This document shows, piece by piece, positions 1-64,000 of a stretch of DNA of 64,000 nt (position 1 is its first letter; every line of letters begins with the position of its first letter). The notes under the pieces were generated by a model. That model worked only from the letters and a program-made list of their open reading frames with translations, was not told where the DNA came from and did no database searches. Origin of the DNA: Sphaerisporangium siamense (GTDB lineage Bacteria; Actinomycetota; Actinomycetes; Streptosporangiales; Streptosporangiaceae); the NCBI RefSeq assembly GCF_014205275.1, contig NZ_JACHND010000001.1, positions 5,580,001 through 5,644,000 of the forward strand. Reading direction: 5' to 3'. The position numbers and the translations under genes are program-made.

Positions 1-3000
1 CGTCGGTTTATATGGTTAACGGTAGCCATATTCGCGGTGACATTTCCAGGATTGATGCAGGTGGCGGTTCCCCCACCCGCTGCCGCCGCCGCACGGACGG
101 TCGCCCCTGTCACGCCGGACCAGTTGTCCGGGTCGCCGGCCGGACTGCCCCACCTGGTCGACTCCAAGGCGACACAGATCGCCGGGCCCGCGACCGTCGA
201 CTCCGACGACTCCGAGGACGAGTCCTCCGCGGCGGAGCGGCGGAAGGACGAGGTTCCCAATGGAGCCCTGTCCCGCGACGTCCGAACCTACGGCGTGGTC
301 TCGGCGCGGCCGGATGAACGGGCCGCCCAGCGTGCGCCACCACGGTCCGCGGACGGCGATGGGACACGAGGAAAGAGAGATGCGGACGCCTCGGCTCGGG
401 TCGCGGCTCGGGATTGCTACAACCCCAAGTACAGCATCACCGCCACCTACAGGCCTGGCATGACGGTCGCTGAGAATGACCACGACTGGGAGGCGTTGAA
501 GACTTTCGTGGGTGTCCGTCCAGGGACGGATGCCACGTATTGGAGAGATCTGGGGCTCTGCTACGTCAAGCCACCGGCGGCTCCAGAGATCATTGACATG
601 TTCCCGCTGGACCAGGGCCTGGTCGGGGTCACGCCCGTGTTGTCCGCCTACGCTCGCAGCACCGGAGGCCCCTACGGCATCGACTACACCTTCCAGGTCT
701 GCGGCGAGGGAATCTCTTGCTTCTCCTCAGGGGTGATCGGTGACCGCGGCGCGTGGCGGGTACCGGCGGGCAAACTGGCCTGGGGCAAGTCGTACTCCTG
801 GACGGTCACCGCGAACGACCGCGGCACCGGCGGAGTGACCTCCAAGACCCGGGTGTTCCTCACCGGGGTGCGCCAGCCGGCCGTCACCTCGCAACTCGCG
901 GCGAACGGGGCCAACGGCCAGGAGTTCCACCAGCTCACCGGCAACTACACCACCTCGTTCACCGACGCGGAGGTCGCCACGGTGGGGCCGCCGCTGACGG
1001 TCTCCCGTTCCTACAACAGCCTGGACCCGCGCACTGACGGCATGTTCGGCGCGAGCTGGTCTTCTCGCTGGGATATGAAGATCGTCGAGGAGTCTGCGGG
1101 CGAGGACCCGACGGCCGTGGTGACATATCCCGACGGCCGGCGGGTGCGGTTCGCGGGAAATACCGGCGGGTCCTATCAGCCGCCTCCCGGCGTGTTCGCC
1201 ACGCTGGCCAAGACCTCGAGCGGTGGCTCCTCCGGTTGGCGGCTGATGGACAAGTCCGCCACGGTGTACGCATTCGACGCGCAGGGCCGTCTGACGGGCA
1301 TCACCGACAACCGCGGCCGGGCGCAGACGCTGACCTATGGTGCCGACGCGAAGCTGGCCAAGGTCACCGCGACCGGCGGGCGTTCGCTGACGTTCACCTG
1401 GACCGGGGATCACGTGACCGCCGTGTCGACCGATCCGGTCGGCGGTGCGACGCCGACCTGGACCTACCGGTATGACGGGGATCGGCTGACGCAGGTCTGC
1501 ACTCCGGGGGCCGCGCCCAACTGCACCGCCTATGACCACGACACCGGGTCGCAGTACCGCAGCCGGGTACTGGACTCCGATCCGGCCGGGTACTGGCGGC
1601 TCGGCGAGGCGAGCGGGACGGTGGCCGCCGACCTCGCGCAGGAGACGGGTGACGCCACCTACTCCGGCGCCGGCCTGGGGCAGCCGGGCGCGCTGGCGGG
1701 CACGCAGGACACCGCCGTTCAGGGAAACGTCGCGCTGCCGGAGAACACGGTCGCCCGGCTGGGCGGGCGGATGTCGGTGGAGGTGTGGTTCAAGACCTCC
1801 AGGAGCGGCACCATACTCTCGGCCGGGGACTCCGGCGACAGCGTCGGCGCCAACCGTCCGGTGCTGTACGTGGGCACGGACGGTAAGGTGCGCGGCCAGT
1901 TGTGGGACGACCCTCAGGCGCCCGCGGTGACACCGATCACCTCGGCCGTCGCGGTCAACGACGGCCAGTGGCACCACCTCGTGCTCACCGCGCAGAACGA
2001 GGGTCAGATCCTGTACCTGGACGGCCTTCGTGCCGGCACGCTGGCCGTGGGGCCGGACGGATTACGGCGCCAGTTCGCCTATCTCGGCACGGGCTGGATC
2101 TACAACTCTCGGGGATGGCCGGCCACGCCGCCGATGTCGGGCAACACCTACGCGGTCGGCTTCCCCTTCGTCGGCGGCACCATGGACGAACTGGCCGTGT
2201 ACGACAAGGTCCTGTCGGAGGCCGAGGTGCGGTCGCACTACGCGGCCCGCGCCGAGATGCCGTTCAAGCTGACGAAGATCACACTGCCGTCGGGGCGGGT
2301 GTGGGCGCGGAACGTGTACGACGCCACGACCGAGCGGGTCAAGTCCCACACCGACCAGCACGGCGGCACCTGGCAGGTCGGCTCCCCGGTCTACAGTCCC
2401 GTCACCGGTCTTGCGACGGTGACCGTGACCGACCCGCACGCCGGCAAGCTGGAGTACCGCCACGACGCCTGGCGCGGCTACCGGATGGTGTCCTCCAGCG
2501 ACCAGCTCGGCAAGACCACTGCCTACATGTACGACACCGGCGGCTACCTGACCAAGCTCACCGACCCCAACGGCAACGTCACCGAGACCTTCCAGGACGA
2601 GCGCGGCAACGTGGTCGGGACGAAGACGTGCCGCACGGCGTCGAGTTGCCAGACCGAGCACGTCTCCTACCACCTGAACAAGGACGACCCCTTCGACCCG
2701 CGCAACGACCGCGCGATCGTCGCGCGGGATCCCCGTTCCTCGTCGGCCACGGACGACACCTACGCCACCAAGTGGGAGTACACCTCGTTCGGAGAGGAGT
2801 CAAAGGAGACCACCCCCGCGACACCGGACTTCCCGAACGGGCGCCCGCGCACGTACGTGTACACCGACGGCACGGAGCCGGCGGCGGGCGGAGGGACCAC
2901 CCCCGCGGGGCTGTTGAAGTCGGAGAAGGACGCCAAGGGGAACGAGTGGAGTTACCGCTACACCGCGTCCGGTGACGTCGCGGAAGAGGTCCACCCGTCG

Positions 3001-6000
3001 GGGCTGGTGACGCGGTACGGCTATGACGCGATCGGGCAGCTCACCTCGCGCACGGAGGTGTCGGACGCGTATCCGGCCGGGGTGACGACCCGGTTCGGCT
3101 ATGACGCGCTCGGACGCCTGGTCACCCACACCGGCGCCGCCGTGCGCAACGAGATCAGCGACGTCACCCACACCAGCGAGACCCGGTACGCCTACGATCC
3201 CGACGGCAACAAGCTTTCCGACACCGTCGTCGACCTGACCGGCGGCGACGCCGAGCGCAAGATCGCTTACGATCTGGACGACTACGGACGGGTGAGCAAG
3301 ATCACCGGCCCCGAGGGCGGTGTCGTCCAATACTCCTGGGACCACACCGGGGCGCTGACGGCCGTCACGGACGAACTGGGAACCCTCTACAACTACGGAT
3401 ACACGGCGCGCGGCGAACTGGCCACGCAGACGCTCAAGAACTGGACCGGCAGTCCGGTCAACCCGCAGGCGCCCCGTGACGTGGTGCTGCACTCCAACGC
3501 CTACGATCCGGGCGGGCGCCTGGCGTCCGAGGTGGACGCGATGGGCCGCAAGGCGGCCTACGCCTACTACAACGATGACCTGCCGGCACGGACCGTCGCG
3601 GACGACGCCCGGCTGAACGGATCGACCACGCCGCGTGATGTCGTGGTCGAGGCCAACGACTACGACGCCGCCGGAAACCTCGTCCAGGTGATCGAAGGCG
3701 ACGGCCGTGTCCGCACTGACTACGGATACGACGCGGCGGACCGGCTCATCTCCGAGACGTTCGACCCTCTCGACCTCAACCGCAAGATCACTTACGTCTA
3801 CGACGCGAACGACAACGTCGTCAAGGAGACCGCGACCGGCGCCGGAAGCACCCGGGCCGAGGTCACCGAGTACGCCTACGACCAGCAGGACGAGGTCGTC
3901 CGGCGGACCGGGAAGAACGGCGACGAGGATCTGGTGAGCACGCGGACCGTCGATCAGCGCGGCCTCACCACCGAGGTCACCGATCCGCGAGGCAACCGCC
4001 AGGGCGCCGACCGGGCGGGCTTCACCACCACCCTGCGTTACGACGCGGCGGGGCGGCTCGTCGAGGTCAAGGCTCCGGAGGTCCAGGTGGAGCGCGCCGG
4101 TGCCGCCGCGCCCGCCCGTCCCACGACGCGCTACGGCTATGACGGGGCCGGGCTGCGCACGCACACCGTGGACCCGGAGGGACGTCGGTCGACGGCCACC
4201 TACGACCGGGCCGGCCGGGTGGTCGCCGCGAGGTCCCCGGCGTACACCCCTCCCGGAGGGTCCACGCTGACGCCCACCGTCACCTACGCCTACGACGCTG
4301 CCGGCCGGGTGACCCGGTCGACCGACCCTCGGGACCAGGTGACCACCGCCGAGTACGACGTGCTGGGCAACCGCGTGCGGGTCACCGACCCGGCACCGAG
4401 CGGCGGGCAGGGCGGCCGGTGGGTCAGCGAGTTCGACCTGCTCGGGGAGCAACTGGCCACCGTCGACCCGACCGGCGCCCGGATGGAGGCGACCTACGAC
4501 GATCTCGGCCGGCAGATCACGGCCACGATCATCGAGCGCAAGCCCACGACGGTCGCTCACACCACCAGGTACGTCTACAACGACGACGACGTGATGACGT
4601 CCGTGGTCAGACCGGGCAACCGCACCACCGGTTACGTCGTGAACGCCGCCGGTGAGGTCAAGACCGAGACTGACCCGGCCGGGAACAGTTCCACCTTCAC
4701 CTACGACCTGGCGGGCCGCACCGTGAAGGCGGCCGATCCGCTCGGCAACGCCACCGTCGCCGAATACGACCTGGCCGGACGGCAGATCGCGGCCAAGGAC
4801 CTCGACGACAAGGGCGCCACTCTTCGCACGGTCGGCTTCGGATACGACGCCGCCTCCAACCCGACCACCTTCACCTCCGGTGAGGGTTACACGACCAGCC
4901 GGAAGTACGACGGGGCCGGCTCGCTGATCGAACTGGTCGAGCCGGTGTCGGCCACCGATTCCATCACGACCAGGTACGGCTACGACGCCGGCGGCGCCCT
5001 GACCCGCACCACCGACGGGCGCGGCAACACCGTATGGACCACCTACAACGGACTCGGCGAGGTCGAATCGATCACCGAGCCCTCCACGGCGGCACACCCG
5101 CAGGCGTCCGACAGGACCTGGACCTACGTCTACGACGCCGACGGCAACGAGGTGTCGGAACTCCGGCCCGGCGGCGTCCGGATCGACCGCGAGATCGACC
5201 ACCTCGGACGCGTCATCCGCGAGGCCGGCAGCGGCGCCCAGGCGCAGACGCCCGAGCGGACCTTCTCCTATGACCTCACCGGCCGGATGACCGGCGTGGG
5301 CGACTACACCCTGGACTACGACGACCGCGGACTCCTGCTCAAGGTGTCCAAGCCGTCGGGACAGGTCGCGTCGTTCGCCTACGACGCTCTGGGATATCCG
5401 ACCGAGCGGAACGACACCACCGGCAAGACCACCTACACCTGGGAGGACAACAGGCTGGCCACGGCCGCCGACCCGGTGAGCGGACGTGCCTTCACCTACG
5501 GCTACGACAAGGCCGACCGTCTCACCACGCTCACCTCGGCGACTCCGCGCAACGTCCAGACCTTCGCCTACGACGCCCTGGACCGCCTGACGAGCCACAC
5601 CCTGGCGGACAGTGGCGGAAGCCAGCTCGCGAAGATCGCTTACGGGTGGGACAAGGACGACAACCTGGTCGCGAAGACGTCCCAGGGCACGGCCGGCGCG
5701 GGCGCGAACACCTACGGCTACGACCGAGCGGGACGGCTCACCTCCTGGACCGCGCCCAACGGTGACCAGACGATCTACACCTGGGACGCCGCGGGCAACA
5801 GAACCGGCGCCGGAGAGGACACCTTCCTCTTCGACGAACGCAACCGCCTCATCTCCGGGGGCGGCTCCTCCTACACCTACACGCCGCGCGGCACCCTGGC
5901 CACCGAGTCCGCCGGCGGTGCGACCAGGAACCTGGCGTTCGACGCCTTCGACAGGATGGTGTCCGACGGCGACGTCACCTATCGCTACGACGCGCTGGGC

Positions 6001-8121
6001 CGGCTCGACGCGCGCCGCGCGGCCGACGGGTCCGAACAGCGCTTCAGCTACTCCGGTCTGAACAACGACATCATCAGCGTGAGCGACGGCGCCGGGGCCG
6101 TGCAAGGCAAGTACGGGCGTGACCCGGCGGGCAACCTGCTGTCCCTGCAGGAGGGCACCGGGCCCGCGCTCGGCGTGATGAGCGACCTCCACGACGACGT
6201 GGTGGCGACCTACTCGGGGACCGCGGTGGTCGACTCCGCGGCGTTCACCCCCTTCGGTGAGGTCATCACGCGGACCGGCACGCCGCGGGCCATGGGCTAC
6301 CAGGGCGAGTGGACCGACCCGGACACCGGCAAGGTCAACATGGCGGCCCGCTGGTACGTGCCCGGCACGGGCGGGTTCGCCTCCCGCGACGACTGGGAGC
6401 CCGACTCCACCCCGTCGATCGCGCTCAACCGCTACACCTACGCCTACGGCGATCCGCTGGCCTACACCGACCCGTCGGGCAACTGCCCGATGTGCATCCC
6501 GCTGGCACTGCTCGCGCTGCGGATCGCCGCCCAGATCGCGGCACGCGCGCTGGCGAGGAAGCTCGCGCTGGAGGCCGCCAAGCGCGCGGCGATCGCGATC
6601 GCCAAGAGGGTGGCGGCCAGGAAGGCCTTGGAACTGGCCAAGCGGAAGGCCGCCGACATCGCCAGGAAGAAGGCGGCGGCGCTCGCGAAACAGAAGGCGC
6701 AGCGGGCGGCGGCCAAGAAGGCCCAGGACGCGGCCAAGAAGGCAGCACAACAGGCGGCGAAGAAACAGGCTAAAACACCGTCGAAGCAATCCAAGAATAC
6801 CAACAGGACGTCCAAGGGCCCGAAGTCCAAGACATCGAAGAACAACAAGACGTCCAAGGGAAACAAGTCCCCCAAAAAGCCTCAGGCCAAGAACCAGAGC
6901 AGGTCGGGCGGCAAGCCGTCCGGCAAGACCGGCGGAAAGTCGGCCGGCCCCAAGGGCGGCGGCAAGCCCACCGGGAAATCCGGAAGCGGCAAGGGCGGAA
7001 GCAAGCCGACCGGCAAGGGCGGAGGCAAGAGCGGAGGCAAGAGCGGAGGTAAGGGCGGCGGCAAGGGCGGCAAGTCCACCAAGTCTCCTCAGGAGAAGAA
7101 GAACGAGATCGCCGAGGAAGTGATCGACGAGGCTCTCGGTCTGGACCCGTCGTTCTCGGTGGGCGGCAACTCACCCATCGGCGGCGGCCGGGACGGCACC
7201 CCGAACCTGTGCACCAGCCTGGCGGCGTGCGCCCGCGACGTCGTCGAGGAAGTGGTGCAGAACACCGTCGAGGACCTGGTCAACGACCTGATCGACGACG
7301 TCGCCCCCGACCTGCCCCCGGGCACGCCCCCCGGCGCGGACTCCTGCCGCCCTGGTAACAGTTTCGTCGCCGGCACCAAGGTGCTCATGGCCGACGGCAG
7401 CCGCAAGCCCATCGAGGACATCAAGGTCGGCGACCATGTCGTCGCCACGGACCCGAAGACCGGCCGCGTTGACGCCGGCCCCGTGACCACCTTGATCACC
7501 GGCACTGGTGAAAAGACGCTGGTCGAGATCACCGTGGACATCGACGGCCGGCGAGGCGACAACACCGACAAGATCACCGCCACCGCCGGCCACCCCTTCT
7601 GGCTACCTCACCTTCGCAAGTGGCTGCCCGCCGGCGAACTCCAGCCCGGCGCATGGCTCCAGACCAGCGCCGGCACCTGGGTCCAGGTCACCGCCATCAA
7701 GACCTCGACCAGACACCAACGCGTCCACAATCTCACGATCGAGGGCCTGCACACCTATCATGTGGTGGCAGGCGACCAGGCCATCCTGGTTCACAATGAC
7801 GATCCCGATCCTTATCGCCGTCCCAAGGGGTTCCGGAAGGGTGTCCGGGCTAAGGTATGGGAATCCGCCATGGACCCCGACACCGGGCTGGTTACTGACC
7901 CCCTGACCGGTGAGGTGATGGACAAGAGCAAACGTTGGGATATGGGCCACTTGCCGGGCTATGAATTTAGGAAACATCGGCAGAGTGCTCTAGATCGCGG
8001 AATCAGTCGGAAGCAGTTCCTGGATGAGCATAACGATCCGACGCACTATCGCCCGGAACTGCCGTCCTCAAATAGCTGCCATCGAGGGGAAGATCACAGC
8101 GATGATTACTTTGGTCCGTGA
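1..8121 (+). CDS. Giant secreted RHS-repeat polymorphic toxin with LamG, Hint and GH-E nuclease tip (5' end outside window)
   Basis: The reading frame is open from base 1 and encodes about 2,706 residues before the TGA. Residues ~1-25 form a hydrophobic signal-peptide core preceded by RR, so the true start lies upstream and the GTG at 37 is internal. Domains in order: acidic Ser/Asp linker; DUF6531-like entry; LamG-like lectin fold (~521-754); long YD/RHS repeats such as YGYD and YAYD (~754-2084); RHS core ending NRYTYAYGDP...YTDPSGN (~2084-2161); Ala/Lys-rich helix and Lys/Gly/Ser linker (~2161-2367); Hint domain (GTKVLMADGS, TAGHPFW, AILVHND; ~2451-2599); tip nuclease (~2600-2706) with RWDMGHLPGYEF, typical of HNH/Endo VII GH-E toxins. 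By family knowledge the shell encloses the tip, Hint releases it and the tip cleaves nucleic acid in competitors. The tip is AT-richer than the body. The next gene is its predicted immunity gene. Confidence 0.93.
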   Translation, partial: RRFIWLTVAIFAVTFPGLMQVAVPPPAAAAARTVAPVTPDQLSGSPAGLPHLVDSKATQIAGPATVDSDDSEDESSAAERRKDEVPNGALSRDVRTYGVVSARPDERAAQRAPPRSADGDGTRGKRDADASARVAARDCYNPKYSITATYRPGMTVAENDHDWEALKTFVGVRPGTDATYWRDLGLCYVKPPAAPEIIDMFPLDQGLVGVTPVLSAYARSTGGPYGIDYTFQVCGEGISCFSSGVIGDRGAWRVPAGKLAWGKSYSWTVTANDRGTGGVTSKTRVFLTGVRQPAVTSQLAANGANGQEFHQLTGNYTTSFTDAEVATVGPPLTVSRSYNSLDPRTDGMFGASWSSRWDMKIVEESAGEDPTAVVTYPDGRRVRFAGNTGGSYQPPPGVFATLAKTSSGGSSGWRLMDKSATVYAFDAQGRLTGITDNRGRAQTLTYGADAKLAKVTATGGRSLTFTWTGDHVTAVSTDPVGGATPTWTYRYDGDRLTQVCTPGAAPNCTAYDHDTGSQYRSRVLDSDPAGYWRLGEASGTVAADLAQETGDATYSGAGLGQPGALAGTQDTAVQGNVALPENTVARLGGRMSVEVWFKTSRSGTILSAGDSGDSVGANRPVLYVGTDGKVRGQLWDDPQAPAVTPITSAVAVNDGQWHHLVLTAQNEGQILYLDGLRAGTLAVGPDGLRRQFAYLGTGWIYNSRGWPATPPMSGNTYAVGFPFVGGTMDELAVYDKVLSEAEVRSHYAARAEMPFKLTKITLPSGRVWARNVYDATTERVKSHTDQHGGTWQVGSPVYSPVTGLATVTVTDPHAGKLEYRHDAWRGYRMVSSSDQLGKTTAYMYDTGGYLTKLTDPNGNVTETFQDERGNVVGTKTCRTASSCQTEHVSYHLNKDDPFDPRNDRAIVARDPRSSSATDDTYATKWEYTSFGEESKETTPATPDFPNGRPRTYVYTDGTEPAAGGGTTPAGLLKSEKDAKGNEWSYRYTASGDVAEEVHPSGLVTRYGYDAIGQLTSRTEVSDAYPAGVTTRFGYDALGRLVTHTGAAVRNEISDVTHTSETRYAYDPDGNKLSDTVVDLTGGDAERKIAYDLDDYGRVSKITGPEGGVVQYSWDHTGALTAVTDELGTLYNYGYTARGELATQTLKNWTGSPVNPQAPRDVVLHSNAYDPGGRLASEVDAMGRKAAYAYYNDDLPARTVADDARLNGSTTPRDVVVEANDYDAAGNLVQVIEGDGRVRTDYGYDAADRLISETFDPLDLNRKITYVYDANDNVVKETATGAGSTRAEVTEYAYDQQDEVVRRTGKNGDEDLVSTRTVDQRGLTTEVTDPRGNRQGADRAGFTTTLRYDAAGRLVEVKAPEVQVERAGAAAPARPTTRYGYDGAGLRTHTVDPEGRRSTATYDRAGRVVAARSPAYTPPGGSTLTPTVTYAYDAAGRVTRSTDPRDQVTTAEYDVLGNRVRVTDPAPSGGQGGRWVSEFDLLGEQLATVDPTGARMEATYDDLGRQITATIIERKPTTVAHTTRYVYNDDDVMTSVVRPGNRTTGYVVNAAGEVKTETDPAGNSSTFTYDLAGRTVKAADPLGNATVAEYDLAGRQIAAKDLDDKGATLRTVGFGYDAASNPTTFTSGEGYTTSRKYDGAGSLIELVEPVSATDSITTRYGYDAGGALTRTTDGRGNTVWTTYNGLGEVESITEPSTAAHPQASDRTWTYVYDADGNEVSELRPGGVRIDREIDHLGRVIREAGSGAQAQTPERTFSYDLTGRMTGVGDYTLDYDDRGLLLKVSKPSGQVASFAYDALGYPTERNDTTGKTTYTWEDNRLATAADPVSGRAFTYGYDKADRLTTLTSATPRNVQTFAYDALDRLTSHTLADSGGSQLAKIAYGWDKDDNLVAKTSQGTAGAGANTYGYDRAGRLTSWTAPNGDQTIYTWDAAGNRTGAGEDTFLFDERNRLISGGGSSYTYTPRGTLATESAGGATRNLAFDAFDRMVSDGDVTYRYDALGRLDARRAADGSEQRFSYSGLNNDIISVSDGAGAVQGKYGRDPAGNLLSLQEGTGPALGVMSDLHDDVVATYSGTAVVDSAAFTPFGEVITRTGTPRAMGYQGEWTDPDTGKVNMAARWYVPGTGGFASRDDWEPDSTPSIALNRYTYAYGDPLAYTDPSGNCPMCIPLALLALRIAAQIAARALARKLALEAAKRAAIAIAKRVAARKALELAKRKAADIARKKAAALAKQKAQRAAAKKAQDAAKKAAQQAAKKQAKTPSKQSKNTNRTSKGPKSKTSKNNKTSKGNKSPKKPQAKNQSRSGGKPSGKTGGKSAGPKGGGKPTGKSGSGKGGSKPTGKGGGKSGGKSGGKGGGKGGKSTKSPQEKKNEIAEEVIDEALGLDPSFSVGGNSPIGGGRDGTPNLCTSLAACARDVVEEVVQNTVEDLVNDLIDDVAPDLPPGTPPGADSCRPGNSFVAGTKVLMADGSRKPIEDIKVGDHVVATDPKTGRVDAGPVTTLITGTGEKTLVEITVDIDGRRGDNTDKITATAGHPFWLPHLRKWLPAGELQPGAWLQTSAGTWVQVTAIKTSTRHQRVHNLTIEGLHTYHVVAGDQAILVHNDDPDPYRRPKGFRKGVRAKVWESAMDPDTGLVTDPLTGEVMDKSKRWDMGHLPGYEFRKHRQSALDRGISRKQFLDEHNDPTHYRPELPSSNSCHRGEDHSDDYFGP

Positions 8122-8720
8122 GTCCGGGAACGATGAGTTCCCCCGCTAGTCCGTCCAATCGGGCGATCGCGCGGCGTACTGCCGAAGCTTTCGGCAGTAG
8201 GCCGCGCGTCCACCGGTACCATGACGATCAGGGGCGCGGCTTCGTCGACATAGCTGCGGCGCAGGATGTGCCTCATGCAGGGGTAACGTCTTATGCGACC
8301 CTCGGGCTGTCGGGCGCCCCCATGGAAATGCCTGACGGTGGAGAGTGTCCACTGAGAATCGAGCTCTTAGGGGCATGTAAAAGTAGCTTCGAGAGTTTCG
8401 CTAACGCCTTGGCCGCATCGGCCATAAGAATAATCTCAACGCGTAAGTTCTGCGCTCCGGGTGTTATATTTCCAGATATTCTGACAACACCTGGCGAGGC
8501 GGGCGACATGAAGAACTTCGTTTTCCTGTCGCCTTTCTTGTGGGATGATCCGTTTGAGGCGATGGAACTGGACGATAAAAAAGTGGCATGGCTCCTTGCC
8601 GTCCCGATCTCCGATGCTGAGCTTCAATACGCGTTGGATAGAGGCGTTCCGGAGTTGGAGAGTATATTGGAAGCGAATTCAATCGACATGTTTGACTTGA
8701 ATCGTTCTTCCGTGTTGTAG
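8118..8720 (+). CDS. SUFU-family immunity protein
   Basis: This 200-residue protein starts at a GTG overlapping the toxin's TGA (GTGA), or at ATG 8133. The C-terminal half has the suppressor-of-fused signature: a hydrophobic strand, then WLLAVPISDAEL, YALDRGVPELESIL and FDLNRSSVL. Bacterial SUFU-domain proteins are established candidate immunity proteins encoded directly downstream of polymorphic toxins, and the overlap supports that role: neutralising the GH-E nuclease in the producer's cytoplasm. There is no signal peptide, as expected. Base composition is near 50% GC in places, for example around 8341-8400, unlike the flanking genes but like the toxin tip, so the two probably arrived together. 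Direct binding to the nuclease is inferred. Confidence 0.85.
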   Translation: MSPGTMSSPASPSNRAIARRTAEAFGSRPRVHRYHDDQGRGFVDIAAAQDVPHAGVTSYATLGLSGAPMEMPDGGECPLRIELLGACKSSFESFANALAASAIRIISTRKFCAPGVIFPDILTTPGEAGDMKNFVFLSPFLWDDPFEAMELDDKKVAWLLAVPISDAELQYALDRGVPELESILEANSIDMFDLNRSSVL

Positions 8721-8743
8721 GCTTGGCGTTCTTTTATCACGAC

Positions 8744-8775
8744 AGGCCCCACCGAATAAACTTCCGGCGGGGCCT
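8744..8775. terminator. Hairpin after toxin-immunity operon
   Basis: AGGCCCC (8744-8750) pairs with GGGGCCT (8769-8775), with an extra inner CCG/CGG. There is no T-run, as is common in actinobacteria. It sits between the immunity gene and the convergent integrase remnant and could serve both. Confidence 0.55.
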
Positions 8776-8821
8776 CGGGGACTGTTTGACGGCTACAGCG
8801 GTCGTGATCGTTTTCTGACGG

Positions 8822-9510
8822 CTACGTTTCGGGAGGGTCGTCGAGGGCGTCGCCCATGCGTTCGATGGCGCCGCGTCGGAGGCGGAGCCGGACGTGGGCG
8901 TAGGTGTCGGCGGTGATGGAGCTGTGGGCGTGGCCGAGCAACTCCTCGATCACGACCAGGTCCACGCCCTGGTCCAGCGGAAAAGAGGCGCACGAGTGTC
9001 TCAGGTCGTGAAACCGGATCGTGCGCAGGCCCGCACGCTGTAAGAGCGCTTTGAAGTCGCGGCTGACGTCGGCCGGGTTGATCATGCCGCCGCGCCGGGT
9101 GGTGAACACGAGCCCGGTCTCAGGCCAGAGCGCTCCGATGGCCTGACGCTCGCCTTCATGACGTCTGCGATGTTCGGTCAGGACGTCGACACAGGAGCCG
9201 GGTAGAGCGATACGCCGTTCGGAGTTGATGGTCTTGGTCGGGGCGAGCACGAGCCCGACCCCGTCGGGGATGTACTGGAGGGTCTGGCGGATGGTCAAGG
9301 TACCGCCGTCAGGTCCACATCCGTCCAGCGCAGGCCGAGAAGTTCGCCGCGGCGCATCCCGGTGCGCAGAGCCGGCGTGACCAGGCGTACGGCCGGGAAC
9401 CCTCCGCAGCCTCCAGCAGGCGGCCGGCTTCGGCGGCGGTGAGAGGTTCGATGCGCTGACGGCGCCCGGCGCTGATCTGGACGTTCCAGGCGACACCGCG
9501 ACATGCACCC
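8822..9510 (-). pseudogene. Frameshifted tyrosine-recombinase (phage-type integrase) remnant
   Basis: Read on the minus strand, the catalytic domain is spread over three frames. An N-terminal piece (RIEPLTAAEAGRLLEAAEG) and the first-Arg motif (TGMRRGELLGLRWTDVDL) lie in two frames near 9300-9460. The rest (TLTIRQTL, FHDLRHSCAS, ELLGHAHSSI, ADTYAHV) lies in the frame ending at 8822. All catalytic motifs (R, HxxR, H, Y) are recognisable, but at least two frameshifts separate them and no convincing N-terminal core-binding domain remains. It is therefore a recently inactivated integrase beside the horizontally exchanged toxin tip, and probably marks an old integration event. No attachment site or tRNA was recognised. 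Confidence 0.8.
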
Positions 9511-9847
9511 CGACAATGAGGTGTCAAGCATCTCCCGGGACAGGACATACCGCGCTCCGCGGCCCGCCGCGCGTCGGGCGGTCGCCGGCCGCGCTGCGGT
9601 TCTCCGGCCGGTCGCGACCGGCGCCGCCCACGCGCACATTGCCGACCAGGCGCCGCAGCCAAGGAAGCACCCTGCCAACGCGGCAACAGGACCATGAAGG
9701 CGACGGGTCAGGCCACGCCGGACAAACTGACAATCCCGGGGCTCCGCCCCTGCACCCCGGCCTTCCTCGAAGATGAGGGGAGTGGCTGGTGTGGAAGGGC
9801 GGTCACCTCATCCAGATCAGGCCAGGCGAGCATACGGCTGAGGATTC
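9511..9847. other. Intergenic stretch, no gene recognised
   Basis: No frame on either strand has recognisable protein features. A short GC-rich self-complementary run lies near 9750-9765 (GGGGCTCCGCCCC). The stretch probably contains decayed sequence belonging to the integrase remnant. Confidence 0.4.
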
Positions 9848-9889
9848 AACCGGCCGATCGGCAGGCTATGGGCCTGAGATCGGCCGGTT
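9848..9889 (-). terminator. Strong hairpin after the SpoU methyltransferase gene
   Basis: AACCGGCCGATC (9848-9859) is perfectly complementary to GATCGGCCGGTT (9878-9889), with a second inner stem CAGGC/GCCTG. It lies about 30 bp beyond the stop of the minus-strand methyltransferase and fits a U-tract-less terminator. Confidence 0.7.
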
Positions 9890-9921
9890 CTCTCATGGTT
9901 CCTAAGGCGTGGTCGCCGGCG

Positions 9922-10494
9922 TCAGGGGCTCTCGTTGGCGACCGAGGGAGAAGGGGGGGATGACCACTCCTGGCGGCGGGCTTCGGCGAGGGTTATGGCG
10001 GCGGCGGTGGCGACGTTGAAGGAGCCGACGCGGCCGACCTGGGGGATGTAGAGGGTTTCGTCGGCGGCTTCCAGGACGGCGGGGGAGCAGCCGTGGTCCT
10101 CGCTGCCGAGGATCAGGCAGATGTCGCGGTTCAGCCGGGCCTCGTGCAGGGGGACGGCGTCGGCGGTCAGTTCGACGGCGAGGACGTGGTAGCCGTCCTC
10201 CTTGGCGGCGCGGACGGCGTCCAGGGCCGGGACCGCCTCGTGCCAGGTCACCAGACGGTCGGTGCCGAGCGCCGTCTTGCCGACCTTGGGGTTGGTGGGC
10301 GGGGTGGCGTTGCCCGCGAGCCAGATCTGGTCGGCGCCGAAGGCGGCGGCGGTGCGAAAGATCGAGCCGACGTTGAACGGGCCGGTCACCGATTCGAGGA
10401 TGAGCGACAGACGGTTCTCGGTGTTGCGCCGCCAGGTGCGGTTGAGCCGCTTGACGTCGGTCGGCCGGAGCTGCCTGCGGGTTCCAGGGGTCAT
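9922..10494 (-). CDS. TrmH/SpoU-family RNA 2'-O-methyltransferase
   Basis: This 190-residue SPOUT methyltransferase transfers a methyl group from S-adenosylmethionine to a ribose 2'-OH in tRNA or rRNA. The three SpoU motifs are present: NVGSIFRTAAAFGAD (~41-55), LILGSEDHGCSP (~128-139) and IPQVGRVGSFNVATAAAI (~150-167), which form the knotted cofactor site. The length fits the minimal tRNA-type TrmH without an extra N-terminal substrate-binding domain. A short basic N-terminus (RRQLRPTDVKRLNRTWRR) may contact RNA. The substrate nucleotide cannot be read from the sequence. It is probably a single-gene unit or follows the upstream methyltransferase gene across about 150 bp. Confidence 0.88.
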   Translation of the reverse strand: MTPGTRRQLRPTDVKRLNRTWRRNTENRLSLILESVTGPFNVGSIFRTAAAFGADQIWLAGNATPPTNPKVGKTALGTDRLVTWHEAVPALDAVRAAKEDGYHVLAVELTADAVPLHEARLNRDICLILGSEDHGCSPAVLEAADETLYIPQVGRVGSFNVATAAAITLAEARRQEWSSPPSPSVANESP

Positions 10495-10644
10495 GTGTCG
10501 CTCATCGCTCTCGTCGGGACGGGTCGGTGGTCGTGTGGCGGTGGGCCGGACCGGGTGTGGCGTCGCGCGCGATCACCGGCCGGACGGGTGTCGGACGTCG
10601 CGGGCGGGCGGGGGTCGCGCTGGGGTGTCGGTGGTCGCCGGACG

Positions 10645-11280
10645 TCACGGGTGGTGTGGGGGGTGGCCGGTGGTGGGGCGGGCGGTGACGTGGAGGACAC
10701 GGTATGCCGAGCGGGACGCCGCGCGGGTCGTGGGCCAGCCTTCCTCCGACAGCCAGCGTTGCAGGGAGTCCGAGCCGAGGTGCTTCTGCACGACCAGGTA
10801 GGCGGCGCCGTCGGGGGTGAGGCGGTCCAGCCAGCGGGTCAGCATGGCGTGCAGGGCGGGTTTGCCGATGCGGATGGCCGGGTTCGACCAGATGGCCGAG
10901 AACCGCACGTCGGGCGGCATCTCGTCCACGTGAACCGGCCTTACTTTGTCAAGGCCCGTGGTCTTGGCGTTACGCGCGCACAGCTCCAGCGAGCGGCGGT
11001 TGACGTCCACCGCCCACACCGTCGCCTCCGGCGCCCGCGACGCCATGGTCAGCGCGATCGGGCCGTACCCGCAGCCGAGGTCGAGCAGATCGCCGGCCTG
11101 CGGGGGCGGCGGTACGGTCTCCAGCAGGACGCGGGTGCCCGGGTCCAGGCGGCCGGGGGAGAAGACGCCGCTGTCGGTGGCCAGGCGCAGGTGCAGATCG
11201 GGCAGCACGACGTCGACCGTGCCCGGCCTGCCGGCCGACTCCGGCCGCTCGTCGAAGTAGTGCGCCCCCTTGGACATCAC
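10645..11280 (-). CDS. RsmC-like class I SAM methyltransferase (MTS domain)
   Basis: A 211-residue class I methyltransferase. The SAM-binding glycine motif is DLGCGYGPIALTMA, followed by the acidic strand end VWAVDVN and a motif-IV-like IWSNPAIRIGK in place of the usual NPPF. This pattern matches the MTS-domain family related to 16S rRNA (guanine-N2) methyltransferases of the RsmC type; actinobacterial members are single-domain as here. The likely role is rRNA or small-molecule methylation in the cytoplasm. The start is ATG at 11280 or the adjacent ATG at 11277. It is encoded on the same strand as the SpoU gene, so a small RNA-modification cluster is possible. Confidence 0.8.
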   Translation of the reverse strand: MMSKGAHYFDERPESAGRPGTVDVVLPDLHLRLATDSGVFSPGRLDPGTRVLLETVPPPPQAGDLLDLGCGYGPIALTMASRAPEATVWAVDVNRRSLELCARNAKTTGLDKVRPVHVDEMPPDVRFSAIWSNPAIRIGKPALHAMLTRWLDRLTPDGAAYLVVQKHLGSDSLQRWLSEEGWPTTRAASRSAYRVLHVTARPTTGHPPHHP

Positions 11281-11464
11281 GTCAGAAGACGTTACCGCCC
11301 CCGGACCCCTGGTCGTGATCCGAGCGCCGCGTGCGCGTCCCGGCGTCGGGACGTCGCAGAGACACCGTGTCGGGGCGGGCTGACGGGGACGGCGGATTCG
11401 TACGGTGGTGGCTCAGGGGAGCCGGGTTCCGAGGGGCAGGGGGGCGGATTCGCGCGGCGGAGGG

Positions 11465-12412
11465 TCACGGGAGCCGGGTGCCGAGGAGCATGGCGGCGGC
11501 GGCCACCAGGAGGCCGGTGAGGGCTCCGGCGACCGTGAACCAGTGGCCGATCTCCTTGTTGACGATCTGGTAGCCGAGGGAGGTGCCGATCTGGCTGTAG
11601 ACGTCGCGCAGCTCGTCGCCGGACTCGGCGCTGTAGGCGCGTCCGCTGGTGCCGTCGGCCAGCGCCTGCAGCGTGGCCTTGTTCACCGGCACCTGCACGT
11701 CGCGGCCGTCGATGCTCACCGAGCCCTCCGGCGTGCCGTAGGCGATGGTGGACACCGGAACGCGGGCCGAGACGGCGGCCTGGATGGCCTCGTTGACCGA
11801 GCGGCCCGAGGTGTTGTCGCCGTCCGACAGCAGGACGATCGCCGACGGCGGCGGGTCGGTGACGGCCCGCTGGTCGAAGGACCGCACCGAGTCCAGCGAG
11901 TTGAACACGGCCTCGCCGATGGCGGTGCCCGGCCGGGTGGTCAGGTTGCCGATCGCGGTGACGACGGCCTGGTGGTCGGTGGTGGGGGAGATGACCACGA
12001 CCGCCGAGCGGGCGAAGGAGACCAGGCCCACGTTGAACCGCTCGGGCAGGTCCTTGACGAACTGCTGCGCCGCCTGCTGGGCCGCCACCAGGCGGGTGGG
12101 GGTGACGTCGGCGGCCTCCATGGACAGGGAGATGTCGACGGCGATGATGATCGTGGCGCGGTCCCGGGGGACGCGGGTCTCGTCGGCCGGGCGGGCCGCG
12201 CCGAGCACGAGCAGCGTCATCAGCACCAGGAACAGCGCGGCGGGCACGTGGCGGCGCCATCCGGGCCGCTCGGGCGCGACCAGGGCCAGCAGCGCCAGGT
12301 TGGTGAACCGTACGGCGTACCTGCGGCGGGCGAACTGGGCCAGGACGTAGGCCGCCGCCATGAGCGCCACCGCGGCGAACAGCCACAGCCATCCCGGAGA
12401 CAGAAAGATCAC
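11465..12412 (-). CDS. VWA-domain membrane protein (BatA-like), third gene of moxR operon
   Basis: A 315-residue protein. Two N-terminal membrane segments ([20 protein letters not shown] and [18 protein letters not shown]) precede a von Willebrand A domain with the metal-ion motif [15 protein letters not shown] and [10 protein letters not shown]-terminal membrane helix ([20 protein letters not shown]) follows. The start is a GTG at 12412 overlapping the TGA of the DUF58 gene (GTGA), which fixes it despite a much longer open frame. MoxR-DUF58-VWA operons are an established arrangement in which the ATPase and VWA proteins act as a chaperone-like unit, possibly for metal-cofactor insertion or envelope protein assembly. 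The client is not apparent here. Confidence 0.88.
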
Positions 12413-13401
12413 GCGCCTGCCCTCCTGGTGGTGTGCCGCCCGGCCAGGTGCGCGGTGCGGCGGTATCGCATGACGAACTGGACGATGTCGTACACCCAGT
12501 CCCGGTCGGTGCGCAGGACCAGGTGCCCGGCCCCGCAGCGGCGCAGCGCCAGGCGGGTGGCCTCGCGGTGGGCGCGGGCGGCCTCGGCGTAGTCGCGGCG
12601 GATCCTGGCGGTGAGGTGGATGTCGCGGGTGCGTCCGGTCTCGGGGTCGGTCAGAGCGACGCGCCCGACGTCGGGGAGCTCCAGCTCGCGGGGGTCCAGG
12701 ACCTCGACGGCCAGCACCTGGTGGCGCGCGGCCAGCCGCCGCACCGGGCGCTCCCACGCGCGCTCGGCGGCCGGGTCGCCGCCCGCGCCGAGCTCCAGGA
12801 AGTCCGACACGACGACCCGCAGGCCCCGTTTGCGGTGGGCGCGGCCGAGCCCCTCGATCGCCTCGGCCAGCGGCGTCAGGGGCCGGTCGGCGGAGGGCGC
12901 GCCGCGCGGCGCGTCCATGACCGTCTGCAGCAGGGCGTACATGGCGGCCCTGCCGGTGCGCGGCGGCAGGCGGTGCACCTCGCCGTCGTGCAGGACGTGC
13001 GCGCCGAACCGGTCGCCGACGCGGCTGCTCAGGAAGCCGAGCGCGCCGACGGCGGCCACCACCAGGTCGCGCTTCTCCATCGCGGCGGTGCCGAAGTCCA
13101 TGCTCGGGGACATGTCGGCCAGCGTCCACGTCTCCAGCTCGCGGTCGGCCACCAGGTCGCGCACGTGGGGCACGGTGGTGCGGGCGGTGACCGCCCAGTC
13201 CATGCGCCGCACGTCGTCCTCGCCGGGGACGTAGATCCTGCTGTCGCCGAACTCGCTGCCCGCGCCCGGCAGCAGGCCCTGGTGCTGGCCGTGCAGCAGG
13301 CCGTCCAGGCGGCGCACGACGGTCAGCTCCAGGCGCCGCAGGGCGTGCTCGGGGTCGCGCCCGGTCTCCTCCTCGGTGCGGGAGTCCTGCGGGGACGTCA
13401 C
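12409..13401 (-). CDS. DUF58 domain-containing protein
   Basis: A 330-residue protein with the DUF58 core [15 protein letters not shown] (~62-76) and, about 20 residues further on, the strand [17 protein letters not shown], which resembles a degenerate VWA metal site (DMSPS). No membrane segments are visible, whereas many family members are anchored. Its start overlaps the stop of the MoxR gene (ATGA, 13398-13401) and its stop overlaps the start of the VWA gene, so the three are translationally coupled. By family knowledge it is the middle partner of the MoxR/VWA system; its biochemical role is unknown. Confidence 0.88.
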
Positions 13402-14426
13402 CGCTGGGCCTGGTTCCAGACGACCAGCGGCGGCGGCACGGCGGAGAGGATCCGGCGGACCACCTCGTCGGGCTCGACGCCGTCGGCCAGGGCGTCGAAG
13501 GTGAGCATGAGACGGTGCCCCATGACGTCCACCGCGACGTCGCGCACGTCGTCGGGCAGCAGGTAGTCGCGCCCGCGCAGCAGGGCCAGCGCGCGCCCGG
13601 CCGCGACCAGGCCCAGGGTGGCGCGGGGGCTGACGCCGATCTCGATGGCCTCGGCGAGCTCGCGCAGGCCGTACTCGCCGGGGGCGCGGGTGGCCATGAC
13701 CAGCCGCACGACGTAGTCGGCGACGAGCTGGTGCACCGAGACCTGGTCGGCGAGCTTCTGCAGGGACGTCAGCCGCGCGGGGTCGAGCACCCGGCCGGGC
13801 AGCGGCGGCGAGACGCTCATGCGGTGGAGGATCTCCAGCTCCTCGGTGGCCGTCGGGTGCGGCACCCGCACCCGGAACAGGAACCGGTCGCGCTGCACCT
13901 CCGGCAGCGGGTACACGCCCTCGGACTCGACGGGGTTCTGGGTGGCCAGCACGATGAACGGCCGGGGGAGCGGGTGGGTGCGGCCGGCGAGGGTGACCTG
14001 GCGCTCGGCCATGACCTCCAGCAGCGCCGACTGCACCTTGGCCGGGGCCCGGTTGACCTCGTCGGCCAGCAGGAAGTTCACGAACACCGGCCCGAGCTCG
14101 ATGTCGAAGCTCTCGCTCGACGGGTGGTACACGCGGGTGCCGACGATGTCGCTCGGCACCAGGTCGGGCGTGAACTGGATGCGGGCGAAGGTGCCGCCGA
14201 CGACGGTGGCCAGCGTGGAGGCCGCCAGCGTCTTGGCCACGCCGGGCACGCCCTCCAGCAGGCAGTGACCGCGCGCCAGCAGCGCGACCAGCAGCCTCTC
14301 GATCATGTGGTCCTGGCCGACGATCACACGCCGGACCTCCGCGATGGACTGCTGGAGCAGGCGGAGGTCCGCGTCGGCGCCCTCGTCGGGACCGGATCCG
14401 TCACTGCGCTCTTCCGCAACGGTCAT
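13398..14426 (-). CDS. MoxR-family AAA+ ATPase
   Basis: A 342-residue AAA+ ATPase. Walker A is GVPGVAKT (~60-67), Walker B is [11 protein letters not shown] (~118-128), sensor 1 lies in [13 protein letters not shown], and the arginine-finger region is [11 protein letters not shown]. This is the canonical MoxR pattern, about 330 residues long. It opens a three-gene overlapping operon with DUF58 and VWA genes and presumably uses ATP to remodel a complex recruited through the VWA partner. The start ATG at 14426 is followed by an acidic, poorly conserved N-terminus. Upstream, 74 bp separate it from a divergently encoded membrane protein. Confidence 0.93.
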
Positions 14427-14500
14427 GCGGCCATTCCATCAAACGAGGCCCAAAGGTGCACGGCACCGTCACGGTGAGCCGGGTGTCGAGGTGTGCTTTC

Positions 14501-15253
14501 ATGTCAACCGTGGCCACTCCGCTGCAGTACGGCGACCCGCCGCGCCTGGGGGCGTACGTCGTGCGGGCGCGGCTGCAGGCCCTTCCCACCGGCTTCGTGT
14601 ACCTCGGGCAGGACTCCGACGGCCGGGTGGTGTCGATCGCGCTGCTCACCCGGGGCGCCGCGCTGGACGCCGCGGCCCGCGAGCGGTTCCTCACCTCCGT
14701 GCGCCAGGCGGCGCCGCCGCGCGGCGGCGTGCGCGGGTGGGTGGCCCGCGCCCGGGGCCGGGGCGCCGCGAGCGTGCCCAGGGTCGTGGCGATGGACGCC
14801 GGCAGCTCGCCGTGGGTGGCCGTGCCCTACGAGAAGGGCGGGCCGGGCGCGGGGTGGTTCCTGGAGTCGGTGCTGGTCACCGGCACGCTGATCGGCGAGA
14901 CGCACGGCCCGGACTTCGTGCCGTACTGGCTCGGTGACCGCGCGCCCGCGCTGCCGCTGCCGCCGCCGCCCGCGCCGCCGCCCACCGAGACCCGCCGGGC
15001 GGTGCTGGTCGCGCTGTCGGCGCTGGCGCTGCTGCTGACGCTGACCGGGGCGATCGCCTGGCTGCTGCTCGGGCCGCGCGACGAGGCCGTGCCGCCGTCC
15101 CGCCCCATCCCGGGCACCTACTTCCTGCCGACGCCCCCGCCGGTGCCGTCGCCGAACGACACGCTGAAGCCGTCGCCGACGCCCTCCCCGGGGGAGGGCG
15201 GCACCGGCACCGAGCGGCCCCCGTCGCCCCCGGACCCGGCGGAGGACATCTGA
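14501..15253 (+). CDS. Single-pass membrane protein with decayed protein-kinase N-lobe and Pro-rich tail
   Basis: A 250-residue protein read from ATG 14501; upstream in-frame codons look non-coding. Residues ~8-45 (PPRLGAYVVRARLQALPTGF, then VYLGQDSDGRVVSIALL) follow the layout of an actinobacterial Ser/Thr kinase N-lobe. The glycine loop is replaced by LQALPTG, and IALL stands where AVKxL carries the catalytic lysine. An alpha-C-like AARERFLTSVRQA and a hinge-like VPRVVAMDAG...PWVAVPY follow. The C-lobe is absent. One membrane helix (AVLVALSALALLLTLTGAIA) precedes a Pro/Ser/Thr-rich tail. It is read as a non-catalytic kinase relic with an extracytoplasmic tail, divergent from moxR. The function is unknown and the kinase similarity is by eye. 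Confidence 0.7.
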   Translation: MSTVATPLQYGDPPRLGAYVVRARLQALPTGFVYLGQDSDGRVVSIALLTRGAALDAAARERFLTSVRQAAPPRGGVRGWVARARGRGAASVPRVVAMDAGSSPWVAVPYEKGGPGAGWFLESVLVTGTLIGETHGPDFVPYWLGDRAPALPLPPPPAPPPTETRRAVLVALSALALLLTLTGAIAWLLLGPRDEAVPPSRPIPGTYFLPTPPPVPSPNDTLKPSPTPSPGEGGTGTERPPSPPDPAEDI

Positions 15254-16638
15254 GCGTCCCGGGGCGCGCGGACGGCGCGCGCGGCCAGGGCCACCAGCAC
15301 GGCGAGCGCGGCGGGGATCGCCAGCGCCCGGGGCAGGCCGAGCCACTCGGCGGCGCCGCCGATCAGCACGGGGCCGGTGAGCAGGCCCAGGTAGCCGAGC
15401 CCGGCGACGCGGGCCAGGGCGCGCCCGGCTCGGGCGGGGTCGCGGTTGCCGGCGGCCGAGAACACCTGCGGCACGATGCACGACAGGCCCGCGCCGAAGC
15501 AGGCGAACCCGGCGATCGCCGCGGCCGGGTGTCGCAGCAGCAGGGCCGCCGCCAGGCCCGCGCCGGCCAGCAGGCCGCAGGCGCGGACCAGCGGCGCGGG
15601 GCCGAACCGGTGCGCGAGCCGGTCGCCGGCCAGCCGCCCGGCCGTCATCATGATCGAGAACGCGGCGTAGGCGAGGGCGGCGACCCCGGCGGAGGCGGCC
15701 AGGTCCTCGCGCATGTACACCGACCCCCAGTCGGCCGCGGCCCCCTCACCGATCCCGCAGCAGAAGACGAGCACGCCGAGGAACAGCACGCCGCGCACCC
15801 CGCCGCCCCGCCGCGCCGCGCGGCCGCCGCCTGAGATCGTCCCTGAGGCCGTGACCGGGGCCACCCCCGCGGCGGCTGCCGAGGCTGTCCCTGAGGTGGT
15901 GATCGCCGGGGCCGTGTCCAGGGCCGTCCCTGTGGGGGGTGCCGAGGCCGCTCCCGGGGGCGGCGGAGCCGGGCGGGCGCGTACGGCGGGCATGGCCGGA
16001 AGGATCGCCCAGGCCGCGGCGGCGGCCAGGACGGCCAGCAGGGCGGCCGTCGCGGCGAAGGTGACCCACGCCGCGGCGTGCGCGTGCGCGAACAGCGCGC
16101 CGATCCCGGCGCCCGCGAACCCGCCGACGCTGAACGCGGCGTGGAAGGACGACATCAGCGGCCGCCCGCCCGCCCGCTCCACCTCCACCGCGACGGCGTT
16201 CATCGCGATGTCGAGCATGCCGTGCACCAGGCCGAACACCGCGAGCGACGCCGCGAGCGAGGTCAGGCCGGGCATGAAGGCCGGGGGCAGCAGGACGGCG
16301 GCCTGGGCGAAGGCGAGCGGGACCATGACGCCGACGGCGCCGCGCCGGTCGGCCAGCCGCCCGATGACCTGCATGCCGGCCAGCGCGCCCGCGGCGATGG
16401 CGAGCAACGCGACGCTGAGCCGCCCGTCGGACAGCGCCAGGCTCTCCTTGATCGCGGGGATGCGGGCCGTCCACACGCCGATGGCCATCCCGGGGATGGC
16501 GAACGTGACGTACACCGCCCACCGGGCGCGCCGCAGCGCCGCCCCGGGCACCGAAGAGGGGGGTACGGCGGGGGAGGTGGCGGAACGGACGGTGTCCCGG
16601 GAGCCGGAGGGCTCGGCCGGGCCGGGCGGGGTGCTCAT
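15118..16638 (-). CDS. MFS transporter (sugar-type, FucP/YbjJ-like)
   Basis: A 506-residue major facilitator with about 12 hydrophobic segments. Features include AIGVWTARIPAIKESLALSD at the first helix and GRLADRRGAVGVMV in the loop between helices 2 and 3. A long Ala/Thr/Pro/Gly-rich central loop (~215-275) separates the halves, and the second half begins GVLFLGVLVFCCGIGEGAAADW. The first-half pattern resembles the YbjJ/FucP group, so a sugar or small-polyol substrate is plausible but unproven. Its last ~45 residues are read from the strand opposite the Pro-rich tail of the convergent gene (136-bp overlap), so this C-terminal extension may be dispensable. Its ATG overlaps the stop of the DeoR gene (ATGA), forming a regulator-transporter operon. 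Confidence 0.86.
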   Translation of the reverse strand: MSTPPGPAEPSGSRDTVRSATSPAVPPSSVPGAALRRARWAVYVTFAIPGMAIGVWTARIPAIKESLALSDGRLSVALLAIAAGALAGMQVIGRLADRRGAVGVMVPLAFAQAAVLLPPAFMPGLTSLAASLAVFGLVHGMLDIAMNAVAVEVERAGGRPLMSSFHAAFSVGGFAGAGIGALFAHAHAAAWVTFAATAALLAVLAAAAAWAILPAMPAVRARPAPPPPGAASAPPTGTALDTAPAITTSGTASAAAAGVAPVTASGTISGGGRAARRGGGVRGVLFLGVLVFCCGIGEGAAADWGSVYMREDLAASAGVAALAYAAFSIMMTAGRLAGDRLAHRFGPAPLVRACGLLAGAGLAAALLLRHPAAAIAGFACFGAGLSCIVPQVFSAAGNRDPARAGRALARVAGLGYLGLLTGPVLIGGAAEWLGLPRALAIPAALAVLVALAARAVRAPRDAQMSSAGSGGDGGRSVPVPPSPGEGVGDGFSVSFGDGTGGGVGRK

Positions 16639-17387
16639 GGGACCACGCGGACGGTGACGCCGGCGGCGGTGAGGGCCTCGTGCTGCTCGCGGGGGATGCC
16701 GGCGTCGGTGACCAGCACGTCCACGCGGCCGATCGGGCAGACGGCGGCGAAGGCGGTCTGGCGGAACTTGGAGGAGTCCGCGGCGACGACGACGCGCCGG
16801 GCCGAGGCGATCGCGGCCTGCTTGACCGCGACCTCGTCCAGGTCGTGGGCGGTGATGCCGTGCTCGGCGGAGATCCCGCAGCAGCCGATGACCGCGGTGT
16901 CGAAGCGCAGCGCGCCGATCGTGCCCACCGCGAGCGGCCCGGTGACGTTCAGCTCGCCATGGCGCACCTCCCCGGCGGGCAGCACCATGCGCAGCCGGGG
17001 CGCGTCGGCGAGGGCCTGGATCGACTGCAGCGACAGGGGCAGGACGGTGAGCCGTCGCGCGTGGACGGCGCGGGCGACCTCCAGCGTGGTGGTCCCGGAG
17101 TCCAGCACGACCGCCTCGCCGTCGGCGAGCAGCCCGGCCACCTCGGCGGCGATGCGGGTCTTGGCGGCGGTCGCCTCGTGGGCGCGCACGCCGAAGGGGG
17201 GTTCCTCGCCGCGCAGCAGCAGGCTCTGGGCGCCGCCGCGCACCCGGCGGGCCACGCCCTGCTGGGCCAGCTCGTCCAGGTCCCGCCGGATGGTCATCTC
17301 CGAGACGCCGTGCTCGGCGGCGAGCGCGGCGACCGACACGCTGTCGGTGGTCATGAGCGTTTCCATGATGGCGTGCAAACGATCCAT
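16635..17387 (-). CDS. DeoR/GlpR-family transcriptional regulator
   Basis: A 250-residue repressor. The N-terminal winged helix contains SVSVAALAAEHGVSEMTIRR followed by DLDELAQQGVARRVRGGA, the DeoR signature. The C-terminal DeoRC sugar-phosphate sensor domain has LDSGTTTLEVARAV, TAVIGCCGISAEHGITAHD and a conserved D-x-SKF segment (AADSSKF). ATG 17387 gives a standard DeoR N-terminus (MDRLHAIMETL); longer upstream starts run into the divergent regulator. Translationally coupled to the downstream MFS gene, it probably represses that transporter and itself until a phosphorylated sugar binds. GTTCAT/ACGAAC half-sites lie just upstream. Confidence 0.9.
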   Translation of the reverse strand: MDRLHAIMETLMTTDSVSVAALAAEHGVSEMTIRRDLDELAQQGVARRVRGGAQSLLLRGEEPPFGVRAHEATAAKTRIAAEVAGLLADGEAVVLDSGTTTLEVARAVHARRLTVLPLSLQSIQALADAPRLRMVLPAGEVRHGELNVTGPLAVGTIGALRFDTAVIGCCGISAEHGITAHDLDEVAVKQAAIASARRVVVAADSSKFRQTAFAAVCPIGRVDVLVTDAGIPREQHEALTAAGVTVRVVP

Positions 17388-17389
17388 GC

Positions 17390-17416
17390 GTTCATACGAA
17401 CATTTTTGGTGTTCGT
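17390..17416. promoter_or_regulatory. Candidate DeoR/WYL operator in divergent intergenic region
   Basis: Three related half-sites occur in 27 bp: GTTCAT (17390-17395), ACGAAC (17396-17401) and GTTCGT (17411-17416). The first two form a near-palindrome and the last two an inverted repeat around an AT-rich ATTTTTGGT. The site lies in the 55-bp gap between the DeoR and WYL starts. Confidence 0.5.
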
Positions 17417-17442
17417 TTGGCAAATCAGGGACACTAGGCGGT

Positions 17443-18471
17443 ATGCGCGCAAGCCGGCTGCTGTCCCTCCTCCTGCTCCTGCAGACGCGCGGCCGGATGA
17501 CGGCCGCCGAGCTGTCCCGGGAGCTGGAGGTGTCGGTGCGCACCGTCTACCGCGACGTCGAGGCGCTGTCCGGGGCGGGCGTCCCCGTGTACGCCGACCG
17601 GGGTCCCGCGGGCGGCTACCAGCTCCTGGACGGCTACCGCACCCGGCTCAACGGCCTGAGCGCCGAGGAGGCCTCCTCGCTGTTCCTGGCAGGGCTGCCC
17701 GGCCCCGCCGCCGAGCTGGGCCTGGCCGAGGTGGCCGCCGCGGCCGAGCTCAAGCTGCTCGCCGCGCTGCCCCCCGAGCCGCGCTCGCACGCCTCCCGCA
17801 TGCGCGAGCGATTCCTGCTGGACGTGCCCGGCTGGTACCGCGACGCCGACGACGTCCCGCTGCTCGGGCTGGTCGCCGACGCGGTGTGGGAGGGCCGCGA
17901 GATCAGGATGCTCTACCGCCGCTGGGGGCAGGCCGAGGTGGCCCGGCAGGTGCGGCCGTACGGGCTGGTGCTGAAGGGCGGCTCCTGGTACCTGGTCGCC
18001 GCTCCGGCCGGGGCGGAGCCGCGCACCTACCGGGTCTCGCGGATCCTCTCCGCCGAGGCGCTGCCCGTGCGCTTCGCCCCGCCGGAGGGCTTCGACCTCG
18101 GGCGGTTCTGGCAGGAGTACTCCGCCGGCTTCCAGGAGCGCCTGTACCCCGCCGAGGCCGTCCTGCGGGTGGCCCCCGGAGCCGAGGAGATGCTCCGGAT
18201 CACGGCGGGCACCCGGGCCACGGAGGCGGCGCTGGCCACGGCCGGGCCGCCGGGGGAGGACGGCTGGAGGGTGCTGCGGCTGCCCATCGAGTCGGTGCGC
18301 CACGCCCGGTGGCTGCTGCTGCGCATGGGCGCGAGCGTGGAGGTGCTCGGCCCCGCCGAGCTGCGCGGCCTCATCATCTCGGCGGTCGAGGAGCTGTCCG
18401 CCCTGTACGGCACGGGCGCGGCGGGCGAGGCCGGCGCCGCTCAGCCGGAGCGCGCCCCGCTGAGCTCGTAG
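17443..18471 (+). CDS. HTH-WYL transcriptional regulator
   Basis: A 342-residue regulator starting at ATG 17443. The N-terminal HTH_11 reads RMTAAELSRELEVSVRTVYRD followed by VEALSGAGVPVYADRGPAGG. The WYL domain (~140-220) has the eponymous SWYLVA with MLYRRWG and RPYGLVLKG, and a C-terminal WCX-type extension ends in a helix. WYL domains sense nucleic acids or small ligands and are associated with many stress and defence loci; here it is divergent from DeoR-MFS, so it may control them or itself. The 3' end overlaps the convergent UspA gene by 31 bp. Confidence 0.9.
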   Translation: MRASRLLSLLLLLQTRGRMTAAELSRELEVSVRTVYRDVEALSGAGVPVYADRGPAGGYQLLDGYRTRLNGLSAEEASSLFLAGLPGPAAELGLAEVAAAAELKLLAALPPEPRSHASRMRERFLLDVPGWYRDADDVPLLGLVADAVWEGREIRMLYRRWGQAEVARQVRPYGLVLKGGSWYLVAAPAGAEPRTYRVSRILSAEALPVRFAPPEGFDLGRFWQEYSAGFQERLYPAEAVLRVAPGAEEMLRITAGTRATEAALATAGPPGEDGWRVLRLPIESVRHARWLLLRMGASVEVLGPAELRGLIISAVEELSALYGTGAAGEAGAAQPERAPLSS

Positions 18472-18929
18472 CCGTGGAACGCCGGGGACGGCGCGGCGGG
18501 GGAGGAGATCACGACCACGGGGCAGCGCGCCCCCATGATGCAGGCGGCCACCACCGGCGTGGCGGCGGCGGGCATGCCGGGCGCCGGGCTGCGCGTGCCG
18601 AGCACCAGCATCTCGGCGTCCTCGCAGTGGCTCAGCAGCACCTGGGCGGGCGGGCCGTGCGTCACGATCGGCTCGGTGGCGGGCAGGACCTGCGCCACGA
18701 TGCGGCGGGTGCGCTCCCTGGCGGCCTCGTACTCCTCGTCGTGGGAGCGCCAGGTGCCCATCGGCGCGTACGAGGCCCGGTGCTGGCCCGACCACTGCCA
18801 GGCGTGCACGGCCTCGATCATCGCGTTCCTCAGCCGGGCCTCCCCGAGCGCCCAGCGCAGCACGGCCGTCGCGGCGGGAGAATGGTTCACGCCCACGACG
18901 ATGCGTGGCCGGGTGATCTTCTGGCTCAC
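18441..18929 (-). CDS. Universal stress protein (UspA family)
   Basis: A 162-residue single UspA domain: RIVVGVNHSPAATAVLRWAL at the first strand-helix and AEMLVLGTRSPAPGMPAAAT at the nucleotide loop, ending ARCPVVVISS. The usual ATP motif (G-x2-G-x9-G-S/T with a GSRG start) is only partly kept, so nucleotide binding is doubtful. The GTG at 18929 is chosen because a GGAGGAGG ribosome site lies 5-6 bases upstream of it, inside any longer reading. Such proteins accumulate under hypoxia or stress in actinobacteria, often under DosR; no clear DosR box was seen. It overlaps the WYL gene tail to tail. Confidence 0.87.
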   Translation of the reverse strand: MSQKITRPRIVVGVNHSPAATAVLRWALGEARLRNAMIEAVHAWQWSGQHRASYAPMGTWRSHDEEYEAARERTRRIVAQVLPATEPIVTHGPPAQVLLSHCEDAEMLVLGTRSPAPGMPAAATPVVAACIMGARCPVVVISSPAAPSPAFHGYELSGARSG

Positions 18930-19083
18930 GGAAACCTCCTCCCCACCGAGCATCGCTCGCGCGAAGTGACGTGCCGCCAAAGTCCCGGGAAAAGCGTCAC
19001 TAAATATCACAGACCGGTCAGGGGATCTCTGGCTCGACGATAACCCGTTGCCCCGGCCGTCCGCGCGCCTAGAGGATTCCCGC

Positions 19084-19710
19084 GTGTACCTCGCCGCGTT
19101 CATCGGGTCCTGCTTCCTCATCGCGATGATCCCCGGTGTCAGCACCGCGATCATCCTGCGCCAGACGCTGCGCGCCGGCCCCTCCCGCGGCGCCGCCGCG
19201 ATGCTCGGCAACGAGACCGGCGTGCTGTTGTGGGCGCTCGCCGCCGTCTTCGGCCTGTCGGCCCTGCTCACCGCCTCCGAGGTCGCCTACGAGGCGATCA
19301 GGATCGGCGGGGCCGCCGTGCTGGTCTGGCTCGGCGCGCGGTCGCTGTGGCAGTCCCGCCGCGGCGGCCCCGGGCCCGGGCCCGCCGCGCCGGAGGCCGC
19401 GCCCGTCCCCGGCGCGTGGCGCTCCTACCTGCTCGGCCTCGGCACGGCGCTGGCCAACCCCAAGGCCGCGGTGTTCGCGCTGTCGTTCCTGCCGCAGTTC
19501 GTGCCCGCCGGCGCCGGCGTCCCCGCGACGCTGATGGCGCTCGCGCTGATCTGGGTCGCGGTGGACACCGTGTGGTACCTGGCGGTGATCTGGCTCCTGG
19601 CCCGCGTGCGCGCGGTCTTCGAGCGCCCGCGGGTGCGCCGCGCGCTGGAGCGGATCTCCGGGGTGGTCCTGATCGGCCTGGGCCTGCGCGTGGTCACCGA
19701 CACCCGCTGA
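19084..19710 (+). CDS. LysE/RhtB-family amino-acid exporter
   Basis: A 208-residue inner-membrane protein with six hydrophobic segments. The family signature FLIAMIPGVSTAIILRQTLRAGPSRGAAA (quoted in part) spans helix 1 to the first loop; GTALANPKAAVFALSFLPQF marks the second half. LysE/RhtB proteins export amino acids or related metabolites using the proton gradient. The GTG at 19084 is favoured by an AGAGGA about 8 bases upstream; a TTG at 19048 is possible. It stands alone between a convergent aldo/keto reductase and the UspA gene. The substrate cannot be assigned. Confidence 0.87.
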   Translation: MYLAAFIGSCFLIAMIPGVSTAIILRQTLRAGPSRGAAAMLGNETGVLLWALAAVFGLSALLTASEVAYEAIRIGGAAVLVWLGARSLWQSRRGGPGPGPAAPEAAPVPGAWRSYLLGLGTALANPKAAVFALSFLPQFVPAGAGVPATLMALALIWVAVDTVWYLAVIWLLARVRAVFERPRVRRALERISGVVLIGLGLRVVTDTR

Positions 19711-19720
19711 CCCGGGCCCC

Positions 19721-20698
<978 letters not shown>

Positions 20699-20735
20699 GC
20701 GTGGTCCTCCTCGATCTTCTCGTCGGATGGGTTCC

Positions 20736-20766
20736 AGTCTTCGTGCTGGACCGCACTCCAGGTCAA
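20736..20766 (-). promoter_or_regulatory. MerR-type promoter for the aldo/keto reductase
   Basis: On the minus strand, TTGACC (20766-20761) and AAGACT (20741-20736) are separated by exactly 19 bp. The spacer region contains the inverted repeat CTGGA-N6-TCCAG. An over-long spacer with a central palindrome is the established architecture of MerR-activated promoters. No MerR gene is adjacent. Confidence 0.7.
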
Positions 20767-20862
20767 ATCGGCCCTCTATGATCTACGTTGTAAAGGCCGT
20801 CGACCGTACGCCCACCCTCTACCCGGAACCCGGGCTCCCAACGGCGAGGGAGGAAACGCTCG

Positions 20863-21684
20863 TCAGTGGACGAAGAAGCCGCCGTCCACGAACAGCATCT
20901 GGCCGGTGATGTAGGCGGCGGCGTCCCCGGCGAGCAGCACCGCGGCGCCCGCGAAGTCCGCGGGAAGGCCGTTGCGGCCGAGCATCGAGCGGGCGGCCAT
21001 GGTCTCGACCCGGCCGGGGACGGCCTGGGCGGGCGCGGTGAGCGGGGTCAGCACGAACCCCGGGATTATCGTGTTCACCGAGACGCCGTGCCGTGACCAC
21101 GCCTCCGCCTGCGAGCGGGTGAGCCCGGTGATGGCCGCCTTGCTGACGCCGTAGGCGCCGCTGTCGCCGAAGGCGCTGATGGACTGCTGGGAGCCGACGT
21201 TGATGATGCGGCCCCAGCCGCGCGCGGCCATGCGGGGCCCGAAGTGCTGGCCGAGCAGGTAGGGCGCGGTGATGTTCACCCGCATGGTGAGGTCGTAGTC
21301 CTCGGGGGTGAGCTCGGCCATGGGGCGGCGGATGTTGTTGGCGGCGACGTTGGCCAGGATGTCGATCTCGCCGAAGTGGCCGGCGGCGTTCTCGCAGACG
21401 TGCCGGACGGCCTCGGCGTCGGCGAGGTCGGCGGGGATGGACGCGGCGCGGACGCCGTGGCCGCGCAGGCGTTCCACGGCGTCCTCCAGCTCGGCGGGCC
21501 TGCGAGCCACGAGGACGACGGCGGCGCCGGCGCGGCCGATGGCCTCGGCCATGCCGTACCCGATGCCGGAGCTGCCGCCGGTGACCAGGGCGGTGCGTCC
21601 GGACAGGGAGAAGAGCCCGTCGAGATAGGCGGCGGGAGAGGCCGCCGGGTCGTCGGAGGCGCGCATGGTCGTGGAAGGTATCAC
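20863..21684 (-). CDS. SDR-family oxidoreductase
   Basis: A 273-residue classical short-chain dehydrogenase. The cofactor motif is TGGSSGIG, the structural motif is ANVAANN (NNAG variant), the catalytic Ser is in NVGSQQS and the Tyr/Lys are in YGVSK; the C-terminus GQMLFVDGGFF is typical of gluconate-5-dehydrogenase-like members. It starts at GTG 21684, overlapping the MarR stop (GTGA), with ATG 21666 as alternative. Coupled to a MarR regulator that is divergent from an RND pump, it may modify a compound that the pump exports. That link is inference. Confidence 0.9.
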   Translation of the reverse strand: MIPSTTMRASDDPAASPAAYLDGLFSLSGRTALVTGGSSGIGYGMAEAIGRAGAAVVLVARRPAELEDAVERLRGHGVRAASIPADLADAEAVRHVCENAAGHFGEIDILANVAANNIRRPMAELTPEDYDLTMRVNITAPYLLGQHFGPRMAARGWGRIINVGSQQSISAFGDSGAYGVSKAAITGLTRSQAEAWSRHGVSVNTIIPGFVLTPLTAPAQAVPGRVETMAARSMLGRNGLPADFAGAAVLLAGDAAAYITGQMLFVDGGFFVH

Positions 21685-22142
21685 CAGCCGCCGGGCAGGT
21701 CCGCGGCGGCCTGCCGCAGCTTGTCCATGACGTGTTCGAGCTCGCGCAGGGTCTCCAGGTCGAGGCGGTCGAGCAGGCGGCGGTAGTTGGCGAGCCCGGC
21801 GTCGGCGAGTTCCTCGGCCATGCGGGTGCCGGCGTCGGTGAGGCGGACGCGGCGGATGCGGCGGTCGTTGGGGTCCTCGTGGCGGGAGACCAGGCCCTGG
21901 GCGACGAGGCGGTCGACGATGCCGGTGACGGTGCCGAGGCCGGTGCCGAGGACGTGGGCGAGCTCCTGGCCGGAGGCCGAGCCGCGCGCGGCGAGGATCA
22001 GCGTGACCTTGAGCTGCTGCATGGTCAGGTTGAGGGCCAGCAGCGGCATCGACCGGTCGCCGGCGAAGACGCGCGCTATCGCGTGCTGGGCCTCGCCGAT
22101 GCGGGCGATCAGCTCCTGTCTCTCGTCCACGTTGCCCTTCAT
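21681..22142 (-). CDS. MarR-family transcriptional regulator
   Basis: A 153-residue winged-helix protein. The recognition helix region reads SGQELAHVLGTGLGTVTGIV followed by DRLVAQGLVSRHEDPNDRRI and the wing RRVRLTDAGTRM, a clear MarR pattern. ATG 22142 is chosen; ATG 22172 would add ten residues. It is first in a MarR-SDR operon and divergent from the RND permease, the usual geometry for a drug-responsive repressor controlling both transcripts from the shared gap. Confidence 0.92.
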   Translation of the reverse strand: MKGNVDERQELIARIGEAQHAIARVFAGDRSMPLLALNLTMQQLKVTLILAARGSASGQELAHVLGTGLGTVTGIVDRLVAQGLVSRHEDPNDRRIRRVRLTDAGTRMAEELADAGLANYRRLLDRLDLETLRELEHVMDKLRQAAADLPGGW

Positions 22143-22252
22143 CCTCGCCCGTACAGGTAACCCGAAGTTCAATACCCTGCTAAATATTCGTATATCGCGA
22201 AGTGTTAGGGTTTTCCAAACTTATCGTTCATGACTACTGGGGGTCCGCGTCC
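22143..22252. promoter_or_regulatory. Divergent MarR/RND control region
   Basis: This 110-bp gap is much AT-richer than its surroundings (TAAATATTCGTATATCG). It contains TTCG-N7-CGAA (22187-22201), related CGAAG repeats, and presumably both promoters and the MarR operator. The exact operator cannot be defined by eye. Confidence 0.45.
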
Positions 22253-25200
22253 ATGACCGCTCTGGCCAGGCTCAGCCTCGCCAATCGCAGTCTCGTGATC
22301 TTGATGGCATTGGTGATCAGCGGGTTCGGCCTGTTCGCCATCCCGTCGCTGAAGCAGCAACTGCTGCCCTCGCTCTCGTTCCCGGGGGCGTTCGTCGTGG
22401 CACCGTACGCGGGGGCGTCGCCCGACATCGTCGAAGAGCAGGTCACCAAGCCGATCGAGACGAGCTTCCAGGGCATCGCCGGGGTCACGGAGGTGACCTC
22501 GACCTCGCGGGAGAGCCTGGCGCAGATCCAGGTCTCCTTCGAGTACGGCACCGACGTCGAGGACGCGGTGAGCAAGCTGCAGCAGGCGGTGGCCCGGCTC
22601 GGCGCGCAGCTGCCCGACGGCGTGGATCCCACGGTGGTCGCGGGCAACACCGATGACATCCCGGTGATGGTCATGGCCGTCGCGGGCGCCGGCGACCAGC
22701 GCGACCTGCTCGGCCGGCTGGAGCGCGTGGCGGTCCCCGAGCTGCAGGGCGTGGCCGGCGTGCGCGAGGCGTCGGTGACGGGGGCGCGCGAGCAGACGGT
22801 GGTCATCACGCCGGACGCGAAGAAGATGGCCAAGAAGGGCGTGTCGCCCGCGGCGATCCCCGAGCTGCTGCGCGCCAACGGCACGCCGATCCCGGCGGGC
22901 ACCCTGGTGGAGGACGGCAAGTCGCTGACGGTGCAGGTCGGGCGGCGCGTCGCCACGGTCGAGGACCTGCGCGACCTGTACCTGACGCCGCAGGCCCCGG
23001 CCGCCCCGGCGGGCGCCCAGGGCCGGCAGGCCCAGGGGCAGCAGGCACAGCAGGGCCAGGCGCAGGGGCGTCCCGGTCAGGGGGCCGCCGCCGGTAGGGC
23101 GGGGGCGGCGGTTCCGGCCGCGCGGCCCGCGGCGCCCAAGCCGGTGCGGCTCGGCGACGTGGCCACGATCGAGGAGCGCCCCGCCGACGCCACGACGGTC
23201 ACCCGGACGAACGGGCAGCCGAGCCTCGGCCTGGCGATCACCATGGCGCCGGACGGCAACGCGGTCCGCGTCTCGCACGACGTCCGCGACAAGCTGCCCG
23301 CCCTGACCCGCTCACTGGGCGACGGCACGAAGATCACGGTGATCTTCGACCAGGCGCCCTACGTGGAGCGGTCGATCGAGGACCTGACGACCGAGGGCCT
23401 GCTCGGCCTGGCGTTCGCCGTGCTGGTCATCCTGGTGTTCCTGCTGTCGGTGCGCTCGACGCTCGTCACGGCGGTGTCGATCCCGCTGTCGGTGGTGATC
23501 GCGCTGCTCGCGCTGTGGGCCGGCGACTACTCGCTGAACCTGTTGACGCTGGGCGCGCTGACGATCGCGATCGGCCGCGTGGTGGACGACTCCATCGTGG
23601 TGCTGGAGAACATCAAGCGCCACCTCGGGTACGGCGAGGACAAGCGCACCGCGGTGCTGAGCGGCGTGCGCGAGGTCAGCGGCGCGGTGACGGCCTCCAC
23701 CCTCACCACCGTGGCGGTGTTCCTGCCGATCGCGTTCGTGGGCGGCCTGGTCGGCGAGCTGTTCGCGCCGTTCGCGATCACGGTGACGGTGGCGCTGCTG
23801 GCGTCCCTGCTGGTGTCGCTGACGGTGATCCCCGTGCTGGCGTACTGGTTCCTCAAGGCGCCGAAGCTGTCGCCCGAGCAGGCGCGGGAGTTCCGCGAGC
23901 GCGCCGAGGCCAAGGAACTGCGCAGCCCGCTGCAGCGGATGTACCTGCCGGTGCTGAGGTTCGCGACGCGGCGGCGGCTGGTCACGCTGCTGATCGGCTT
24001 CCTGGTGTTCGCGGGCACGCTGGCGCTGGCGCCGGGGCTGAAGACCAACTTCATCGACTCCTCGGGCCAGGACACGATCTCGCTGACGCAGAAGATGCCG
24101 GCGGGCACGGACCTGGCCACCACCGACGCGGCGGCCAAGAAGGTCGAGGAGGTCCTGTCCACCGAGCACGGTGTCGCCTCCTACCAGGTCAACGTCGGCT
24201 CCGGCGGCTCGTTCGGCGGCGCGGTCGGCGGGTCGGCCGACCGGGCGTCGTACTCGGTCACCGTGGACGAGGGCGTGGACACCCCGGGGCTGGAGACCCG
24301 GCTGCGCGACCGGCTCGCGACGCTCGGCGGCGTCGGCGAGGTCACGGTCGGCGGGCAGGGCGGCGGCGGCTTCGCCTCCGACCGCGCCGAGGTCGTCCTG
24401 CAGGGCCCGGACCTGGACGCGCTGACGAAGGGCGCCGACGCGGTGGCGGCGGCCATGAAGGGCATCACGGGCCTGCGCGACGTGTCCTCCAACCTGGAGG
24501 CGAGCGTGCCGCGCGTCGAGGTGCGCGTCGACAGGGAGAAGGCGGCGGCCAAGGGCCTGACCGAGACCGGGGTCGGCCAGATGGTGGCGCAGACGTTCCG
24601 CGGCGCGCCGATCGGCGAGGTCACCGTGGACGGCCGGGCCGGCGACGTCATCCTGCGCTCGGCCGACGACGCCCCCGGGGACATCGCCGCGGTGCGCGAC
24701 CTGGAGCTGCCGACCGCGGCGGGCCCGGTGAAGCTGTCCAGTGTGGCCGACGTGGAGCGGGTCGCGGGTCCGACGCAGATCACCCGCAAGGACGGCGACC
24801 GCACCGCCTCGGTGTCGGCGGCGGCCGATGCCAGCGATCTCGGCAGCGTCACCGCCAAGCTGACCGAGAAGATGAAGACGGTCTCGCTGCCCACCGGGGT
24901 GAGCTACAGCATCGGCGGCGTGAGCGCCGACCAGCAGGAGGCCTTCGGCCAGCTCGGCCTGGCCATGCTGGCCGCGATCGCCATCGTCTTCATGATCATG
25001 GTGGCGACGTTCCGCAGCTTCGTGCAGCCGCTGATCCTGCTGGTGTCCATCCCGTTCGCCGCGACGGGCGCGATCGGCCTGCTGCGGCTGACCGACACCC
25101 CGCTAGGCGTCCCGGCGCTGATCGGCATGCTCATGCTGATCGGCATCGTGGTCACCAACGCGATCGTGCTGATCGACCTGATCAACCAGTACCGCGAACA

Positions 25201-25537
25201 GGGCCTCGGCGTGACCGAGGCCGTCCTGGAGGGCGGCAGGCGCCGCCTGCGCCCGATCCTGATGACCGCGGTCGCCACGATCTGCGCCCTGACCCCGATG
25301 GCGATCGGCCTGACCGGCTCGGGAGGCTTCATCTCCCAGCCCCTGGCCATCGTGGTCATCGGCGGCCTGGTCTCCTCGACCCTGCTGACCCTGATCCTGG
25401 TCCCGACCCTGTACACCATGGTCGAACGCACCAAGGAACGCTTCCGCCGCCGCCGGTCTTCTTCCGGCGATCGAGTGAATCCGGGTGCCGGAGACGAGGG
25501 ACGACGAAGAGAAGATCTCACCGTCCATTCGACGTGA
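22253..25537 (+). CDS. RND efflux permease (AcrB/HAE1 type)
   Basis: A 1,094-residue RND transporter starting at ATG 22253 (MTALARLSLANRSLVIL). Features: helix 1, a first periplasmic-type porter loop (PDIVEEQVTKPIETSFQGI), helices 2-6 with the proton-relay pair in GRVVDDSIVVLENIKRH, a second large loop, and helices 7-12 (FAATGAIGLL, LIGIVVTNAIVLIDLINQY). A Gln/Gly/Ala-rich insert (~240-300, AQGRQAQGQQAQQGQAQG) interrupts the first loop. AcrB-type pumps are common in diderms; actinobacterial copies lack an outer-membrane channel, and neither adaptor nor channel gene is nearby here. It is divergent from MarR and likely exports a hydrophobic compound or drug by proton antiport. Confidence 0.92.
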   Translation: MTALARLSLANRSLVILMALVISGFGLFAIPSLKQQLLPSLSFPGAFVVAPYAGASPDIVEEQVTKPIETSFQGIAGVTEVTSTSRESLAQIQVSFEYGTDVEDAVSKLQQAVARLGAQLPDGVDPTVVAGNTDDIPVMVMAVAGAGDQRDLLGRLERVAVPELQGVAGVREASVTGAREQTVVITPDAKKMAKKGVSPAAIPELLRANGTPIPAGTLVEDGKSLTVQVGRRVATVEDLRDLYLTPQAPAAPAGAQGRQAQGQQAQQGQAQGRPGQGAAAGRAGAAVPAARPAAPKPVRLGDVATIEERPADATTVTRTNGQPSLGLAITMAPDGNAVRVSHDVRDKLPALTRSLGDGTKITVIFDQAPYVERSIEDLTTEGLLGLAFAVLVILVFLLSVRSTLVTAVSIPLSVVIALLALWAGDYSLNLLTLGALTIAIGRVVDDSIVVLENIKRHLGYGEDKRTAVLSGVREVSGAVTASTLTTVAVFLPIAFVGGLVGELFAPFAITVTVALLASLLVSLTVIPVLAYWFLKAPKLSPEQAREFRERAEAKELRSPLQRMYLPVLRFATRRRLVTLLIGFLVFAGTLALAPGLKTNFIDSSGQDTISLTQKMPAGTDLATTDAAAKKVEEVLSTEHGVASYQVNVGSGGSFGGAVGGSADRASYSVTVDEGVDTPGLETRLRDRLATLGGVGEVTVGGQGGGGFASDRAEVVLQGPDLDALTKGADAVAAAMKGITGLRDVSSNLEASVPRVEVRVDREKAAAKGLTETGVGQMVAQTFRGAPIGEVTVDGRAGDVILRSADDAPGDIAAVRDLELPTAAGPVKLSSVADVERVAGPTQITRKDGDRTASVSAAADASDLGSVTAKLTEKMKTVSLPTGVSYSIGGVSADQQEAFGQLGLAMLAAIAIVFMIMVATFRSFVQPLILLVSIPFAATGAIGLLRLTDTPLGVPALIGMLMLIGIVVTNAIVLIDLINQYREQGLGVTEAVLEGGRRRLRPILMTAVATICALTPMAIGLTGSGGFISQPLAIVVIGGLVSSTLLTLILVPTLYTMVERTKERFRRRRSSSGDRVNPGAGDEGRRREDLTVHST

Positions 25538-25612
25538 CGCCATCCGAGCCGAGTCGGCACGGTACGGCCACTCCATAGCGATGGCCAGCGGCCGAACGAC
25601 GGATGGATCACC

Positions 25613-25657
25613 GATCTGGATGTCACGGACCGGAACTTCAATCGTGACATCCAGATC
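25613..25657. repeat. Perfect 15-bp inverted repeat with 15-nt loop
   Basis: GATCTGGATGTCACG (25613-25627) is exactly complementary to CGTGACATCCAGATC (25643-25657). It lies 76 bp beyond the RND stop, so it may be its terminator, or an end or footprint of mobile DNA at the start of a stretch of broken genes. Confidence 0.8.
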
Positions 25658-25668
25658 GCCGTCAACAC

Positions 25669-25905
25669 CTTGAAAACGAGAAGGCTGGCAGCGACCTCGC
25701 GCCGTTCGTGAAGCTCATCGACAGCCACGGCACGGACCAGGTGCTCGACGACCTGGCGGAGCCGGTGAGCGAGGACCGCGCCGATCTGGTGCTGTCGACG
25801 GCGCACAAGTCGAAGGGCCTGAGGTGGCACCAGGTCAAGGTCGCGGGCGACTTCCCGGACCCCAAGGCCACCAAGAACGACAAGCCGGGCCCTATCCCGA
25901 GTTGA
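25669..25905 (+). pseudogene. UvrD/Rep-type helicase fragment
   Basis: About 75 codons (SDLAPFVKLIDSHGTDQVLD to the stop) match the late part of a superfamily 1A helicase. LVLSTAHKSKGLRWHQVKVA is helicase motif V (STAHKSKG), followed by GDFPDP. All upstream ATPase motifs and the protein's remainder are missing, so this is a truncated relic rather than a gene. Its stop overlaps the ATG of the next fragment by one base, so the two relics are directly joined. The gene resembles the UvrD-like ATPases often found in actinobacterial defence or accessory islands. Confidence 0.7.
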
Positions 25906-26174
25906 TGATGAGTACTTACGCGGAATCCGGCGCCGTCTGCAGGTTACGCGGGGACCAGTTCGTCATCATTGACCGGACCGGCGACACGAACAGTCCGGAG
26001 AAACAGGCGAAGTCCGTGCTCAGAAAGATCCGGTCGCACGACTGGTCTGTTATGTCTCCGAATCTGTTCGTCACCGTTACGGGCTCCATCGCGCACCGAC
26101 GGCGCGGTGAACAAGCGCCGACTCTGATGCTGCGGGCCATCATCGGGGTGGAGGGCTTGGCGGTCCGATGGTGA
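25905..26174 (+). pseudogene. Degenerate GGDEF-domain fragment
   Basis: An 89-codon frame reads GAVCRLRGDQFVIID, KQAKSVLRKIRSHDWSV and LFVTVTGSIAHRRRGEQAPTL. This is the layout of the second half of a diguanylate-cyclase domain: GGDEF motif, helix, VTVSIG strand, then the RADxALY region. The signature is RGDQF rather than GGDEF, and the N-terminal half plus the final helix are absent. It is most likely an inactive relic. As an intact short ORF it could be expressed, but no upstream ribosome site is evident. Confidence 0.55.
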
Positions 26175-26184
26175 AGATCGCTTA

Positions 26185-26216
26185 GATGGGAACATAATTA
26201 CAGTTATGTCCCCATC
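26185..26216. repeat. AT-rich near-perfect inverted repeat
   Basis: GATGGGAACATAA (26185-26197) pairs with TTATGTCCCCATC (26204-26216) with one mismatch around a TTACAG loop. Its low GC is out of character for the region. It could be an operator, a recombination site or the end of a lost element. Confidence 0.7.
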
Positions 26217-26263
26217 TGTGCTACTTCGTGAGACTCCCGCCCTTGGCAAGGCTGAATGAAATC

Positions 26264-26298
26264 ACCAGGGCCCGCCAGGGCTTACGGCGGGCCCTGGT
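26264..26298 (-). terminator. Terminator of arsI
   Basis: ACCAGGGCCCGCC (26264-26276) is perfectly complementary to GGCGGGCCCTGGT (26286-26298) around a 9-nt loop. It lies 11 bp past the arsI stop, and the minus-strand continuation GATTTCATT is mildly T-rich. Confidence 0.8.
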
Positions 26299-26308
26299 CG
26301 TGCAGACC

Positions 26309-26800
26309 TCAGCAACAACCGGTTTTCGCGGAGGGTGCCACCTCTCGGTCGTCGACGCTCTGCTCGGCCGGGGAGCCGCACACGCAGGGCGCGGCGGGGG
26401 CACTAGAGAACTGGGCGGACTTGCCGAGGGTGTCGGCGTCGGCCTTCACCACATACACCTCCCACGGCTCTCGGCCGGGGCCGTGGACCCACACCTTGTC
26501 CTGCAGGGCGTAGCAGCAGGAGGTGTCGTTCTCCTCGAAGGTGGCCAGGCCCGCCTCCTTCAGCCGCTCCGTCGCGGCGGTGACCTCGTCGCTGGAGGAG
26601 ACCTCAACCCCCAGGTGGTCCAAGCGGGTCTCCTGTCCGGCCTCCCCCTCGATCAGGACGAGTTTCAGCGGCGGCTCGGCGATGGCGAAGTTGGCGTATC
26701 CCTCGCGGCGCTTGGCCGGTTCGACGCCGAAAAGTTCGGAGTAGAAGGCGATTGAGCCTTCCAGGTCGGAGACGCGCAGGGCGAGCTGGACGCGGGACAT
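26309..26800 (-). CDS. arsI: ArsI/CadI-family VOC metalloenzyme
   Basis: A 163-residue vicinal-oxygen-chelate protein. SRVQLALRVSDLEGSIAFYS opens the first beta-alpha-beta unit, and DHLGVEVSS and VWVHGPGREPWEVYVVKAD supply the His and Glu metal ligands. NDTSCCYALQDK carries the paired cysteines that bind trivalent organoarsenical in ArsI C-As lyases. A Cys-rich tail (CVCG...KTGCC) follows. The family covers ArsI (Fe(II)-dependent cleavage of the C-As bond of methylarsenite) and mycobacterial cadmium-induced CadI; the ars context favours arsenic. ATG 26800 is chosen for the preceding AGGAGGAACC. It is divergent from arsR, with an ArsR box between. Confidence 0.88.
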   Translation of the reverse strand: MSRVQLALRVSDLEGSIAFYSELFGVEPAKRREGYANFAIAEPPLKLVLIEGEAGQETRLDHLGVEVSSSDEVTAATERLKEAGLATFEENDTSCCYALQDKVWVHGPGREPWEVYVVKADADTLGKSAQFSSAPAAPCVCGSPAEQSVDDREVAPSAKTGCC

Positions 26801-26854
26801 GGTTCCTCCTTGGACGGGTGGGCGAGTGGTGGTGTCCGCCACCGAAGGGACTGC

Positions 26855-26921
26855 TTAGATGAACGTCTAACCAGCGCCTCGCCGCCAGCTTGCGGCTTGC
26901 TTAGAAACCTGTCAAGTTAGA
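26855..26921. promoter_or_regulatory. ArsR operator region between arsI and arsR
   Basis: TTAGATGAACGTCTAA (26855-26870) is an inverted repeat with TTAGA/TCTAA arms. A second set of TTAGA-like half-sites occurs at 26901-26921, just before the arsR start. Placement between divergent ars genes fits arsenite-relieved repression of both. Confidence 0.7.
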
Positions 26922-26924
26922 TGC

Positions 26925-27308
26925 ATGTCGAAACAACGGCCGCCGGTCATCCAGCCTCTGGCGAGCGACACCGGCAGCGCGGCCTGTTGTACGCCGCTGG
27001 CCTGCGAGCCTCTCGGTCAGGCCGAGGCCGAAGAGCTGGCCCCGCTGTTCAAGGCCATCGCCGACCCGGTGCGGCTGCGGCTGCTGTCCCTCATCGCCTG
27101 CCACGAGGGCGGCGAGGCGTGCGTGTGCGACCTGACCGACGCCTTCGAGGTGACCGCGCCGACCATCAGCCACCATTTGAAGGTCCTTCGCAACGCGGGC
27201 CTGATCGACTGCGAGCGGCGCGGCACCTGGGTCTACTACTGGATCAACCCCGGAACGCTGGAGCGGTTGTCGGCGATCCTGGGGCCGCGCGTGGTGGCGG
27301 CGGCATGA
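26925..27308 (+). CDS. arsR: ArsR-family metalloregulator
   Basis: A 127-residue winged-helix repressor: LFKAIADPVRLRLLSLIACH, then EACVCDLTDAFEVTAPTISH with HHLKVLRNAGLIDCERRG. The ACVCDL segment provides the alpha-3 cysteine pair used for arsenite sensing, and further Cys residues lie N-terminally (AACCTPLAC). The start codon is ATG 26925. It is first in the arsR-acr3-arsC operon and its stop overlaps the acr3 ATG (ATGA). Confidence 0.94.
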   Translation: MSKQRPPVIQPLASDTGSAACCTPLACEPLGQAEAEELAPLFKAIADPVRLRLLSLIACHEGGEACVCDLTDAFEVTAPTISHHLKVLRNAGLIDCERRGTWVYYWINPGTLERLSAILGPRVVAAA

Positions 27309-28402
27309 CCGACACTTCCAGAACCGTCGTCGCCTCCGGAAACGTGGACGACACCGGGGCGGTGGTGGGGCGGTTGTCGATGCTGGACCGGCTGCTGCCG
27401 TTCTGGATCGCCGCCGCCATGGCCCTCGGACTGGCGGCCGGCCGCGCGATTCCCGGCCTGGGTGGCGCGCTGGAGGCCGTGCAGGTGGACGGCATCTCGC
27501 TGCCGATCGCGCTCGGCCTGCTGGTCATGATGTATCCGGTGCTGGCCAAGGTCCGCTACGACCGTGTCGACACGGTGACCGGCGACCGGCGCCTGCTCGT
27601 CTCCTCCCTGGTGCTCAACTGGATCCTCGGCCCGGCGGTCATGTTCGCCCTGGCGTGGATCCTCCTGCCGGACCTGCCCGCCTACCGGACCGGTTTGATC
27701 ATTGTCGGCCTGGCCCGCTGCATCGCCATGGTCGTCATCTGGAACGACCTGGCCTGCGGCGACCGGGAGGCCGCCGCCGTCCTGGTCGCGCTCAACAGCG
27801 TCTTCCAGGTCATCGCCTTCGCCGCCCTGGGCTGGTTCTACCTCGGTGTCCTGCCCGGATGGCTCGGCCTGGCCACGACCGAGCTGGATGTCTCCACCGG
27901 GGACATCGCCCGCTCCGTGCTCATCTTCCTCGGCGTCCCACTTGTCGCCGGCCACCTCACCCGCCGCCTGGGCGAGAAGATCAAAGGCCGGGCCTGGTAC
28001 GAGACCCGCTTCCTGCCGAAGATCGGCCCCGCGGCGCTGTGGGGGCTGCTGTTCACCATCGTGATCCTGTTCGCCCTGCAAGGAGAGGCCATCACCGCCA
28101 GACCGTGGGACGTGGCCCGGATCGCGCTGCCGCTGCTGGCCTACTTCGTCATCATGTGGTGCGGCTCGTTCGCGCTGGGACGGCTCGCCGGGCTCGGGTA
28201 CGCACGCACCGCGACGCTGGCGTTCACCGCCGCGGGCAACAACTTCGAGCTGGCCATCGCGGTGGCCATCGCCACCTTCGGCCTCACCTCCGGCCAGGCC
28301 CTCGCCGGAGTGGTCGGCCCGCTGATCGAGGTTCCCGCCCTCGTCGCGCTGGTCTACCTCTCCCTGGCCCTGCGCCGTCGCATCCGATCTCAGCCGGCCT
28401 GA
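27305..28402 (+). CDS. acr3: ACR3-family arsenite efflux transporter
   Basis: A 365-residue, roughly ten-helix permease of the bile/arsenite/riboflavin transporter superfamily. Diagnostic features are ARCIAMVVIWNDLACGD, with the essential cysteine of helix 4, and AAGNNFELAIAVAIATFG, with the conserved Glu of helix 9. It exports arsenite, probably by proton antiport. The start overlaps the arsR stop, so the pair is translationally coupled. It is often simply called ArsB in actinobacteria, although that name properly belongs to a different family. Confidence 0.95.
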   Translation: MTDTSRTVVASGNVDDTGAVVGRLSMLDRLLPFWIAAAMALGLAAGRAIPGLGGALEAVQVDGISLPIALGLLVMMYPVLAKVRYDRVDTVTGDRRLLVSSLVLNWILGPAVMFALAWILLPDLPAYRTGLIIVGLARCIAMVVIWNDLACGDREAAAVLVALNSVFQVIAFAALGWFYLGVLPGWLGLATTELDVSTGDIARSVLIFLGVPLVAGHLTRRLGEKIKGRAWYETRFLPKIGPAALWGLLFTIVILFALQGEAITARPWDVARIALPLLAYFVIMWCGSFALGRLAGLGYARTATLAFTAAGNNFELAIAVAIATFGLTSGQALAGVVGPLIEVPALVALVYLSLALRRRIRSQPA

Positions 28403-28425
28403 CCGCCCTCGCGAGGAGCCGTCTC

Positions 28426-28848
28426 GTGTCCGATATCCCGGAAGTGCTGTTCGTCTGCGTCCACAACGCCGGCCGCTCCCAGATGGCCGCCGCCTTCCTC
28501 ACCCACCTCGCGCCGGGCCGCGTCCGGGTCCGCTCCGCAGGGTCGGCGCCCGCCGACGCGGTGAACCCCGCCGTGGTGGAGGCGATGGAAGAGATCGGCG
28601 TCGACATCTCCGCCGAGATCCCCAAGGTGCTCACCACCGGCGCGGTACGTGCCTCCGATGTCGTCATCACCATGGGCTGCGGCGACACCTGCCCCTTCTT
28701 TCCCGGTAAGCGTTACCTCGATTGGCAGCTCGACGACCCCGCGGGCCAGGGAGTGGAGGCGGTCCGCCCGATCCGCGACGAGATCGAGCGGCGGGTGCGC
28801 GGCCTGATCACCGAACTCCTCCCAGGGGCGGGCGCCGGTGCCCGCTGA
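28426..28848 (+). CDS. arsC: Arsenate reductase, LMW-phosphatase type
   Basis: A 140-residue protein starting at GTG 28426 (AGGAG 8 bases upstream). The phosphatase loop is VCVHNAGRSQMA (CX5R) at ~10-20. Further cysteines in MGCGDTCPFFPGKRYLDW supply the redox pair, and DDPAG carries the general acid. It reduces arsenate to arsenite for export by the upstream Acr3; in actinobacteria the electron donor is thioredoxin or mycothiol/mycoredoxin. It lies 23 bp downstream of acr3 in the same operon. Confidence 0.92.
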   Translation: MSDIPEVLFVCVHNAGRSQMAAAFLTHLAPGRVRVRSAGSAPADAVNPAVVEAMEEIGVDISAEIPKVLTTGAVRASDVVITMGCGDTCPFFPGKRYLDWQLDDPAGQGVEAVRPIRDEIERRVRGLITELLPGAGAGAR

Positions 28849-29142
28849 CAGCCTGAGGGTCGCCGCCATGACGCCTGAGCACGCCGGCGAGGTGCTGGAG
28901 ATCTCCCGGCTCGGCATCGACGAGGAGCCGGCCTGGCGGTGCTCCACGCGTTGATCGCCGCCACCGAAGCAGCCGGAATCTGGACCGTCCAGTCGGGGGT
29001 CTTCCCGGAGAACACCGCCGGCCTCGCTCCGCACGCCCGCGCCGGCTTCCGCGTGATCGGCACCCGGGAACGCGTCGGCCGTCACCACGGCGTCTGGCGT
29101 GACGTACTGCTCATCGAGCGGCGCAGCCCGATCATCACCTGA
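28838..29142 (+). pseudogene. arsN-like GNAT acetyltransferase with internal deletion
   Basis: The gene starts at a GTG inside the end of arsC. Its first frame gives LRVAAMTPEHAGEVLEISRL plus a few residues, the usual N-terminus of ArsN/phosphinothricin acetyltransferases, and soon hits a stop. In another frame the C-terminus continues as LAVLHALIAATEAAGIWTVQ and SGVFPENTAGL...GFRVIGTRERVGRHHGVW. About 70 central residues, including the acetyl-CoA loop, are missing at the junction near 28930. It is therefore a deleted, frameshifted relic of an arsinothricin-type N-acetyltransferase that once ended the ars operon. Confidence 0.8.
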
Positions 29143-29298
29143 ACGGCGACGCTCCCATCACGCCGAGCATGTTCACCGAACGCATCTCCCTTGTGCGGAG
29201 CGGCCGATCGCAGGGACGGCTCGCCGTTCGCGGGGGAGGCGTCCGCCGTGGCGGGCCGTGCGCGGGTGGAGGAGGTGGTGCTTCTAGACTGGGGCAGC

Positions 29299-30729
29299 GT
29301 GACCGATAAGCCGCGCATTCCTAACGTCCTGGCCGCCCGATACGCCTCGCCCGAGTTGGCGCGAGTGTGGTCTCCTGAGAACAAGGTGGTGGCCGAGCGG
29401 CGGCTGTGGCTGGCCGTTCTGCGGGCGCAGGGCGATCTCGGTGTGGCGGTGCCGCCGGGGGTGGTGGACGACTACGAGGCCGTGGCCGGCAAGGTGGACC
29501 TGGCCTCGATCGCCGCGCGCGAGCGGGTCACGCGGCACGACGTCAAGGCCCGCATCGAGGAGTTCAACGACCTGGCGGGGCACGAGCACGTCCACAAGGG
29601 CATGACCTCCCGCGACCTGACCGAGAACGTCGAGCAGATGCAGGTCCGCGACAGCCTCGTGCTCGTGCGCGACCGGTGCGTGGCCATGCTGGCCGCCCTG
29701 GCGGACCTGGCCGCCCGGCACGCCGGCGTCGTCATGGCGGGGCGCTCGCACAACGTCGCGGCGCAGGCCACCACGCTCGGCAAGCGGTTCGCCACGGCGG
29801 CCGACGAGCTGCTGGTGGCGTTCGCGCGGCTGGAGGAGCTGATCGCCCGCTACCCGCTGCGCGGGATCAAGGGGCCGGTCGGCACCGCGCAGGACATGCT
29901 GGACCTGCTCGGCGGGGACGCGCCCAAGCTCGCGGCGCTGGAGGAGCGCGTGGCGGGGCACCTGGGCTTCACGGCCGGGCTGACCAGCGTCGGGCAGGTC
30001 TACCCCCGGTCGCTGGACTACGAGGCGCTGACCACGCTGGTGCAGCTCGCGGCGGCGCCGTCCAGCCTGGCCAAGACGATCCGGCTGATGGCCGGGCACG
30101 AGCTGGTCACCGAGGGCTTCCAGCCGGGCCAGGTCGGCTCCAGCGCGATGCCGCACAAGATGAACACCCGCTCCTGCGAGCGGGTCAACGGCCTGGCCGT
30201 CGTGCTGCGCGGGTACGCCTCGATGGCCGGTGAGCTGGCCGGGGACCAGTGGAACGAGGGGGACGTGTCCTGCTCGGTGGTGCGCCGGGTGGCGCTGCCC
30301 GACGCGTTCTTCGCCTTCGACGGGCTGGCCGAGACGATGCTGACGGTGCTGGCCGAGTTCGGCGCTTTCCCCGCGGTGATCGCGGCCGAGCTGGACCGCT
30401 ACCTGCCGTTCCTGTCGACCACCAAGATGCTGATGGCCGCCGTGCGGGCGGGCGTCGGCCGCGAGACGGCCCACGAGCTGATCAAGGAGCACGCCGTGGC
30501 GGCGGCGCTGGCCATGCGTGAGACCGGCGCGGCCAACACGCTGCTGGAGCGGCTCGACGCCGACCCGCGCTTCCCCCTAGACCTTCCCGCGCTGCGCGCC
30601 GCGCTGGCCGACCCGGTCACCTTCACCGGCGCGGCGGCGGCCCAGGTCACCGAGGTGGTGTCCCGGGTGGAGGCCGTGGTGGCCCGCCACCCCGAGGCCG
30701 CCGCCTACCGGCCCGGCGCCATCCTGTGA
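29299..30729 (+). CDS. purB: Adenylosuccinate lyase
   Basis: A 476-residue member of the fumarase/aspartase superfamily that splits adenylosuccinate and SAICAR to release fumarate in purine synthesis. The signature SSAMPHKMN lies at ~281. GRSHNVAAQATTLGK and HEHVHKGMTSRDLTENVEQM (substrate loops) are also clear. The length and the MTDKPRIPNVLAARYAS start match actinobacterial PurB. GTG 29299 is chosen; the 100 bases before it have no conserved coding. Its stop overlaps the start of the HAD gene (GTGA). Confidence 0.96.
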   Translation: MTDKPRIPNVLAARYASPELARVWSPENKVVAERRLWLAVLRAQGDLGVAVPPGVVDDYEAVAGKVDLASIAARERVTRHDVKARIEEFNDLAGHEHVHKGMTSRDLTENVEQMQVRDSLVLVRDRCVAMLAALADLAARHAGVVMAGRSHNVAAQATTLGKRFATAADELLVAFARLEELIARYPLRGIKGPVGTAQDMLDLLGGDAPKLAALEERVAGHLGFTAGLTSVGQVYPRSLDYEALTTLVQLAAAPSSLAKTIRLMAGHELVTEGFQPGQVGSSAMPHKMNTRSCERVNGLAVVLRGYASMAGELAGDQWNEGDVSCSVVRRVALPDAFFAFDGLAETMLTVLAEFGAFPAVIAAELDRYLPFLSTTKMLMAAVRAGVGRETAHELIKEHAVAAALAMRETGAANTLLERLDADPRFPLDLPALRAALADPVTFTGAAAAQVTEVVSRVEAVVARHPEAAAYRPGAIL

Positions 30730-31514
30730 CCGCCGGCTCCTCTGAACCCTGCGCGCCGGGCCGATTACCGGCCGATCCCCGGCCCGGGGCGGACGCGGAC
30801 GGGTCCCCGGCCGCGCCGTCGCTGGTGTTGTGGGACATCGACCACACGCTGATCGATTCCAGCGCCGTGACCCAGCGGGTGTACGCCACCGCGTTCCGGC
30901 GGGCGACCGGGCTGCCGATGCGCCTGCCGTGGCGCTTCGACGGCCGCACCGAGCGCGCCGCCGTCACCGACGCGCTGCGCGAGCACGGCCTGGATCCGCA
31001 CGACGGCGGCCTGTTCCGCGCCTTCGCCGAAGCCCTCACGGCCGAGATGGGCGCCCTCCTCGGCGCCATGTCCGCCGAGGGCCGGGTGCTGCCCGGCGCG
31101 GTCGCCGCGCTGACCGCCCTGGGCGCCGTCCCGGGCGTCCACCAGTCCGTCCTCACCGGCAACCTCTTCGCGATCGCGGAGCTGAAGCTGCGCGCGTTCG
31201 GCCTGACCGGGTACGTCGACCTGCGGCTCGGCGCGTACGGGGAGGACGCCTACGAGCGCACGGACCTGCCCGTCCACGCCTTCGGCAGGGCCGGGCGGCA
31301 CCTCGGGCGGCGGCACGACGGCGCCGGCACCGTCATCATCGGCGACACCCCGCGCGACGTCGCCACCGCGCGGGCCGCCGGGGCCAGGTGCGTCGCCGTC
31401 GCGACCGGCTCCCACGGCGTCGCGGAGCTCCGGGCGGCCGGCGCCGACATCGTGCTCCCCGATCTGTCCGACACCACGGCCGTCCTGCGGGCGGTGACGT
31501 CCGTCAGGCCGTGA
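30726..31514 (+). CDS. HAD-superfamily hydrolase (phosphoglycolate-phosphatase-like)
   Basis: A 262-residue phosphatase with HAD motif I WDIDHTLIDSS (Asp nucleophile and acid), motif II SVLTGN and motif IV VIIGDTPRDVATARAAGA, plus a helical C1-type cap (~60-150). The N-terminal ~30 residues are low-complexity. It is translationally coupled to purB, hinting at a nucleotide- or sugar-phosphate substrate, but no substrate can be named. Its end overlaps the convergent LLM gene by 11 bp. Confidence 0.88.
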   Translation: MTAGSSEPCAPGRLPADPRPGADADGSPAAPSLVLWDIDHTLIDSSAVTQRVYATAFRRATGLPMRLPWRFDGRTERAAVTDALREHGLDPHDGGLFRAFAEALTAEMGALLGAMSAEGRVLPGAVAALTALGAVPGVHQSVLTGNLFAIAELKLRAFGLTGYVDLRLGAYGEDAYERTDLPVHAFGRAGRHLGRRHDGAGTVIIGDTPRDVATARAAGARCVAVATGSHGVAELRAAGADIVLPDLSDTTAVLRAVTSVRP

Positions 31515-32427
31515 CGGCCGGGCGAGGGGGGCCGCCGGCGCGGCGTTCGCGTTCGGCGGCCTCGCGCAGGGCGGGCGCGACCTCCGCGCCCCAGACCTGG
31601 ATCGCCTCCGCGTCGTCGCTCATCAGGATGAACGTGCTCACTCCCTGGTCGAGCGCGAGGGGCAGCAACTGGTCGACCCATTGCCGCGGGGGTCCCTGCA
31701 GGAACCCCTCGTCGCCGGTGGTGAACCGGCCGCCGATGTTGAGCAGGCGGCGGATCTCACCCGGGGCGCGCCCGGCCTCGGCCGCCGCCTCGTCGATGAT
31801 CTGGTTGCCCCGCTCCAGGGCGCCCTCCTCCAGGTACGGCAGGCTGGGCAGCCATCCGTCGGCCTTCGCGCCGATGAGGCGCAGCATGCGCGGCTTCAGC
31901 GCGCCGAGCCAGATGGCGATGTCGTGGGCGGGCTCCGGGCCGCGTTTGGCCCCTTTGACCTGGTAGTGAGCGCCGTCGACGCGCACGCCGCCGCGCTCGG
32001 AGGGGTCCCAGACCGCCCGGATGACGTCGATGGCCTCGCTCAGCGCCTCCACCGCCTCGCCGGGGGTGCGGCGCGGGCCGCCCATCGCGGTGACCGCGTC
32101 CTGGAAGCCGCCGGCGCCGAGGCCGAGCTCGAAACGGCCGCCGGACAGCAGGTCCAGGCTCGCCGCGGCCCGGGCGAGGACGGCCGGGGGCCGCAGCGGC
32201 AGGTTGAGGACGTTGCCCGACAGCCGCACCCGCTCGGTCCGCGCGGCGGCCCAGGTGAGCAGCGTCCAGGTGTCCAGGAAGGCGGGCAGGTAGGGGTGGT
32301 CCTGGAAGGTGACCAGGTCCAGGCCCGCCTGTTCGCTGAGCCGCGCCAGCGCCACGACCTCGTGCGGCCGCTGGTTCTGCGGGGTGAGGAAGGTACCGAA
32401 CATCAGCGCGTGTCCGTAGTCGGCCAT
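31504..32427 (-). CDS. LLM-class (luciferase-like) flavin-dependent oxidoreductase
   Basis: A 307-residue bacterial-luciferase-fold enzyme: LARLSEQAGLDLVTFQDHPY, AAASLDLLSGGRFELGLGAG and PIWLGA-type strand (DIAIWLGALKPRMLRLIG). Actinobacterial members use FMN or coenzyme F420; the pattern does not decide which. It lies downstream of an HxlR regulator on the same strand. ACTTC-N7-GAAGT just before its start shares CTTCGA with a palindrome at the HxlR gene, so control by HxlR is likely. Confidence 0.88.
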   Translation of the reverse strand: MADYGHALMFGTFLTPQNQRPHEVVALARLSEQAGLDLVTFQDHPYLPAFLDTWTLLTWAAARTERVRLSGNVLNLPLRPPAVLARAAASLDLLSGGRFELGLGAGGFQDAVTAMGGPRRTPGEAVEALSEAIDVIRAVWDPSERGGVRVDGAHYQVKGAKRGPEPAHDIAIWLGALKPRMLRLIGAKADGWLPSLPYLEEGALERGNQIIDEAAAEAGRAPGEIRRLLNIGGRFTTGDEGFLQGPPRQWVDQLLPLALDQGVSTFILMSDDAEAIQVWGAEVAPALREAAERERRAGGPPRPAVTA

Positions 32428-32438
32428 CGCCCGCTCCT

Positions 32439-32455
32439 ACTTCGAATCCAGAAGT
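32439..32455 (-). promoter_or_regulatory. Candidate HxlR site before the LLM gene
   Basis: ACTTC-N7-GAAGT, containing CTTCGAA, lies 12-28 bases upstream of the LLM start. The half-site CTTCGA recurs in the palindrome at 32941-32955. Confidence 0.45.
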
Positions 32456-32532
32456 GACTACGCTCTCCGGCGCACACTAACCGTTCCGCCGTACCGCCTG
32501 TTCCTGTGGCCGTTCCCCGGGACGGCACGGCG

Positions 32533-32913
32533 TCACCGCGCGGGTCCCTCCGGCTCCAGATGCTCCCGCGCCCATCGGGAGATCTGCTCCAGCGCGGGCA
32601 TCAGCGCCCGGCCGGCGTCGGTGAGGGCGTAGGACACCGAGACGGGCGGCCCCTCGCCGACGGTGCGTGCGACCAGCCCCGCGCGGGTCAGCTCGGCGAG
32701 GCGGTCGGTGAGCACCGAGTCGGAGATGCCGCCGACCGCGCGCGACAACTCCCGGAACCCCGTCGGCCCGCCGCCGAGCACGCCGAGCAGCACGGCGTTC
32801 CAGCGCTTGCCGAGAAACCCGAACGCGCGCGACAGCGCCGCGTCGGCGCGCAGGCAGGCGTCGGACGCGCCCGGCACGGTGCCCGCCCGTGAACCCTTGG
32901 TCGTCCTCGCCAC
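32533..32913 (-). CDS. HxlR-family transcriptional regulator
   Basis: A 126-residue winged helix with the HxlR/DUF24 signature: FLGKRWNAVLLGVLGGGPTG, FRELSRAVGGISDSVLTDRL, then AELTRAGLVAR and YALTDAGRAL. It starts at GTG 32913. HxlR proteins respond to aldehydes or redox-active compounds. It sits upstream of the flavin oxidoreductase on the same strand, with matching CTTCGA sites before both genes, suggesting a small regulon. Confidence 0.9.
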   Translation of the reverse strand: MARTTKGSRAGTVPGASDACLRADAALSRAFGFLGKRWNAVLLGVLGGGPTGFRELSRAVGGISDSVLTDRLAELTRAGLVARTVGEGPPVSVSYALTDAGRALMPALEQISRWAREHLEPEGPAR

Positions 32914-32940
32914 GCCTTCACGCTAGCACCGCCGATGCGC

Positions 32941-32955
32941 CTTCGAGTTTCGAAG
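32941..32955 (-). promoter_or_regulatory. Palindrome upstream of the HxlR gene
   Basis: CTTCGA-GTT-TCGAAG lies 28-42 bp upstream of the HxlR start and is a likely autoregulatory operator. Confidence 0.5.
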
Positions 32956-32965
32956 CGGCCAGGCC

Positions 32966-33058
32966 TCAGGGGCGCGTGGCGCCGTAACGGACGAGGCCCA
33001 GCAGGTGTTCGGCCTGGCGGGCGTCCACGCCGGTCAGCACGATGCCATTCGCGATCAT
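32966..33058 (-). other. Gap 32914-33216: only a 30-codon minus-strand frame
   Basis: This 303-bp gap has the HxlR palindrome at one end. It also contains a short minus-strand frame, MIANGIVLTGVDARQAEHLL plus ten residues, whose composition looks protein-like. It has no visible ribosome site and no recognised family, and could be the 3' remnant of a lost gene. Nothing else is seen. Confidence 0.25.
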
Positions 33059-33216
33059 GAGCGGGCTGGAGGAGTGACGCGCGCACCGCAGGAGGCGGGT
33101 ACGGCGCCGTCGGAGGCCGATCAGAGTGGTCGGCGCGGCCGGCGGGGGAGCGGTTCGGCCGGGTGAGCGGAAAACCAGGTGAACCCTGGCGATCCGCGAT
33201 GCACAGTAATCAAGTG

Positions 33217-34260
33217 ATGTCCGATTTCGCGCCTGGATTCGTGCCCGGCCTGGAGCTGTCGCGGGCCTACTACACGGAGGTGGTCAAGCCCATCCTCGGT
33301 GAGGTGCCGCACGGCGCCGCCCTCATCGGCCCCGGCTCGGAGGTCCTGTCCTTCGACACCGAGCGTTCCACCGACCACGACTGGGGGCCGCGCGTCCTGG
33401 TGTTCGTGGACCCCGATCTGGCCGAGGGGATCGCCGCGCGGCTGCCCGAGGCGCTGCCCGCGCGGTTCCGCGGATATCCCACGGCCTTCGGGTCGGACCG
33501 CAACCCCGTACGGCACGGGGTGCTCGTCACCGGGTTCGGCGCGTGGGCGCGCGCCCGGCTCGGCTTCGACCCGCGCGGCGAGATCGCCACCGCCGACTGG
33601 CTGGGCGCGTCGTGGCAGCGCCTGGCCGAGATGACCAGCGGCGAGGTGTACCACGACGGTCTCGGTGATCTGGGCCGCGCCCGCGAGAACCTGCGCTGGT
33701 ACCCGCGCCAGGTGTGGCGGTACGTGCTCGCCTGCCAGTGGCGGCGCGTCGCCCAGATCGAGAGCTTCCCCGGCCGCTGCGGCGAGGTGGGCGACGACCT
33801 CGGATCGCTGCTGGTCACCGGCCGGCTCGTCGAGGACCTCATGCGGCTGTGCCTGCTGATGCGGCGCCGCTACCCGCCCTACGCCAAGTGGCTCGGCAGC
33901 GCCTTCGCCCGCCTGCCCGGCTCGGCCGAACTCGGGGAGAGCTTCGCGGCCGCGCTGTCGGCGCGCGGCTGGCGCGACCGCGAGGACCACCTGTGCCGGG
34001 CCTACGAACGGGTGGCCGCCCTGCACAACCGCCTCGCCCTCACCCCGCCGCTGGACCCGTCGGTCCGCCCGTACTTCGACCGGCCCTTCCGCGTCATCGG
34101 CGCCGCCCGGTTCGCCGAGGCGCTGCTGGACGGCGCCGGCCCGGAACTCGGCGCGCTGCCCCCGCTCGGCGCGGTCGACCAGTTCTGCGACAGCACCGAC
34201 GTACTCGCCGACGCCACCCGCTCCCGCACCCTCAGCCGGGCCGTCCACATCGCCGCGTGA
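33217..34260 (+). CDS. DUF4037 protein (nucleotidyltransferase-like)
   Basis: A 347-residue protein, with ATG 33199 as an alternative start. The N-terminal GPGSEVLSFDTERSTDHDWG matches the nucleotidyltransferase-like GS...D-x-D pattern typical of DUF4037. The helical remainder has RARENLRWYPRQVWRYVLAC and LVTGRLVEDLMRLCLLMRRR. Family members are cytoplasmic and uncharacterised, possibly related to MNT/HEPN or aminoglycoside-type transferases. It precedes the MerR gene by 87 bp on the same strand. No reaction can be assigned. Confidence 0.82.
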   Translation: MSDFAPGFVPGLELSRAYYTEVVKPILGEVPHGAALIGPGSEVLSFDTERSTDHDWGPRVLVFVDPDLAEGIAARLPEALPARFRGYPTAFGSDRNPVRHGVLVTGFGAWARARLGFDPRGEIATADWLGASWQRLAEMTSGEVYHDGLGDLGRARENLRWYPRQVWRYVLACQWRRVAQIESFPGRCGEVGDDLGSLLVTGRLVEDLMRLCLLMRRRYPPYAKWLGSAFARLPGSAELGESFAAALSARGWRDREDHLCRAYERVAALHNRLALTPPLDPSVRPYFDRPFRVIGAARFAEALLDGAGPELGALPPLGAVDQFCDSTDVLADATRSRTLSRAVHIAA

Positions 34261-34347
34261 CCGCCCCCGCCGCCCGAGCGCCCCGCCGTCCACCAAACCG
34301 GGGACCCGGCTGGACACCGCCACAAGGGGAGACCCCATGCTGGGGGC

Positions 34348-35136
34348 ATGGACGACGAGGACAGCGGCGCGCTGATGCCGATCGGCCGGTTCGCCCGGCT
34401 GTGCCGGCTCAGCGTCAAGCAACTGCGCCACTACGCCGACCTCGGCCTGCTGGAGCCGGCGCACGTGGACCCGCTCACCGGGTACCGGTACTACCGGGCC
34501 GGTCAGGCCCGCGACGCGCTGTCCATCGGGCTGCTGCGCTCCCTGGACGTACCGCTGGCGGCGATCGGCGACCTGCTCGCCGGCGCCGAGCCCGCCGACG
34601 CCCTGGGCCGGGTGCGCGACGCCATGGAGGCCGAGCTGACCAGGCGGCGCAGGGCACTGGCCACCCTGGAGCACCTGCTGGCCGGGGGGCTGCCCACCGT
34701 CCCGGTGAGCGTCGTCCACGAGCCGGCCCGCCGCGTGCTGGTCACCGGCGACCTCGCCGACGGGCCCGGCGACATCGGCCGGGTCACCTCGCTGTGCGTG
34801 ACGCGGCTCCCGGTCGAGCTGCGCGCCTCGATGATCGGGCTGTTCCCGATCGAGCTCGGCGACCGCGTCCCGGTCACCGTGGCGGCGGTCGCCGGGCCCG
34901 GCGTCGAACGGCCGGGGCTCACCGCGCGCGTGCTGCCGGGCGGGCCGTTCGCGCGCGCCGTGCACACCGGGCCCTACGACCAGACCCCCTTGACCGCGCA
35001 CGGGCTGCTGGCCTGGTGCGCCGAGCGCGGTCACCACCCGCGGGGCCCGCTGCGCGAGGTCTACGTCTCCGACCCCGCGCTCACCCCGCCCGACGAGCTG
35101 ATCACCTACCTGATGGTCCCCCTGGACGAGACATGA
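34348..35136 (+). CDS. MerR-family regulator with GyrI-like effector domain
   Basis: A 262-residue regulator. The N-terminal MerR HTH is IGRFARLCRLSVKQLRHYAD, then LGLLEPAHVDPLTGYRYY, with a dimerising helix (RRRRALATLEHLLA). The C-terminal ~150 residues have the GyrI/BltR-type ligand-binding pattern (VVHEPARRVLVTGDLAD...AVHTGPYDQ). Such proteins activate drug-efflux or detoxification genes from promoters with 19-bp spacers. Two such promoters exist in this window, at 20.7 and 47.8 kb, but nothing seen here proves this protein binds them. It ends 40 bp before the convergent oxidoreductase. Confidence 0.9.
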   Translation: MDDEDSGALMPIGRFARLCRLSVKQLRHYADLGLLEPAHVDPLTGYRYYRAGQARDALSIGLLRSLDVPLAAIGDLLAGAEPADALGRVRDAMEAELTRRRRALATLEHLLAGGLPTVPVSVVHEPARRVLVTGDLADGPGDIGRVTSLCVTRLPVELRASMIGLFPIELGDRVPVTVAAVAGPGVERPGLTARVLPGGPFARAVHTGPYDQTPLTAHGLLAWCAERGHHPRGPLREVYVSDPALTPPDELITYLMVPLDET

Positions 35137-35175
35137 CCGGCCAGCGGTACGGCGCACGAGCCTGCGCCGGGCCTC

Positions 35176-36153
35176 TCACACCCTGACGATCATCTTTCCC
35201 GTGTTGCCGCCGCCGAGCATGCTCAGGAAGGCGTCCACCATGTTGGGCAGGCCCTCCACGATCGTCTCGGGCGCGACGACCCGTCCGGCCTGCAGGTAGG
35301 GGATCAGGAAGTTCTCCAGCTCCGTCTGCAGGTACTTGTGGTCGCGGACGAGGAAGCCCTCCAGCCGCAGTCGCTTCTCCACGATGTCGAACAGGTTGCG
35401 CGGCGCGGCCGGCGGGATCACGGAGTTGTACTGTCCCACCGCGCCGCACCACGCGATCCGCCCGCGGGGGCGCAGGGCGCCGATGGCGGCCTCCAGGTGG
35501 CCGCCGCCCACGTTGTCCAGGTACACGTCGATCCCGTCGGGGGCGGCGGCCGCCAGCCGCCCGGGCAGGTCGCCGGCCGTGTAGTCGATCCCCACGTCGA
35601 AGCCCAGCTCGGCGGTGAGGTACTCGGCCTTGGCGGCCGACCCGGTGCTCCCGATGACCCGCTTGGCGCCGAGCAGCCGGGCGATCTGCCCGGCCGCGCT
35701 GCCCACCCCGCCGGCCGCCGCGGAGACGAACACCGTCTCGCCCGCGCGCAGCTGGGCGATGCGCGCGAGCCCCACGTAGGCCGACAAGCCCGTGCCGCCC
35801 AGCACGCTCAGATAGGTGGTGAGCGACAGGCCCGGCACCACCGGCAGGACCCGGACCTCCTCGTGCGTGACCAGCGCGTGGCTACGCCATCCGTGCCGGT
35901 GGAGGACCAGGTCCCCGACCGCGAGCAGCGGGTCACGCGACCGGACGACCTGGCCGATGGCACGGCCCTCCAGGGGAACGCCCAGCTCGTCGACGTCCAT
36001 CCTCTCCCGCATGTACGGGTCCACCGAGAGGTAGAGGTTCTCCACCAGGGCCTGGCCCGGGCCGGGTGCCGGAGTGGGGACGTCGAGGTAGGCGAACTGC
36101 TCGGCGGCGGGCCACCCCTGGGGCCTGGCCACCTGATGCACGATGACAGCCAT
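35176..36153 (-). CDS. NADP-dependent MDR oxidoreductase (PTGR/CurA-like)
   Basis: A 325-residue medium-chain reductase without structural zinc. LYLSVDPYMRERMD is diagnostic of the leukotriene B4 dehydrogenase/curcumin reductase group. The cofactor loop is VSAAAGGVGSAAGQIARLLG (~143), followed by YLDNVGGGHLEAA and RGRIAWCGAVGQYN. It reduces the C=C bond of alpha,beta-unsaturated carbonyls with NADPH. It is divergent from an ArsR-type regulator with a GCATATGC palindrome between, so probably repressed by it and induced by an electrophile. Confidence 0.92.
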   Translation of the reverse strand: MAVIVHQVARPQGWPAAEQFAYLDVPTPAPGPGQALVENLYLSVDPYMRERMDVDELGVPLEGRAIGQVVRSRDPLLAVGDLVLHRHGWRSHALVTHEEVRVLPVVPGLSLTTYLSVLGGTGLSAYVGLARIAQLRAGETVFVSAAAGGVGSAAGQIARLLGAKRVIGSTGSAAKAEYLTAELGFDVGIDYTAGDLPGRLAAAAPDGIDVYLDNVGGGHLEAAIGALRPRGRIAWCGAVGQYNSVIPPAAPRNLFDIVEKRLRLEGFLVRDHKYLQTELENFLIPYLQAGRVVAPETIVEGLPNMVDAFLSMLGGGNTGKMIVRV

Positions 36154-36195
36154 GGTCGCCGAGTCAAGTGCGCCCCCGGCCGCGCCGGTACTGAT

Positions 36196-36210
36196 TTAGC
36201 ATATGCCTTA
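36196..36210. promoter_or_regulatory. Divergent operator candidate (GCATATGC)
   Basis: TTAGCATATGCCTTAA surrounds a perfect 8-bp palindrome (36199-36206) immediately before the ArsR/DUF5937 start, in a 57-bp AT-enriched gap. It is a good candidate for the autoregulatory site. Confidence 0.5.
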
Positions 36211-37164
36211 ATGATCACCTACCGGTTGTCCGTGGACGATCTCGCCCAGGTGCGTTTCGCGCGCTCACCGCTGCTGGAGACCGTCACCAGCCTGTGGGCG
36301 CTGCGCCGGCCGGACCGGTACCCCGTGCACCTGCCCTGGATCCGGCGGACGCGCGCGGCCCTCGCGGGCGCGGCGGCGGCCGACGTCGCGGTGCTCGACA
36401 GCCTGCTCGACCCCGAACGCGGCTGGCTGCCCGACTTCCTCACCCCGCGTCCTGAGGAGCCGCGGCCCGGCCTCGCCGGCGAGCTCGACCGCCTGCGCCG
36501 CACCCCGCCGGACCGCGCCGCGCGGGACTTCCGCGCGGTCTACCGCTCCCACCCCCTGCCGGGTACCACCGACCCGGTCGTCATCGCCGGGGTCCTGGAG
36601 CGGTACTGGGACCTGGCGGTCGCGCCGCACTGGCGGCGCATGCGGGCCGTGCTGGAGGCCGACATGCTGCACCGGGCGCAGCGCATCGCCCAGGACGGCG
36701 CCGCCGCGGTGCTGCACGACCTGGACCACCGGGTCACGTTCGCCGACGGCGAGCTGCACCTGTACGCGGGCCACGCGCTGCGCTACGACGTCGCCGTCGC
36801 GGGCCGCGGCCTGTGGCTGGTGCCCGCGCTGTTCGCGCCGCAGACCATCGCTCCCGTCGGCCCGGACGAGCCGCCCACCGTCGTCTACCGGTGCAGGGGC
36901 ATCGGCACGCTGTGGGAGCCGTCCCTGGCGCGCCCGCCGAAGGCCCTCGCCGAACTGATCGGCGCCACCCGCGCGGCCCTGCTGGCGACGCTGGACGACC
37001 CGATGTCGACCTCCGAGCTGGCCCGCCGCCACGGCGTCACCCCGAGCGCCGTCTCCCAGCACCTCGCCGTGCTGCGCAGGAACGGCCTGCTGTCCCGATC
37101 CCGGGTCGGCCAGGTCGTCCTCTACTCCCGCACGGCCCTCGCCGACCGGCTCATGGCCCAGTGA
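36211..37164 (+). CDS. ArsR-type regulator with DUF5937 N-terminal domain
   Basis: A 317-residue protein with ATG 36211. The long N-terminal DUF5937 region (ITYRLSVDDLAQVRFARSPL, ETVTSLWALRRP) precedes a C-terminal ArsR helix-turn-helix, STSELARRHGVTPSAVSQHL then AVLRRNGLLSRSRVGQVVLY. No metal cysteines are seen, so the N-terminal domain is the likely ligand sensor. It is divergent from the MDR reductase with a shared palindromic gap. This placement of sensor and DNA-binding domains is characteristic of a large actinomycete family. Confidence 0.88.
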   Translation: MITYRLSVDDLAQVRFARSPLLETVTSLWALRRPDRYPVHLPWIRRTRAALAGAAAADVAVLDSLLDPERGWLPDFLTPRPEEPRPGLAGELDRLRRTPPDRAARDFRAVYRSHPLPGTTDPVVIAGVLERYWDLAVAPHWRRMRAVLEADMLHRAQRIAQDGAAAVLHDLDHRVTFADGELHLYAGHALRYDVAVAGRGLWLVPALFAPQTIAPVGPDEPPTVVYRCRGIGTLWEPSLARPPKALAELIGATRAALLATLDDPMSTSELARRHGVTPSAVSQHLAVLRRNGLLSRSRVGQVVLYSRTALADRLMAQ

Positions 37165-37207
37165 CCGCGCGCCGCCGGGGACGCCGGGCGCATGGTCCAG
37201 GCGGAGA

Positions 37208-37975
37208 TCAGGGGAGGGTCAGGACGCGGGGGCCGTCGTCGGTGATCGCCACGGTGTGCTCCACGTGCGCGGCGCGGCTTCCGTCCACGGTGAGCAGCGC
37301 CCAGCCGTCGGGGGCGGTCCGGTAGCGGTCCCGGCCGCCGGCCATGAACATCGGCTCCAGGGCCAGCGTCATGCCGTGCCGCAGCGGCAGCCCGCGCCCG
37401 GGCCTGCCCCGGTTGGGCACGTGCGGGTCCTCGTGCATGTGCCGCCCGATGCCGTGCCCGCCGTAGTCGGCCAGGATGCCGTAGCCGTGCTCGTCGGCGA
37501 CCGCCCCCACGGCGTGGCCGATGTCGCCGAGCCGCCCGCCCGGGGTCGCCGCGGCGATGCCGGCCCGCAGCGCGCGCTCGGTGGCGTCGATCAGCTCGGC
37601 GTCGCCGGGCCGGGCGGGGCCGACGGTGAAGCTGATCGCCGCGTCCCCGGTCCAGCCGTCCAGCCGGGCCCCGCAGTCGACGCTCACCAGGTCGCCCGGC
37701 CGCAGCCGGTAGCCGTCCGGGATGCCGTGGACGACCACGTCGTTGACCGAGGTGCAGATCACCGCCGGGAACGGCGTGGGCGCGAACGACGGCCGGTAGT
37801 TCAGGAACGGCGCGCTCGCCCCGGCCTCATGAATCACCGTGCGGGCGACCTCGTCCAGCTCGGTGAGCCGAACTCCGGCGACGGCCTGCTCGCGCACCGC
37901 GGCCAGCGCGCGGCCCACGACCCGGCCCGCCTCGCGCATCGCCTCCAGCTCGGCATCGGTCTTGATCTCCACCAT
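37208..37975 (-). CDS. map: Type I methionine aminopeptidase (accessory copy)
   Basis: A 255-residue pita-bread metallopeptidase that removes N-terminal Met from nascent proteins. All five metal ligands are visible: Asp in SVDCGA, Asp in GWTGDAAI, His in YGGHGIGRHMHEDPH, Glu in LALEPMF and Glu in HVEHTVAI. ATG 37975 follows a GGAGGG site. There is no N-terminal zinc/SH3 extension. The housekeeping copy normally lies in the ribosomal secY-adk cluster; here the gene is alone and divergent from a small XRE regulator, so it is likely a conditionally expressed paralogue. Confidence 0.93.
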   Translation of the reverse strand: MVEIKTDAELEAMREAGRVVGRALAAVREQAVAGVRLTELDEVARTVIHEAGASAPFLNYRPSFAPTPFPAVICTSVNDVVVHGIPDGYRLRPGDLVSVDCGARLDGWTGDAAISFTVGPARPGDAELIDATERALRAGIAAATPGGRLGDIGHAVGAVADEHGYGILADYGGHGIGRHMHEDPHVPNRGRPGRGLPLRHGMTLALEPMFMAGGRDRYRTAPDGWALLTVDGSRAAHVEHTVAITDDGPRVLTLP

Positions 37976-38032
37976 GTGATCCCCGCCCTCCAATTAAAAT
38001 ACCGGTATAATCATCACGGTACTATAGATGGC
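37976..38032. promoter_or_regulatory. Divergent promoter/operator between map and xre
   Basis: This 57-bp AT-rich gap holds the palindrome ATACCGGTAT and an overlapping TATAAT (-10-like, plus strand). ACGGTACTATAG is a second partial copy near the xre start. It is a likely XRE autoregulatory site. Confidence 0.55.
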
Positions 38033-38305
38033 ATGGTGCGCATCCCGCTGACCGGACCCGAACGCGAGCGCGGCGAACGGCTCGGCTCCCTGCTACGCCA
38101 AGCGCGTGGCGACCGCAGCATGGCCGAGGTCGCGGCGGCGGCCGGCATCTCCGCCGAGACGCTGCGCAAGATCGAGACCGGCCGCATCCCCACGCCGGCC
38201 TTCTTCACCGTCTCGGCCCTGGCCGAGGCGCTCGGCATCTCCCTGGACGCGCTGGCCACCGTCTGCGCCGAACACTCCGCCCGCCACCGCCGCCTGGCCG
38301 GCTGA
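38033..38305 (+). CDS. Small XRE-family HTH regulator
   Basis: A 90-residue protein that is almost entirely a Cro/C1-type helix-turn-helix: RLGSLLRQARGDRSMAEVAA, AAGISAETLRKIETGRIPTP, FFTVSALAEALGISLDALA. The start is ATG 38033. There is no ligand-binding domain, so it probably dimerises on the adjacent palindrome. Divergent pairing with a stand-alone methionine aminopeptidase suggests it represses that gene. I have the impression such pairs recur in actinomycetes but cannot verify it here. Confidence 0.88.
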   Translation: MVRIPLTGPERERGERLGSLLRQARGDRSMAEVAAAAGISAETLRKIETGRIPTPAFFTVSALAEALGISLDALATVCAEHSARHRRLAG

Positions 38306-38332
38306 CCTCCTCCCGCGCCCGCGCGGGGCAGG

Positions 38333-38600
38333 TCACGTCCGCGTGGCCGGTTGCCGCGGCTCAAGGTTGCGGGCGGGTCCGCGCCATTCGCGGAACAGCA
38401 CGGTGGCGCCGTCCTGGAGCCGCCCGTCGTGGTGATCCAGAACGGCCTGCATCAGCCGGCGCAGCGTCTCGGGGGCGGGCGTCTCATCGGCATGGTGGCG
38501 GATGACGAAGTCGGTGAACCGCTCCACCCCGGCCGCCAGGGTCGCGCGCCTCGGTGACGCCGTCGGTGTACAGCGGCAGGCGGTCGGAACGCTCGCGCGC
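38333..38600 (-). pseudogene. C-terminal remnant of SpoIIE/PP2C-type phosphatase
   Basis: In one minus-strand frame SDRLPLYTDGVTEARD (38545-38600) matches the Asp-containing YTDGVxEARD motif of RsbU/SpoIIE phosphatases. In another frame the rest of the domain follows: AAGVERFTDFVIRHHADET, LRRLMQAVLDHH and LQDGATVLFREWRG. A frameshift separates them and the catalytic N-terminal half is missing, so the gene is dead. Such phosphatases regulate anti-sigma systems like the RsbW/RsbV-like pair at 51.6-52.5 kb. Confidence 0.75.
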
Positions 38601-38756
38601 TCCCGTGCGTGGCGCAGTAGTGTCATGGTCAGTTTTCCGTAGCGACGCCGTCGTGTCAGGCGCGGCGGTGTCATCGGCGAAGTCGGAGGTGATCGCGGTG
38701 CATCCCATCTCCCGATAGCCCCATCCCGGGGCGTCACGGAGCCGAAAGGTGCCCGT

Positions 38757-39089
38757 ATGAGCAAGACCGACAAGACCCGGCCGTGGTGGGTCCAGATGGC
38801 CGACGCGCCCATGGTGACGTGCCTGCCCGTTCACGATCACCGGTTCGGCGGATGCACGCTCCCCGGCGAGATCACCGCCGACTCCGCTCCTCCCTACCCC
38901 ATGGAGGGCTGCCACTGGCAGGTCCCCATCTCTCTCTGGTTCGGCCACCGCACGCGAGCCGCACGCCGGGAGGGGTACCACATCCGGCGCGAAGACCGCC
39001 GCCGCAGCCGCCATCAGGCACGCCGTGAGCTGAGCGCCTACCGGCCCGGCCCGAGAGAAGGCGCGGCCCTGGAGGGCGGCGCGCACTGA
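38757..39089 (+). CDS. Hypothetical Trp/His-rich small protein
   Basis: A 110-residue protein from ATG 38757 with an AAAGGTG upstream. The N-terminal 60 residues are distinctive (WWVQMADAPMVTCLPVHDH, RFGGCTLPGEIT, PPYPMEGCHWQVPISLWFG), with two Cys and several His that could bind a metal. The C-terminus is Arg-rich (RREDRRRSRHQARREL). The N-terminal composition suggests a real conserved protein, but I cannot name a family. It lies among decayed genes and has no operon partner. Confidence 0.65.
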   Translation: MSKTDKTRPWWVQMADAPMVTCLPVHDHRFGGCTLPGEITADSAPPYPMEGCHWQVPISLWFGHRTRAARREGYHIRREDRRRSRHQARRELSAYRPGPREGAALEGGAH

Positions 39090-39156
39090 TCGCTTCCCGT
39101 ACCGCCGGGACGTCCGCCCGCGCGCGGCCGCGCGGGCGGGCACCGGCGGGTGCGGG

Positions 39157-39285
39157 TCATGGACCGGGCGGCGCGGGTTGGGGATGCTCCCGTACGCACT
39201 GCGCTTGTCCCGTTCCCGGGGGAAGCTTCAGGCATTCGGCGTACCGATCCGTGCGCTCGGAGTAGTCGCTCCAACTCCACCACAT
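39157..39285 (-). CDS. Possible 42-residue small protein
   Basis: A short minus-strand frame, MWWSWSDYSERTDRYAECLK and a Pro-rich end, has a protein-like N-terminal half but a weak ribosome site. It lies 61 bp downstream of the recombinase gene on the same strand. It is unrecognised and may be a gene remnant. Confidence 0.25.
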   Translation of the reverse strand: MWWSWSDYSERTDRYAECLKLPPGTGQAQCVREHPQPAPPGP

Positions 39286-39346
39286 GTCCCGCTCGCTGAG
39301 GAAGGCGACCGGCGCGCGGCCCGCACGATCGCTCGGAGGAGGCCGG

Positions 39347-40366
39347 TCAGTCGCCGGCGGCGGGGCGCCGCAGCAGGGGGTGGGTGCGCATCGCGACCTC
39401 CAGCTCGCCGGGGAGCTCGTCGCGGTAGCGGCCCAGGGTGGCCAGGTCGCGGTGGCCGAGGACACGGCGCACCGCGTCCATGTCCACCGCGTCGGCCAGC
39501 AGATGGGTCGCCGTGGTGTGCCGCAGGCCGTGCGGCGTCACCGAGCGCCGCTGGGCCGGCGGCACCCGCCGCTGGACGCGGTCGATCACCGCCTGGACGT
39601 CGCCGCGCGCCAGCCGTCTGCCCCGCCACGACAGCAGCAGGGCCTTCTCGGACGTGGCGGGCCGCCCGCCGGCCAGGTAGACCTCCAGCACCTCGGCCAC
39701 GTCGGCGGGCAGCGGCACGTCGCGCGTGCGCCCGCCCTTGCCGAAGATGCGCCAGTAGCGGACGCCGTCGTTGGTGTAGAAGTCCTCGACGTTGGCGCGG
39801 ACGAGCTCCGACACCCGCGGGCCGAGCGTGGAGAGCAGCAGGACGATCAGCGCGTCCCGGGCCTCCATGCGCTGGTCACGCCGCCCGCCCTCCGGCTCGG
39901 CGGACGTCAGCGACCGCGCCGCGCCCACCAGCCCCTGCGCCTGCTCCCGGGTGAGCGCCCGGCGCTCGGCGCGCAGCCCGCCGCGTTCCTTGGCCGTCAC
40001 CGTCACGGCCGTCATCGGGTTGACCTGCACCCACCCGGTCAGCGTCGCGTGCTTGAAGAACGCCGACACCGAACGCCGGAACCGCGACTGGGACGAGGCG
40101 CTCTGCGAGGCGGGGCCGTCCGGGGAGGAACGCCGCCCGTCCGGCTTGCGGGCGAAGGCCAGCAGCACCGCGTCGACGTCCTCACCGGTCAGATCGTCGA
40201 GCACCCGCCCCGGGCCGGCCAGGGCCGAGAACGTCCCCACGTCGCGCGCGTACACCTCGGCCGTCGCGGGCGACAGGGCGCCGGTGACGGTCTTGGCGAG
40301 GATCAGCTCGATATAACGGTCGGCGGACTCTTCGACGGTGATTCGCTTCAGCTGGGCGGGCCGCAT
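39347..40366 (-). CDS. Tyrosine recombinase/integrase (XerC/D-like)
   Basis: A 339-residue recombinase with an N-terminal SAM-like core-binding domain (~8-125, TVEESADRYIELIL, YARDVGTFSALAG). The catalytic domain shows Arg in LGPRVSELV, Lys in GKGGRTRDVPL, HGLRHTTATHLL, VLGHRDL and the Tyr nucleophile in LGRYRDE, so it appears active. Its size resembles Xer or integron-type recombinases, with no extra arm-binding domain. No phage, excisionase or recognised att site is adjacent. A second, unrelated-looking recombinase lies 1.5 kb away on the same strand. Confidence 0.9.
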   Translation of the reverse strand: MRPAQLKRITVEESADRYIELILAKTVTGALSPATAEVYARDVGTFSALAGPGRVLDDLTGEDVDAVLLAFARKPDGRRSSPDGPASQSASSQSRFRRSVSAFFKHATLTGWVQVNPMTAVTVTAKERGGLRAERRALTREQAQGLVGAARSLTSAEPEGGRRDQRMEARDALIVLLLSTLGPRVSELVRANVEDFYTNDGVRYWRIFGKGGRTRDVPLPADVAEVLEVYLAGGRPATSEKALLLSWRGRRLARGDVQAVIDRVQRRVPPAQRRSVTPHGLRHTTATHLLADAVDMDAVRRVLGHRDLATLGRYRDELPGELEVAMRTHPLLRRPAAGD

Positions 40367-40660
40367 CTATCAGCTCAGTCCTTTCCGATCCATTCCATCC
40401 ATCCGGTCCTTCCTATCCCGCGATCACGCCGACCGTACCGGCCCCCACCGACAATTCCACGCTCCCATCTCCGCCCGGCCGGCAAATGACGCCCACCCCG
40501 GCCCCACCGGCCCCGGAGAGGCTCCGGAGCGTGGCCGTGAAAGGGCGGAAAGTCGCCGGCGATTCCCAGGCGATATGAACCGGCGGATTTCCCGGTCGGA
40601 CGCGCGGAAGCCGGCTAACGTGCCGGCGGCCGAGACGTGACAGATGGGGGAGTAGGCGAG
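40367..40660. other. Intergenic stretch, no gene recognised
   Basis: No protein-like frame is seen. It includes a pyrimidine-rich run of short repeats around 40390-40420 (CCATTCCATCCATCC). The region could hold the recombinase promoter. Confidence 0.4.
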
Positions 40661-40735
40661 ATGAAACGATTTCTGTCCGTTCTCAGCATGTCCGCCCTCG
40701 TCATGGCCCTGGTGTCCGGGCGCCGCACGCGGTGA
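40661..40735 (+). pseudogene. Truncated secreted-protein gene: signal peptide only
   Basis: ATG 40661, preceded by GGGGGAG at good spacing, encodes MKRFLSVLSMSALVMALVSG, a textbook signal peptide, then four residues and a stop. Shifting frame by one base after LVSG gives APHAVSA, a normal signal-peptidase cleavage context, so a single-base indel probably killed the gene. No clear mature domain remains downstream. Confidence 0.55.
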
Positions 40736-40871
40736 GCGCGCGGCCGGACCGGGGTGCCGCGCGTCGTGGGCACGCGCGGGAAAACCCGGTGACAGGTGGG
40801 CTGGAGGCCGGGATCATGGCGCTGCGCGGGCCGGCCCGGGGGTGGTCTGCTGTAGCCGTTGGAGGAGTCTC

Positions 40872-41270
40872 ATGGCCACTTATACGACCGTTCCGGGGCT
40901 GCTGTCGCCTCCGGGGTACGCGCATGCCGCTGTGGTGGAGGCGGGGGAGCGGCTGGCGTTCATGGCGGGAGCCGTGCCGTTGGATGTCGAGGGCGGGCTC
41001 GTGGGGGCGGGGGAACCTGCCGCGCAGGCCCGGCAGGTGCTGGCCAACCTGGAGACCGCCCTGCGCGCGGTCGGCAGCGGTCTGCGGCACGTCGTGGCCA
41101 GCACGGTGTACGTCGCCACCACCCGGCAGGAGGACCTGTACGCCGTCTGGGAGGTCGTCCGGGCGTCCGAGCTGTCGGCGGGGCCGCACACCTCCACGCT
41201 GCTCGGCGTGTCGCTGCTCGGCTATCCCGGCCAGATCGTCGAGATCACCGCCACCGCCGTGGTCCCATGA
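40872..41270 (+). CDS. RidA/YjgF-family protein
   Basis: A 132-residue homotrimer-type fold: YTTVPGLLSPPGYAHAAVVE, AGAVPLDVEGGLVGAG, QARQVLANLETALRAVGSGL, HVVASTVYVATT and PGQIVEITATAV. RidA enzymes hydrolyse reactive enamines/imines from PLP enzymes. In the archetype an Arg near the C-terminal third binds the carboxylate; here the equivalent segment reads TSTLLGVSLLGYPG without an obvious Arg, so substrate or activity may differ. ATG 40872 follows GGAGGAG. It is the first of two genes sandwiched between two tyrosine recombinases. Confidence 0.88.
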   Translation: MATYTTVPGLLSPPGYAHAAVVEAGERLAFMAGAVPLDVEGGLVGAGEPAAQARQVLANLETALRAVGSGLRHVVASTVYVATTRQEDLYAVWEVVRASELSAGPHTSTLLGVSLLGYPGQIVEITATAVVP

Positions 41271-41340
41271 GCCGGGCATTTCCGGCGATCCCGGCGCGGC
41301 TCCCGCCCCACGAGGGCCCCGCCGCGTTTAGCATTCAGAC

Positions 41341-41823
41341 ATGATGGGGATCGGCTTGCCGGAGATCCTGGTCCTTCTGGTCGTCGGCGTCGTGGTCGTC
41401 GGGCTCTTCGCCGCCCTGACGCGCCGGGGCGGCAGGGCCACCGGACCGTCGTACGTGTCGGCCTGGCAGGACCACGGCGCACCTCCCTCTCCCGGCGACG
41501 TGCAGGGACAGGCGTACGCGCTGGTCGCGCAGGGCAAGAAGATCCAGGCGATCAAGCTGGTCCGCGAGCACACCGGCCTCGGCCTCGCGGACGCCAAGGC
41601 GTACGTCGACGCGCTGGCCGAGAGCCGTCCCGTGCCGCCCGCGGTCGCCCGCAAGGTCGCCCCGCCGCCCCAGGCCGCCGTCCCCGCGCCGCCCCGGGAT
41701 GATCTGGCCACCCGGGTGCGGGCTCTGAAGGCCGACGGCCGCGCCGAGCAGGCCGTGTACCTGGTGCGCGGCGAGACCGGGATGGGCCGGCAGGACGCCG
41801 AGGCGTTCGTCGCGCAGCTCTGA
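41341..41823 (+). CDS. Membrane-anchored tandem L7/L12 C-terminal-domain protein
   Basis: A 160-residue protein. Residues ~6-25 form one membrane helix (PEILVLLVVGVVVVGLFAAL). Two modules follow that resemble the ribosomal L7/L12 C-terminal domain: ALVAQGKKIQAIKLVREHTG then LGLADAKAYVDAL (~60-92), and RVRALKADGRAEQAVYLVRG then ETGMGRQDAEAFVAQL (~122-160). A Pro/Ala linker separates them. In L7/L12 this domain recruits translational GTPases through the IKxVRxxTGLxLxxAK helices; the first copy keeps that pattern and the second is diverged. It may tether a partner at the membrane; the function is unknown. Confidence 0.8.
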   Translation: MMGIGLPEILVLLVVGVVVVGLFAALTRRGGRATGPSYVSAWQDHGAPPSPGDVQGQAYALVAQGKKIQAIKLVREHTGLGLADAKAYVDALAESRPVPPAVARKVAPPPQAAVPAPPRDDLATRVRALKADGRAEQAVYLVRGETGMGRQDAEAFVAQL

Positions 41824-41869
41824 CCCGAGTCCGGCGCCGCTCCGCGGCTTATGCCGTCCCCGTCCGGTG

Positions 41870-42913
41870 CTACGGAGCCGCGGGCCGGTCCACTCCGGGT
41901 GTGCCGGGGTCGGAGGCGTCCGGGCGCAGTCCCTCCAGCACCGCGTAGGCGGGGTTGCCGCGCGCCGCGTGGCGCACCTCGCGCGCCGTCGAGGCCACGT
42001 ACGCCTGCCCGGTGACGATCGAGGAGTGGCCGAGCAGCTCCATGAGCTCGTGCGCCGAGGCCCCCCGCTCGGCCAGGCGCGTGGCGAACTCGTGCCGCAG
42101 CGCGTGCACCAGCGTCCCCTTCTGCACGCGGTCGTGGATCCCGGCGTACCGGTAGCACTGGCGCACCAGGTACTGCAGCCCGCCGCGCCGCAGCGGCTCG
42201 TTGCGCAGGTCCACCAGCAGCGGCGCCGACCGGGGCAGCGTCGTGAGCCCGAACCGGGTGAGGCGGCCGGCCAGGTAGACGTCGATCAGGCGCTCGATCG
42301 GCGGCTCGATGGGCAGCGAGCGCGCCTTGCCGCCCTTGCCGACGACCTGGACGCGCCGGTCGCCCTCCGTGCCGCCGATCGACCCGACCGTCAGGCCGAG
42401 CAGTTCGGCGGAGCGCATGCCGGTGACCAGCGCCAGCGCCAGCACGACCAGGTCGCGCTCCACCCAGGGGTCGCGCGCCTCGCGCGCGCCGGCGGCGATG
42501 CGCTCCAGCAGCGTCGCCGACGCCGTCCCGTCGCCGAGCAGCGGCTTGGGCGCCTTGGCGGGCTGCTTGGGGCGGGGCACGGCCGCCATGGGGTTGCCCT
42601 CCAGCATGCCCTCGGCCACGCAGAAGGTGAGGAACTGGTTCCAGGCGCTCCAGGCGCGGTTGACGCTGGCCGCCGAGCGCGGCTCGGCGAAGTCGGCGAA
42701 CGCCGCACGCACCAGGCGTCCGCCGAGCGAACGGACCTCCAGGTCCTCCACCGGGACGCCCGCCACGCCGGCCGCCGCCCGCGCCACCAGGCGCAGGTCG
42801 CGCTCGTACCCGGCCAACGTGTGCGGCGAGAGCTTCTTGGCGCGCAGCGACGACAGGAACTCGGCGACGGCCTCGGGCACACGCATCAGCACCAAGGGGA
42901 TGCCTTCACCCAC
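41870..42913 (-). CDS. Second tyrosine recombinase/integrase
   Basis: A 347-residue protein starting at GTG 42913, chosen for a GGAGG four bases upstream; ATG 42886 is an alternative. The N-terminal core-binding domain (VAEFLSSLRAKKLSPHTLAG, YERDLRLVARAA) precedes the catalytic motifs: Arg in TGMRSAELLGL, Lys in GKGGKARSLPI, VHALRHEFATRL, LLGHSSI and Tyr in GQAYVAST. All six positions look intact. It has no accessory mobile genes and is on the same strand as the other recombinase, the pair enclosing RidA and the L7/L12-like gene. Confidence 0.9.
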   Translation of the reverse strand: MGEGIPLVLMRVPEAVAEFLSSLRAKKLSPHTLAGYERDLRLVARAAAGVAGVPVEDLEVRSLGGRLVRAAFADFAEPRSAASVNRAWSAWNQFLTFCVAEGMLEGNPMAAVPRPKQPAKAPKPLLGDGTASATLLERIAAGAREARDPWVERDLVVLALALVTGMRSAELLGLTVGSIGGTEGDRRVQVVGKGGKARSLPIEPPIERLIDVYLAGRLTRFGLTTLPRSAPLLVDLRNEPLRRGGLQYLVRQCYRYAGIHDRVQKGTLVHALRHEFATRLAERGASAHELMELLGHSSIVTGQAYVASTAREVRHAARGNPAYAVLEGLRPDASDPGTPGVDRPAAP

Positions 42914-42997
42914 GACGCCTCCGTACCCCGGACATGCCACAAGTGTTGTGATTATGCATGAAATCCGGACCGTGCGGCGTGCCGACACGCCGTACGG

Positions 42998-44335
42998 TCA
43001 CGCGCCGGAGGCTCCCGCGGCGGGCGGCCGGGCGGGCGTGCCGTCCAGGGACCGCAGCCGCAGAACGAACCGGGCGCCGCGCGGGGAGTCCTCGACCCGC
43101 AGCGTCCCGCCGTGCGCCACCGCGATCTCCCTGGAGATCGCCAAGCCCAGCCCGGTCCCGGCAGGGTCGCGGCGCCGGGCGTCGTCCAGCCGGACGAAAC
43201 GGTCGAACACCCGCTCGCGGTCCGCGGGCGCGATGCCGTCCCCGTCGTCCTCGACGGTGAGGACCGCCTGCCCGTCCACGGCCTCGACGCGGACGACGAC
43301 CTCGCCCTCGGCGTGCCGCTGGGCGTTGACGACCAGGTTCTCCACCACGCGCGCGAGCTGGATGCGCGACCCGCTCACCGGGACCGCCGACGGCGCCCGC
43401 ACGCGGACCGGGACCGCGTTCACCCGTGCCCCCGTCGCCTCGGTCGCGAGCGCGGCCAGGTCCACCCGCTCGGGCGGCACGGGGTCGGCCGCGCGCAGGC
43501 GGGCCAGCTCCAGCAGGTCGGCGATGATCGCCTCCAGCCGGTCGGTGGTCGCCAGCGCGCCGCGGATCGCCTCGCGCGGGTCGACGTCATCGGGGTAGGC
43601 CAGCGCCTCCTCCAGGCGGGCGCGCAGCCCCGCGAGCGGGGACCGCAGCTCGTGGGAGGCGTCGGAGGCGAACCTGCGCTGCTGCTTGACCGCCGTCTCC
43701 AGACGGGCGAGCGTCTCGTTGGCCGTGCGCGCCAGCATGGTGATCTCGTCGCGGCCCGGCGGGAGCGGGACGCGCCGGCTCAGGTCGGTGCCGGTGATCT
43801 CCGCCATCCGCGCCGAGATCGTCTGCACCGGACGCAGGGTGCGGCCGAGCATGGTCCAGCTCGTCCACCCGACCAGCCCCACGATGGGCGCGGCGCCCAC
43901 GGCGATGCCGATGTCCAGCTCGTTGGTCGCGAGGATGGCCGGCTCCGTCATCCCCGCGTAGACGACCGGGGAGCCGGGCGTGGGGGTGGCGCGGATCGCC
44001 ATGAGGATGACACACCCCTGGCTCGTGCCGCACTCGGTGATGTTCTGGAACCGGTCGTCGGGCGGCGGGCGCACCCGCGACAGCGGCAGCTGCTCCGAGG
44101 CCGCCCTGCTGGCGTTGGTCACGCGGCCGCGCGCGTCCACGACCTGGACCAGGTCCACCGGGCGCCGCGCCGGGATCGTGCGGGGCACCGTGCCGGCGCG
44201 GACGGCCGCGCTCCACTGCCCGGCCACGCGCTTGTTGTCCTCGAACGCGTCGGCCTCGGTCTTGTACCGGATCGCGGCGGCGAGGCTGGCCCCCACCGTG
44301 GCCAGGAACACGACCGACAGCGCCATCGCCAGCAA
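42998..44335 (-). CDS. Orphan sensor histidine kinase
   Basis: A 445-residue kinase read from TTG 44335; ATG 44326 is an alternative, and an upstream in-frame stop limits further extension. Membrane helix 1 (ALSVVFLATVGASLAAAI), a ~120-residue sensor loop with two Cys, helix 2, HAMP (~170-225), HisKA with phospho-His in ASDASHELRSPLAGLRARLE, and HATPase with N box ENLVVNAQRHA, G1 VEDDGDGI and G2 GTGLGLAI. Kinases of this type normally follow a response-regulator gene, but none lies upstream (44336-44820) or downstream. The very short leader before helix 1 suggests a lost 5' region. Confidence 0.88.
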   Translation of the reverse strand: MLAMALSVVFLATVGASLAAAIRYKTEADAFEDNKRVAGQWSAAVRAGTVPRTIPARRPVDLVQVVDARGRVTNASRAASEQLPLSRVRPPPDDRFQNITECGTSQGCVILMAIRATPTPGSPVVYAGMTEPAILATNELDIGIAVGAAPIVGLVGWTSWTMLGRTLRPVQTISARMAEITGTDLSRRVPLPPGRDEITMLARTANETLARLETAVKQQRRFASDASHELRSPLAGLRARLEEALAYPDDVDPREAIRGALATTDRLEAIIADLLELARLRAADPVPPERVDLAALATEATGARVNAVPVRVRAPSAVPVSGSRIQLARVVENLVVNAQRHAEGEVVVRVEAVDGQAVLTVEDDGDGIAPADRERVFDRFVRLDDARRRDPAGTGLGLAISREIAVAHGGTLRVEDSPRGARFVLRLRSLDGTPARPPAAGASGA

Positions 44336-44820
44336 GGTGTAGCGGGCCCGGATGGAGGCCGGGGAAAGCGCTTTCCACCTCGTACCGTAGGGCCGGCGAA
44401 GGAACCGGGGGACGACGTTCAGGGGACGCTCCGATCAGCACGGGGACGCATGGCGGTCCGGAGGGCGGCGGGCGTGGGACGCGGGGCCATGCGGCCGGGG
44501 ACGGTATCGCGGCGACGTCCCGGCTCGGGGAAGACGTCCGCCACCACGGCCCGCGCGGGGCCGGCGTTGTGGCCGGGGGAGCGAGGCCTGTACGCCTGAA
44601 AAGTACCTCCGACCTGCTATAACGCTAGCATCAGACGTAAATGGCTTCGGCAAAAGACTTGGCCAAGTCTCGCCGCGCCCCATGCGTCCGGCCGGGGCGC
44701 GGGCGTGCCGGGTACGCGATGGACGGCGAACGAGCACCCCGATCAGATGCCGAAGGTGAGGGTCGACCACGGCCATGTGGACGAGGAGCGGGCACCGCGA
44801 CCGCTCCGAAGGGGCGCGGT
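44336..44820. other. Intergenic stretch between kinase and unknown cassette
   Basis: No recognisable protein is encoded on either strand. Frames reaching in from both sides lose protein character here. An AT-richer patch at 44590-44640 (ACCTGCTATAACGCTAGCATCAG, quoted in part) may hold a promoter for the downstream cassette. There is no response-regulator gene or remnant. Confidence 0.5.
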
Positions 44821-45732
44821 GTGCTCGCCGCGTACGACGAGATCCTGCGGACCATCAAGAGCGACCCGATAATGATCATCGGCGGCTACGAATTCGAGGG
44901 TTTCGACTGGAAGACGACCGATCCGCTCACGGTTCAGTTGACGGTGCTCGCCAACAGGATCGACCGCGCCATCCGGGTCGCCATCAGCAAACGGTATCCC
45001 GACATGCTGTACCCGTCCGAGCCGAGCACGCTGGTGAAGGTGTGGGCCGAGGTTGAGGACGGCGCGTTCGACATCTTCCACCTGATGGATGAGACGGCCA
45101 TCGGGGCGGTCCGGAAGGTTCTGCCCTTCGACGTCGGCCCGCTGGAGGGACACAACTTCAAGAAGTGGCTGAAGAAGCTGTTGGGGGGCGACTTCTCGGT
45201 GCTCTACGACCCGCGCGCGTCCGTCGGCACCGACCCGAAGCCAGAGCGCCCGGAGCGCGGATTCGTGCTGCGGGTGCAGGAGATACTCCGCGCCGTTAGG
45301 AACAGGGGTAAACCGGCGTACGCCCTGACCATGCAGTCCCAGACGACGGCGAGCGCACGGAAGCTGGCCTCCGCGGTGCACATGGCGAATCCCAAGATCC
45401 TGGCGACCGGGAAGGGAATGATACAGACGGCGGTCTTCGGGCATGTCGAAAAGGTCGTCATCCTGATGTCGGAGAATCCAGGGATGACCGCTCGTGACCC
45501 CCGGATCCGGCAGACTCTGCGGGCAATGGCCGAGGCGGTGGAAGTGGCGGCGGGAACCACAGAGGCGCGAACGAACAAGGATCTCGGGAAGGCCTTGGCG
45601 TCGAGCCACGAGGTCGCACAGGACATCATCGCCGCGCTGACGTCGAAGAAGCTCAGGCAGACGTGGGCGGAACTTCGCCAGGTGCTGCGGGAGATCGAGG
45701 GCGGGCAAGGTCCCGGACAGGACGCAGGATAG
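44821..45732 (+). CDS. Unknown protein, first gene of a two-gene cassette
   Basis: A 303-residue soluble protein from GTG 44821 (GAAGGGG upstream); longer in-frame starts back to 44641 give non-protein-like Arg/Gly-rich sequence. Distinct segments: IKSDPIMIIGGYEFEGFDW, ANRIDRAIRVAISKRYPDML, AVRKVLPFDVGPLEGHNFKK and a long helical C-terminal half (NPGMTARDPRIRQTLRAMAE, SSHEVAQDIIAALTSKKLRQ). There is no signal peptide, membrane helix or catalytic motif I can name. Its TAG is part of the AGGAG ribosome site of the next gene, 11 bp away, so the two are co-expressed. Confidence 0.7.
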   Translation: MLAAYDEILRTIKSDPIMIIGGYEFEGFDWKTTDPLTVQLTVLANRIDRAIRVAISKRYPDMLYPSEPSTLVKVWAEVEDGAFDIFHLMDETAIGAVRKVLPFDVGPLEGHNFKKWLKKLLGGDFSVLYDPRASVGTDPKPERPERGFVLRVQEILRAVRNRGKPAYALTMQSQTTASARKLASAVHMANPKILATGKGMIQTAVFGHVEKVVILMSENPGMTARDPRIRQTLRAMAEAVEVAAGTTEARTNKDLGKALASSHEVAQDIIAALTSKKLRQTWAELRQVLREIEGGQGPGQDAG

Positions 45733-45743
45733 GAGTTCACCAG

Positions 45744-46385
45744 GTGCCCGACGAGCTGGAACAGTTGAGGACCGAGGCGTCGAGCCGCGGGTACGGGCCG
45801 ATGGCGCGCCTGGCGCGAGCGCTGTACGAGGCCGGCCTGCCCCCGGAGCAGGTCCTGCGCGAGTGCTACGGAGCCGACCTGCCCCGGGAGGTCTTCTCGA
45901 TCGCGGCGGCCGACCCGTACACACTGGGCCTGCTGGCGAAGTGGGCCAACCAACCTTGGCAACTGGCCGTACCACTGGACCGAGGTGGCCCGGCGTCTCA
46001 AGCCGACACCTACGAGCCGAAGGAGCGGCGGGTCCACGTCCTGGACCCCGACCTGCTTCCCCTGGTGTTCTTGATCCGCCCGGGCATCGACATCGAGGAC
46101 GACGGCCTGGTGCTCTGCTACCGCCTGACCGAACTGGCAGCAGGCAGATCAACGATCTTCGGCGTCCGCGAAGACGCCGACAACCCCTCAGAGGCGACCC
46201 GACTCGGCGACTCCCTCCTGGCCGTCCTGCACAGGCACCACACGAAATACCTGCACGAACTTGAAGAGGAGTCGGCGAACACGGAGGACAAGGGCGAGTA
46301 CGACTTCGTGGACCCGGAAGAGCTGAGAGAGGTGAGAGCCCTGGTAGACCGCATAGAGACCTTCCAGCACGAAGCACAGACCTGA
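45744..46385 (+). CDS. Unknown acidic protein, second gene of the cassette
   Basis: A 213-residue acidic protein (GTG 45744, AGGAG 8 bases upstream). It begins with a helical region (DELEQLRTEASSRGYGPMAR, LARALYEAGLPPEQVL). A mixed region follows (LPREVFSIAAADPYTLGLLA, LDPDLLPLVFLIRPGID, EDDGLVLCYRLTELAAG), then an acidic helical tail (HELEEESANTEDKGEYDFVD). The LPxE...LG pattern is loosely reminiscent of SUKH/SMI1-type immunity proteins, but this is too weak to assign. It is coupled to the preceding unknown gene. Confidence 0.7.
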   Translation: MPDELEQLRTEASSRGYGPMARLARALYEAGLPPEQVLRECYGADLPREVFSIAAADPYTLGLLAKWANQPWQLAVPLDRGGPASQADTYEPKERRVHVLDPDLLPLVFLIRPGIDIEDDGLVLCYRLTELAAGRSTIFGVREDADNPSEATRLGDSLLAVLHRHHTKYLHELEEESANTEDKGEYDFVDPEELREVRALVDRIETFQHEAQT

Positions 46386-46571
46386 TCGGTTCCCGTCGCG
46401 GCTCTCGGCGGCGCCTTCGCTTCGAAGGGTTCTTGCGAGCTAGAGAGCGCCATGCTGGGTGCGGCGTCAGGGCCGGTCGTCGCGCGGCACGACCTCGGCG
46501 AGCGAGCGGCGTGCCGCGGCCGGGGTGATCGCGTAGCATGGCGCCCCGGTCCGTCGAGACTGGAGGTCGCC

Positions 46572-47051
46572 ATGGTGAACGACATCGACCTGCGGCACCT
46601 GCGCAGGTGTGTCGAGCTCGCCGCCGAGGCGTTGGCAGAGGGGGACGAGCCGTTCGGGTCGGTCCTGGTCGCGGGGGACGGCGCGGTGCTCGCCGAGGAC
46701 CACAACCGGGTGGCCGGGGGCGATCGCACCCGGCACCCGGAGTTCGCGCTGGCGCGGTGGGCGGCGGCCAACCTGACCCCCGAGCAACGCGCGGCGGCGA
46801 CCGTCTACACCTCGGGGGAGCACTGCCCCATGTGCGCGGCGGCGCACGGCTGGGTCGGGCTCGGCCGCATCGTCTACGCCAGCTCGTCCCGGCAGCTCGC
46901 GGCGTGGCTGGCCGAGCTCGGCGTCCCGGCCCCGCCGGTGCGCACGCTGCCGATCGGCGAGGTGGTGCCGGGCGCGGTCACCGACGGGCCCGTCCCCGAG
47001 TTGGCCGAGCGAGTACGTGAGCTGCACCGCCGCTTCCATCGCGCCGGCTGA
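46572..47051 (+). CDS. Nucleoside/cytidine deaminase-superfamily enzyme
   Basis: A 159-residue zinc deaminase from ATG 46572 with GGAGG upstream. The zinc site is H-P-E in RTRHPEFALARWAAANL (the usual HAE has Pro) and GEHCPMCAAAHGWVGLGRI (PCxxC). DEPFGSVLVAGDGAVLAEDHN is the typical substrate-loop strand. The layout is that of guanine deaminase/tRNA adenosine deaminase-like nucleoside deaminases; the substrate is undetermined. The gene stands alone and is convergent with the SDR gene. Confidence 0.88.
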   Translation: MVNDIDLRHLRRCVELAAEALAEGDEPFGSVLVAGDGAVLAEDHNRVAGGDRTRHPEFALARWAAANLTPEQRAAATVYTSGEHCPMCAAAHGWVGLGRIVYASSSRQLAAWLAELGVPAPPVRTLPIGEVVPGAVTDGPVPELAERVRELHRRFHRAG

Positions 47052-47072
47052 TCGCCGCTTCGGCCGGGAGGG

Positions 47073-47774
47073 TTAGACGGGCTGGCCGATCGGCCGTATG
47101 ACCACGGTGTTGACGTCCACGCCGCGCGGCTGGGTGATCGCCCACACGATGGACTCGGCGAGCTGGGCGGCCGTCAGCAGTGAACCCTCGGGCGGCCCGC
47201 CCAGGCCGTCCCAGAAGGGGGTCTCCACGCGCCCCGGGGCGATCAGCGTGACGCCCACGCCGTAGGCGGTGACCATGCGGCGGGTGTTCTCGGCGAGACC
47301 GGTCACCGCCCACTTGGTGGCCCCGTAGATGTTGCCGGGGGTGTTGACGAAGCCCGCGACGCTGCCGACGAGGACGATGCGCCCGCCGGTCTCCTTCAGC
47401 GCGGGCAGGGCGGCCCTGATGAGCAGCGCGGGGCCGAGGACGTTGGTGAGGATCATCTCGCGCCAGCGGGCGGGGTCGCCGTTGTCGAGGGTGTCGTGGC
47501 TGGCGAAGCCGGCGTTGGCGACGGCGGTGTCCAGCCGCCCGAACTCTTTCACGGTGGACTCGACGGCCGCGGTCACGGACTCGTCGTCGGAGGCGTCTCC
47601 GGGGAGGGTCAGCAGGCCGGGCGGGTCGCCGAGCCCGGCGGCGAACCGGGTGAGGCGGTCGCGGTCACGGCCGGTGACGGCGACCCGGTGCCCCCGGTCG
47701 AGCAGGAGCCGGGCCGCGGCCGCGCCGATGCCGCTGGAACCACCGGTGATCAACGTGACAGGGGAGTCGGTCAT
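47073..47774 (-). CDS. SDR-family NAD(P)-dependent oxidoreductase
   Basis: A 233-residue short-chain dehydrogenase: TGGSSGIGAAAARLLLDRGH, VANAGFAS (NNAG variant), catalytic Ser in VLVGSVAGF and YGATKWAVTGLAE; NIYGATK marks the Tyr/Lys pair. It resembles SDR family 7-type oxidoreductases often induced by electrophiles. ATG 47774 lies only 7 bases after the -10 of a MerR-type promoter, so the mRNA is probably leaderless, which favours this start over GTG 47783. Confidence 0.9.
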   Translation of the reverse strand: MTDSPVTLITGGSSGIGAAAARLLLDRGHRVAVTGRDRDRLTRFAAGLGDPPGLLTLPGDASDDESVTAAVESTVKEFGRLDTAVANAGFASHDTLDNGDPARWREMILTNVLGPALLIRAALPALKETGGRIVLVGSVAGFVNTPGNIYGATKWAVTGLAENTRRMVTAYGVGVTLIAPGRVETPFWDGLGGPPEGSLLTAAQLAESIVWAITQPRGVDVNTVVIRPIGQPV

Positions 47775-47781
47775 GCGCCGC

Positions 47782-47812
47782 ACCCTAGGACGTGGAGCGC
47801 GCTCCAGGTCAA
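47782..47812 (-). promoter_or_regulatory. MerR-type promoter of the SDR gene (leaderless)
   Basis: On the minus strand, TTGACC (47812-47807) and TAGGGT (47787-47782) are 19 bp apart with the perfect palindrome TGGAGCGCGCTCCA in between. The transcript would begin near the SDR ATG. The architecture matches 20736-20766. Confidence 0.75.
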
Positions 47813-47921
47813 GCGATCACCCGGGACGCGCGCACGGTCCGGCATGTCGCCATCCGGCCTGCGAAGCGCGCGGCCGGGGTCCGCGGCGGGTCGCGTGCCG
47901 GGCCCGCCGCGGACCCGCCGC

Positions 47922-48125
47922 TCAGCCGCCGGTCACCGAGAAGATGTCGACGCGCGTGTTGTTCAGGACGTCCTTGACGACGACGTCCCTGACGTTCACG
48001 TCCACGTCCACGGGGGCGGGACCGTCGGCGCGGACGGCGGACGCGGACGCCGTCGCGGCGGTGACCGCGAGGACGGCGCCGCCGGCCAGGGCGGCGACGG
48101 CGAGCAACGAGGCGATCTTGCGCAT
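47922..48125 (-). CDS. Small secreted protein
   Basis: A 67-residue protein with a clear signal peptide (MRKIASLLAVAALAGGAVLA, cleavage likely after ATASA) and a ~35-residue mature part rich in Val and Asp (VDVDVNVRDVVVKDVLNNTR), which looks like short alternating beta strands. AGGAG precedes ATG 48125. There are no cysteines and no recognised family. An inverted repeat (48190-48205) lies about 65 bp upstream. It may be a surface or developmental peptide; this is unproven. Confidence 0.65.
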   Translation of the reverse strand: MRKIASLLAVAALAGGAVLAVTAATASASAVRADGPAPVDVDVNVRDVVVKDVLNNTRVDIFSVTGG

Positions 48126-48189
48126 GACTGCTCCTAGGGGGAGGAAACGATCGGCGGCCGGGACGCCGCCGCCTCCGAGCATACTGATG

Positions 48190-48205
48190 GTAACGTGATG
48201 GTTAC
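48190..48205 (-). promoter_or_regulatory. Inverted repeat GTAAC-N6-GTTAC
   Basis: GTAAC (48190-48194) and GTTAC (48201-48205) lie upstream of the small secreted protein. It is a plausible operator for an unidentified regulator. Confidence 0.45.
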
Positions 48206-48301
48206 TCTATGCCAGTGAAGTCGCTCACGATCCGGTGCGTCCCGTGCCCCTCCGGGGTGAAGGAATGTCCACCGGTACGGGCGGCCGGGTTCCGCCGGGT
48301 C

Positions 48302-49309
48302 CTAGGCGAGCATGGCCAGGACCTTCTCTTCCTTGTCCGGGGAGAGGCCGTGCCGGGGGCGGTCGGGGCGGGCGGATGGCTCGCCTTCCGAGCGGAGCCA
48401 GTTCCAGGTGTCGGTGACGGTGTCCTCGACGGAACGGCAGGCCAGGCCGGCGGCGAGCGCGGCCGAGACGTCGCAGTCGTGCATGCCGCCGTACTCGGCG
48501 TCCTCCGGCAGCCAGATCGGCAGCTCCACCCACGGTGCGAGCCCGGCCCGCTCGATCACCTCGGCCGGGGTCCACACCAGCTCGGCATCCGACCCGGTCA
48601 CCCGGCGCGCCGCCTCCAGCAGCCCGCCCATCGTGGCGATCCCCGGCGGGCCGACGATGTTGAAGGCGCCGCCCAGGCCGCGCGCGGCCCCGTCCAGCAT
48701 CCACGCGGCGAGGTCGCGGGCGTCGACGTACTGGAGGGGACGTCCCGGACGGCCGGGGGCCAGCACGCGTCCGCCGCGTTCGAGCCTGCGCAGCCACCAC
48801 GGCAGCCGGCCGATGTCCTCGTACGGCCCGAGCACCAGCCCGGCGCGGGCCAGCAGCGCCCGGTCGCCGAACGCCGCGAGGACGGCCAGTTCGCCGCCCC
48901 GCTTGGCCGCCGCGTAGTCCTGATCGTCCTCGTCGCCGGGGTCGGCGTCGACCACCGGGGCGTCCTCGCCGGCCCCGATGGGCATCGGCCACCGGTACAC
49001 CGACCGGCTGGAGACGTACCCGTAGTGGCCCGCCCGCCCGGCGAGCAGCCCGCAGGCGTCCCGTACCACGCGGGGCGCCCCGCTCCAGGTGTCGAGGACC
49101 GCGTCCCACTCCCGGCGCCCCAGCGCGCCGCGCAGCGCCGCCGGGTCGGTCCTGTCGGCGGTGATCGTCTCGACGCCCGCGGGGGCCGTGCCGGTCACCC
49201 CGCGGTTCAGCATGGTGACCTCGTCGCCGCGCGCCAGGGCCCGCTCGATGATGGCTCGCCCCACGAAACGGGTTCCGCCAAGGACGAGAATGCTCATTCC
49301 GGACGTCAT
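48302..49309 (-). CDS. NAD-dependent epimerase/dehydratase-family protein
   Basis: A 335-residue extended-SDR protein. The cofactor motif is VLGGTRFVGRAIIE near the N-terminus; YGYVSSRSVYRWP and DYAAAKRGGELAVL replace the canonical YxxxK (YAAAK). LPWWLRRLERGGRVLAPGRP and FNIVGPPGIATMGGLL are typical of isoflavone-reductase/RNA-binding-like members of the family. The reaction is not predictable. The start is ATG 49309 or 49297. It is divergent from the LacI regulator across 184 bp. Confidence 0.87.
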   Translation of the reverse strand: MTSGMSILVLGGTRFVGRAIIERALARGDEVTMLNRGVTGTAPAGVETITADRTDPAALRGALGRREWDAVLDTWSGAPRVVRDACGLLAGRAGHYGYVSSRSVYRWPMPIGAGEDAPVVDADPGDEDDQDYAAAKRGGELAVLAAFGDRALLARAGLVLGPYEDIGRLPWWLRRLERGGRVLAPGRPGRPLQYVDARDLAAWMLDGAARGLGGAFNIVGPPGIATMGGLLEAARRVTGSDAELVWTPAEVIERAGLAPWVELPIWLPEDAEYGGMHDCDVSAALAAGLACRSVEDTVTDTWNWLRSEGEPSARPDRPRHGLSPDKEEKVLAMLA

Positions 49310-49493
49310 ACCGGCACTCTGGCCGAGCCCGCCCGCTCAGGCCAGCCGGATTCACCGAGGGCGTAGTGGCAGGTCCCGCCGTGGCCGTGGGAGCCTCGAC
49401 GGCGGCGGGGCCGGGACGGCAGGATCGGCGGGGACGGCGTCGTCCGGCGGGGCGCGGGTCCCGGCCGCCGTGGCGTGAGACCTGGGAGGGGCT

Positions 49494-50495
49494 GTGACGG
49501 GGCGGGCGACGATCTATGACGTGGCCACCGAGGCGGGGGTCAGCATCTCGACGGTGTCGCTCGCGCTCAACGCGCCGGGCCGGGTCAGCGCGGCCACCCG
49601 CCGCAAGGTGCTCGCCGCCGTGGACGCCCTGGGCTTCGTCCCCAAGCCCGACGCCGTCGCGCGCGCCCGGCGCGGCGCGGGCCGCGTCGGGGTCATCGCC
49701 CCGCACACCTCCTACGCCACCGTGGCCCGCCGTGTGAACGGCGTCCTCGCCGCCGCGGCGGCGCGCCCGGTCGAGGTCGTGCTCTACGACCAGCGCTCGG
49801 CGGCGGAGAGCACGTCCCCGCTGCTGGCGGCGCTGCCGGTGACCGGGCGGCTGGACGGCCTGCTCGTGGTGAGCCTGCCGCTGGACGACGGCGTGGCCGC
49901 GCGCCTCACCGGCCTCGGCCTTGCCACGGTGCTGGTGGACGTGCGCCACCCGGGGTTCGACTCCGTCGGCGCGGACGACGAGGCGGGCGGCCGGCTGGTC
50001 GCCGATCATCTGACCGGTCGCGGGCACCGGCGCCTGGGGTTCCTCGGCGAGGCGCAGCGGACCGGCGCGTACGTGTCCCCGTCCGGGCGCAGGCTCGCGG
50101 GCTTCCGCGCCGGGCTCGCCGACGCCGGCCACGACCTCCCCGAGGGCGCGGTGCGGTTCGCGCGGCACGGCGTCGCCCCCGCCGCCGAGGCCGCCGCCGC
50201 CCTGCTGTCGGGGCCCGGGCGTCCCACGGCGGTCTTCGCCGCGGACGACGTCCTCGCGGCGGGCGTGCTCAAGGCGGCGCGCGCCCTCGGACTGCGGGTG
50301 CCGGAGGATGTGGCCGTGGCCGGGTTCGACGACGGCGAGCTGGCCGAGGCGCTGGAGCTGACCACCGTGCGCCAGCCCTTGGAGGAGTCCGGCCGCGCGG
50401 CGATGGAACGCCTGCTGCAACGCCTGGAGTCTCCCGCGGCCCCGGCCCGCGAGACCACGCTCGCCCTGCGCCTGGTCGAACGCGCCACCACCTGA
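49494..50495 (+). CDS. LacI-family transcriptional regulator
   Basis: A 333-residue regulator: TIYDVATEAGVSISTVSLAL, NAPGRVSAATRRKVLAAVDA, LGFVPKPDAVARARR form the HTH and hinge, and the remainder is the periplasmic-binding-like sensor (VGVIAPHTSYATVARRVNGV, FAADDVLAAGVLKAARALGL, VAGFDDGELAEALELTTVRQ). GTG 49494 follows GGGAGGGG. Downstream, across a gap with nested palindromes, lies an SDR gene on the same strand that it probably controls. Confidence 0.93.
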   Translation: MTGRATIYDVATEAGVSISTVSLALNAPGRVSAATRRKVLAAVDALGFVPKPDAVARARRGAGRVGVIAPHTSYATVARRVNGVLAAAAARPVEVVLYDQRSAAESTSPLLAALPVTGRLDGLLVVSLPLDDGVAARLTGLGLATVLVDVRHPGFDSVGADDEAGGRLVADHLTGRGHRRLGFLGEAQRTGAYVSPSGRRLAGFRAGLADAGHDLPEGAVRFARHGVAPAAEAAAALLSGPGRPTAVFAADDVLAAGVLKAARALGLRVPEDVAVAGFDDGELAEALELTTVRQPLEESGRAAMERLLQRLESPAAPARETTLALRLVERATT

Positions 50496-50611
50496 TGACC
50501 GGGAGACCAGCGTCCACGAGGGACGGCGGGCACCCAGGTCGCGCCCGGCGCCAGGCCGTCGGCCGGTCGCCGCTATAGGACGGGAAGCGTCAGGCGGTCC
50601 GCCGAGCGATC

Positions 50612-50638
50612 TGTCGAAGTGCTTCGACAAAAGCACTT
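50612..50638 (+). promoter_or_regulatory. Nested palindromes, likely LacI operator
   Basis: TGTCGAAG-TG-CTTCGACA (50612-50629) is a perfect 18-bp palindrome. Within it, AAGTGCTT (50617-50624) is repeated in inverse as AAGCACTT (50631-50638). It is placed 34-60 bp before the SDR start. Confidence 0.7.
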
Positions 50639-50671
50639 GATTCGCCAGGGGGCCCGGCGTCTGATGGAGAG

Positions 50672-51550
50672 ATGGAGAAGAAGAATGCGGGACGCTCGGA
50701 ACGCGCCGCGAGGCCAGAACGCGCGGCACGCGCGGAGATCCGCTCGTACGTCGTGACCGGCGGCGGCCGGGGCATCGGCAGGGCGGTGTGCGAGCGGCTG
50801 CTCGCCGACGGGCACGCCGTGGTGGCGATCGAGCGCGATCCCTACCCGGAACCGCGCCCGCCCGGACGCCTCACCGTCGTCGAAGGGGACGCCGCCGAGG
50901 AGGCGACCGCCGAGCGGGCCGCGGCCCTCGCCCGGCGCGCCGGCGTCCTCAGCGGCTGGGTGAACAACGCGGCCGTGTTCCGGGACGCCTCGCCGCACAC
51001 CGCGCCCTCCCGCGAGGTGCTCGGCCTCATCACGGCCAACCTGGCGCCCGCCGTCGCGGGCTCGGCCGCCGCGGTCCGCGCGTTCCTCGCCGCGGGCACC
51101 GAGGGGTCGATCGTCAACGTCTCCTCCTACCAGGCGCGCCAGGCCGTCCCCGGCTGCCTGCCGTACGTGACGGCCAAGGCGGCGCTGGAAGGGCTGACCC
51201 GGGCGCTGGCCGTCGAGTACGGGCCGTACGGCATCCGCGCCAACGCCGTCGCGCCCGGGTCGGTCGCCACCGAGCGCTACCGGGCGTACCTGGAGGCCCG
51301 CGAACCCGCCGCGCGGGCGGGCGTCGAGGAGGAGATGCGCGTGCTGCACCCGCAGGGGAGGGTCGCGCGGCCGGAGGAGGTCGCCGCGGTGATCGTCCAC
51401 CTGCTGTCCCCGGAGGCGAGCTTCGTCAACGGCGCGACGGTGCCCGTCGACGGCGGCCGGTCGGTGCTCGCCCGCGACCCCGAGAGCCCTCCGGAGAGCG
51501 CCGTCCGCGCGGGGCCGGTCCGGGACGCGTCCGCGCGTCCCGGACGGTGA
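50672..51550 (+). CDS. SDR-family oxidoreductase under LacI control
   Basis: A 292-residue short-chain dehydrogenase. An Arg/Ala-rich leader (~25 residues) precedes VVTGGGRGIGRAVCERLLAD; WVNNAAVF, IVNVSSYQARQ and YVTAKAALEGLT give the NNAG, Ser and Tyr/Lys motifs. FVNGATVPVDGGRS closes the fold. A linker-like tail follows. Association with a LacI regulator suggests oxidation of a sugar or polyol, but no other catabolic genes are present. Confidence 0.9.
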   Translation: MEKKNAGRSERAARPERAARAEIRSYVVTGGGRGIGRAVCERLLADGHAVVAIERDPYPEPRPPGRLTVVEGDAAEEATAERAAALARRAGVLSGWVNNAAVFRDASPHTAPSREVLGLITANLAPAVAGSAAAVRAFLAAGTEGSIVNVSSYQARQAVPGCLPYVTAKAALEGLTRALAVEYGPYGIRANAVAPGSVATERYRAYLEAREPAARAGVEEEMRVLHPQGRVARPEEVAAVIVHLLSPEASFVNGATVPVDGGRSVLARDPESPPESAVRAGPVRDASARPGR

Positions 51551-51574
51551 GACGACGCCCGAGGGTGCGCGGGG

Positions 51575-51940
51575 TCAGGCGCCGGGCAGCGCCGCACGGG
51601 CCTCCTCGGCGGTCGGGTAGGTGGCGAAGGCGCGCGCCACCCCCGTCAGGCGGAAGATCCTCTCAATGCGCTGGTTGAGGCCCGCCAGCACGACGCCGCC
51701 CTCACGCGCGGCCAGGGCCCGGCGCGCGCCCAGGAAGACGCTGATGCCGGTGGAGTCGCAGAACGTCAGCCCGGTCAGGTCGACCACCAGGTACCGGGCC
51801 TCCGCGGCGTACGCCTCGTCGAAGGCCTTCTGCAGGGCCGAGGCGCTGCCGTGGTCGAGTTCCCCGGTGAGCACCAAGGTTCGCACCGAGGATGGCTGCG
51901 GATCGCCGGAGCCGGTGTCGACGTGCACGGTGAATTTCAT
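51575..51940 (-). CDS. Anti-sigma-factor antagonist (STAS domain)
   Basis: A 121-residue STAS protein of the SpoIIAA/RsbV type. The phosphorylatable Ser sits in LTGLTFCDSTGISVFLGARR, after VVDL, and LRTLVLTGELDHGSASALQK-like strands open the fold. When unphosphorylated it should bind an RsbW-like anti-sigma kinase and free a sigma factor. The matching ATPase is encoded immediately upstream on the same strand, but no sigma factor gene is adjacent. Confidence 0.9.
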   Translation of the reverse strand: MKFTVHVDTGSGDPQPSSVRTLVLTGELDHGSASALQKAFDEAYAAEARYLVVDLTGLTFCDSTGISVFLGARRALAAREGGVVLAGLNQRIERIFRLTGVARAFATYPTAEEARAALPGA

Positions 51941-52112
51941 TGGACGACCTATTCGAGGCGGGCGCTGGACCAGCGGAGGGGGCGGGAGAGGCGGAGAGGG
52001 GCACGACCGCGGGGGCGGGCCGTGAACCCGCTCCCGGCGGCGGATCCTTCACGTCGGTGACGATATGCGAACCGGGGATCTCTGCCCACTCGCCACCGGA
52101 TCTTCGTGACCC

Positions 52113-52520
52113 CTACTCGCCCGCGTGCCCGGCGATGGCCTGCCGCAGCCGTACGGTGGAGCCCTGCTCGTCCTTGGTGATGTACACCTCGTCGCAGAGC
52201 TGCCGCATGAGCCAGAGCCCCCGGCCGCGCAGCGTGCCCACGCCGGGGTCGGACGCGTTGGCGTGCGCGGGGACCAGCAGCCCGAGGCGGTCGTGGATCT
52301 CCACGGTGACGAAGCGGCCGTCGTGCCAGGCGATGACGTGCCCGCGGCCCTCGGCGTGGTCGAGGACGTTGGCGGCGGCCTCGTTCACGGCCAGGACCAG
52401 GTCCTGCAGGCGGACGCCGGTCAGCCCGGCCTCACCCGCGAAAGCCCCGATGTTCCTGCGCAGTTCGCCCAGGTCGTCGGTGATCGGCCAGTACGCGGGT
52501 GTGCGCCCACTGACATTCAC
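52113..52520 (-). CDS. RsbW-like ATP-binding anti-sigma regulator
   Basis: A 135-residue HATPase_c protein: N box LAVNEAAANVLDHAEGRGHV, a degenerate G1 (HDRLGLL) and G2 LRGRGLWLMRQLCDEVYI. The GTG at 52520 is preferred because GGAGGA lies 6 bases upstream; the ATG at 52526 would place that site directly against the start. It is likely a serine kinase that phosphorylates the downstream STAS protein and sequesters a sigma factor encoded elsewhere. The weak G1 box may affect ATP binding. Confidence 0.88.
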   Translation of the reverse strand: MNVSGRTPAYWPITDDLGELRRNIGAFAGEAGLTGVRLQDLVLAVNEAAANVLDHAEGRGHVIAWHDGRFVTVEIHDRLGLLVPAHANASDPGVGTLRGRGLWLMRQLCDEVYITKDEQGSTVRLRQAIAGHAGE

Positions 52521-52721
52521 CGGCATTCCTCCACCTACATAGCCAGCCGCCGACCCTGGCACGAGTCCGCTACCGCGACGACCATACTGCCTGCCCGCCC
52601 CTGGCAATGCCCAGGCGGCCCGGTAGGTGAGGTTCCGGCCCGTACCGCGCCCGGACGCGCGCCCCCGTCCAGAGGCTGCTTCCCCGCCCGGCCGCGACCA
52701 TGCGGCCGACCCTGGAATGAC

Positions 52722-53942
52722 TCACCGCCGGGCGGTGGAGGGCGCCAGAGCGTCGCCGGCGGCGCGTGAGGTCTTCGGGCGGACGCCGGCGGTGAGGAGC
52801 AGCGAGGCCGCGGTCAGCGCCACGCCGAACCAGACGACGCTCGTGACCCCCAGATGATCGGCGAGGAGTCCGCCGAGAAGCGCCCCGATCGCGATGGACG
52901 TGTTGTACGCCATGGTGTTGAGCGACATCGCGGCCTCGAAGGTGCCGGGCGCGGCGGCCTGCGTCATGGTGATCTGGGACAGCTGGACGACACCGAAGGA
53001 GAATCCCCAGAGGATCAGTGAGACGGCCGGACCGGCCGCGCCGTGACCGATCGTGAGCAGCGCCAGCAAGGAGACCACGATCCCGAGGCAGCCGGCGATG
53101 AAGCCGGCCCTCGGATTCCTGGTCACGGTGTGTCCGGCGACGAAATTGCCGGCCGCGCCTCCGGCGCCGTAGAGCATCAGCAGCACGGTGATGAGGAGCG
53201 GAGAGGCGGACGCGCTGTCCTCCAGATAGGGCCGCACGAACGTGTACGCGCCGAAATGGCCGAGCACGAACAGGACGACCGTCAACAGCACCAGACGTAG
53301 CGGGACGTTCTTCAGCGGAAGCCCGAAGACCTCCCGGACCGGGACCGCGTTCGCCGAGGGCAGCGACGGGATCAGGACGACCACCGCGACGAACACCAGC
53401 GCGCCGAGGCCCGCCCAGACGAGGAACGTGGTCCGCCAGCCGGTGAGGCTCTCCACGACCGTCCCCAGCGGTATGCCGACGACCGCCGCGATCGAGATGC
53501 CGGACATGACGACCGCGGCCGCCCTGCCCGCATGGCGTTCCGGAACCAGGCGCATCGCCATGCTCACGCCGATGGCCCAGAACACGCCGCTGGCGAAACC
53601 CATGACCAGCCGCGTCGTCAGTACCAGGGGATGGTTCGGCGAGACGGCGGTGATCACGTTGCCCAGGGTCAAGATCGCCAGGAGCGCGGACAGCAGGACG
53701 CGCCGGTTGACGCGCCTGGTCCACGCCACGATGAACGGCACGCCGAGCCCCGCCGAGACGCCGTACAACGTGACCATGAGCCCGGCGGCGCCCACGGATA
53801 CGCCCAGGCTCGCGCTGACCGGCGTGAGCAGGCCGACGGGCATCAACTCGGTCGTGAGGAAGACGAACAGGCTGGCCGTGATCGCGGCGACCCCCAGCCA
53901 AGACCTCAAGGCCGCGCGCGGATGTACGTCATGTGTGACCAT
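52722..53942 (-). CDS. MFS drug-type transporter (AraJ/DHA1-like)
   Basis: A 406-residue, 12-helix transporter from ATG 53942. The first helix FVFLTTELMPVGLLTPVSAS and the motif-C-like GIPLGTVVESLTGWRTTFLV are typical of DHA1 drug exporters such as AraJ/YdhP. The ATG abuts the remnant of a divergent LysR gene, so its original promoter and regulator are probably lost or altered. Confidence 0.9.
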   Translation of the reverse strand: MVTHDVHPRAALRSWLGVAAITASLFVFLTTELMPVGLLTPVSASLGVSVGAAGLMVTLYGVSAGLGVPFIVAWTRRVNRRVLLSALLAILTLGNVITAVSPNHPLVLTTRLVMGFASGVFWAIGVSMAMRLVPERHAGRAAAVVMSGISIAAVVGIPLGTVVESLTGWRTTFLVWAGLGALVFVAVVVLIPSLPSANAVPVREVFGLPLKNVPLRLVLLTVVLFVLGHFGAYTFVRPYLEDSASASPLLITVLLMLYGAGGAAGNFVAGHTVTRNPRAGFIAGCLGIVVSLLALLTIGHGAAGPAVSLILWGFSFGVVQLSQITMTQAAAPGTFEAAMSLNTMAYNTSIAIGALLGGLLADHLGVTSVVWFGVALTAASLLLTAGVRPKTSRAAGDALAPSTARR

Positions 53943-54270
53943 CTTCTGCTTTCCGATCATCGACTTCCGCGCCGGCGCGGCCGGGCGGGCGCAGTCGGAC
54001 GAGGCCTTCGCGGCCGCGGGGGTCCGGCGCGAGGTGCCCTTCGAGGTGTCGTCCGCCGACCTCATGGTCGATCTGGTCCGGCAGGGCCTCGGGGTCGGCA
54101 TGCTGCCGGCCGCGTACGCGCCGCGCTTCACCGACCTGCGCGTCATCCGTCTTCGCGACGCCCCCACGCGGGTGGAGCACCTGATCTGGCACTCCCGGCC
54201 GTCCCCGGCGGCCACGGCCTTCCTCGACCTGCTGGCCGCCGCCCCAGCGTCCGCTGCGCGGCCCGCCTGA
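53941..54270 (+). pseudogene. LysR-type regulator, C-terminal fragment
   Basis: From IIDFRAGAAGRAQSDEAFAA, through EVPFEVSSADLMVDLVRQGL and GVGMLPAAYAPRF, to the stop, this is the last third of a LysR substrate-binding domain. The DNA-binding domain and most of the sensor are absent: sequence identity ends at the MFS start codon, which overlaps the first bases. It was probably the divergent regulator of the MFS gene, truncated by deletion. Confidence 0.8.
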
Positions 54271-54287
54271 CTCGCACGCCCCCGAAA

Positions 54288-54317
54288 GGGTGGCCCGGCC
54301 ATGTGGCCGGGCCACCC
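54288..54317 (+). terminator. Strong terminator after the LysR remnant
   Basis: GGGTGGCCCGGCC (54288-54300) pairs perfectly with GGCCGGGCCACCC (54305-54317) around an ATGT tetraloop, followed by CTTGTCCG. Confidence 0.85.
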
Positions 54318-54536
54318 CTTGTCCGTCCGCGCGGCCTGCGCGGGCGGGCCCGGCGACGAGGAGTTCCGCGCCTTGCCTCGCGTGCTCACCCACCCATCAC
54401 CGGGACGGCCGGTGGTCCGCACGATGGGCGAAATACACGACAGTAGGTGTCGTATTTCGTAGGGAGCATGGTGGCACCGGCGTCCATGGCGGACGCGGGA
54501 CAGATGACATGAACCTTCGGACGGACAAGGATCTCG

Positions 54537-55070
54537 ATGCGCGAAATGCCGGAAGAGCTCGAACGGCTGCAAGCCCTCCTCGACACCTCGCTTGCCCGTT
54601 CCACCTCGCACCTGCGCTCGATCTTCACCGAGAGGACCATGAGCGCGGAGACGCTCACCCGGGTCCTGACCGGTATGTGCACGCTCGCCGTCTCCACCGT
54701 GACGGCGAAGGGCGAGCCGCGGATCAGCGGCGTGGACGGGCATTTCCTGCACGGCCAATGGCACTTCGGCACGGCGCGCGGCGCCGCCAAGGCCCGCCAC
54801 CTCGCCGCCCGCCCCGCCGTCAGCGTCGCGCACATGCGCGGCGAGGACCTGGGCGTGTTCACGCACGGCACGGTCGAGACGCTCAATCCGCAGGACGGCG
54901 AACCCGCCGCGGACTGGCCGGACCTGCTCGCCTACTTCAAGGACTTCTACGGCGACGACGCCTTCGACTGGGACAACGAGGTGGTCTACTACCGGCTGCG
55001 CCCGCACTGGATGACGGTCTACGCCCCCGATGTCGCGAAGGTCACCGAGGCGTCCGGCAGTTCTCGCTAG
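54537..55070 (+). CDS. Pyridoxamine-5'-phosphate-oxidase-like flavin/F420 protein
   Basis: A 177-residue split-barrel protein: CTLAVSTVTAKGEPRISGVD, GHFLHGQWHFGTARGAAKAR and HLAARPAVSVAHMRGEDLGV are the PNPOx-like strands, ending with the characteristic YRLRPHWMTVYAPD. Actinobacterial members bind FMN, F420 or haem and many are F420-dependent reductases; which applies here is unclear. ATG 54537 is chosen (AAGGA upstream), with ATG 54546 as alternative. It is convergent with the TetR gene. Confidence 0.85.
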   Translation: MREMPEELERLQALLDTSLARSTSHLRSIFTERTMSAETLTRVLTGMCTLAVSTVTAKGEPRISGVDGHFLHGQWHFGTARGAAKARHLAARPAVSVAHMRGEDLGVFTHGTVETLNPQDGEPAADWPDLLAYFKDFYGDDAFDWDNEVVYYRLRPHWMTVYAPDVAKVTEASGSSR

Positions 55071-55099
55071 CACGGGGCTGTCGCCGCGGACGCGGGGGG

Positions 55100-55873
55100 T
55101 CAGGAGGCGGGCGTGGACCTGCGCTCGACGAGGGCGGCGATGCCGTCCAGGACGCGTTCGAGGCCGAACTCGAAGGCGTGCACCGGGTCGGAGGCCCCCT
55201 TGTGCGCCTCGCCGGCCGCCTGGCCGACCCGCGCCCCCAGCGGGAAGCGAGAAGGGTCCATGAGCTTGCCCAGGTAGGGGGCGTGGGCCCACCACCACTG
55301 CTCGTCGGTCATGCCCGTGCGTTGCTCGGCCTGGGCGGCCTCCACCGCGCCGCGCGCCGCGCCGTGGACGTACCCGCCGACGAGCGTGACCACCGAGTCC
55401 ATCTCCAGGTCGGTGAGGCCGATGCCGTCGACGGCGGACAGCTCGTACTCGTAGGAGTCGGACACGTTCGGGCCGAGCGGGGGACGGCCGGTGGCGACGT
55501 AGGACAGCCAGGGGTGGCGCTGGTAGAGCGCCCACTTCTCGCGGGCGATCAGCTCCAGCCTGGCGCGCCAGCCGCCCTCGACCTCGGCCGGCCTGGCGGC
55601 CTCGCCGATCACCGTGTCCAGCATCAGGTCCAGCAGCTCGGCCTTGCCCGGTACGTAGGTGTACAGCGACATGGTGCCGACGCCGAGCCGCTCGGCGACC
55701 CGGCGCATGGACAGCGCGCCGAGGCCGTCGGCGTCGGCGACCTCGATCGCGGCCGCGACGATGCGGTCGACGCTGAGGTCGGGCCCGCCCTTCCTGCCGG
55801 ACTTCTCGCTGGTGCGCCACAGCAGGGCCAGGCTGCGCGCGGGGTCGCCCCCGCCGGTGTACTCGGTCGTCAT
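55100..55873 (-). CDS. TetR-family regulator of the ABC exporter
   Basis: A 257-residue regulator; ATG 55873 is chosen, 55885 is possible. The HTH is LSVDRIVAAAIEVADADGLG, ALSMRRVAERLGVGTMSLYT, YVPGKAELLDLMLD, and the C-terminal half matches the TetR_C class-A (tetracycline-repressor-like) ligand domain. It is divergent from drrAB-like genes with two palindromic sites between, the standard design for drug-relieved repression of an exporter. Confidence 0.9.
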   Translation of the reverse strand: MTTEYTGGGDPARSLALLWRTSEKSGRKGGPDLSVDRIVAAAIEVADADGLGALSMRRVAERLGVGTMSLYTYVPGKAELLDLMLDTVIGEAARPAEVEGGWRARLELIAREKWALYQRHPWLSYVATGRPPLGPNVSDSYEYELSAVDGIGLTDLEMDSVVTLVGGYVHGAARGAVEAAQAEQRTGMTDEQWWWAHAPYLGKLMDPSRFPLGARVGQAAGEAHKGASDPVHAFEFGLERVLDGIAALVERRSTPAS

Positions 55874-55931
55874 CGTGGCTCGCATCCTATCGCCGTCCCG
55901 TGCCCGTCCCCGGCTTGCCCGCCGTCGGCGC

Positions 55932-55971
55932 ATGCTGTACCGTACGGCAGCCCGTATGCTGTACGGTACAG
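55932..55971. promoter_or_regulatory. Tandem TetR operator candidates
   Basis: ATGCTGTAC begins both CTGTACCGTACGGCAG (55935-55950) and the perfect palindrome CTGTAC-G-GTACAG (55959-55971). The two copies sit 24 bp apart between the divergent TetR and ABC genes. Confidence 0.7.
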
Positions 55972-55996
55972 TGTACGGAAACTGAGGAGGGTGCCA

Positions 55997-56962
55997 GTGG
56001 AAACCACCGGACACGCGGTGGTCGCGGAAGGGCTGCGCAAGCGGTACGGCGGCAAGGAAGCGCTGGCGGGGTTCGACCTCGCCGTGCCCGAGGGCATCGT
56101 GTGCGGGCTGCTCGGCCCCAACGGCGCCGGCAAGACGACTGCCGTGCGGGTGCTGACCACGCTGCTGCGGCCCGACGGCGGCCGTGCCGAGGTCGCCGGG
56201 TTCGACGTCGTACGGCAGGCCGCCGAGGCGCGCCGGCGCGTCGGGCTCGTCGGCCAGAACGCCGCCCTCGACGAGGTGCTGAGCGGACGGCAGAACCTGG
56301 TCATGTTCGGCCGCCTCTACCACCTCGGCCTGGCCCGGGCGCGCCGCAGGGCCGACGAGCTGCTGGAGCGGTTCGGCCTGGCCGACACCGGCGCCAAGCC
56401 GGTCAAGCAGTACTCCGGCGGCATGCGCCGCAGGCTCGACCTGGCCGCCGGGCTCATCATCGCCCCGTCCGTGCTGTTCCTGGACGAGCCCACCACCGGC
56501 CTCGACCCGCGCGGGCGCAACGAGGTCTGGGAGGCCGTCGCGTCCCTGGTCGCGGCGGGCACCACCGTCCTGCTCACCACCCAGTACCTGGAGGAGGCCG
56601 ACCGGCTCGCCGCCAAGATCTGCGTCATGGACGCGGGCCGCGTGATCGCCGAGGGCAGCCCCGACGAGCTGAAGAGCCGCATCGGCGAGGACCGCGTCGA
56701 CATCGTGCTGCGCGCCGGCGACGACCTCGCCGGGGCCATGGCGCTCGCCGCGCGCGTCACCGGCGGCGAACCCGAGGGCGACCCCGACACCCGCCGCGTC
56801 AGCGTCCCGGTGCGCGACCGGGTGGCCGCGCTCACCGACCTGGTCCGCGCCCTGGACGAGGCCGGCATCGCCGCCGAGGACATCACGCTGCGCCGCCCCT
56901 CGCTCGACGAGGTGTTCCTGCGCCTCACCGGCGACCGCGCCGGGCGGGAGGTGGCCGCGTGA
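55997..56962 (+). CDS. ABC exporter ATP-binding protein (DrrA-like)
   Basis: A 321-residue ATPase. Walker A is GPNGAGKTT, the Q loop is in GLVGQNAALDEVLSG, the signature is YSGGMRRRLDLA and Walker B is VLFLDEPTTGLDPRG. The switch position is Gln (LLTTQYLEEAD) instead of His, as usual in the DrrA group. The C-terminal ~80 residues form the DrrA-type regulatory extension ending in LRRPSLDEVFLRLTG. The start is GTG 55997 with GAGGAGG 6 bases upstream. It is coupled to the permease gene by a GTGA overlap and powers drug or metabolite export. Confidence 0.93.
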   Translation: METTGHAVVAEGLRKRYGGKEALAGFDLAVPEGIVCGLLGPNGAGKTTAVRVLTTLLRPDGGRAEVAGFDVVRQAAEARRRVGLVGQNAALDEVLSGRQNLVMFGRLYHLGLARARRRADELLERFGLADTGAKPVKQYSGGMRRRLDLAAGLIIAPSVLFLDEPTTGLDPRGRNEVWEAVASLVAAGTTVLLTTQYLEEADRLAAKICVMDAGRVIAEGSPDELKSRIGEDRVDIVLRAGDDLAGAMALAARVTGGEPEGDPDTRRVSVPVRDRVAALTDLVRALDEAGIAAEDITLRRPSLDEVFLRLTGDRAGREVAA

Positions 56963-57783
56963 CGATCGCGACCCCCGCCCCGCGCGGCGGCCTCACCCGG
57001 CTGCGGTGGGCCCTGGCAGACGGCTGGGTGATCACCCGGCGCGACCTGGCCCACTGGGCCCGGCAGCCGGCCCAGTTCTTCATCGGGCTGCTGTTCCCGG
57101 TCATGGTCGTGCTGATCTTCGCCTACATGTTCGGCGGCGGCATGGTGATCCCCGGCGGCGGGGACTACCGGGAGTTCCTCATGCCCGGCATGTTCGCCAT
57201 GACCATGGTCTTCGGCATCGAGGCCACCTTCACCGCCGTCAGCGCCGACGCCGCGCGCGGCGTCACCGACCGGTTCCGCTCGCTGCCCATGGCGCCGTCG
57301 GCGGTCGTGACCGGGCGCGGCGTCGCCGACATGCTCAACTCGGCCGCCGCGCTCGCCGTGATGATCGCCTGCGGGCTGGCCGTCGGCTGGCGCTGGCACG
57401 AGGGGCCCGGCGCGGCGCTGGCCGCGGTGGGCCTGCTGTTGCTGCTGCGCCTCGCCCTGCTGTGGGCCGGCATCTACCTCGGGCTGGTGCTCAGGAACCC
57501 CGAGGCGGTCGTGGCCCTGCAGATCCTGGTGTGGCCGGTCGGCTTCCTGTCCAACACCTTCGCCTCGCCCGCCACCATGCCCGGCTGGCTCGGCGCGATC
57601 GCCGAGTGGAACCCGATGTCGGCCACCGTGTCGGCGACCCGCGAGCTGTTCGGCAACCCCGGCTGGGGCGGCGACACCTGGGCCGCGCAGCACGCGCGGC
57701 TCATGGCCCTGGCCTGGCCGCTGCTCCTGCTCGTGATCTTCATCCCCCTGTCGGTCCGCCGCTACCAGCGCCTCGGCCGCTGA
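56959..57783 (+). CDS. ABC-2-type permease (DrrB-like)
   Basis: A 274-residue membrane protein with six hydrophobic segments (FFIGLLFPVMVVLIFAYMFG, FLMPGMFAMTMVFGIEATFT, LLLLLRLALLWAGIYLGLVL). The ABC-2 signature RFRSLPMAPSAVVTGRGVAD is followed by late NPMSATVSATRELFGNP. It forms the membrane channel with the preceding ATPase. A perfect 15-bp stem follows 11 bp after its stop. Confidence 0.93.
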   Translation: MTIATPAPRGGLTRLRWALADGWVITRRDLAHWARQPAQFFIGLLFPVMVVLIFAYMFGGGMVIPGGGDYREFLMPGMFAMTMVFGIEATFTAVSADAARGVTDRFRSLPMAPSAVVTGRGVADMLNSAAALAVMIACGLAVGWRWHEGPGAALAAVGLLLLLRLALLWAGIYLGLVLRNPEAVVALQILVWPVGFLSNTFASPATMPGWLGAIAEWNPMSATVSATRELFGNPGWGGDTWAAQHARLMALAWPLLLLVIFIPLSVRRYQRLGR

Positions 57784-57794
57784 CCCTCCCTCCG

Positions 57795-57840
57795 CCGTCC
57801 GCCCCCGGCGCCGCGAACGCGGGCCGCCGGGGGCGGACGG
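57795..57840 (+). terminator. Terminator of the ABC exporter operon
   Basis: CCGTCCGCCCCCGGC (57795-57809) is perfectly complementary to GCCGGGGGCGGACGG (57826-57840). Confidence 0.82.
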
Positions 57841-57900
57841 TTACCTGGCGCGTAATCGATTTCCGCCGCCGGGCGCGCCAAGGTTGAGGCGTGGGACGGA

Positions 57901-57920
57901 CCCCGGCCCGCGGGCCGGGG
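57901..57920. repeat. Perfect 20-bp GC palindrome
   Basis: CCCCGGCCCG/CGGGCCGGGG is completely self-complementary. It sits in the leader 42 bp before the SnoaL-like gene and could be a cruciform or regulatory RNA hairpin. Confidence 0.7.
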
Positions 57921-57961
57921 CGCCGGACAAGGTTTCCCGATGAGGATCGATGAGGAGAGCG

Positions 57962-58333
57962 ATGATGAGCGACATCGAAGAACTGGTCAGCCAGTACATC
58001 GCCGTGTGGAACGAGACCGACCCGGCGGCGCGCCGCGCGGGCGTCGCCCGGGTGTGGGACGCGGAGGGCTACTACACCGACCCGCTGGCCGCCGTCGAGG
58101 GGCACGACGCCATCGACGCGATGATCGCCGCCGTGCAGGCGCAGTTCCCCGGGTTCGCGTTCCGGCTCGCCGGCACGGTGGACGCCCACCACGACGTGGC
58201 GCGCTTCGGCTGGCGGCTCGGCCCGCGCGGGGACGCCGAGTCCGTCATGGACGGCTTCGACGTGGTGACCCTCACCGAGGACGGCCGCATCCGCCACGTC
58301 TACGGCTTCCTCGACAAGGTCCCCACCGCCTGA
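57962..58333 (+). CDS. SnoaL-like (NTF2-fold) protein
   Basis: A 123-residue alpha+beta barrel: ELVSQYIAVWNETDPAARRA, WDAEGYYTDPLAAVEGHDAI, HHDVARFGWRLGP and VVTLTEDGRIRHVYGFLD are the typical NTF2-like strand pattern seen in SnoaL polyketide cyclases and limonene-epoxide-hydrolase-like proteins. ATG 57962 follows GAGGAG. There are no adjacent biosynthetic genes, so catalysis is not assignable. Confidence 0.85.
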   Translation: MMSDIEELVSQYIAVWNETDPAARRAGVARVWDAEGYYTDPLAAVEGHDAIDAMIAAVQAQFPGFAFRLAGTVDAHHDVARFGWRLGPRGDAESVMDGFDVVTLTEDGRIRHVYGFLDKVPTA

Positions 58334-58444
58334 CGAGCGGACCCCGCCCTCCGCGGCCCCGACGGCGCGTGGCCGCGGCCGGCGTGGCCCACGCCCTGCG
58401 CGTCGCCCCTCGTCCGCCGCGGGGGCGCGCGGCGTGGGGACGCG

Positions 58445-59689
58445 TCAGCCGGGACCGGTGAGCCGGGACGCCTTGGCGTTCAGGTAGCGCTGCCGGGCGA
58501 GGCCGGAGGTCCGTGCGGCCGCCTCCCGGTAGGCCGCGCGGGCCGCCGCGTGGTCGCCGGACATCTCCAGCAGGTGCGCGCGCACCGCGAACAGGCGGTG
58601 GTCCCCGGCGATCCGCTCGTCGGCGGCGAGGTCGTCGAGCAGGTCCAGCCCCGCGCGGGCGCCCTTGACCATCGCCACCGCGACGGCGTGGTTCAGCGCC
58701 ACCACCGGCCCGCCCGCCACCCGGGCCAGCAGCTCGTACAACGCCATGATCTGCGGCCAGTCGGTGCGCGCCGCGTCCGGCGCCTCGTCGTGGACCGCCG
58801 CGATCGCGGCCTGGATCTGGTACGGCCCCGGCGTGCCGTGCGCCAGCGCGGCCGTCACCAGGGCGATCCCTTCGGCGATCAGCCCGGCGTCCCACAGGCC
58901 GCGGTCCTGCTCGGCCATCGGGATCAGCGCGCCGTCCGGCCCGGTGCGCGCGGGCCTGCGGGCGTCGGTGAGCAGCATCAGCGCCAGCAGCCCCGCCACC
59001 TCGCCGTCGCCGGGCAGCAGGCCGTGCAGCAGGCGGGCGAGGCGGATGGCCTCCGCCGACAGCTCCCGCCGGTGCAGGGCGGGCCCCGAGGTGGTCGCGT
59101 AGCCCTCGTTGAAGATCAGGTACAGGACGTGCAGCACCGCGCCGAGCCGGGCGTCCCGCTCCGGGCCCGCCGGGACGGCGAACGGGACGCCGCTGTCCTT
59201 GACGCGCTGCTTGGCCCGGCTGATGCGGCGGGTCATCGTCGCCTCCGGCACCAGGAAGGCGCGGGCGATCTGCGCCGTCGTCAGGCCGCCCACCGCGCGC
59301 AGGGTGAGCGCGATCTGCGAGGCGGGCGACAGCGAGGGGTGGCAGCACATGAACAGCAGGATCAGCGTGTCGTCGGAGTCCTGCGGCCGGCGGTCCGCCG
59401 GGGGAGCGAGCAACTGGTCGGGCGGCGTCCACCGGGCGGCGGCGTCCTCGCGGTCCCGGCGGGCCCGCTCGGCGCGCAGCAGGTCGGTCAGGCGCCGCGA
59501 GGCGACGGTGATCAGCCAGGCGCGGGGGTCGCGCGGACGGCCCTCCCGCGGCCACTGCACGGCCGCCGCGAGCAAAGCCTCCTGCACGGCGTCCTCGGCG
59601 GTGGCGAAGTTGCCGTAGCGCCGCACGAGCGCGCCGAGCACCTGCGGCGCGAGCGCGCGCAGGTCCCCGGCGTCGTCCCCCGTCGCCAT
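58445..59689 (-). CDS. ECF42-type RNA polymerase sigma factor
   Basis: A 414-residue sigma factor. Region 2 is AEDAVQEALLAAAVQWPREG and WLITVASRRLTDLLRAERAR; region 4 is LTTAQIARAFLVPEATMTRR, ISRAKQRVKDSGVPF. A ~230-residue C-terminal helical/TPR-like extension follows (LYLIFNEGYATTSG, VALNHAVAVAMVKGARAGLD). This domain plan, with a DGPF/YCII gene directly upstream (6-bp gap), defines the ECF42 group, where the extension replaces a classical anti-sigma factor. It likely directs transcription of its own operon. Confidence 0.92.
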   Translation of the reverse strand: MATGDDAGDLRALAPQVLGALVRRYGNFATAEDAVQEALLAAAVQWPREGRPRDPRAWLITVASRRLTDLLRAERARRDREDAAARWTPPDQLLAPPADRRPQDSDDTLILLFMCCHPSLSPASQIALTLRAVGGLTTAQIARAFLVPEATMTRRISRAKQRVKDSGVPFAVPAGPERDARLGAVLHVLYLIFNEGYATTSGPALHRRELSAEAIRLARLLHGLLPGDGEVAGLLALMLLTDARRPARTGPDGALIPMAEQDRGLWDAGLIAEGIALVTAALAHGTPGPYQIQAAIAAVHDEAPDAARTDWPQIMALYELLARVAGGPVVALNHAVAVAMVKGARAGLDLLDDLAADERIAGDHRLFAVRAHLLEMSGDHAAARAAYREAAARTSGLARQRYLNAKASRLTGPG

Positions 59690-59695
59690 GCGGCG

Positions 59696-60115
59696 CTAGT
59701 CCAGCTCCTCCGTGGCACCGGCCAGCGGCCGCACGTCCACGTACCACTCGTGCTGCAGGTTCGCGCCCTTCGGGTGCGGGGTGTCCGCGAGCCGGGCGGC
59801 GATCTGGGTGGCGCGGTCGAAGCTCTCGCACTCCACCGTCGTGTACCCGGCCAGCACCTCCTGCGTCTCGGCGTACGGCCCGTCGGTCACGACCGGCACC
59901 CCGTCCCGCAGCCGGATCCTGCGGGCGTGCACCGGGGCCGTCATGCCCTGGGCGTCGACGAACTCGCCGGACTCGATGAGGTCCTGGTTCCACTCGGCCA
60001 TGAAGGCGTGCAGGGCGGCGATGTCCTCCTGCGTCCAGACCACCCCGCCGGTGTCCTTGCCCGCGAGCATGTCGTGGTCCCGCTGCGAGCCGTACATCAG
60101 GATCATGTACTTCAC
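59696..60115 (-). CDS. YCII/DGPF-domain protein partner of ECF42
   Basis: A 139-residue protein starting at GTG 60115 (GAGGAAG upstream): KYMILMYGSQRDHDMLAGKD, RLRDGVPVVTDGPYAETQEV and LAGYTTVECESFDRATQIA. The DGP(F/Y) motif names the family; the fold is YCII-like (dimeric ferredoxin). It is the usual co-operonic partner and regulon target of ECF42 sigma factors; its biochemical role is unknown. Confidence 0.92.
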   Translation of the reverse strand: MKYMILMYGSQRDHDMLAGKDTGGVVWTQEDIAALHAFMAEWNQDLIESGEFVDAQGMTAPVHARRIRLRDGVPVVTDGPYAETQEVLAGYTTVECESFDRATQIAARLADTPHPKGANLQHEWYVDVRPLAGATEELD

Positions 60116-60293
60116 GGTCGTCTTCCTCTCCGCCGGCGCCCTCGCGGCGCCGCACACCCGGGACGTCGAGGCCGCGCGCCGCGTCCGGACATCTCCACGC
60201 GACGGTTCCGCGAGAATCTCGCCGGGGCCGGCCAGGGGTGCGTGTCAGCGTACGCGCGGGCGCGCCGCGGCGGGGAACGCGGGCCCGCCCGTC

Positions 60294-61100
60294 CTACGGC
60301 TTGCGGCCCACCGCGGCGTACATGTTGGTGGCAGCGTCCGGGAGCGGCTCCTCGCCGGGGTCCGGCTGCCAGCGGGGCATCGGGACGACGCCGGGGTCGA
60401 GCAGGTCCAGGCCGGTGAACAGGCGTTCCACTTCGGCGCGTCCGCGCAGGTACATCGGGATGCCCCGGTCGGTGTACTCGCGGGCCAGGCGCTCGGACTC
60501 GGGGGCGAGCTCGCCGGTGGGGATGGTGATGGCGAGGTAGCTGCCCGAGGGGAGCGGCCGCAGCAGCGCCTCCACCACCTGCTGGGCGTGCTCGACGAAC
60601 TGGAGCATCGCTATCACGGTCAGCGCGACCGGCCGGGAGAGGTCGATCACCTGGTGGAGCGTCGCGTCGCCGAGCAGCGTCTCGGGGGTGCGCATGTCGG
60701 CCTGGATGTAGGCGATGCGCCCCTCGGGCGTGCCGGTCAGCAGGGCGCGCGCGTGCGTCAGCACGATGGGGTCGTTGTCGACGTAGACGATGCGCGCGTC
60801 GGGCGCGGTCCGCTGGATCACCTCGTGCAGGTTCGGCGACGAGGGGATGCCGGTGCCGACGTCGATGAACTGCCGCACGCCCCGGCCGGTGAGGTAGCGG
60901 GCCATCCGGTGCATGCAGGCGCGGTTGGCCAGCATCGAGGTGCGCAGTCCCGGCCAGTCGGCCAGCACCGTGGCCGCGGTCTCCCGGTCGGCGGCGAAGT
61001 TGTCCTTGCCGCCCATGATGTAGTCGTAGACCCGTGCCGAGTGCGGCCGGTTGGTCTGCAGATCGACCGCGTCGATCGGGTTGTGGGGGGCGTCTGACAT
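60294..61100 (-). CDS. SAM-dependent methyltransferase, DUF574/SAV2177 family
   Basis: A 268-residue protein from ATG 61100. NRPHSARVYDYIMGGKDNFA is the diagnostic N-terminus of this actinomycete-restricted family. The SAM pocket is FIDVGTGIPSSPNLHEVIQ with IVYVDNDPIVLTHARAL. The family is strongly amplified in filamentous actinobacteria; substrates are mostly unknown. Its presence is one of the best taxonomic clues in the window. The 381-bp upstream gap is shared with a divergent gene. Confidence 0.92.
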   Translation of the reverse strand: MSDAPHNPIDAVDLQTNRPHSARVYDYIMGGKDNFAADRETAATVLADWPGLRTSMLANRACMHRMARYLTGRGVRQFIDVGTGIPSSPNLHEVIQRTAPDARIVYVDNDPIVLTHARALLTGTPEGRIAYIQADMRTPETLLGDATLHQVIDLSRPVALTVIAMLQFVEHAQQVVEALLRPLPSGSYLAITIPTGELAPESERLAREYTDRGIPMYLRGRAEVERLFTGLDLLDPGVVPMPRWQPDPGEEPLPDAATNMYAAVGRKP

Positions 61101-61482
61101 CTCTGGATTACTGCCTTCCGGTTGCTCCCGCCGTACGGTCACGGCCGCGCACTCAAGATCAACCTTAGTGTGCGGAACCAGCCACATACCGCCGGTTCCT
61201 TCATATCGTGCCTTCGCCGCGACGCCCGGGAAACCCGGTAACTCCTCATCGGGCCGACGGCCGCCGACCCCTCACCGGCCGCGCCGCTCGTCCTGTGACG
61301 ACGCGGCCGTCCCTTCCGCGCCGGTTGTTCCGGCCGCGTCCGATCCCCCGGTGTGAGGGCCTGTCACCGGGGGTCGGCCGGGGCCGGAATCAGGGGCCCT
61401 TATGGGGCCCCGAAAAGGCGATCACGCCCCTGACCGGCCACGTCTTCCCCCAGCATGGGTGAATGTTGTCTATTGTTTCGAC
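61101..61482. other. Divergent intergenic region
   Basis: No gene is seen. A GGGGCCC/GGGCCCC hairpin lies near 61393-61411. An AT-rich patch TGTTGTCTATTGTTTCG (61464-61480) immediately before the glycosidase-like start could be a -10 region giving a leaderless or very short-leader transcript. Confidence 0.45.
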
Positions 61483-62400
61483 GTGCCGATGAAAAATCAG
61501 GACTCTCTCAACGACCCTCACGCGGCCGTGCCGCCGCCCCGTCCCGATCACTCGACGGTCGTCGTCGCTCCTCCGCAGGACGCGCCCGGTTTCTGGGCGG
61601 GCGCGCCGAGCGCCGTCCTCAGCGACGGCGTGATCTACCTGGCCTACCGCCTCCGCCGGCCCATCGGCGAGGGGCGCGGCTACGCCGTCGTGGTCGCCCG
61701 GTCGGACGACGGCGAGCGCTTCGAGACGATCTACACGCTCCGCCGTGAGGAGGTGGACACCGAATCCCTGGAGCGCCCCGCGCTGGTGCGCACCCCCGAG
61801 GGCCTGTGGCGGCTCTACATCAGCTGCGCCACCTACGACTCCAAGCACTGGAGGGTGGAACTGCTAGAAGCGACCGACCCGTCCCGGTTCGACCCGGCCG
61901 CCCGGCAGGTCGTCCTCCCCGGGGACCCCAAGACCGGAGTGAAGGACCCGGTGATCGTGCGCCACGACGGCGTGTGGCACCTGTGGGCCTCCTGCCACCC
62001 GCTCGCCGACCCCGGCGAGGAGGACCAGATGGTCAGCGACTACGCCACCAGCGAGGACGGCGTGGTCTGGACGTGGCACGGCACCGCGCTCAGCGGCCGT
62101 CCCGGCTGCTGGGACTCCCGCGGCGCCAGGATCACCACGGTGGTCAGGCACGAGGGCGCGCTCGTCGCCGCCTATGACGGTCGCGCCACCGCGGGGGAGA
62201 ACTACGAGGAGCGCACGGGGCTCGCCACGGGCACCGACCACGCGACGCTGACGCCGGTCGGTGAGGACCCGTTCGCGGTCTCGCCGTACGGCGGGCTGCG
62301 CTACCTCGACGTCGTGGAGCTCCCCGACGGCCGCAAGCGCCTGTACTACGAGTACACGCGCCAGGACGGCGCCCACGAACTGCGCAGCGAACTGCGCTGA
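61483..62400 (+). CDS. Beta-propeller glycosidase-like protein (GH43/GH32/GH130-like)
   Basis: A 305-residue protein from GTG 61483 (ATG 61489 possible). Repeated propeller-blade patterns occur: FWAGAPSAVLSDGVIYLAYR, RSDDGERFETIYTL, LERPALVRTPEGLWRLYISC, VKDPVIVRHDGVWHLWASCH, TSEDGVVWTWHGTALSGRPG. Asp and Glu at blade entries (ESLERP, VKDPV) sit where the catalytic acids of five-bladed-propeller glycosidases lie. There is no signal peptide, so it is cytoplasmic. It could be a glycoside phosphorylase or hydrolase; the substrate is unknown. Confidence 0.72.
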   Translation: MPMKNQDSLNDPHAAVPPPRPDHSTVVVAPPQDAPGFWAGAPSAVLSDGVIYLAYRLRRPIGEGRGYAVVVARSDDGERFETIYTLRREEVDTESLERPALVRTPEGLWRLYISCATYDSKHWRVELLEATDPSRFDPAARQVVLPGDPKTGVKDPVIVRHDGVWHLWASCHPLADPGEEDQMVSDYATSEDGVVWTWHGTALSGRPGCWDSRGARITTVVRHEGALVAAYDGRATAGENYEERTGLATGTDHATLTPVGEDPFAVSPYGGLRYLDVVELPDGRKRLYYEYTRQDGAHELRSELR

Positions 62401-62567
62401 CCCGGCCCGCTCGACGGGCGGCCCCGGCATCGGGACGGGCGAGGGGTCCCGTGCCGGGGGACGCCCGGCTGAGCCGGAGCGTTCACTCCCGTCGCGCCGT
62501 GGGCACGCGTCCGCGTCACGGAGGCGGGGTGGGCCTGCGCGGCGGGTAAGGGGGGCGGGCTTCCGGG

Positions 62568-63557
62568 TCAGGGGAGGCGGGGGCGGCCGTTGCGGGCCTG
62601 GCGCTGGCCCGGGGGGCGGTCGCCCATGAGGCCGCCCGAGCGTTCGCGGGGGCGCAGCCAGTCGCCGAAGTCCTCGCCCGTGACCTCCTGGAGGAGAACG
62701 ATGTCCTCCTCGAAGCGGGGGATGAGGGCCTGGCGCTGATCCCAGCTCAGCGGCCGGCGCGGCCTGCCGTTGTCCTGGAGCGCCCCTTCCAGCGACTCGG
62801 TGAGGCGGCCCGCGAGCGAGCCGGGCAGGTGGCGCCCGACGGCGGCCCCGGCGCGGATCACCCGGGACAGCGCCTGGTGGCGCAGCGTCCGCTCGGGATG
62901 GGCGGTGACGTTCTCGCGCGGCACCTCGGAGATGACGCCCCGTTCCACCCCGAGGAACCCGCAGATGCGGTCGAGGGTCTTCAGCGGCTCGTCGACGAGG
63001 TCGCGGTAGCGGAACACCAGCACGTTGTCCTGCGGGAACAGCCTGTACAGGTGGCGAAGCTGCTCGCCGTACCTGCCGAGCCCGACGTAGTGCCAGAAGG
63101 CCGACCACCCCGCCGCGATCCTGCGTTCCTCCTCGGCGCAGGCGCGCACCACGTCGCCCACCGGTTCGAGCCCCGCCGACCACAGGTGCGTCCAGTTGGA
63201 GTGCGCCCGCTCGACGGGGTCGCGCAGGACGACGATGAGCTTGGCGTGCGGGATCGCCGCGTGGATGCGGAGCTGCGCCCGCCGGTCGTACAGGTAGAAC
63301 GGCGTGGACTCGCCCGTGAGCGCGCCCGGGGGCGCGGCGTCGAACAGCGCCTCGTAGTCCTCGCGGCGCCATACGTGCTCGCGGAAGGTCTGCGTGTCTC
63401 CCGGACCGCCGCGTGTGGGCGGTGGTCCGTCGGTGAGGAAGTGCTTGGGCTCCTTGACGGCGGACATGAAGAGCGCCGGGTGTCGGGCGAGCGCCGCGTG
63501 CAAGGCCGTGGTTCCGGCCTTGGGGGCTCCGATCACCAGGAAGTCCGGTAGAGCCAT
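62568..63557 (-). CDS. PAPS-dependent sulfotransferase
   Basis: A 329-residue sulfotransferase-fold protein. The 5'-phosphosulfate loop is IGAPKAGTTALHAALARHPA and the 3'-phosphate site is VVLRDPVERAHSNWTHLWSA, both diagnostic. HAL/KEPKHFLTD follows the first loop as in heparan-sulfate/TIGR-type bacterial sulfotransferases. It should transfer sulfate from PAPS to a glycan, lipid or metabolite. It has an AT-rich promoter-like region directly upstream. No partner genes indicate the acceptor. Confidence 0.9.
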   Translation of the reverse strand: MALPDFLVIGAPKAGTTALHAALARHPALFMSAVKEPKHFLTDGPPPTRGGPGDTQTFREHVWRREDYEALFDAAPPGALTGESTPFYLYDRRAQLRIHAAIPHAKLIVVLRDPVERAHSNWTHLWSAGLEPVGDVVRACAEEERRIAAGWSAFWHYVGLGRYGEQLRHLYRLFPQDNVLVFRYRDLVDEPLKTLDRICGFLGVERGVISEVPRENVTAHPERTLRHQALSRVIRAGAAVGRHLPGSLAGRLTESLEGALQDNGRPRRPLSWDQRQALIPRFEEDIVLLQEVTGEDFGDWLRPRERSGGLMGDRPPGQRQARNGRPRLP

Positions 63558-63590
63558 CCGATCCCCTCGGTGAAGACGGCAATATCGATC

Positions 63591-63640
63591 ATTATACCCA
63601 CTTAATACATAGGAAAAGTGGATATTGCCGCAGCATGGCG
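63591..63640 (-). promoter_or_regulatory. AT-rich promoter/operator of the sulfotransferase gene
   Basis: TATAAT on the minus strand (63596-63591) lies 34 bp before the start. CCACTT (63599-63604) and AAGTGG (63616-63621) form an inverted repeat at the position of a -35 region. Low GC is unusual for the window. Confidence 0.5.
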
Positions 63641-63774
63641 ATCACTTTGGCCGGAAGTGGCCGCATCAGGGGGGAGTTCCTCCGTTGCGGGATGAACAGG
63701 GCACTCCCGGGCGGATCGCCGGCATCCCGCGCCGGGACCTCGGCGATCCGGAGCGCCGCGACCGCGCGCGGGGG
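63641..63774. other. Intergenic, nothing recognised
   Basis: This short GC-rich gap between the sulfotransferase promoter and the end of the transporter gene has no hairpin or reading frame of note. Confidence 0.4.
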
Positions 63775-64000
63775 TCAGGTGAGCGTGGCGCCGACGAGGT
63801 TGCCGATGCCGAAGGTCACGGCCGCGGCGGCCGTGCCCAGCAGGAGCTGCCTGGCGCCGCTGAGCAGAGGAGAGCGCGTGGTCAGCCGTCCCACCAGGGC
63901 GCCCGTGCCGGCCAGTCCGAGGGCGGTCAGCACGATGGCGGCGACCATCGAGGTGAAGCCGAACAGGAACGGCAGCACCGGGACGAGCGCGCCGATCGAG
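63775..64000 (-). CDS. VIT1/CCC1-family transporter, C-terminal part (5' end outside window)
   Basis: The frame is open to the window edge and encodes the last 75 residues: GALVPVLPFLFGFTSMVAAI, VLTALGLAGTGALVGRL, then SPLLSGARQLLLGTAAAAVT and FGIGNLVGAT. The GALVPxLPFL start followed by two membrane helices matches the end of VIT1/CCC1 iron/manganese transporters, whose C-terminal SGxRxLLxGxxAAxxTYxIG pattern is conserved. The substrate is probably Fe2+ or Mn2+; the rest is not visible. Confidence 0.8.
   Translation of the reverse strand, partial: SIGALVPVLPFLFGFTSMVAAIVLTALGLAGTGALVGRLTTRSPLLSGARQLLLGTAAAAVTFGIGNLVGATLT

What the first reader, a model, noticed from the sequence alone, without database searches (positions are those of the whole stretch)
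7350..8720. Hint-GH-E toxin tip paired with a SUFU immunity protein
One locus combines a Hedgehog-type Hint autoprocessing domain, a GH-E/HNH nuclease and a SUFU-fold protein overlapping by GTGA. Hint and SUFU later appear together in animal Hedgehog signalling, and bacterial toxin loci are the proposed source. This particular Hint + GH-E + SUFU combination is compact and testable.
Basis: partly seen in the sequence, partly recalled or inferred. Interest (0 to 1): 0.72.

Follow-up and report, generated by a model that had tools for sequence, protein, structure and literature searches.

The report
Swappable toxin tip with immunity gene
A large bacterial surface toxin ends in a DNA/RNA-cutting tip with its antidote gene next door, a pairing already known elsewhere, but the relic beside it belongs to mobile elements that appear to swap such tips by inserting at one exact spot in the toxin gene.

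Summary
A 2,717-aa secreted RHS protein carries a pretoxin-HINT domain, a GH-E nuclease tip and, just downstream, a SUFU-domain protein. The Hedgehog link is published too. The HINT is the pretoxin kind; the Hedgehog model stays below cut-off.

Added here: (1) tips at least 49% identical to this one have SUFU next in 49 of 52 loci across many phyla and never ankyrin; two exceptions end at a contig edge and one is split by a transposon. More distant GH-E tips mostly pair with ankyrin proteins. (2) A sibling species has the same locus (95% identical flanks) with a different tip and immunity gene. (3) A broken integrase follows SUFU. Its relatives (61% identity or more to an intact member) all lie against HINT-tip-immunity loci, against 0 of 15 more distant integrases. 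Displaced tips in those loci all begin at the same 14-base stretch inside the HINT gene. This points to integrative elements that replace toxin tips site-specifically. The window keeps only a relic.

The parts
1..8121 (+). RHS/YD-repeat polymorphic toxin gene (GTG start 33 nt before the window; N-terminal hydrophobic stretch that looks like a Sec signal)
   Evidence: ORF; RHS_repeat 1.1e-99, Rhs_assc_core 4.1e-16, DUF6531, Laminin_G_3. Signal reading is by eye.
7360..7797 (+). Pretoxin HINT domain (Ser at the first position, TxxH, terminal His-Asn); predicted to cut after Asn (7795-7797) and release the tip
   Evidence: PF07591 1.4e-18; aligned from Ser13 to HN with 8w20 and 2lwy. Cleavage is inferred.
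7750..7763 (+). HTYHV codons CACACCTATCATGT, the place of the 14-base crossover core CACACGTACTATGT in integrase-bearing loci (3 mismatches here)
7798..8121 (+). Toxin tip: 107-aa GH-E (HNH/EndoVII, His-Me finger) nuclease; GH at 7945-7950, Asn92 8071-8073, His95 8080-8082, Glu98 8089-8091
   Evidence: PF14410 1.3e-21; G50, H51, E56, N92, E98 invariant in 43 relatives, H95 in 42; model pLDDT 91
8118..8720 (+). SUFU-domain protein, predicted cognate immunity (GTG 8118, or ATG 8133)
   Evidence: PF05076 1.5e-27; SUFU fold; same gene next to 49 of 52 related tips
8745..8822 (.). Terminator-like hairpin GGCCCC..GGGGCC followed by two TGACGGC repeats (8787-8793, 8816-8822); similar stretches lie at the same place in L084 and L107 (L101 keeps the TGACGGC motif)
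   Evidence: role as integrase-related DNA is inferred
8822..9678 (-). Broken tyrosine integrase (two reading frames, no full N-terminus), relic of an actinomycete integrative element
   Evidence: PF00589 2e-16 and 0.0029 in two frames; 56-81% identical pieces to the intact L107 integrase
7808..9913 (.). Segment absent from the sibling species G186, which carries another tip and an Imm15-like immunity gene here; flanks 95% identical

Best explanation
This is a polymorphic toxin of an actinobacterium (Streptosporangiaceae). A secreted RHS shell carries, behind a pretoxin-HINT self-cutting domain, a GH-E nuclease tip that should kill competing cells. The downstream SUFU-fold protein should bind the tip and protect the producer and its kin. 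Shown: domains, folds, conserved catalytic residues, tip-SUFU linkage, and a tip swap against a sibling. Inferred: export, cleavage after Asn at 7797, nuclease activity and inhibition. The tip-SUFU pair probably arrived as a cassette with an integrative element, of which only the broken integrase at 8822-9678 remains (inferred, about 0.6; not included in the confidence below).
For: Pfam hits well over cut-offs. SUFU model matches 3k5j and human SUFU. Loci were collected by tip sequence alone: 49 of 52 with tips at least 49% identical are followed by SUFU, none by ankyrin; two exceptions are contig ends, and in the third (L084) a transposon-bearing insertion separates tip and SUFU. The tips ride on LXG, PAAR, RHS, DUF4280 or HINT carriers, as a mobile toxin module would. 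Tip and SUFU distances correlate (r 0.55; permutation maximum 0.28). Sibling locus has a different tip and immunity gene. GC falls to 0.55-0.56 in tip and SUFU against 0.69 in the RHS part and 0.72 in the window. Literature: B. subtilis GH-E toxin YqcG degrades DNA in vivo and is countered by YqcF (PMC8321402, PMC6562991). Integrase link.
Against: No activity or protection data. The tip has Ser93-Cys94 where relatives have Arg/Gln-Ser/Gly in the N-x-x-H motif. SUFU departs at two of 14 near-invariant positions (Ile103, Asn133). Foldseek found no PDB match for the tip. The mirror-tree signal may partly reflect relatedness. The window lacks an exact crossover core and a second attachment site.
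Confidence: 0.87

Rival explanations
1. The tip was exchanged by ordinary homologous recombination between HINT ends, and the integrase relic beside it is a bystander.
For: Sibling identity stays high up to about 7807, past the HTYHV codons, with mismatches thickening from about 7779. Most RHS-HINT loci of the genus have no integrase nearby. The window core differs from CACACGTACTATGT at 3 of 14 bases.
Against: The relic belongs to the one integrase subfamily that always adjoins such cassettes, in the same orientation and spacing, in the four actinobacterial RHS-HINT-GH-E loci found.
Confidence: 0.35
2. The locus is decaying: toxin or immunity is no longer active.
For: Unusual residues Ser93/Cys94 in the tip and Ile103/Asn133 in SUFU; the N. 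basaltis counterpart is broken in both tip and SUFU.
Against: Both frames are intact here; invariant catalytic residues are kept.
Confidence: 0.15
3. The SUFU gene is a general regulator rather than the tip's immunity protein.
For: Another SUFU protein is a vertically inherited gene beside rlmN in the sampled family members.
Against: That orphan is a different 345-aa protein; the window type is tied to this tip class across phyla.
Confidence: 0.05

Closest known systems
Tox-GH-E / Imm-SuFu polymorphic toxins (Zhang et al. 2012, PMC3482391)
   Same: Same nuclease family, immunity family, HINT, RHS carrier and phylum
   Different: The survey's table does not split GH-E tips into a SUFU-bound and an ankyrin-bound group; the word integrase does not occur in its held text
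Bacillus subtilis YqcG-YqcF (PMC8321402, PMC6562991)
   Same: GH-E nuclease tip (PF14410 per PMC9990079) with a next-door antitoxin of similar size (192 aa); that YqcF is a SUFU protein is from memory
   Different: LXG carrier exported by type VII secretion, no HINT or RHS
Streptomyces umbrella toxin structures 8w20/8w22 (PMC11062931)
   Same: Closest solved HINT-like domain (E 6e-24), same Ser and His-Asn ends
   Different: That particle belongs to another architecture; its tip was not compared
pSAM2-type actinomycete integrative elements (AICE)
   Same: L157 has an integrase, excisionase-like HTH, RepSA (1e-149) and an FtsK-like gene
   Different: No tRNA found at L107, L101, L084 or the window locus; the element joins inside the HINT coding region and supplies a new toxin tip and immunity gene

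Membership tests
Polymorphic toxin (RHS type) | Conserved carrier with exchangeable C-terminal tip | tested here: met
   Sibling G186: flanks 95% identical, unrelated tip and immunity; other paralogues have other tips
Polymorphic toxin (RHS type) | Adjacent immunity gene | tested here: met
   SUFU ORF overlapping or 12 nt after the toxin stop
Polymorphic toxin (RHS type) | Toxicity and specific protection | not testable with these tools
   needs expression experiments
GH-E nuclease (PF14410) | Profile hit with GH, E, N, E residues | tested here: met
   1.3e-21; residues kept
SUFU (PF05076) | Profile hit and fold | tested here: met
   1.5e-27; Foldseek to 3k5j and human SUFU
Pretoxin HINT (PF07591) | Profile over cut-off, nucleophile, TxxH, terminal HN | tested here: met
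   67.9 bits; Ser, TAGH, VHN
Hedgehog Hint (PF01079) | Profile over cut-off | tested here: not met
   23.9 bits against 29.7
Tip-swapping integrative element (proposed here) | Integrase of the L107 subfamily convergent to the immunity gene | tested here: met
   broken integrase 8822-9678
Tip-swapping integrative element (proposed here) | 14-base core at HTYYV codons | tested here: not met
   3 of 14 mismatches in the window
Tip-swapping integrative element (proposed here) | Displaced HINT-end plus old tip at the far end | tested here: not met
   no second HINT end in window 1-16000

The most novel reading that the evidence does not exclude
A family of pSAM2-like integrative elements of actinobacteria uses the HTYYV codons of the HINT domain in RHS toxins as its integration site. 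Each insertion supplies, in frame, a new HINT end, toxin tip and immunity gene and pushes the old ones downstream into a stack of displaced cassettes. The GH-E/SUFU pair in the window came by this route.
Probability: 0.6. Interest if true: 0.8.

Novelty: new variant of a known kind. Interest (0 to 1): 0.55.

Why it matters
The toxin-immunity pair itself is one more member of a predicted and partly tested kind. How polymorphic toxins exchange tips is usually credited to unspecified recombination. An integrase subfamily tied to one 14-base site inside the HINT gene would give a defined, testable mechanism, and explain why tip and immunity gene travel together and why tips pile up in arrays. The split of GH-E tips into SUFU-bound and ankyrin-bound groups gives a clean set for studying how one nuclease fold meets two unrelated inhibitors.

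Tried and rejected
SUFU search of viral contigs and GH-E search of phages gave nothing. PDB profile search and Foldseek with the tip gave no useful match. I considered a link between integrases and all RHS-HINT tips of the genus: rejected, only the window's of the 22 matches in 8 genomes has one. I considered tRNA integration: none found at the four loci scanned. The genome pattern search with CACACGTACTATGTNNTNGCNGG finds HINT ends in all 30 loci read, but most lack a close integrase, so the 14-mer alone is not proof of the element. Complex prediction of tip and SUFU was not available. The integrase-versus-HINT Fisher value mixes in four loci found through GH-E tips; the 13 found by integrase search alone are the fair set, and several of them share one array.

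Full report
What is there. Window bases 1-8121 are the bulk of a 2,717-aa RHS protein whose GTG start lies 33 nt before the window. It has 24 RHS-repeat stretches, an Rhs core end, a pretoxin-HINT domain and a GH-E nuclease tip. The next gene (8118-8720) is a SUFU-domain protein at 1.5e-27. The finding's coordinates are right. The HINT keeps the expected marks: Ser at the first position, TAGH, and a terminal VHN followed by Asp, which suits C-terminal release of the tip rather than splicing. Its nearest solved relatives are the Streptomyces umbrella toxin entries 8w20/8w22 and a bacterial intein-like domain (PMC11062931). The Hedgehog Hint model is below its cut-off.

Folds. With 45 aligned sequences the SUFU protein models at pLDDT 94, and Foldseek puts the gonococcal SUFU homologue 3k5j and human SUFU first. 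The tip models at pLDDT 91 with strand, strand and helix carrying His51, Asn92, His95 and Glu98, as in a beta-beta-alpha nuclease core (my reading), but has no PDB match.

Pairing. I collected 78 loci from GTDB genomes by tip sequence only. Of 52 tips at least 49% identical to the window's (window included), 49 have SUFU directly downstream. Two others end at a contig edge. In the third, Nonomuraea basaltis (L084), an insertion with an ISL3-type transposase separates tip and SUFU, and its SUFU is frameshifted. None has ankyrin. Of 29 rows with less similar tips (one locus counted twice), 24 have an ankyrin protein, 3 SUFU and 2 neither. The tips sit on LXG, PAAR, RHS, DUF4280 and HINT carriers in Bacillota, Pseudomonadota, Bacteroidota, Planctomycetota and Actinomycetota. 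One Clostridia contig repeats HINT + GH-E + SUFU (L057). Tip and SUFU distance matrices correlate at 0.55, above all 2,000 permutations.

What is already known. PMC3482391 lists Tox-GH-E in actinobacteria with HINT, RHS, Imm-SuFu and Imm-ank. YqcG of B. subtilis, a GH-E toxin, reduces chromosomal DNA in vivo and its pair with YqcF behaves as toxin and antitoxin. The proposal that Hedgehog HINT and SuFu came from such systems is in PMC3482391 and PMC12419801. So the finding as written is a member of a known kind.

The tip has been swapped. Sibling genome G186 matches window 1-7807 and 9914-15862 at 95%, but between these has an unrelated tip and an Imm15-like gene. Tip and SUFU have GC 0.56 and 0.55, against 0.69 for the RHS part.

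The relic next door. Just after SUFU lies a broken tyrosine integrase on the minus strand. Relatives lie in the same place behind SUFU in L084 and behind ankyrin genes in L101 and L107. L107 is intact and belongs to an element with RepSA, an FtsK-like gene and an excisionase-like HTH. Beyond this element, in L157, lies a second HINT end that starts abruptly at HTYYV and continues into a deaminase tip with an ORF behind it. A search of 395 class genomes with the intact integrase gave 13 places in 9 genomes at 61% identity or more. All 13 face a HINT end with a tip. Twelve integrases at 35-44% and three at 47-49% have no HINT or RHS match on the side examined.

The junction. In these loci 15 of 21 HINT ends carry CACACGTACTATGT exactly, against 1 of 16 in loci without this integrase; the latter come from the window's genus, so codon habits of the groups may contribute. 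All eight displaced HINT ends begin at this stretch or one base off it. Upstream they lose homology to HINT and carry an inverted repeat like TGACCTGCGAAAAAGCAGGT 36-37 nt before it; none of 13 full HINT genes do. The repeat pattern was drawn from these same sequences, so the counts are descriptive. One genome of another family (G863) holds six tips and at least four integrases in one array, with the full RHS-HINT gene at its head. The simplest reading is integration inside the HINT coding region, each event giving the carrier a new tip and immunity gene and pushing the old ones downstream.

Limits for the window. The window has only the broken integrase, a 14-mer with three differences and no displaced tip. 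Its sibling breakpoint lies between about 7779 and 7808, just past the core. Origin by this route is therefore inferred, at about 0.6. No paper describing the mechanism was found in two library searches, which cover open-licence papers only.

Verdict. Ordinary and well-supported toxin-immunity pair; less ordinary surroundings that suggest a specific mechanism for tip exchange.

Noticed in passing
L004:6228-7265 (G000:C1 7761227-7762264): A second, 345-aa SUFU protein lies between rlmN and cdsA-frr-pyrH-tsf in the seven of eight sampled genomes where both sides could be read (the eighth beside rlmN). SUFU matches occur in 193 of 201 genomes of the order, GH-E in only 5: a vertically inherited SUFU not tied to a toxin.
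   Followed up: partly
L190/L191 (G863:C777 22000-57000): Array of one full RHS-HINT toxin followed by five displaced HINT-end/tip cassettes and at least four integrases; the five displaced tips have no Pfam match.
   Followed up: partly
L084:2791-6220: Insertion with an ISL3-type transposase, a MarR-like and an NAD(P)-binding gene interrupts the GH-E tip in Nonomuraea basaltis; its SUFU is about 90% identical to the window's but frameshifted.
   Followed up: partly
L141:796-8903: In sibling G186 the RHS toxin frame is broken near the Lys-rich linker (two overlapping frames), either a real frameshift or a sequencing error.
   Followed up: no
L096, L100: Two Chryseobacterium loci have divergent GH-E tips (37-39% identical to the window's) yet a SUFU gene about 80 nt downstream: possible intermediates between the SUFU-bound and ankyrin-bound groups.
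   Followed up: no
window 6400-7080: Long Lys/Ala- and Gly-rich low-complexity linker between RHS core and HINT.
   Followed up: no

What the first reader, a model, noticed from the sequence alone, without database searches (positions are those of the whole stretch)
44821..46385. Uncharacterised two-gene cassette
Two co-translated soluble proteins of unknown family (303 and 213 aa; the first ends within the second's ribosome site) follow a 485-bp empty region. The large-plus-acidic pairing resembles toxin-antitoxin, effector-immunity or defence pairs but matches no family I recognise.
Basis: inference. Interest (0 to 1): 0.55.

Follow-up and report, generated by a model that had tools for sequence, protein, structure and literature searches.

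The report
Stray toxin tail with immunity gene
The two unknown genes look like the clipped-off tail of a large bacterial weapon protein together with the gene for its antidote, a leftover or acquired self-protection module in an actinomycete; neither the weapon tip nor the antidote matched a described family in the libraries searched.

Summary
The two ORFs are real and as described. Gene 1 (w1) is not a family of its own: it is the last ~310 residues of a ~500-residue toxin-like tip that ends carrier proteins of about 1,600 residues; one intact copy lies 1.29 Mb away in the same genome. In 7 of 7 distinct loci with an intact tip the next gene is a homologue of gene 2 (w2). The same carrier bears other tips elsewhere, so this is a polymorphic toxin–immunity system. 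Two remote relatives of the tip sit on other effector chassis, one with the eCIS core domain. w1 lacks the first third of the tip, with a DxD motif present in 9 of 9 intact relatives. w2's predicted fold (pLDDT 82) is like SMI1/KNR4 (SUKH) proteins and, best by one aligner, the HPF1 N-terminal domain. w2 relatives occur in 16 of 337 family genomes, 13 of them with no toxin found: orphan immunity genes. In the nearest relative the flanks adjoin without the ~1,825-bp block. Most likely: a toxin tail, probably inactive, beside a probably working immunity gene. Effector–immunity origin is supported; a self-contained toxin–antitoxin or phage-defence cassette is not. New families of a known kind.

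The parts
44700..46524 (.). block present here, absent from the syntenic place of the sister genome G172 (1,825 bp; edges uncertain by tens of bp, the right one especially)
   Evidence: window 40766-44699 and 46525-50000 align at 91-93% to L074:2926-6858 and 6878-10359; GC 0.63-0.71 in 300-bp windows against mostly 0.72-0.80 on either side
44689..44697 (+). left copy of a 9-bp direct repeat at the edge of the block
   Evidence: identical 9-mer at 46517-46525, one copy at the junction in L074:6848-6856; the 9-mer occurs 26 times in the window, and 30 of 2000 random position pairs share a run this long
   Evidence: blastn to L011 starts at 44802; protein alignment
44821..45732 (+). w1: C-terminal part of a polymorphic-toxin tip domain (303 aa from GTG 44821); lacks the N-terminal ~180 residues of the domain with the DxD motif
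   Evidence: 32-38% identity to the C-termini of the G000, G172 and G101 carriers, 48% to Amycolatopsis eburnea L011; keeps 39 of 41 columns invariant in the other seven tips
45731..45735 (+). AGGAG, likely ribosome-binding site of w2, overlapping the stop of w1
   Evidence: sequence
45744..46385 (+). w2: putative immunity protein, 213 aa, SUKH/HPF1-N-domain-like predicted fold
   Evidence: 42-49% identity to the gene behind six of seven intact tips, 29-30% to the seventh; model pLDDT 82.4, pTM 0.80; VIA-align Z 10.0 HPF1, 6.5 SMI1/KNR4
46517..46525 (+). right copy of the 9-bp direct repeat

Best explanation
w1+w2 is a stray module of a polymorphic toxin system. In intact loci a carrier of about 1,600 residues ends in a ~500-residue toxin-like tip and is followed by the immunity gene; here only the last ~310 residues of the tip and the whole immunity gene are present, in a ~1,825-bp block without the carrier. 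Shown: homology, gene order, carrier with exchangeable tips, truncation, absence of the block in the sister genome, w2 relatives without the toxin. Inferred: the tip is delivered by a contractile injection system (an eCIS-core protein carries a relative of it); the tip is an enzyme using its DxD motif, perhaps a sugar-nucleotide transferase that modifies a target in competing bacteria; w2 binds the tip and blocks it, protecting the producer and, as an orphan, any recipient. At this locus w1 is then probably an inactive remnant and w2 the selected part: it guards against the intact toxin of the other copy in the same genome and of neighbours.
For: Intact paralogue in the same genome and copies in G172 and G101; five loci in genome contigs, one of them the G101 locus again; w2 homologue directly downstream in 7 of 7 distinct loci, overlapping the toxin stop by 4 nt in 5 of 7. 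The carrier of L006 is 57-64% identical to four others (L040-L043) that have other C-termini and other downstream genes, one tip with a phosphotransferase match. Remote relatives of the tip in an eCIS_core protein (E 1.5e-25) and behind a Peptidase_M91 domain. DxD present in 9 of 9; w1 lacks it, and no other carrier part lies in the window. w2 relatives in 16 of 337 family genomes; in 13 regions from 12 of the 13 genomes without toxin match no tip was found; tandem w2 domains with ankyrin matches in three. SUKH/HPF1-like fold.
Against: Toxicity and neutralisation are untested. No CIS sheath or tube gene lies near any of 14 carrier or relative loci, and none of 11 distinct carriers has an eCIS_core match, so CIS delivery is indirect. 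CIS genes in 3 of 3 toxin genomes had no toxin-free comparison group. The glycosyltransferase idea rests on a motif: no Pfam glycosyltransferase hit, no convincing PDB sequence hit, and the tip model was useless (pLDDT 43). w1 shows no decay (39 of 41 invariant columns kept, intact frame, coding GC pattern), which a dead fragment need not show, and about half of the part shared with the remote relatives is still in w1.
Confidence: 0.75

Rival explanations
1. w1 is itself active: the C-terminal ~300 residues are the working toxin (or a working subdomain), and the pair is a minimal, intracellular toxin-antitoxin-like unit.
For: Clean open frame, coding GC pattern, 39 of 41 invariant columns kept; a GTG with a purine-rich stretch before it at 44821; immunity gene next to it; about half of the part shared with the remote relative L053 (profile 13-102 and 134-332 of 503) lies inside w1 (186-493).
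Against: The other half, with the DxD present in 9 of 9 intact sequences, is missing. 7 of 7 other loci have the whole tip on a carrier. No promoter-like site was found (the sigma-70 scan is of little use in this GC-rich genome).
Confidence: 0.12
2. The module is an inert relic: both w1 and w2 are passengers of a recent rearrangement, neither is expressed or useful.
For: No recognisable promoter or terminator; narrow occurrence; absent from the sister genome.
Against: w2 is intact with coding GC pattern and keeps the family pattern; w2 relatives recur in 13 other family genomes without toxin match, which suggests selection for the immunity gene, though 5 of the 13 regions fetched hold only partial matches.
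Confidence: 0.15
3. On origin only: the block is ancestral and was deleted in G172 between the 9-bp repeats, rather than inserted here.
For: A single repeat copy at the junction is also what a repeat-mediated deletion leaves.
Against: G108, the only other fetched genome with matched flank on both sides, is also too short to hold the block (921 against 2708 bp); five more fetched genomes matched on one side only and say nothing. GC of the block differs from its surroundings.
Confidence: 0.2

Closest known systems
Polymorphic toxin systems with orphan and poly-immunity (PMC3482391, passages read)
   Same: Carrier with exchangeable C-terminal tips, immunity gene downstream, immunity domains fused in tandem and to ankyrin repeats
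   Different: No curated match for w1 or w2 in Pfam, PADLOC, NCBIfam or PHROGs, nor for the whole tip in Pfam, PADLOC or NCBIfam (PHROGs not tried with the whole tip)
Sle1-type CIS effectors of Actinobacteria (PMC13277306, abstract and passages read)
   Same: Large helical protein without the DUF4157/eCIS core domain, variable C-terminus; one from Micromonospora eburnea with a downstream immunity gene
   Different: Sle1-type genes lie in CIS clusters beside a DUF4157 gene; the carriers here do not lie beside CIS sheath or tube genes. No sequence comparison with Sle1 was made
Tox-Glycosyltransferase tips (YxDxD motif; table row in PMC3482391, passage read)
   Same: DxD motif; Actinobacteria and PVC-type export are listed for it
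   Different: No Pfam glycosyltransferase match; fold of our tip not established
SUKH immunity proteins, including orphan SUKH genes of Bacteroidales rAID systems (PMC12247911, abstract and passages read)
   Same: SMI1/KNR4-like predicted fold; copies without toxin commoner than toxin-linked ones
   Different: No sequence match to SUKH models; best structural match is HPF1; no array here
HPF1 (eukaryotic cofactor of PARP1/2), N-terminal domain
   Same: First seven VIA-align rows, Z 8.5-10.0 over 143-152 residues
   Different: 10-16% identity, no sequence-profile hit; HPF1 is not among the 50 Foldseek rows shown, none of which reaches E 0.001

Membership tests
Polymorphic toxin system | One carrier with different C-terminal tips | tested here: met
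   L006 carrier vs L040-L043: 57-64% identity over 766-924 residues, then ends not matched
Polymorphic toxin system | Immunity gene immediately downstream of the tip | tested here: met
   7 of 7 distinct loci with an intact tip carry a w2 homologue
Polymorphic toxin system | The copy in the window has carrier and complete tip | tested here: not met
   Only residues 1287-1626 of the G000 carrier match the window: the window holds a fragment of the system, not a complete member
Polymorphic toxin system | Tip is toxic and the downstream protein neutralises it | not testable with these tools
   needs expression experiments
CIS/eCIS effector | eCIS core domain (DUF4157, PF13699) in the protein | tested here: not met
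   No match in 11 of 11 distinct carriers (L010 is cut by its contig end); present only in the remote relative L053
CIS/eCIS effector | Gene in or beside a CIS cluster | tested here: not met
   Six CIS sheath/tube proteins of G000 find nothing in 14 carrier or relative loci, with a working positive control; the loci span only 9-21 kb
Glycosyltransferase toxin (GT-A fold) | DxD motif | tested here: met
   9 of 9 intact sequences; absent from w1
Glycosyltransferase toxin (GT-A fold) | GT-A fold or profile match | tested here: inconclusive
   No Pfam match; model too poor to compare
SUKH (SMI1/KNR4) immunity superfamily | SMI1/KNR4 fold | tested here: inconclusive
   3d5p Z 6.5 over 108 residues, YobK 2prv Z 5.5, levels that unrelated folds also reach; 3d5p is Foldseek row 4 at E 1.3, probability 0.69; no Pfam match better than E 0.19 for 6 of 6 members
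Phage-defence or ordinary toxin-antitoxin system | Match to a known defence family | tested here: not met
   PADLOC: 0 families for w1 and w2; the carriers give only weak ZorA/mad3 matches (best E 7e-4) in their helical middle

The most novel reading that the evidence does not exclude
w2 founds an immunity family whose fold is that of the N-terminal domain of HPF1, the protein that steers human PARP1/2. If the likeness is true homology, HPF1 would descend from, or share an ancestor with, bacterial immunity proteins that cap enzyme active sites, and the w1-type tip would be a new class of nucleotide-sugar-using toxin that such a protein caps.
Probability: 0.12. Interest if true: 0.7.

Novelty: new member of a known kind. 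Interest (0 to 1): 0.4.

Why it matters
It gives an identity to a toxin-tip family and an immunity family that the libraries searched do not describe, links the tip to contractile-injection effectors through an eCIS-core relative, and suggests in actinomycetes the kind of orphan immunity genes described for gut Bacteroidales. If w2 protects, such bacteria carry resistance to toxins they do not make themselves, and the HPF1-like fold would make the origin of a PARP cofactor testable.

Tried and rejected
Rejected or leading nowhere. (1) Known family for w1/w2: only matches below the curated cut-offs, best E 0.023. (2) Weak PDB sequence matches of the tip, mostly ribosomal protein uL3 (E 0.0017, a 74-residue stretch): not among the matches of the deeper profile. 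(3) Tip model at pLDDT 43 was not used for a fold search. (4) Relatives of the tip in viral contigs, plasmids and phages: none. (5) The two tyrosine recombinases at 39-43 kb as movers of the cassette: the nearer one (41870-42988) lies in flank also present in the cassette-less sister genome; of the farther one only 40001-40366 was compared, and it is shared too. (6) tRNA-linked insertion: no tRNA gene in the window, though 2 of the 9 orphan w2 regions scanned have w2 downstream of a tRNA gene. (7) eCIS_core in the own genome: none found, but the control rang nowhere, so no weight is put on it. (8) Foldseek for w2: no match at E<=0.001; the HPF1 likeness rests on VIA-align alone. The tool warns that mostly helical models can reach Z 13-14 by common arrangement, and w2 is largely helical with some strands, so Z 10 is suggestive only. 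(9) Search of print for HPF1 with SUKH, Knr4 or immunity protein. One search counted word beginnings (71 papers, listing seen only; no paper holds both whole words); one search found one off-topic paper; the single paper (PMC10789625, passages) does not link them. (10) PMC11297309 (passages) gave no relative of the tip. (11) Script errors of mine: four of six CIS queries were read from the wrong strand, redone; the L009 codon-position row is out of frame and unused.

The five carriers not scanned before were then scanned.

Limits: the genome search scores only a few candidates per genome, so absences are not proof. That the later-numbered w2 genomes were in the toxin scans is inferred from the handle numbers; none of the 13 is among the matches. 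G299 and the second place of G221 were not fetched, and a tip elsewhere in those genomes would be missed. The start of the tip domain is my estimate from the alignments.

Full report
What is there. Their codon-position GC is that of real genes. The first is basic and the second acidic (pI 9.1 and 4.6). Neither reaches a curated cut-off in Pfam or NCBIfam, PADLOC gives nothing, and PHROGs only an E of 0.094.

What gene 1 is. The own genome holds a second copy at C1:4336637-4337587, 36% identical, at the end of an open frame of 1,626 residues. In the family, 3 of 297 genomes match; the three copies other than the window's are the C-termini of frames of 1,596-1,669 residues. The order scan gave 3 of 345. 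A scan of genome contigs with w1 alone found nothing; with the full tip it gave five loci: Streptomyces roseolilacinus, a Micromonosporaceae MAG, Amycolatopsis eburnea, another MAG, and Streptosporangium violaceochromogenes. The last has the same 1,669-residue frame and contig length as G101 and is counted once. That makes seven distinct loci with an intact tip; their frames are 1,593-1,669 residues, one 2,162, and one 1,423 cut by its contig end. The Amycolatopsis tip is closest, 48% to w1. DNA homology to it starts at 44802 and runs through both genes to 46247.

What is missing. The tip is about 500 residues (my estimate of its start). w1 starts near position 180 of the 509-position profile. 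The lost part holds the motif DxD, invariant in 9 of 9 aligned intact sequences; in the window the in-frame codons at that place do not encode it. Otherwise w1 is well kept: 39 of 41 columns invariant in the other seven tips are unchanged, against 41 of 43-49 for each of those seven when tested against the remaining six.

What gene 2 is. A w2 homologue follows the tip in 7 of 7 distinct loci. Identity to w2 is 42-49% in six and about 30% in the seventh, L012. In 5 of 7 the start overlaps the toxin stop by 4 nt; L011 has no gap and L012 20 nt. Here the gap is 11 nt.

The carrier. The conserved carrier region was found in 5 of 200 family genomes, at 8 places, one a short fragment. Four of these places (L040-L043) have other C-termini and other downstream sequence: one tip matches phosphotransferases (PF01636, E 3.8e-5), and one carrier stops early and is followed by a separate kinase-like ORF (weak match, E 0.0036). 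This is the signature of a polymorphic toxin. The class scan (3 of 394 genomes, own included) added two remote relatives of the tip: L053, with an eCIS core domain (E 1.5e-25), and L052, behind a Peptidase_M91 domain. A phylum scan found 2 of 386, the own genome and G381. So the tip family is shared between effector chassis, one of them marked as a contractile-injection effector. The carriers themselves have no eCIS core match, 0 of 11. All three toxin genomes have sheath and tube genes, but none near the carriers: six CIS proteins find nothing in 14 loci, with a working control. I had no group of toxin-free genomes for comparison, so the co-occurrence counts for little.

Orphan immunity. A w2 profile matched 16 of 337 family genomes. 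Three of these have the toxin. From the other 13 I fetched 13 regions of 12 genomes and found no tip in any (G299 was left out); 8 of the 13 regions hold a match over nearly the whole profile and 5 only a partial one. In three (L110, L111, L113) two w2 domains stand in tandem in frames of 958-1,024 residues with ankyrin matches, under Pfam's cut-off in L111. In 2 of the 9 regions scanned for tRNA genes w2 follows one (L107, L117). In the genomes G000, G172, G101 and G099 each w2 copy found, 4 of 4, has the toxin or its tail beside it. Orphan and duplicated immunity domains are known from warfare between bacteria (PMC3482391 passages; PMC12247911 abstract and passages).

The locus. The sister genome G172 has the same flanks at 91-93% identity, but window bases 44700-46524 are missing there, 19 bp standing in their place. 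A 9-bp repeat lies at both edges here and at the junction there; it is a common word in this GC-rich DNA, and 30 of 2000 random pairs of positions do as well. G108 has only 921 bp between matched flanks against 2708 here. Five other genomes of the genus that I fetched matched on one side only. The block has lower GC than its surroundings. Insertion here is the simpler reading; deletion elsewhere is not excluded.

Fold. The tip model failed (pLDDT 43, six sequences), so its enzyme class is not shown. The idea of a sugar-nucleotide transferase rests on the DxD motif, on its setting after a hydrophobic stretch (my reading), and on a table row listing glycosyltransferase tips with YxDxD in Actinobacteria and PVC export (PMC3482391 passage). 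The w2 model is good (pLDDT 82, pTM 0.80). Foldseek gave nothing significant; an SMI1/KNR4 protein (3d5p) is its row 4, E 1.3, probability 0.69, and HPF1 is not among the 50 rows shown. VIA-align put HPF1 in its first seven rows, Z 8.5-10.0 over 143-152 residues, then a gap to Z 6.6, with SMI1/KNR4 proteins at Z 6.5 (3d5p) and 5.5 (2prv). By the tool's own yardstick Z 10 is above the usual best of 7-8 for models without clear relatives, but mostly helical models can reach 13-14, and w2 is largely helical; so this is suggestive, not proof. That HPF1 and SUKH proteins share a fold I could neither confirm nor find in print.

Mechanism. Best reading: the intact protein is injected, its tip acts on a target cell, and w2 binds and blocks the tip in kin. 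In the window the tip has lost its front part with the DxD, so w1 is probably harmless and w2 is the useful gene, protecting against the intact toxin of the own genome and of neighbours. Against this: w1 shows no decay, w2's function is untested, and delivery by a CIS is inferred. Actinobacterial CIS effectors with variable ends and, in one case, a downstream protein that relieves the toxicity have been shown by experiment (PMC13277306, abstract and passages), and an eCIS toxin-immunity pair too (PMC8213781 passages), so the proposed mechanism has precedent.

Verdict. It is a fragment of a known kind of system, with tip and immunity families that the libraries used here do not describe.

Noticed in passing
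window 39347-40366 (-) and 41870-42988 (-): Two tyrosine recombinase genes about 4.3 and 1.7 kb before the cassette; the nearer one lies in flank shared with the cassette-less sister genome.
   Followed up: partly
window 41341-41823 (+): 160-aa ORF with a ribosomal L7/L12 C-terminal-like match (E 3e-9) and a hydrophobic start, beside a recombinase gene.
   Followed up: no
L110, L111, L113 (G332, G338, G337): Frames of 958-1,024 residues with ankyrin matches and two tandem w2-like immunity domains: possible poly-immunity proteins.
   Followed up: partly
L041:1605-4784 and 4832-5611: A shortened carrier (1,059 aa) followed by a separate 259-aa ORF with a weak kinase match, perhaps another stray tip.
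   Followed up: no
L052:2257-5223 (G696): 988-aa frame joining a Peptidase_M91-like domain (also a sub-threshold XopG/HopH match) to a remote relative of the tip.
   Followed up: no
G000:C1:2221896-2223286 and C1:3702542-3705767: Two separate CIS sheath/tube gene sets in the window's genome, the second with two sheath and two tube copies.
   Followed up: no
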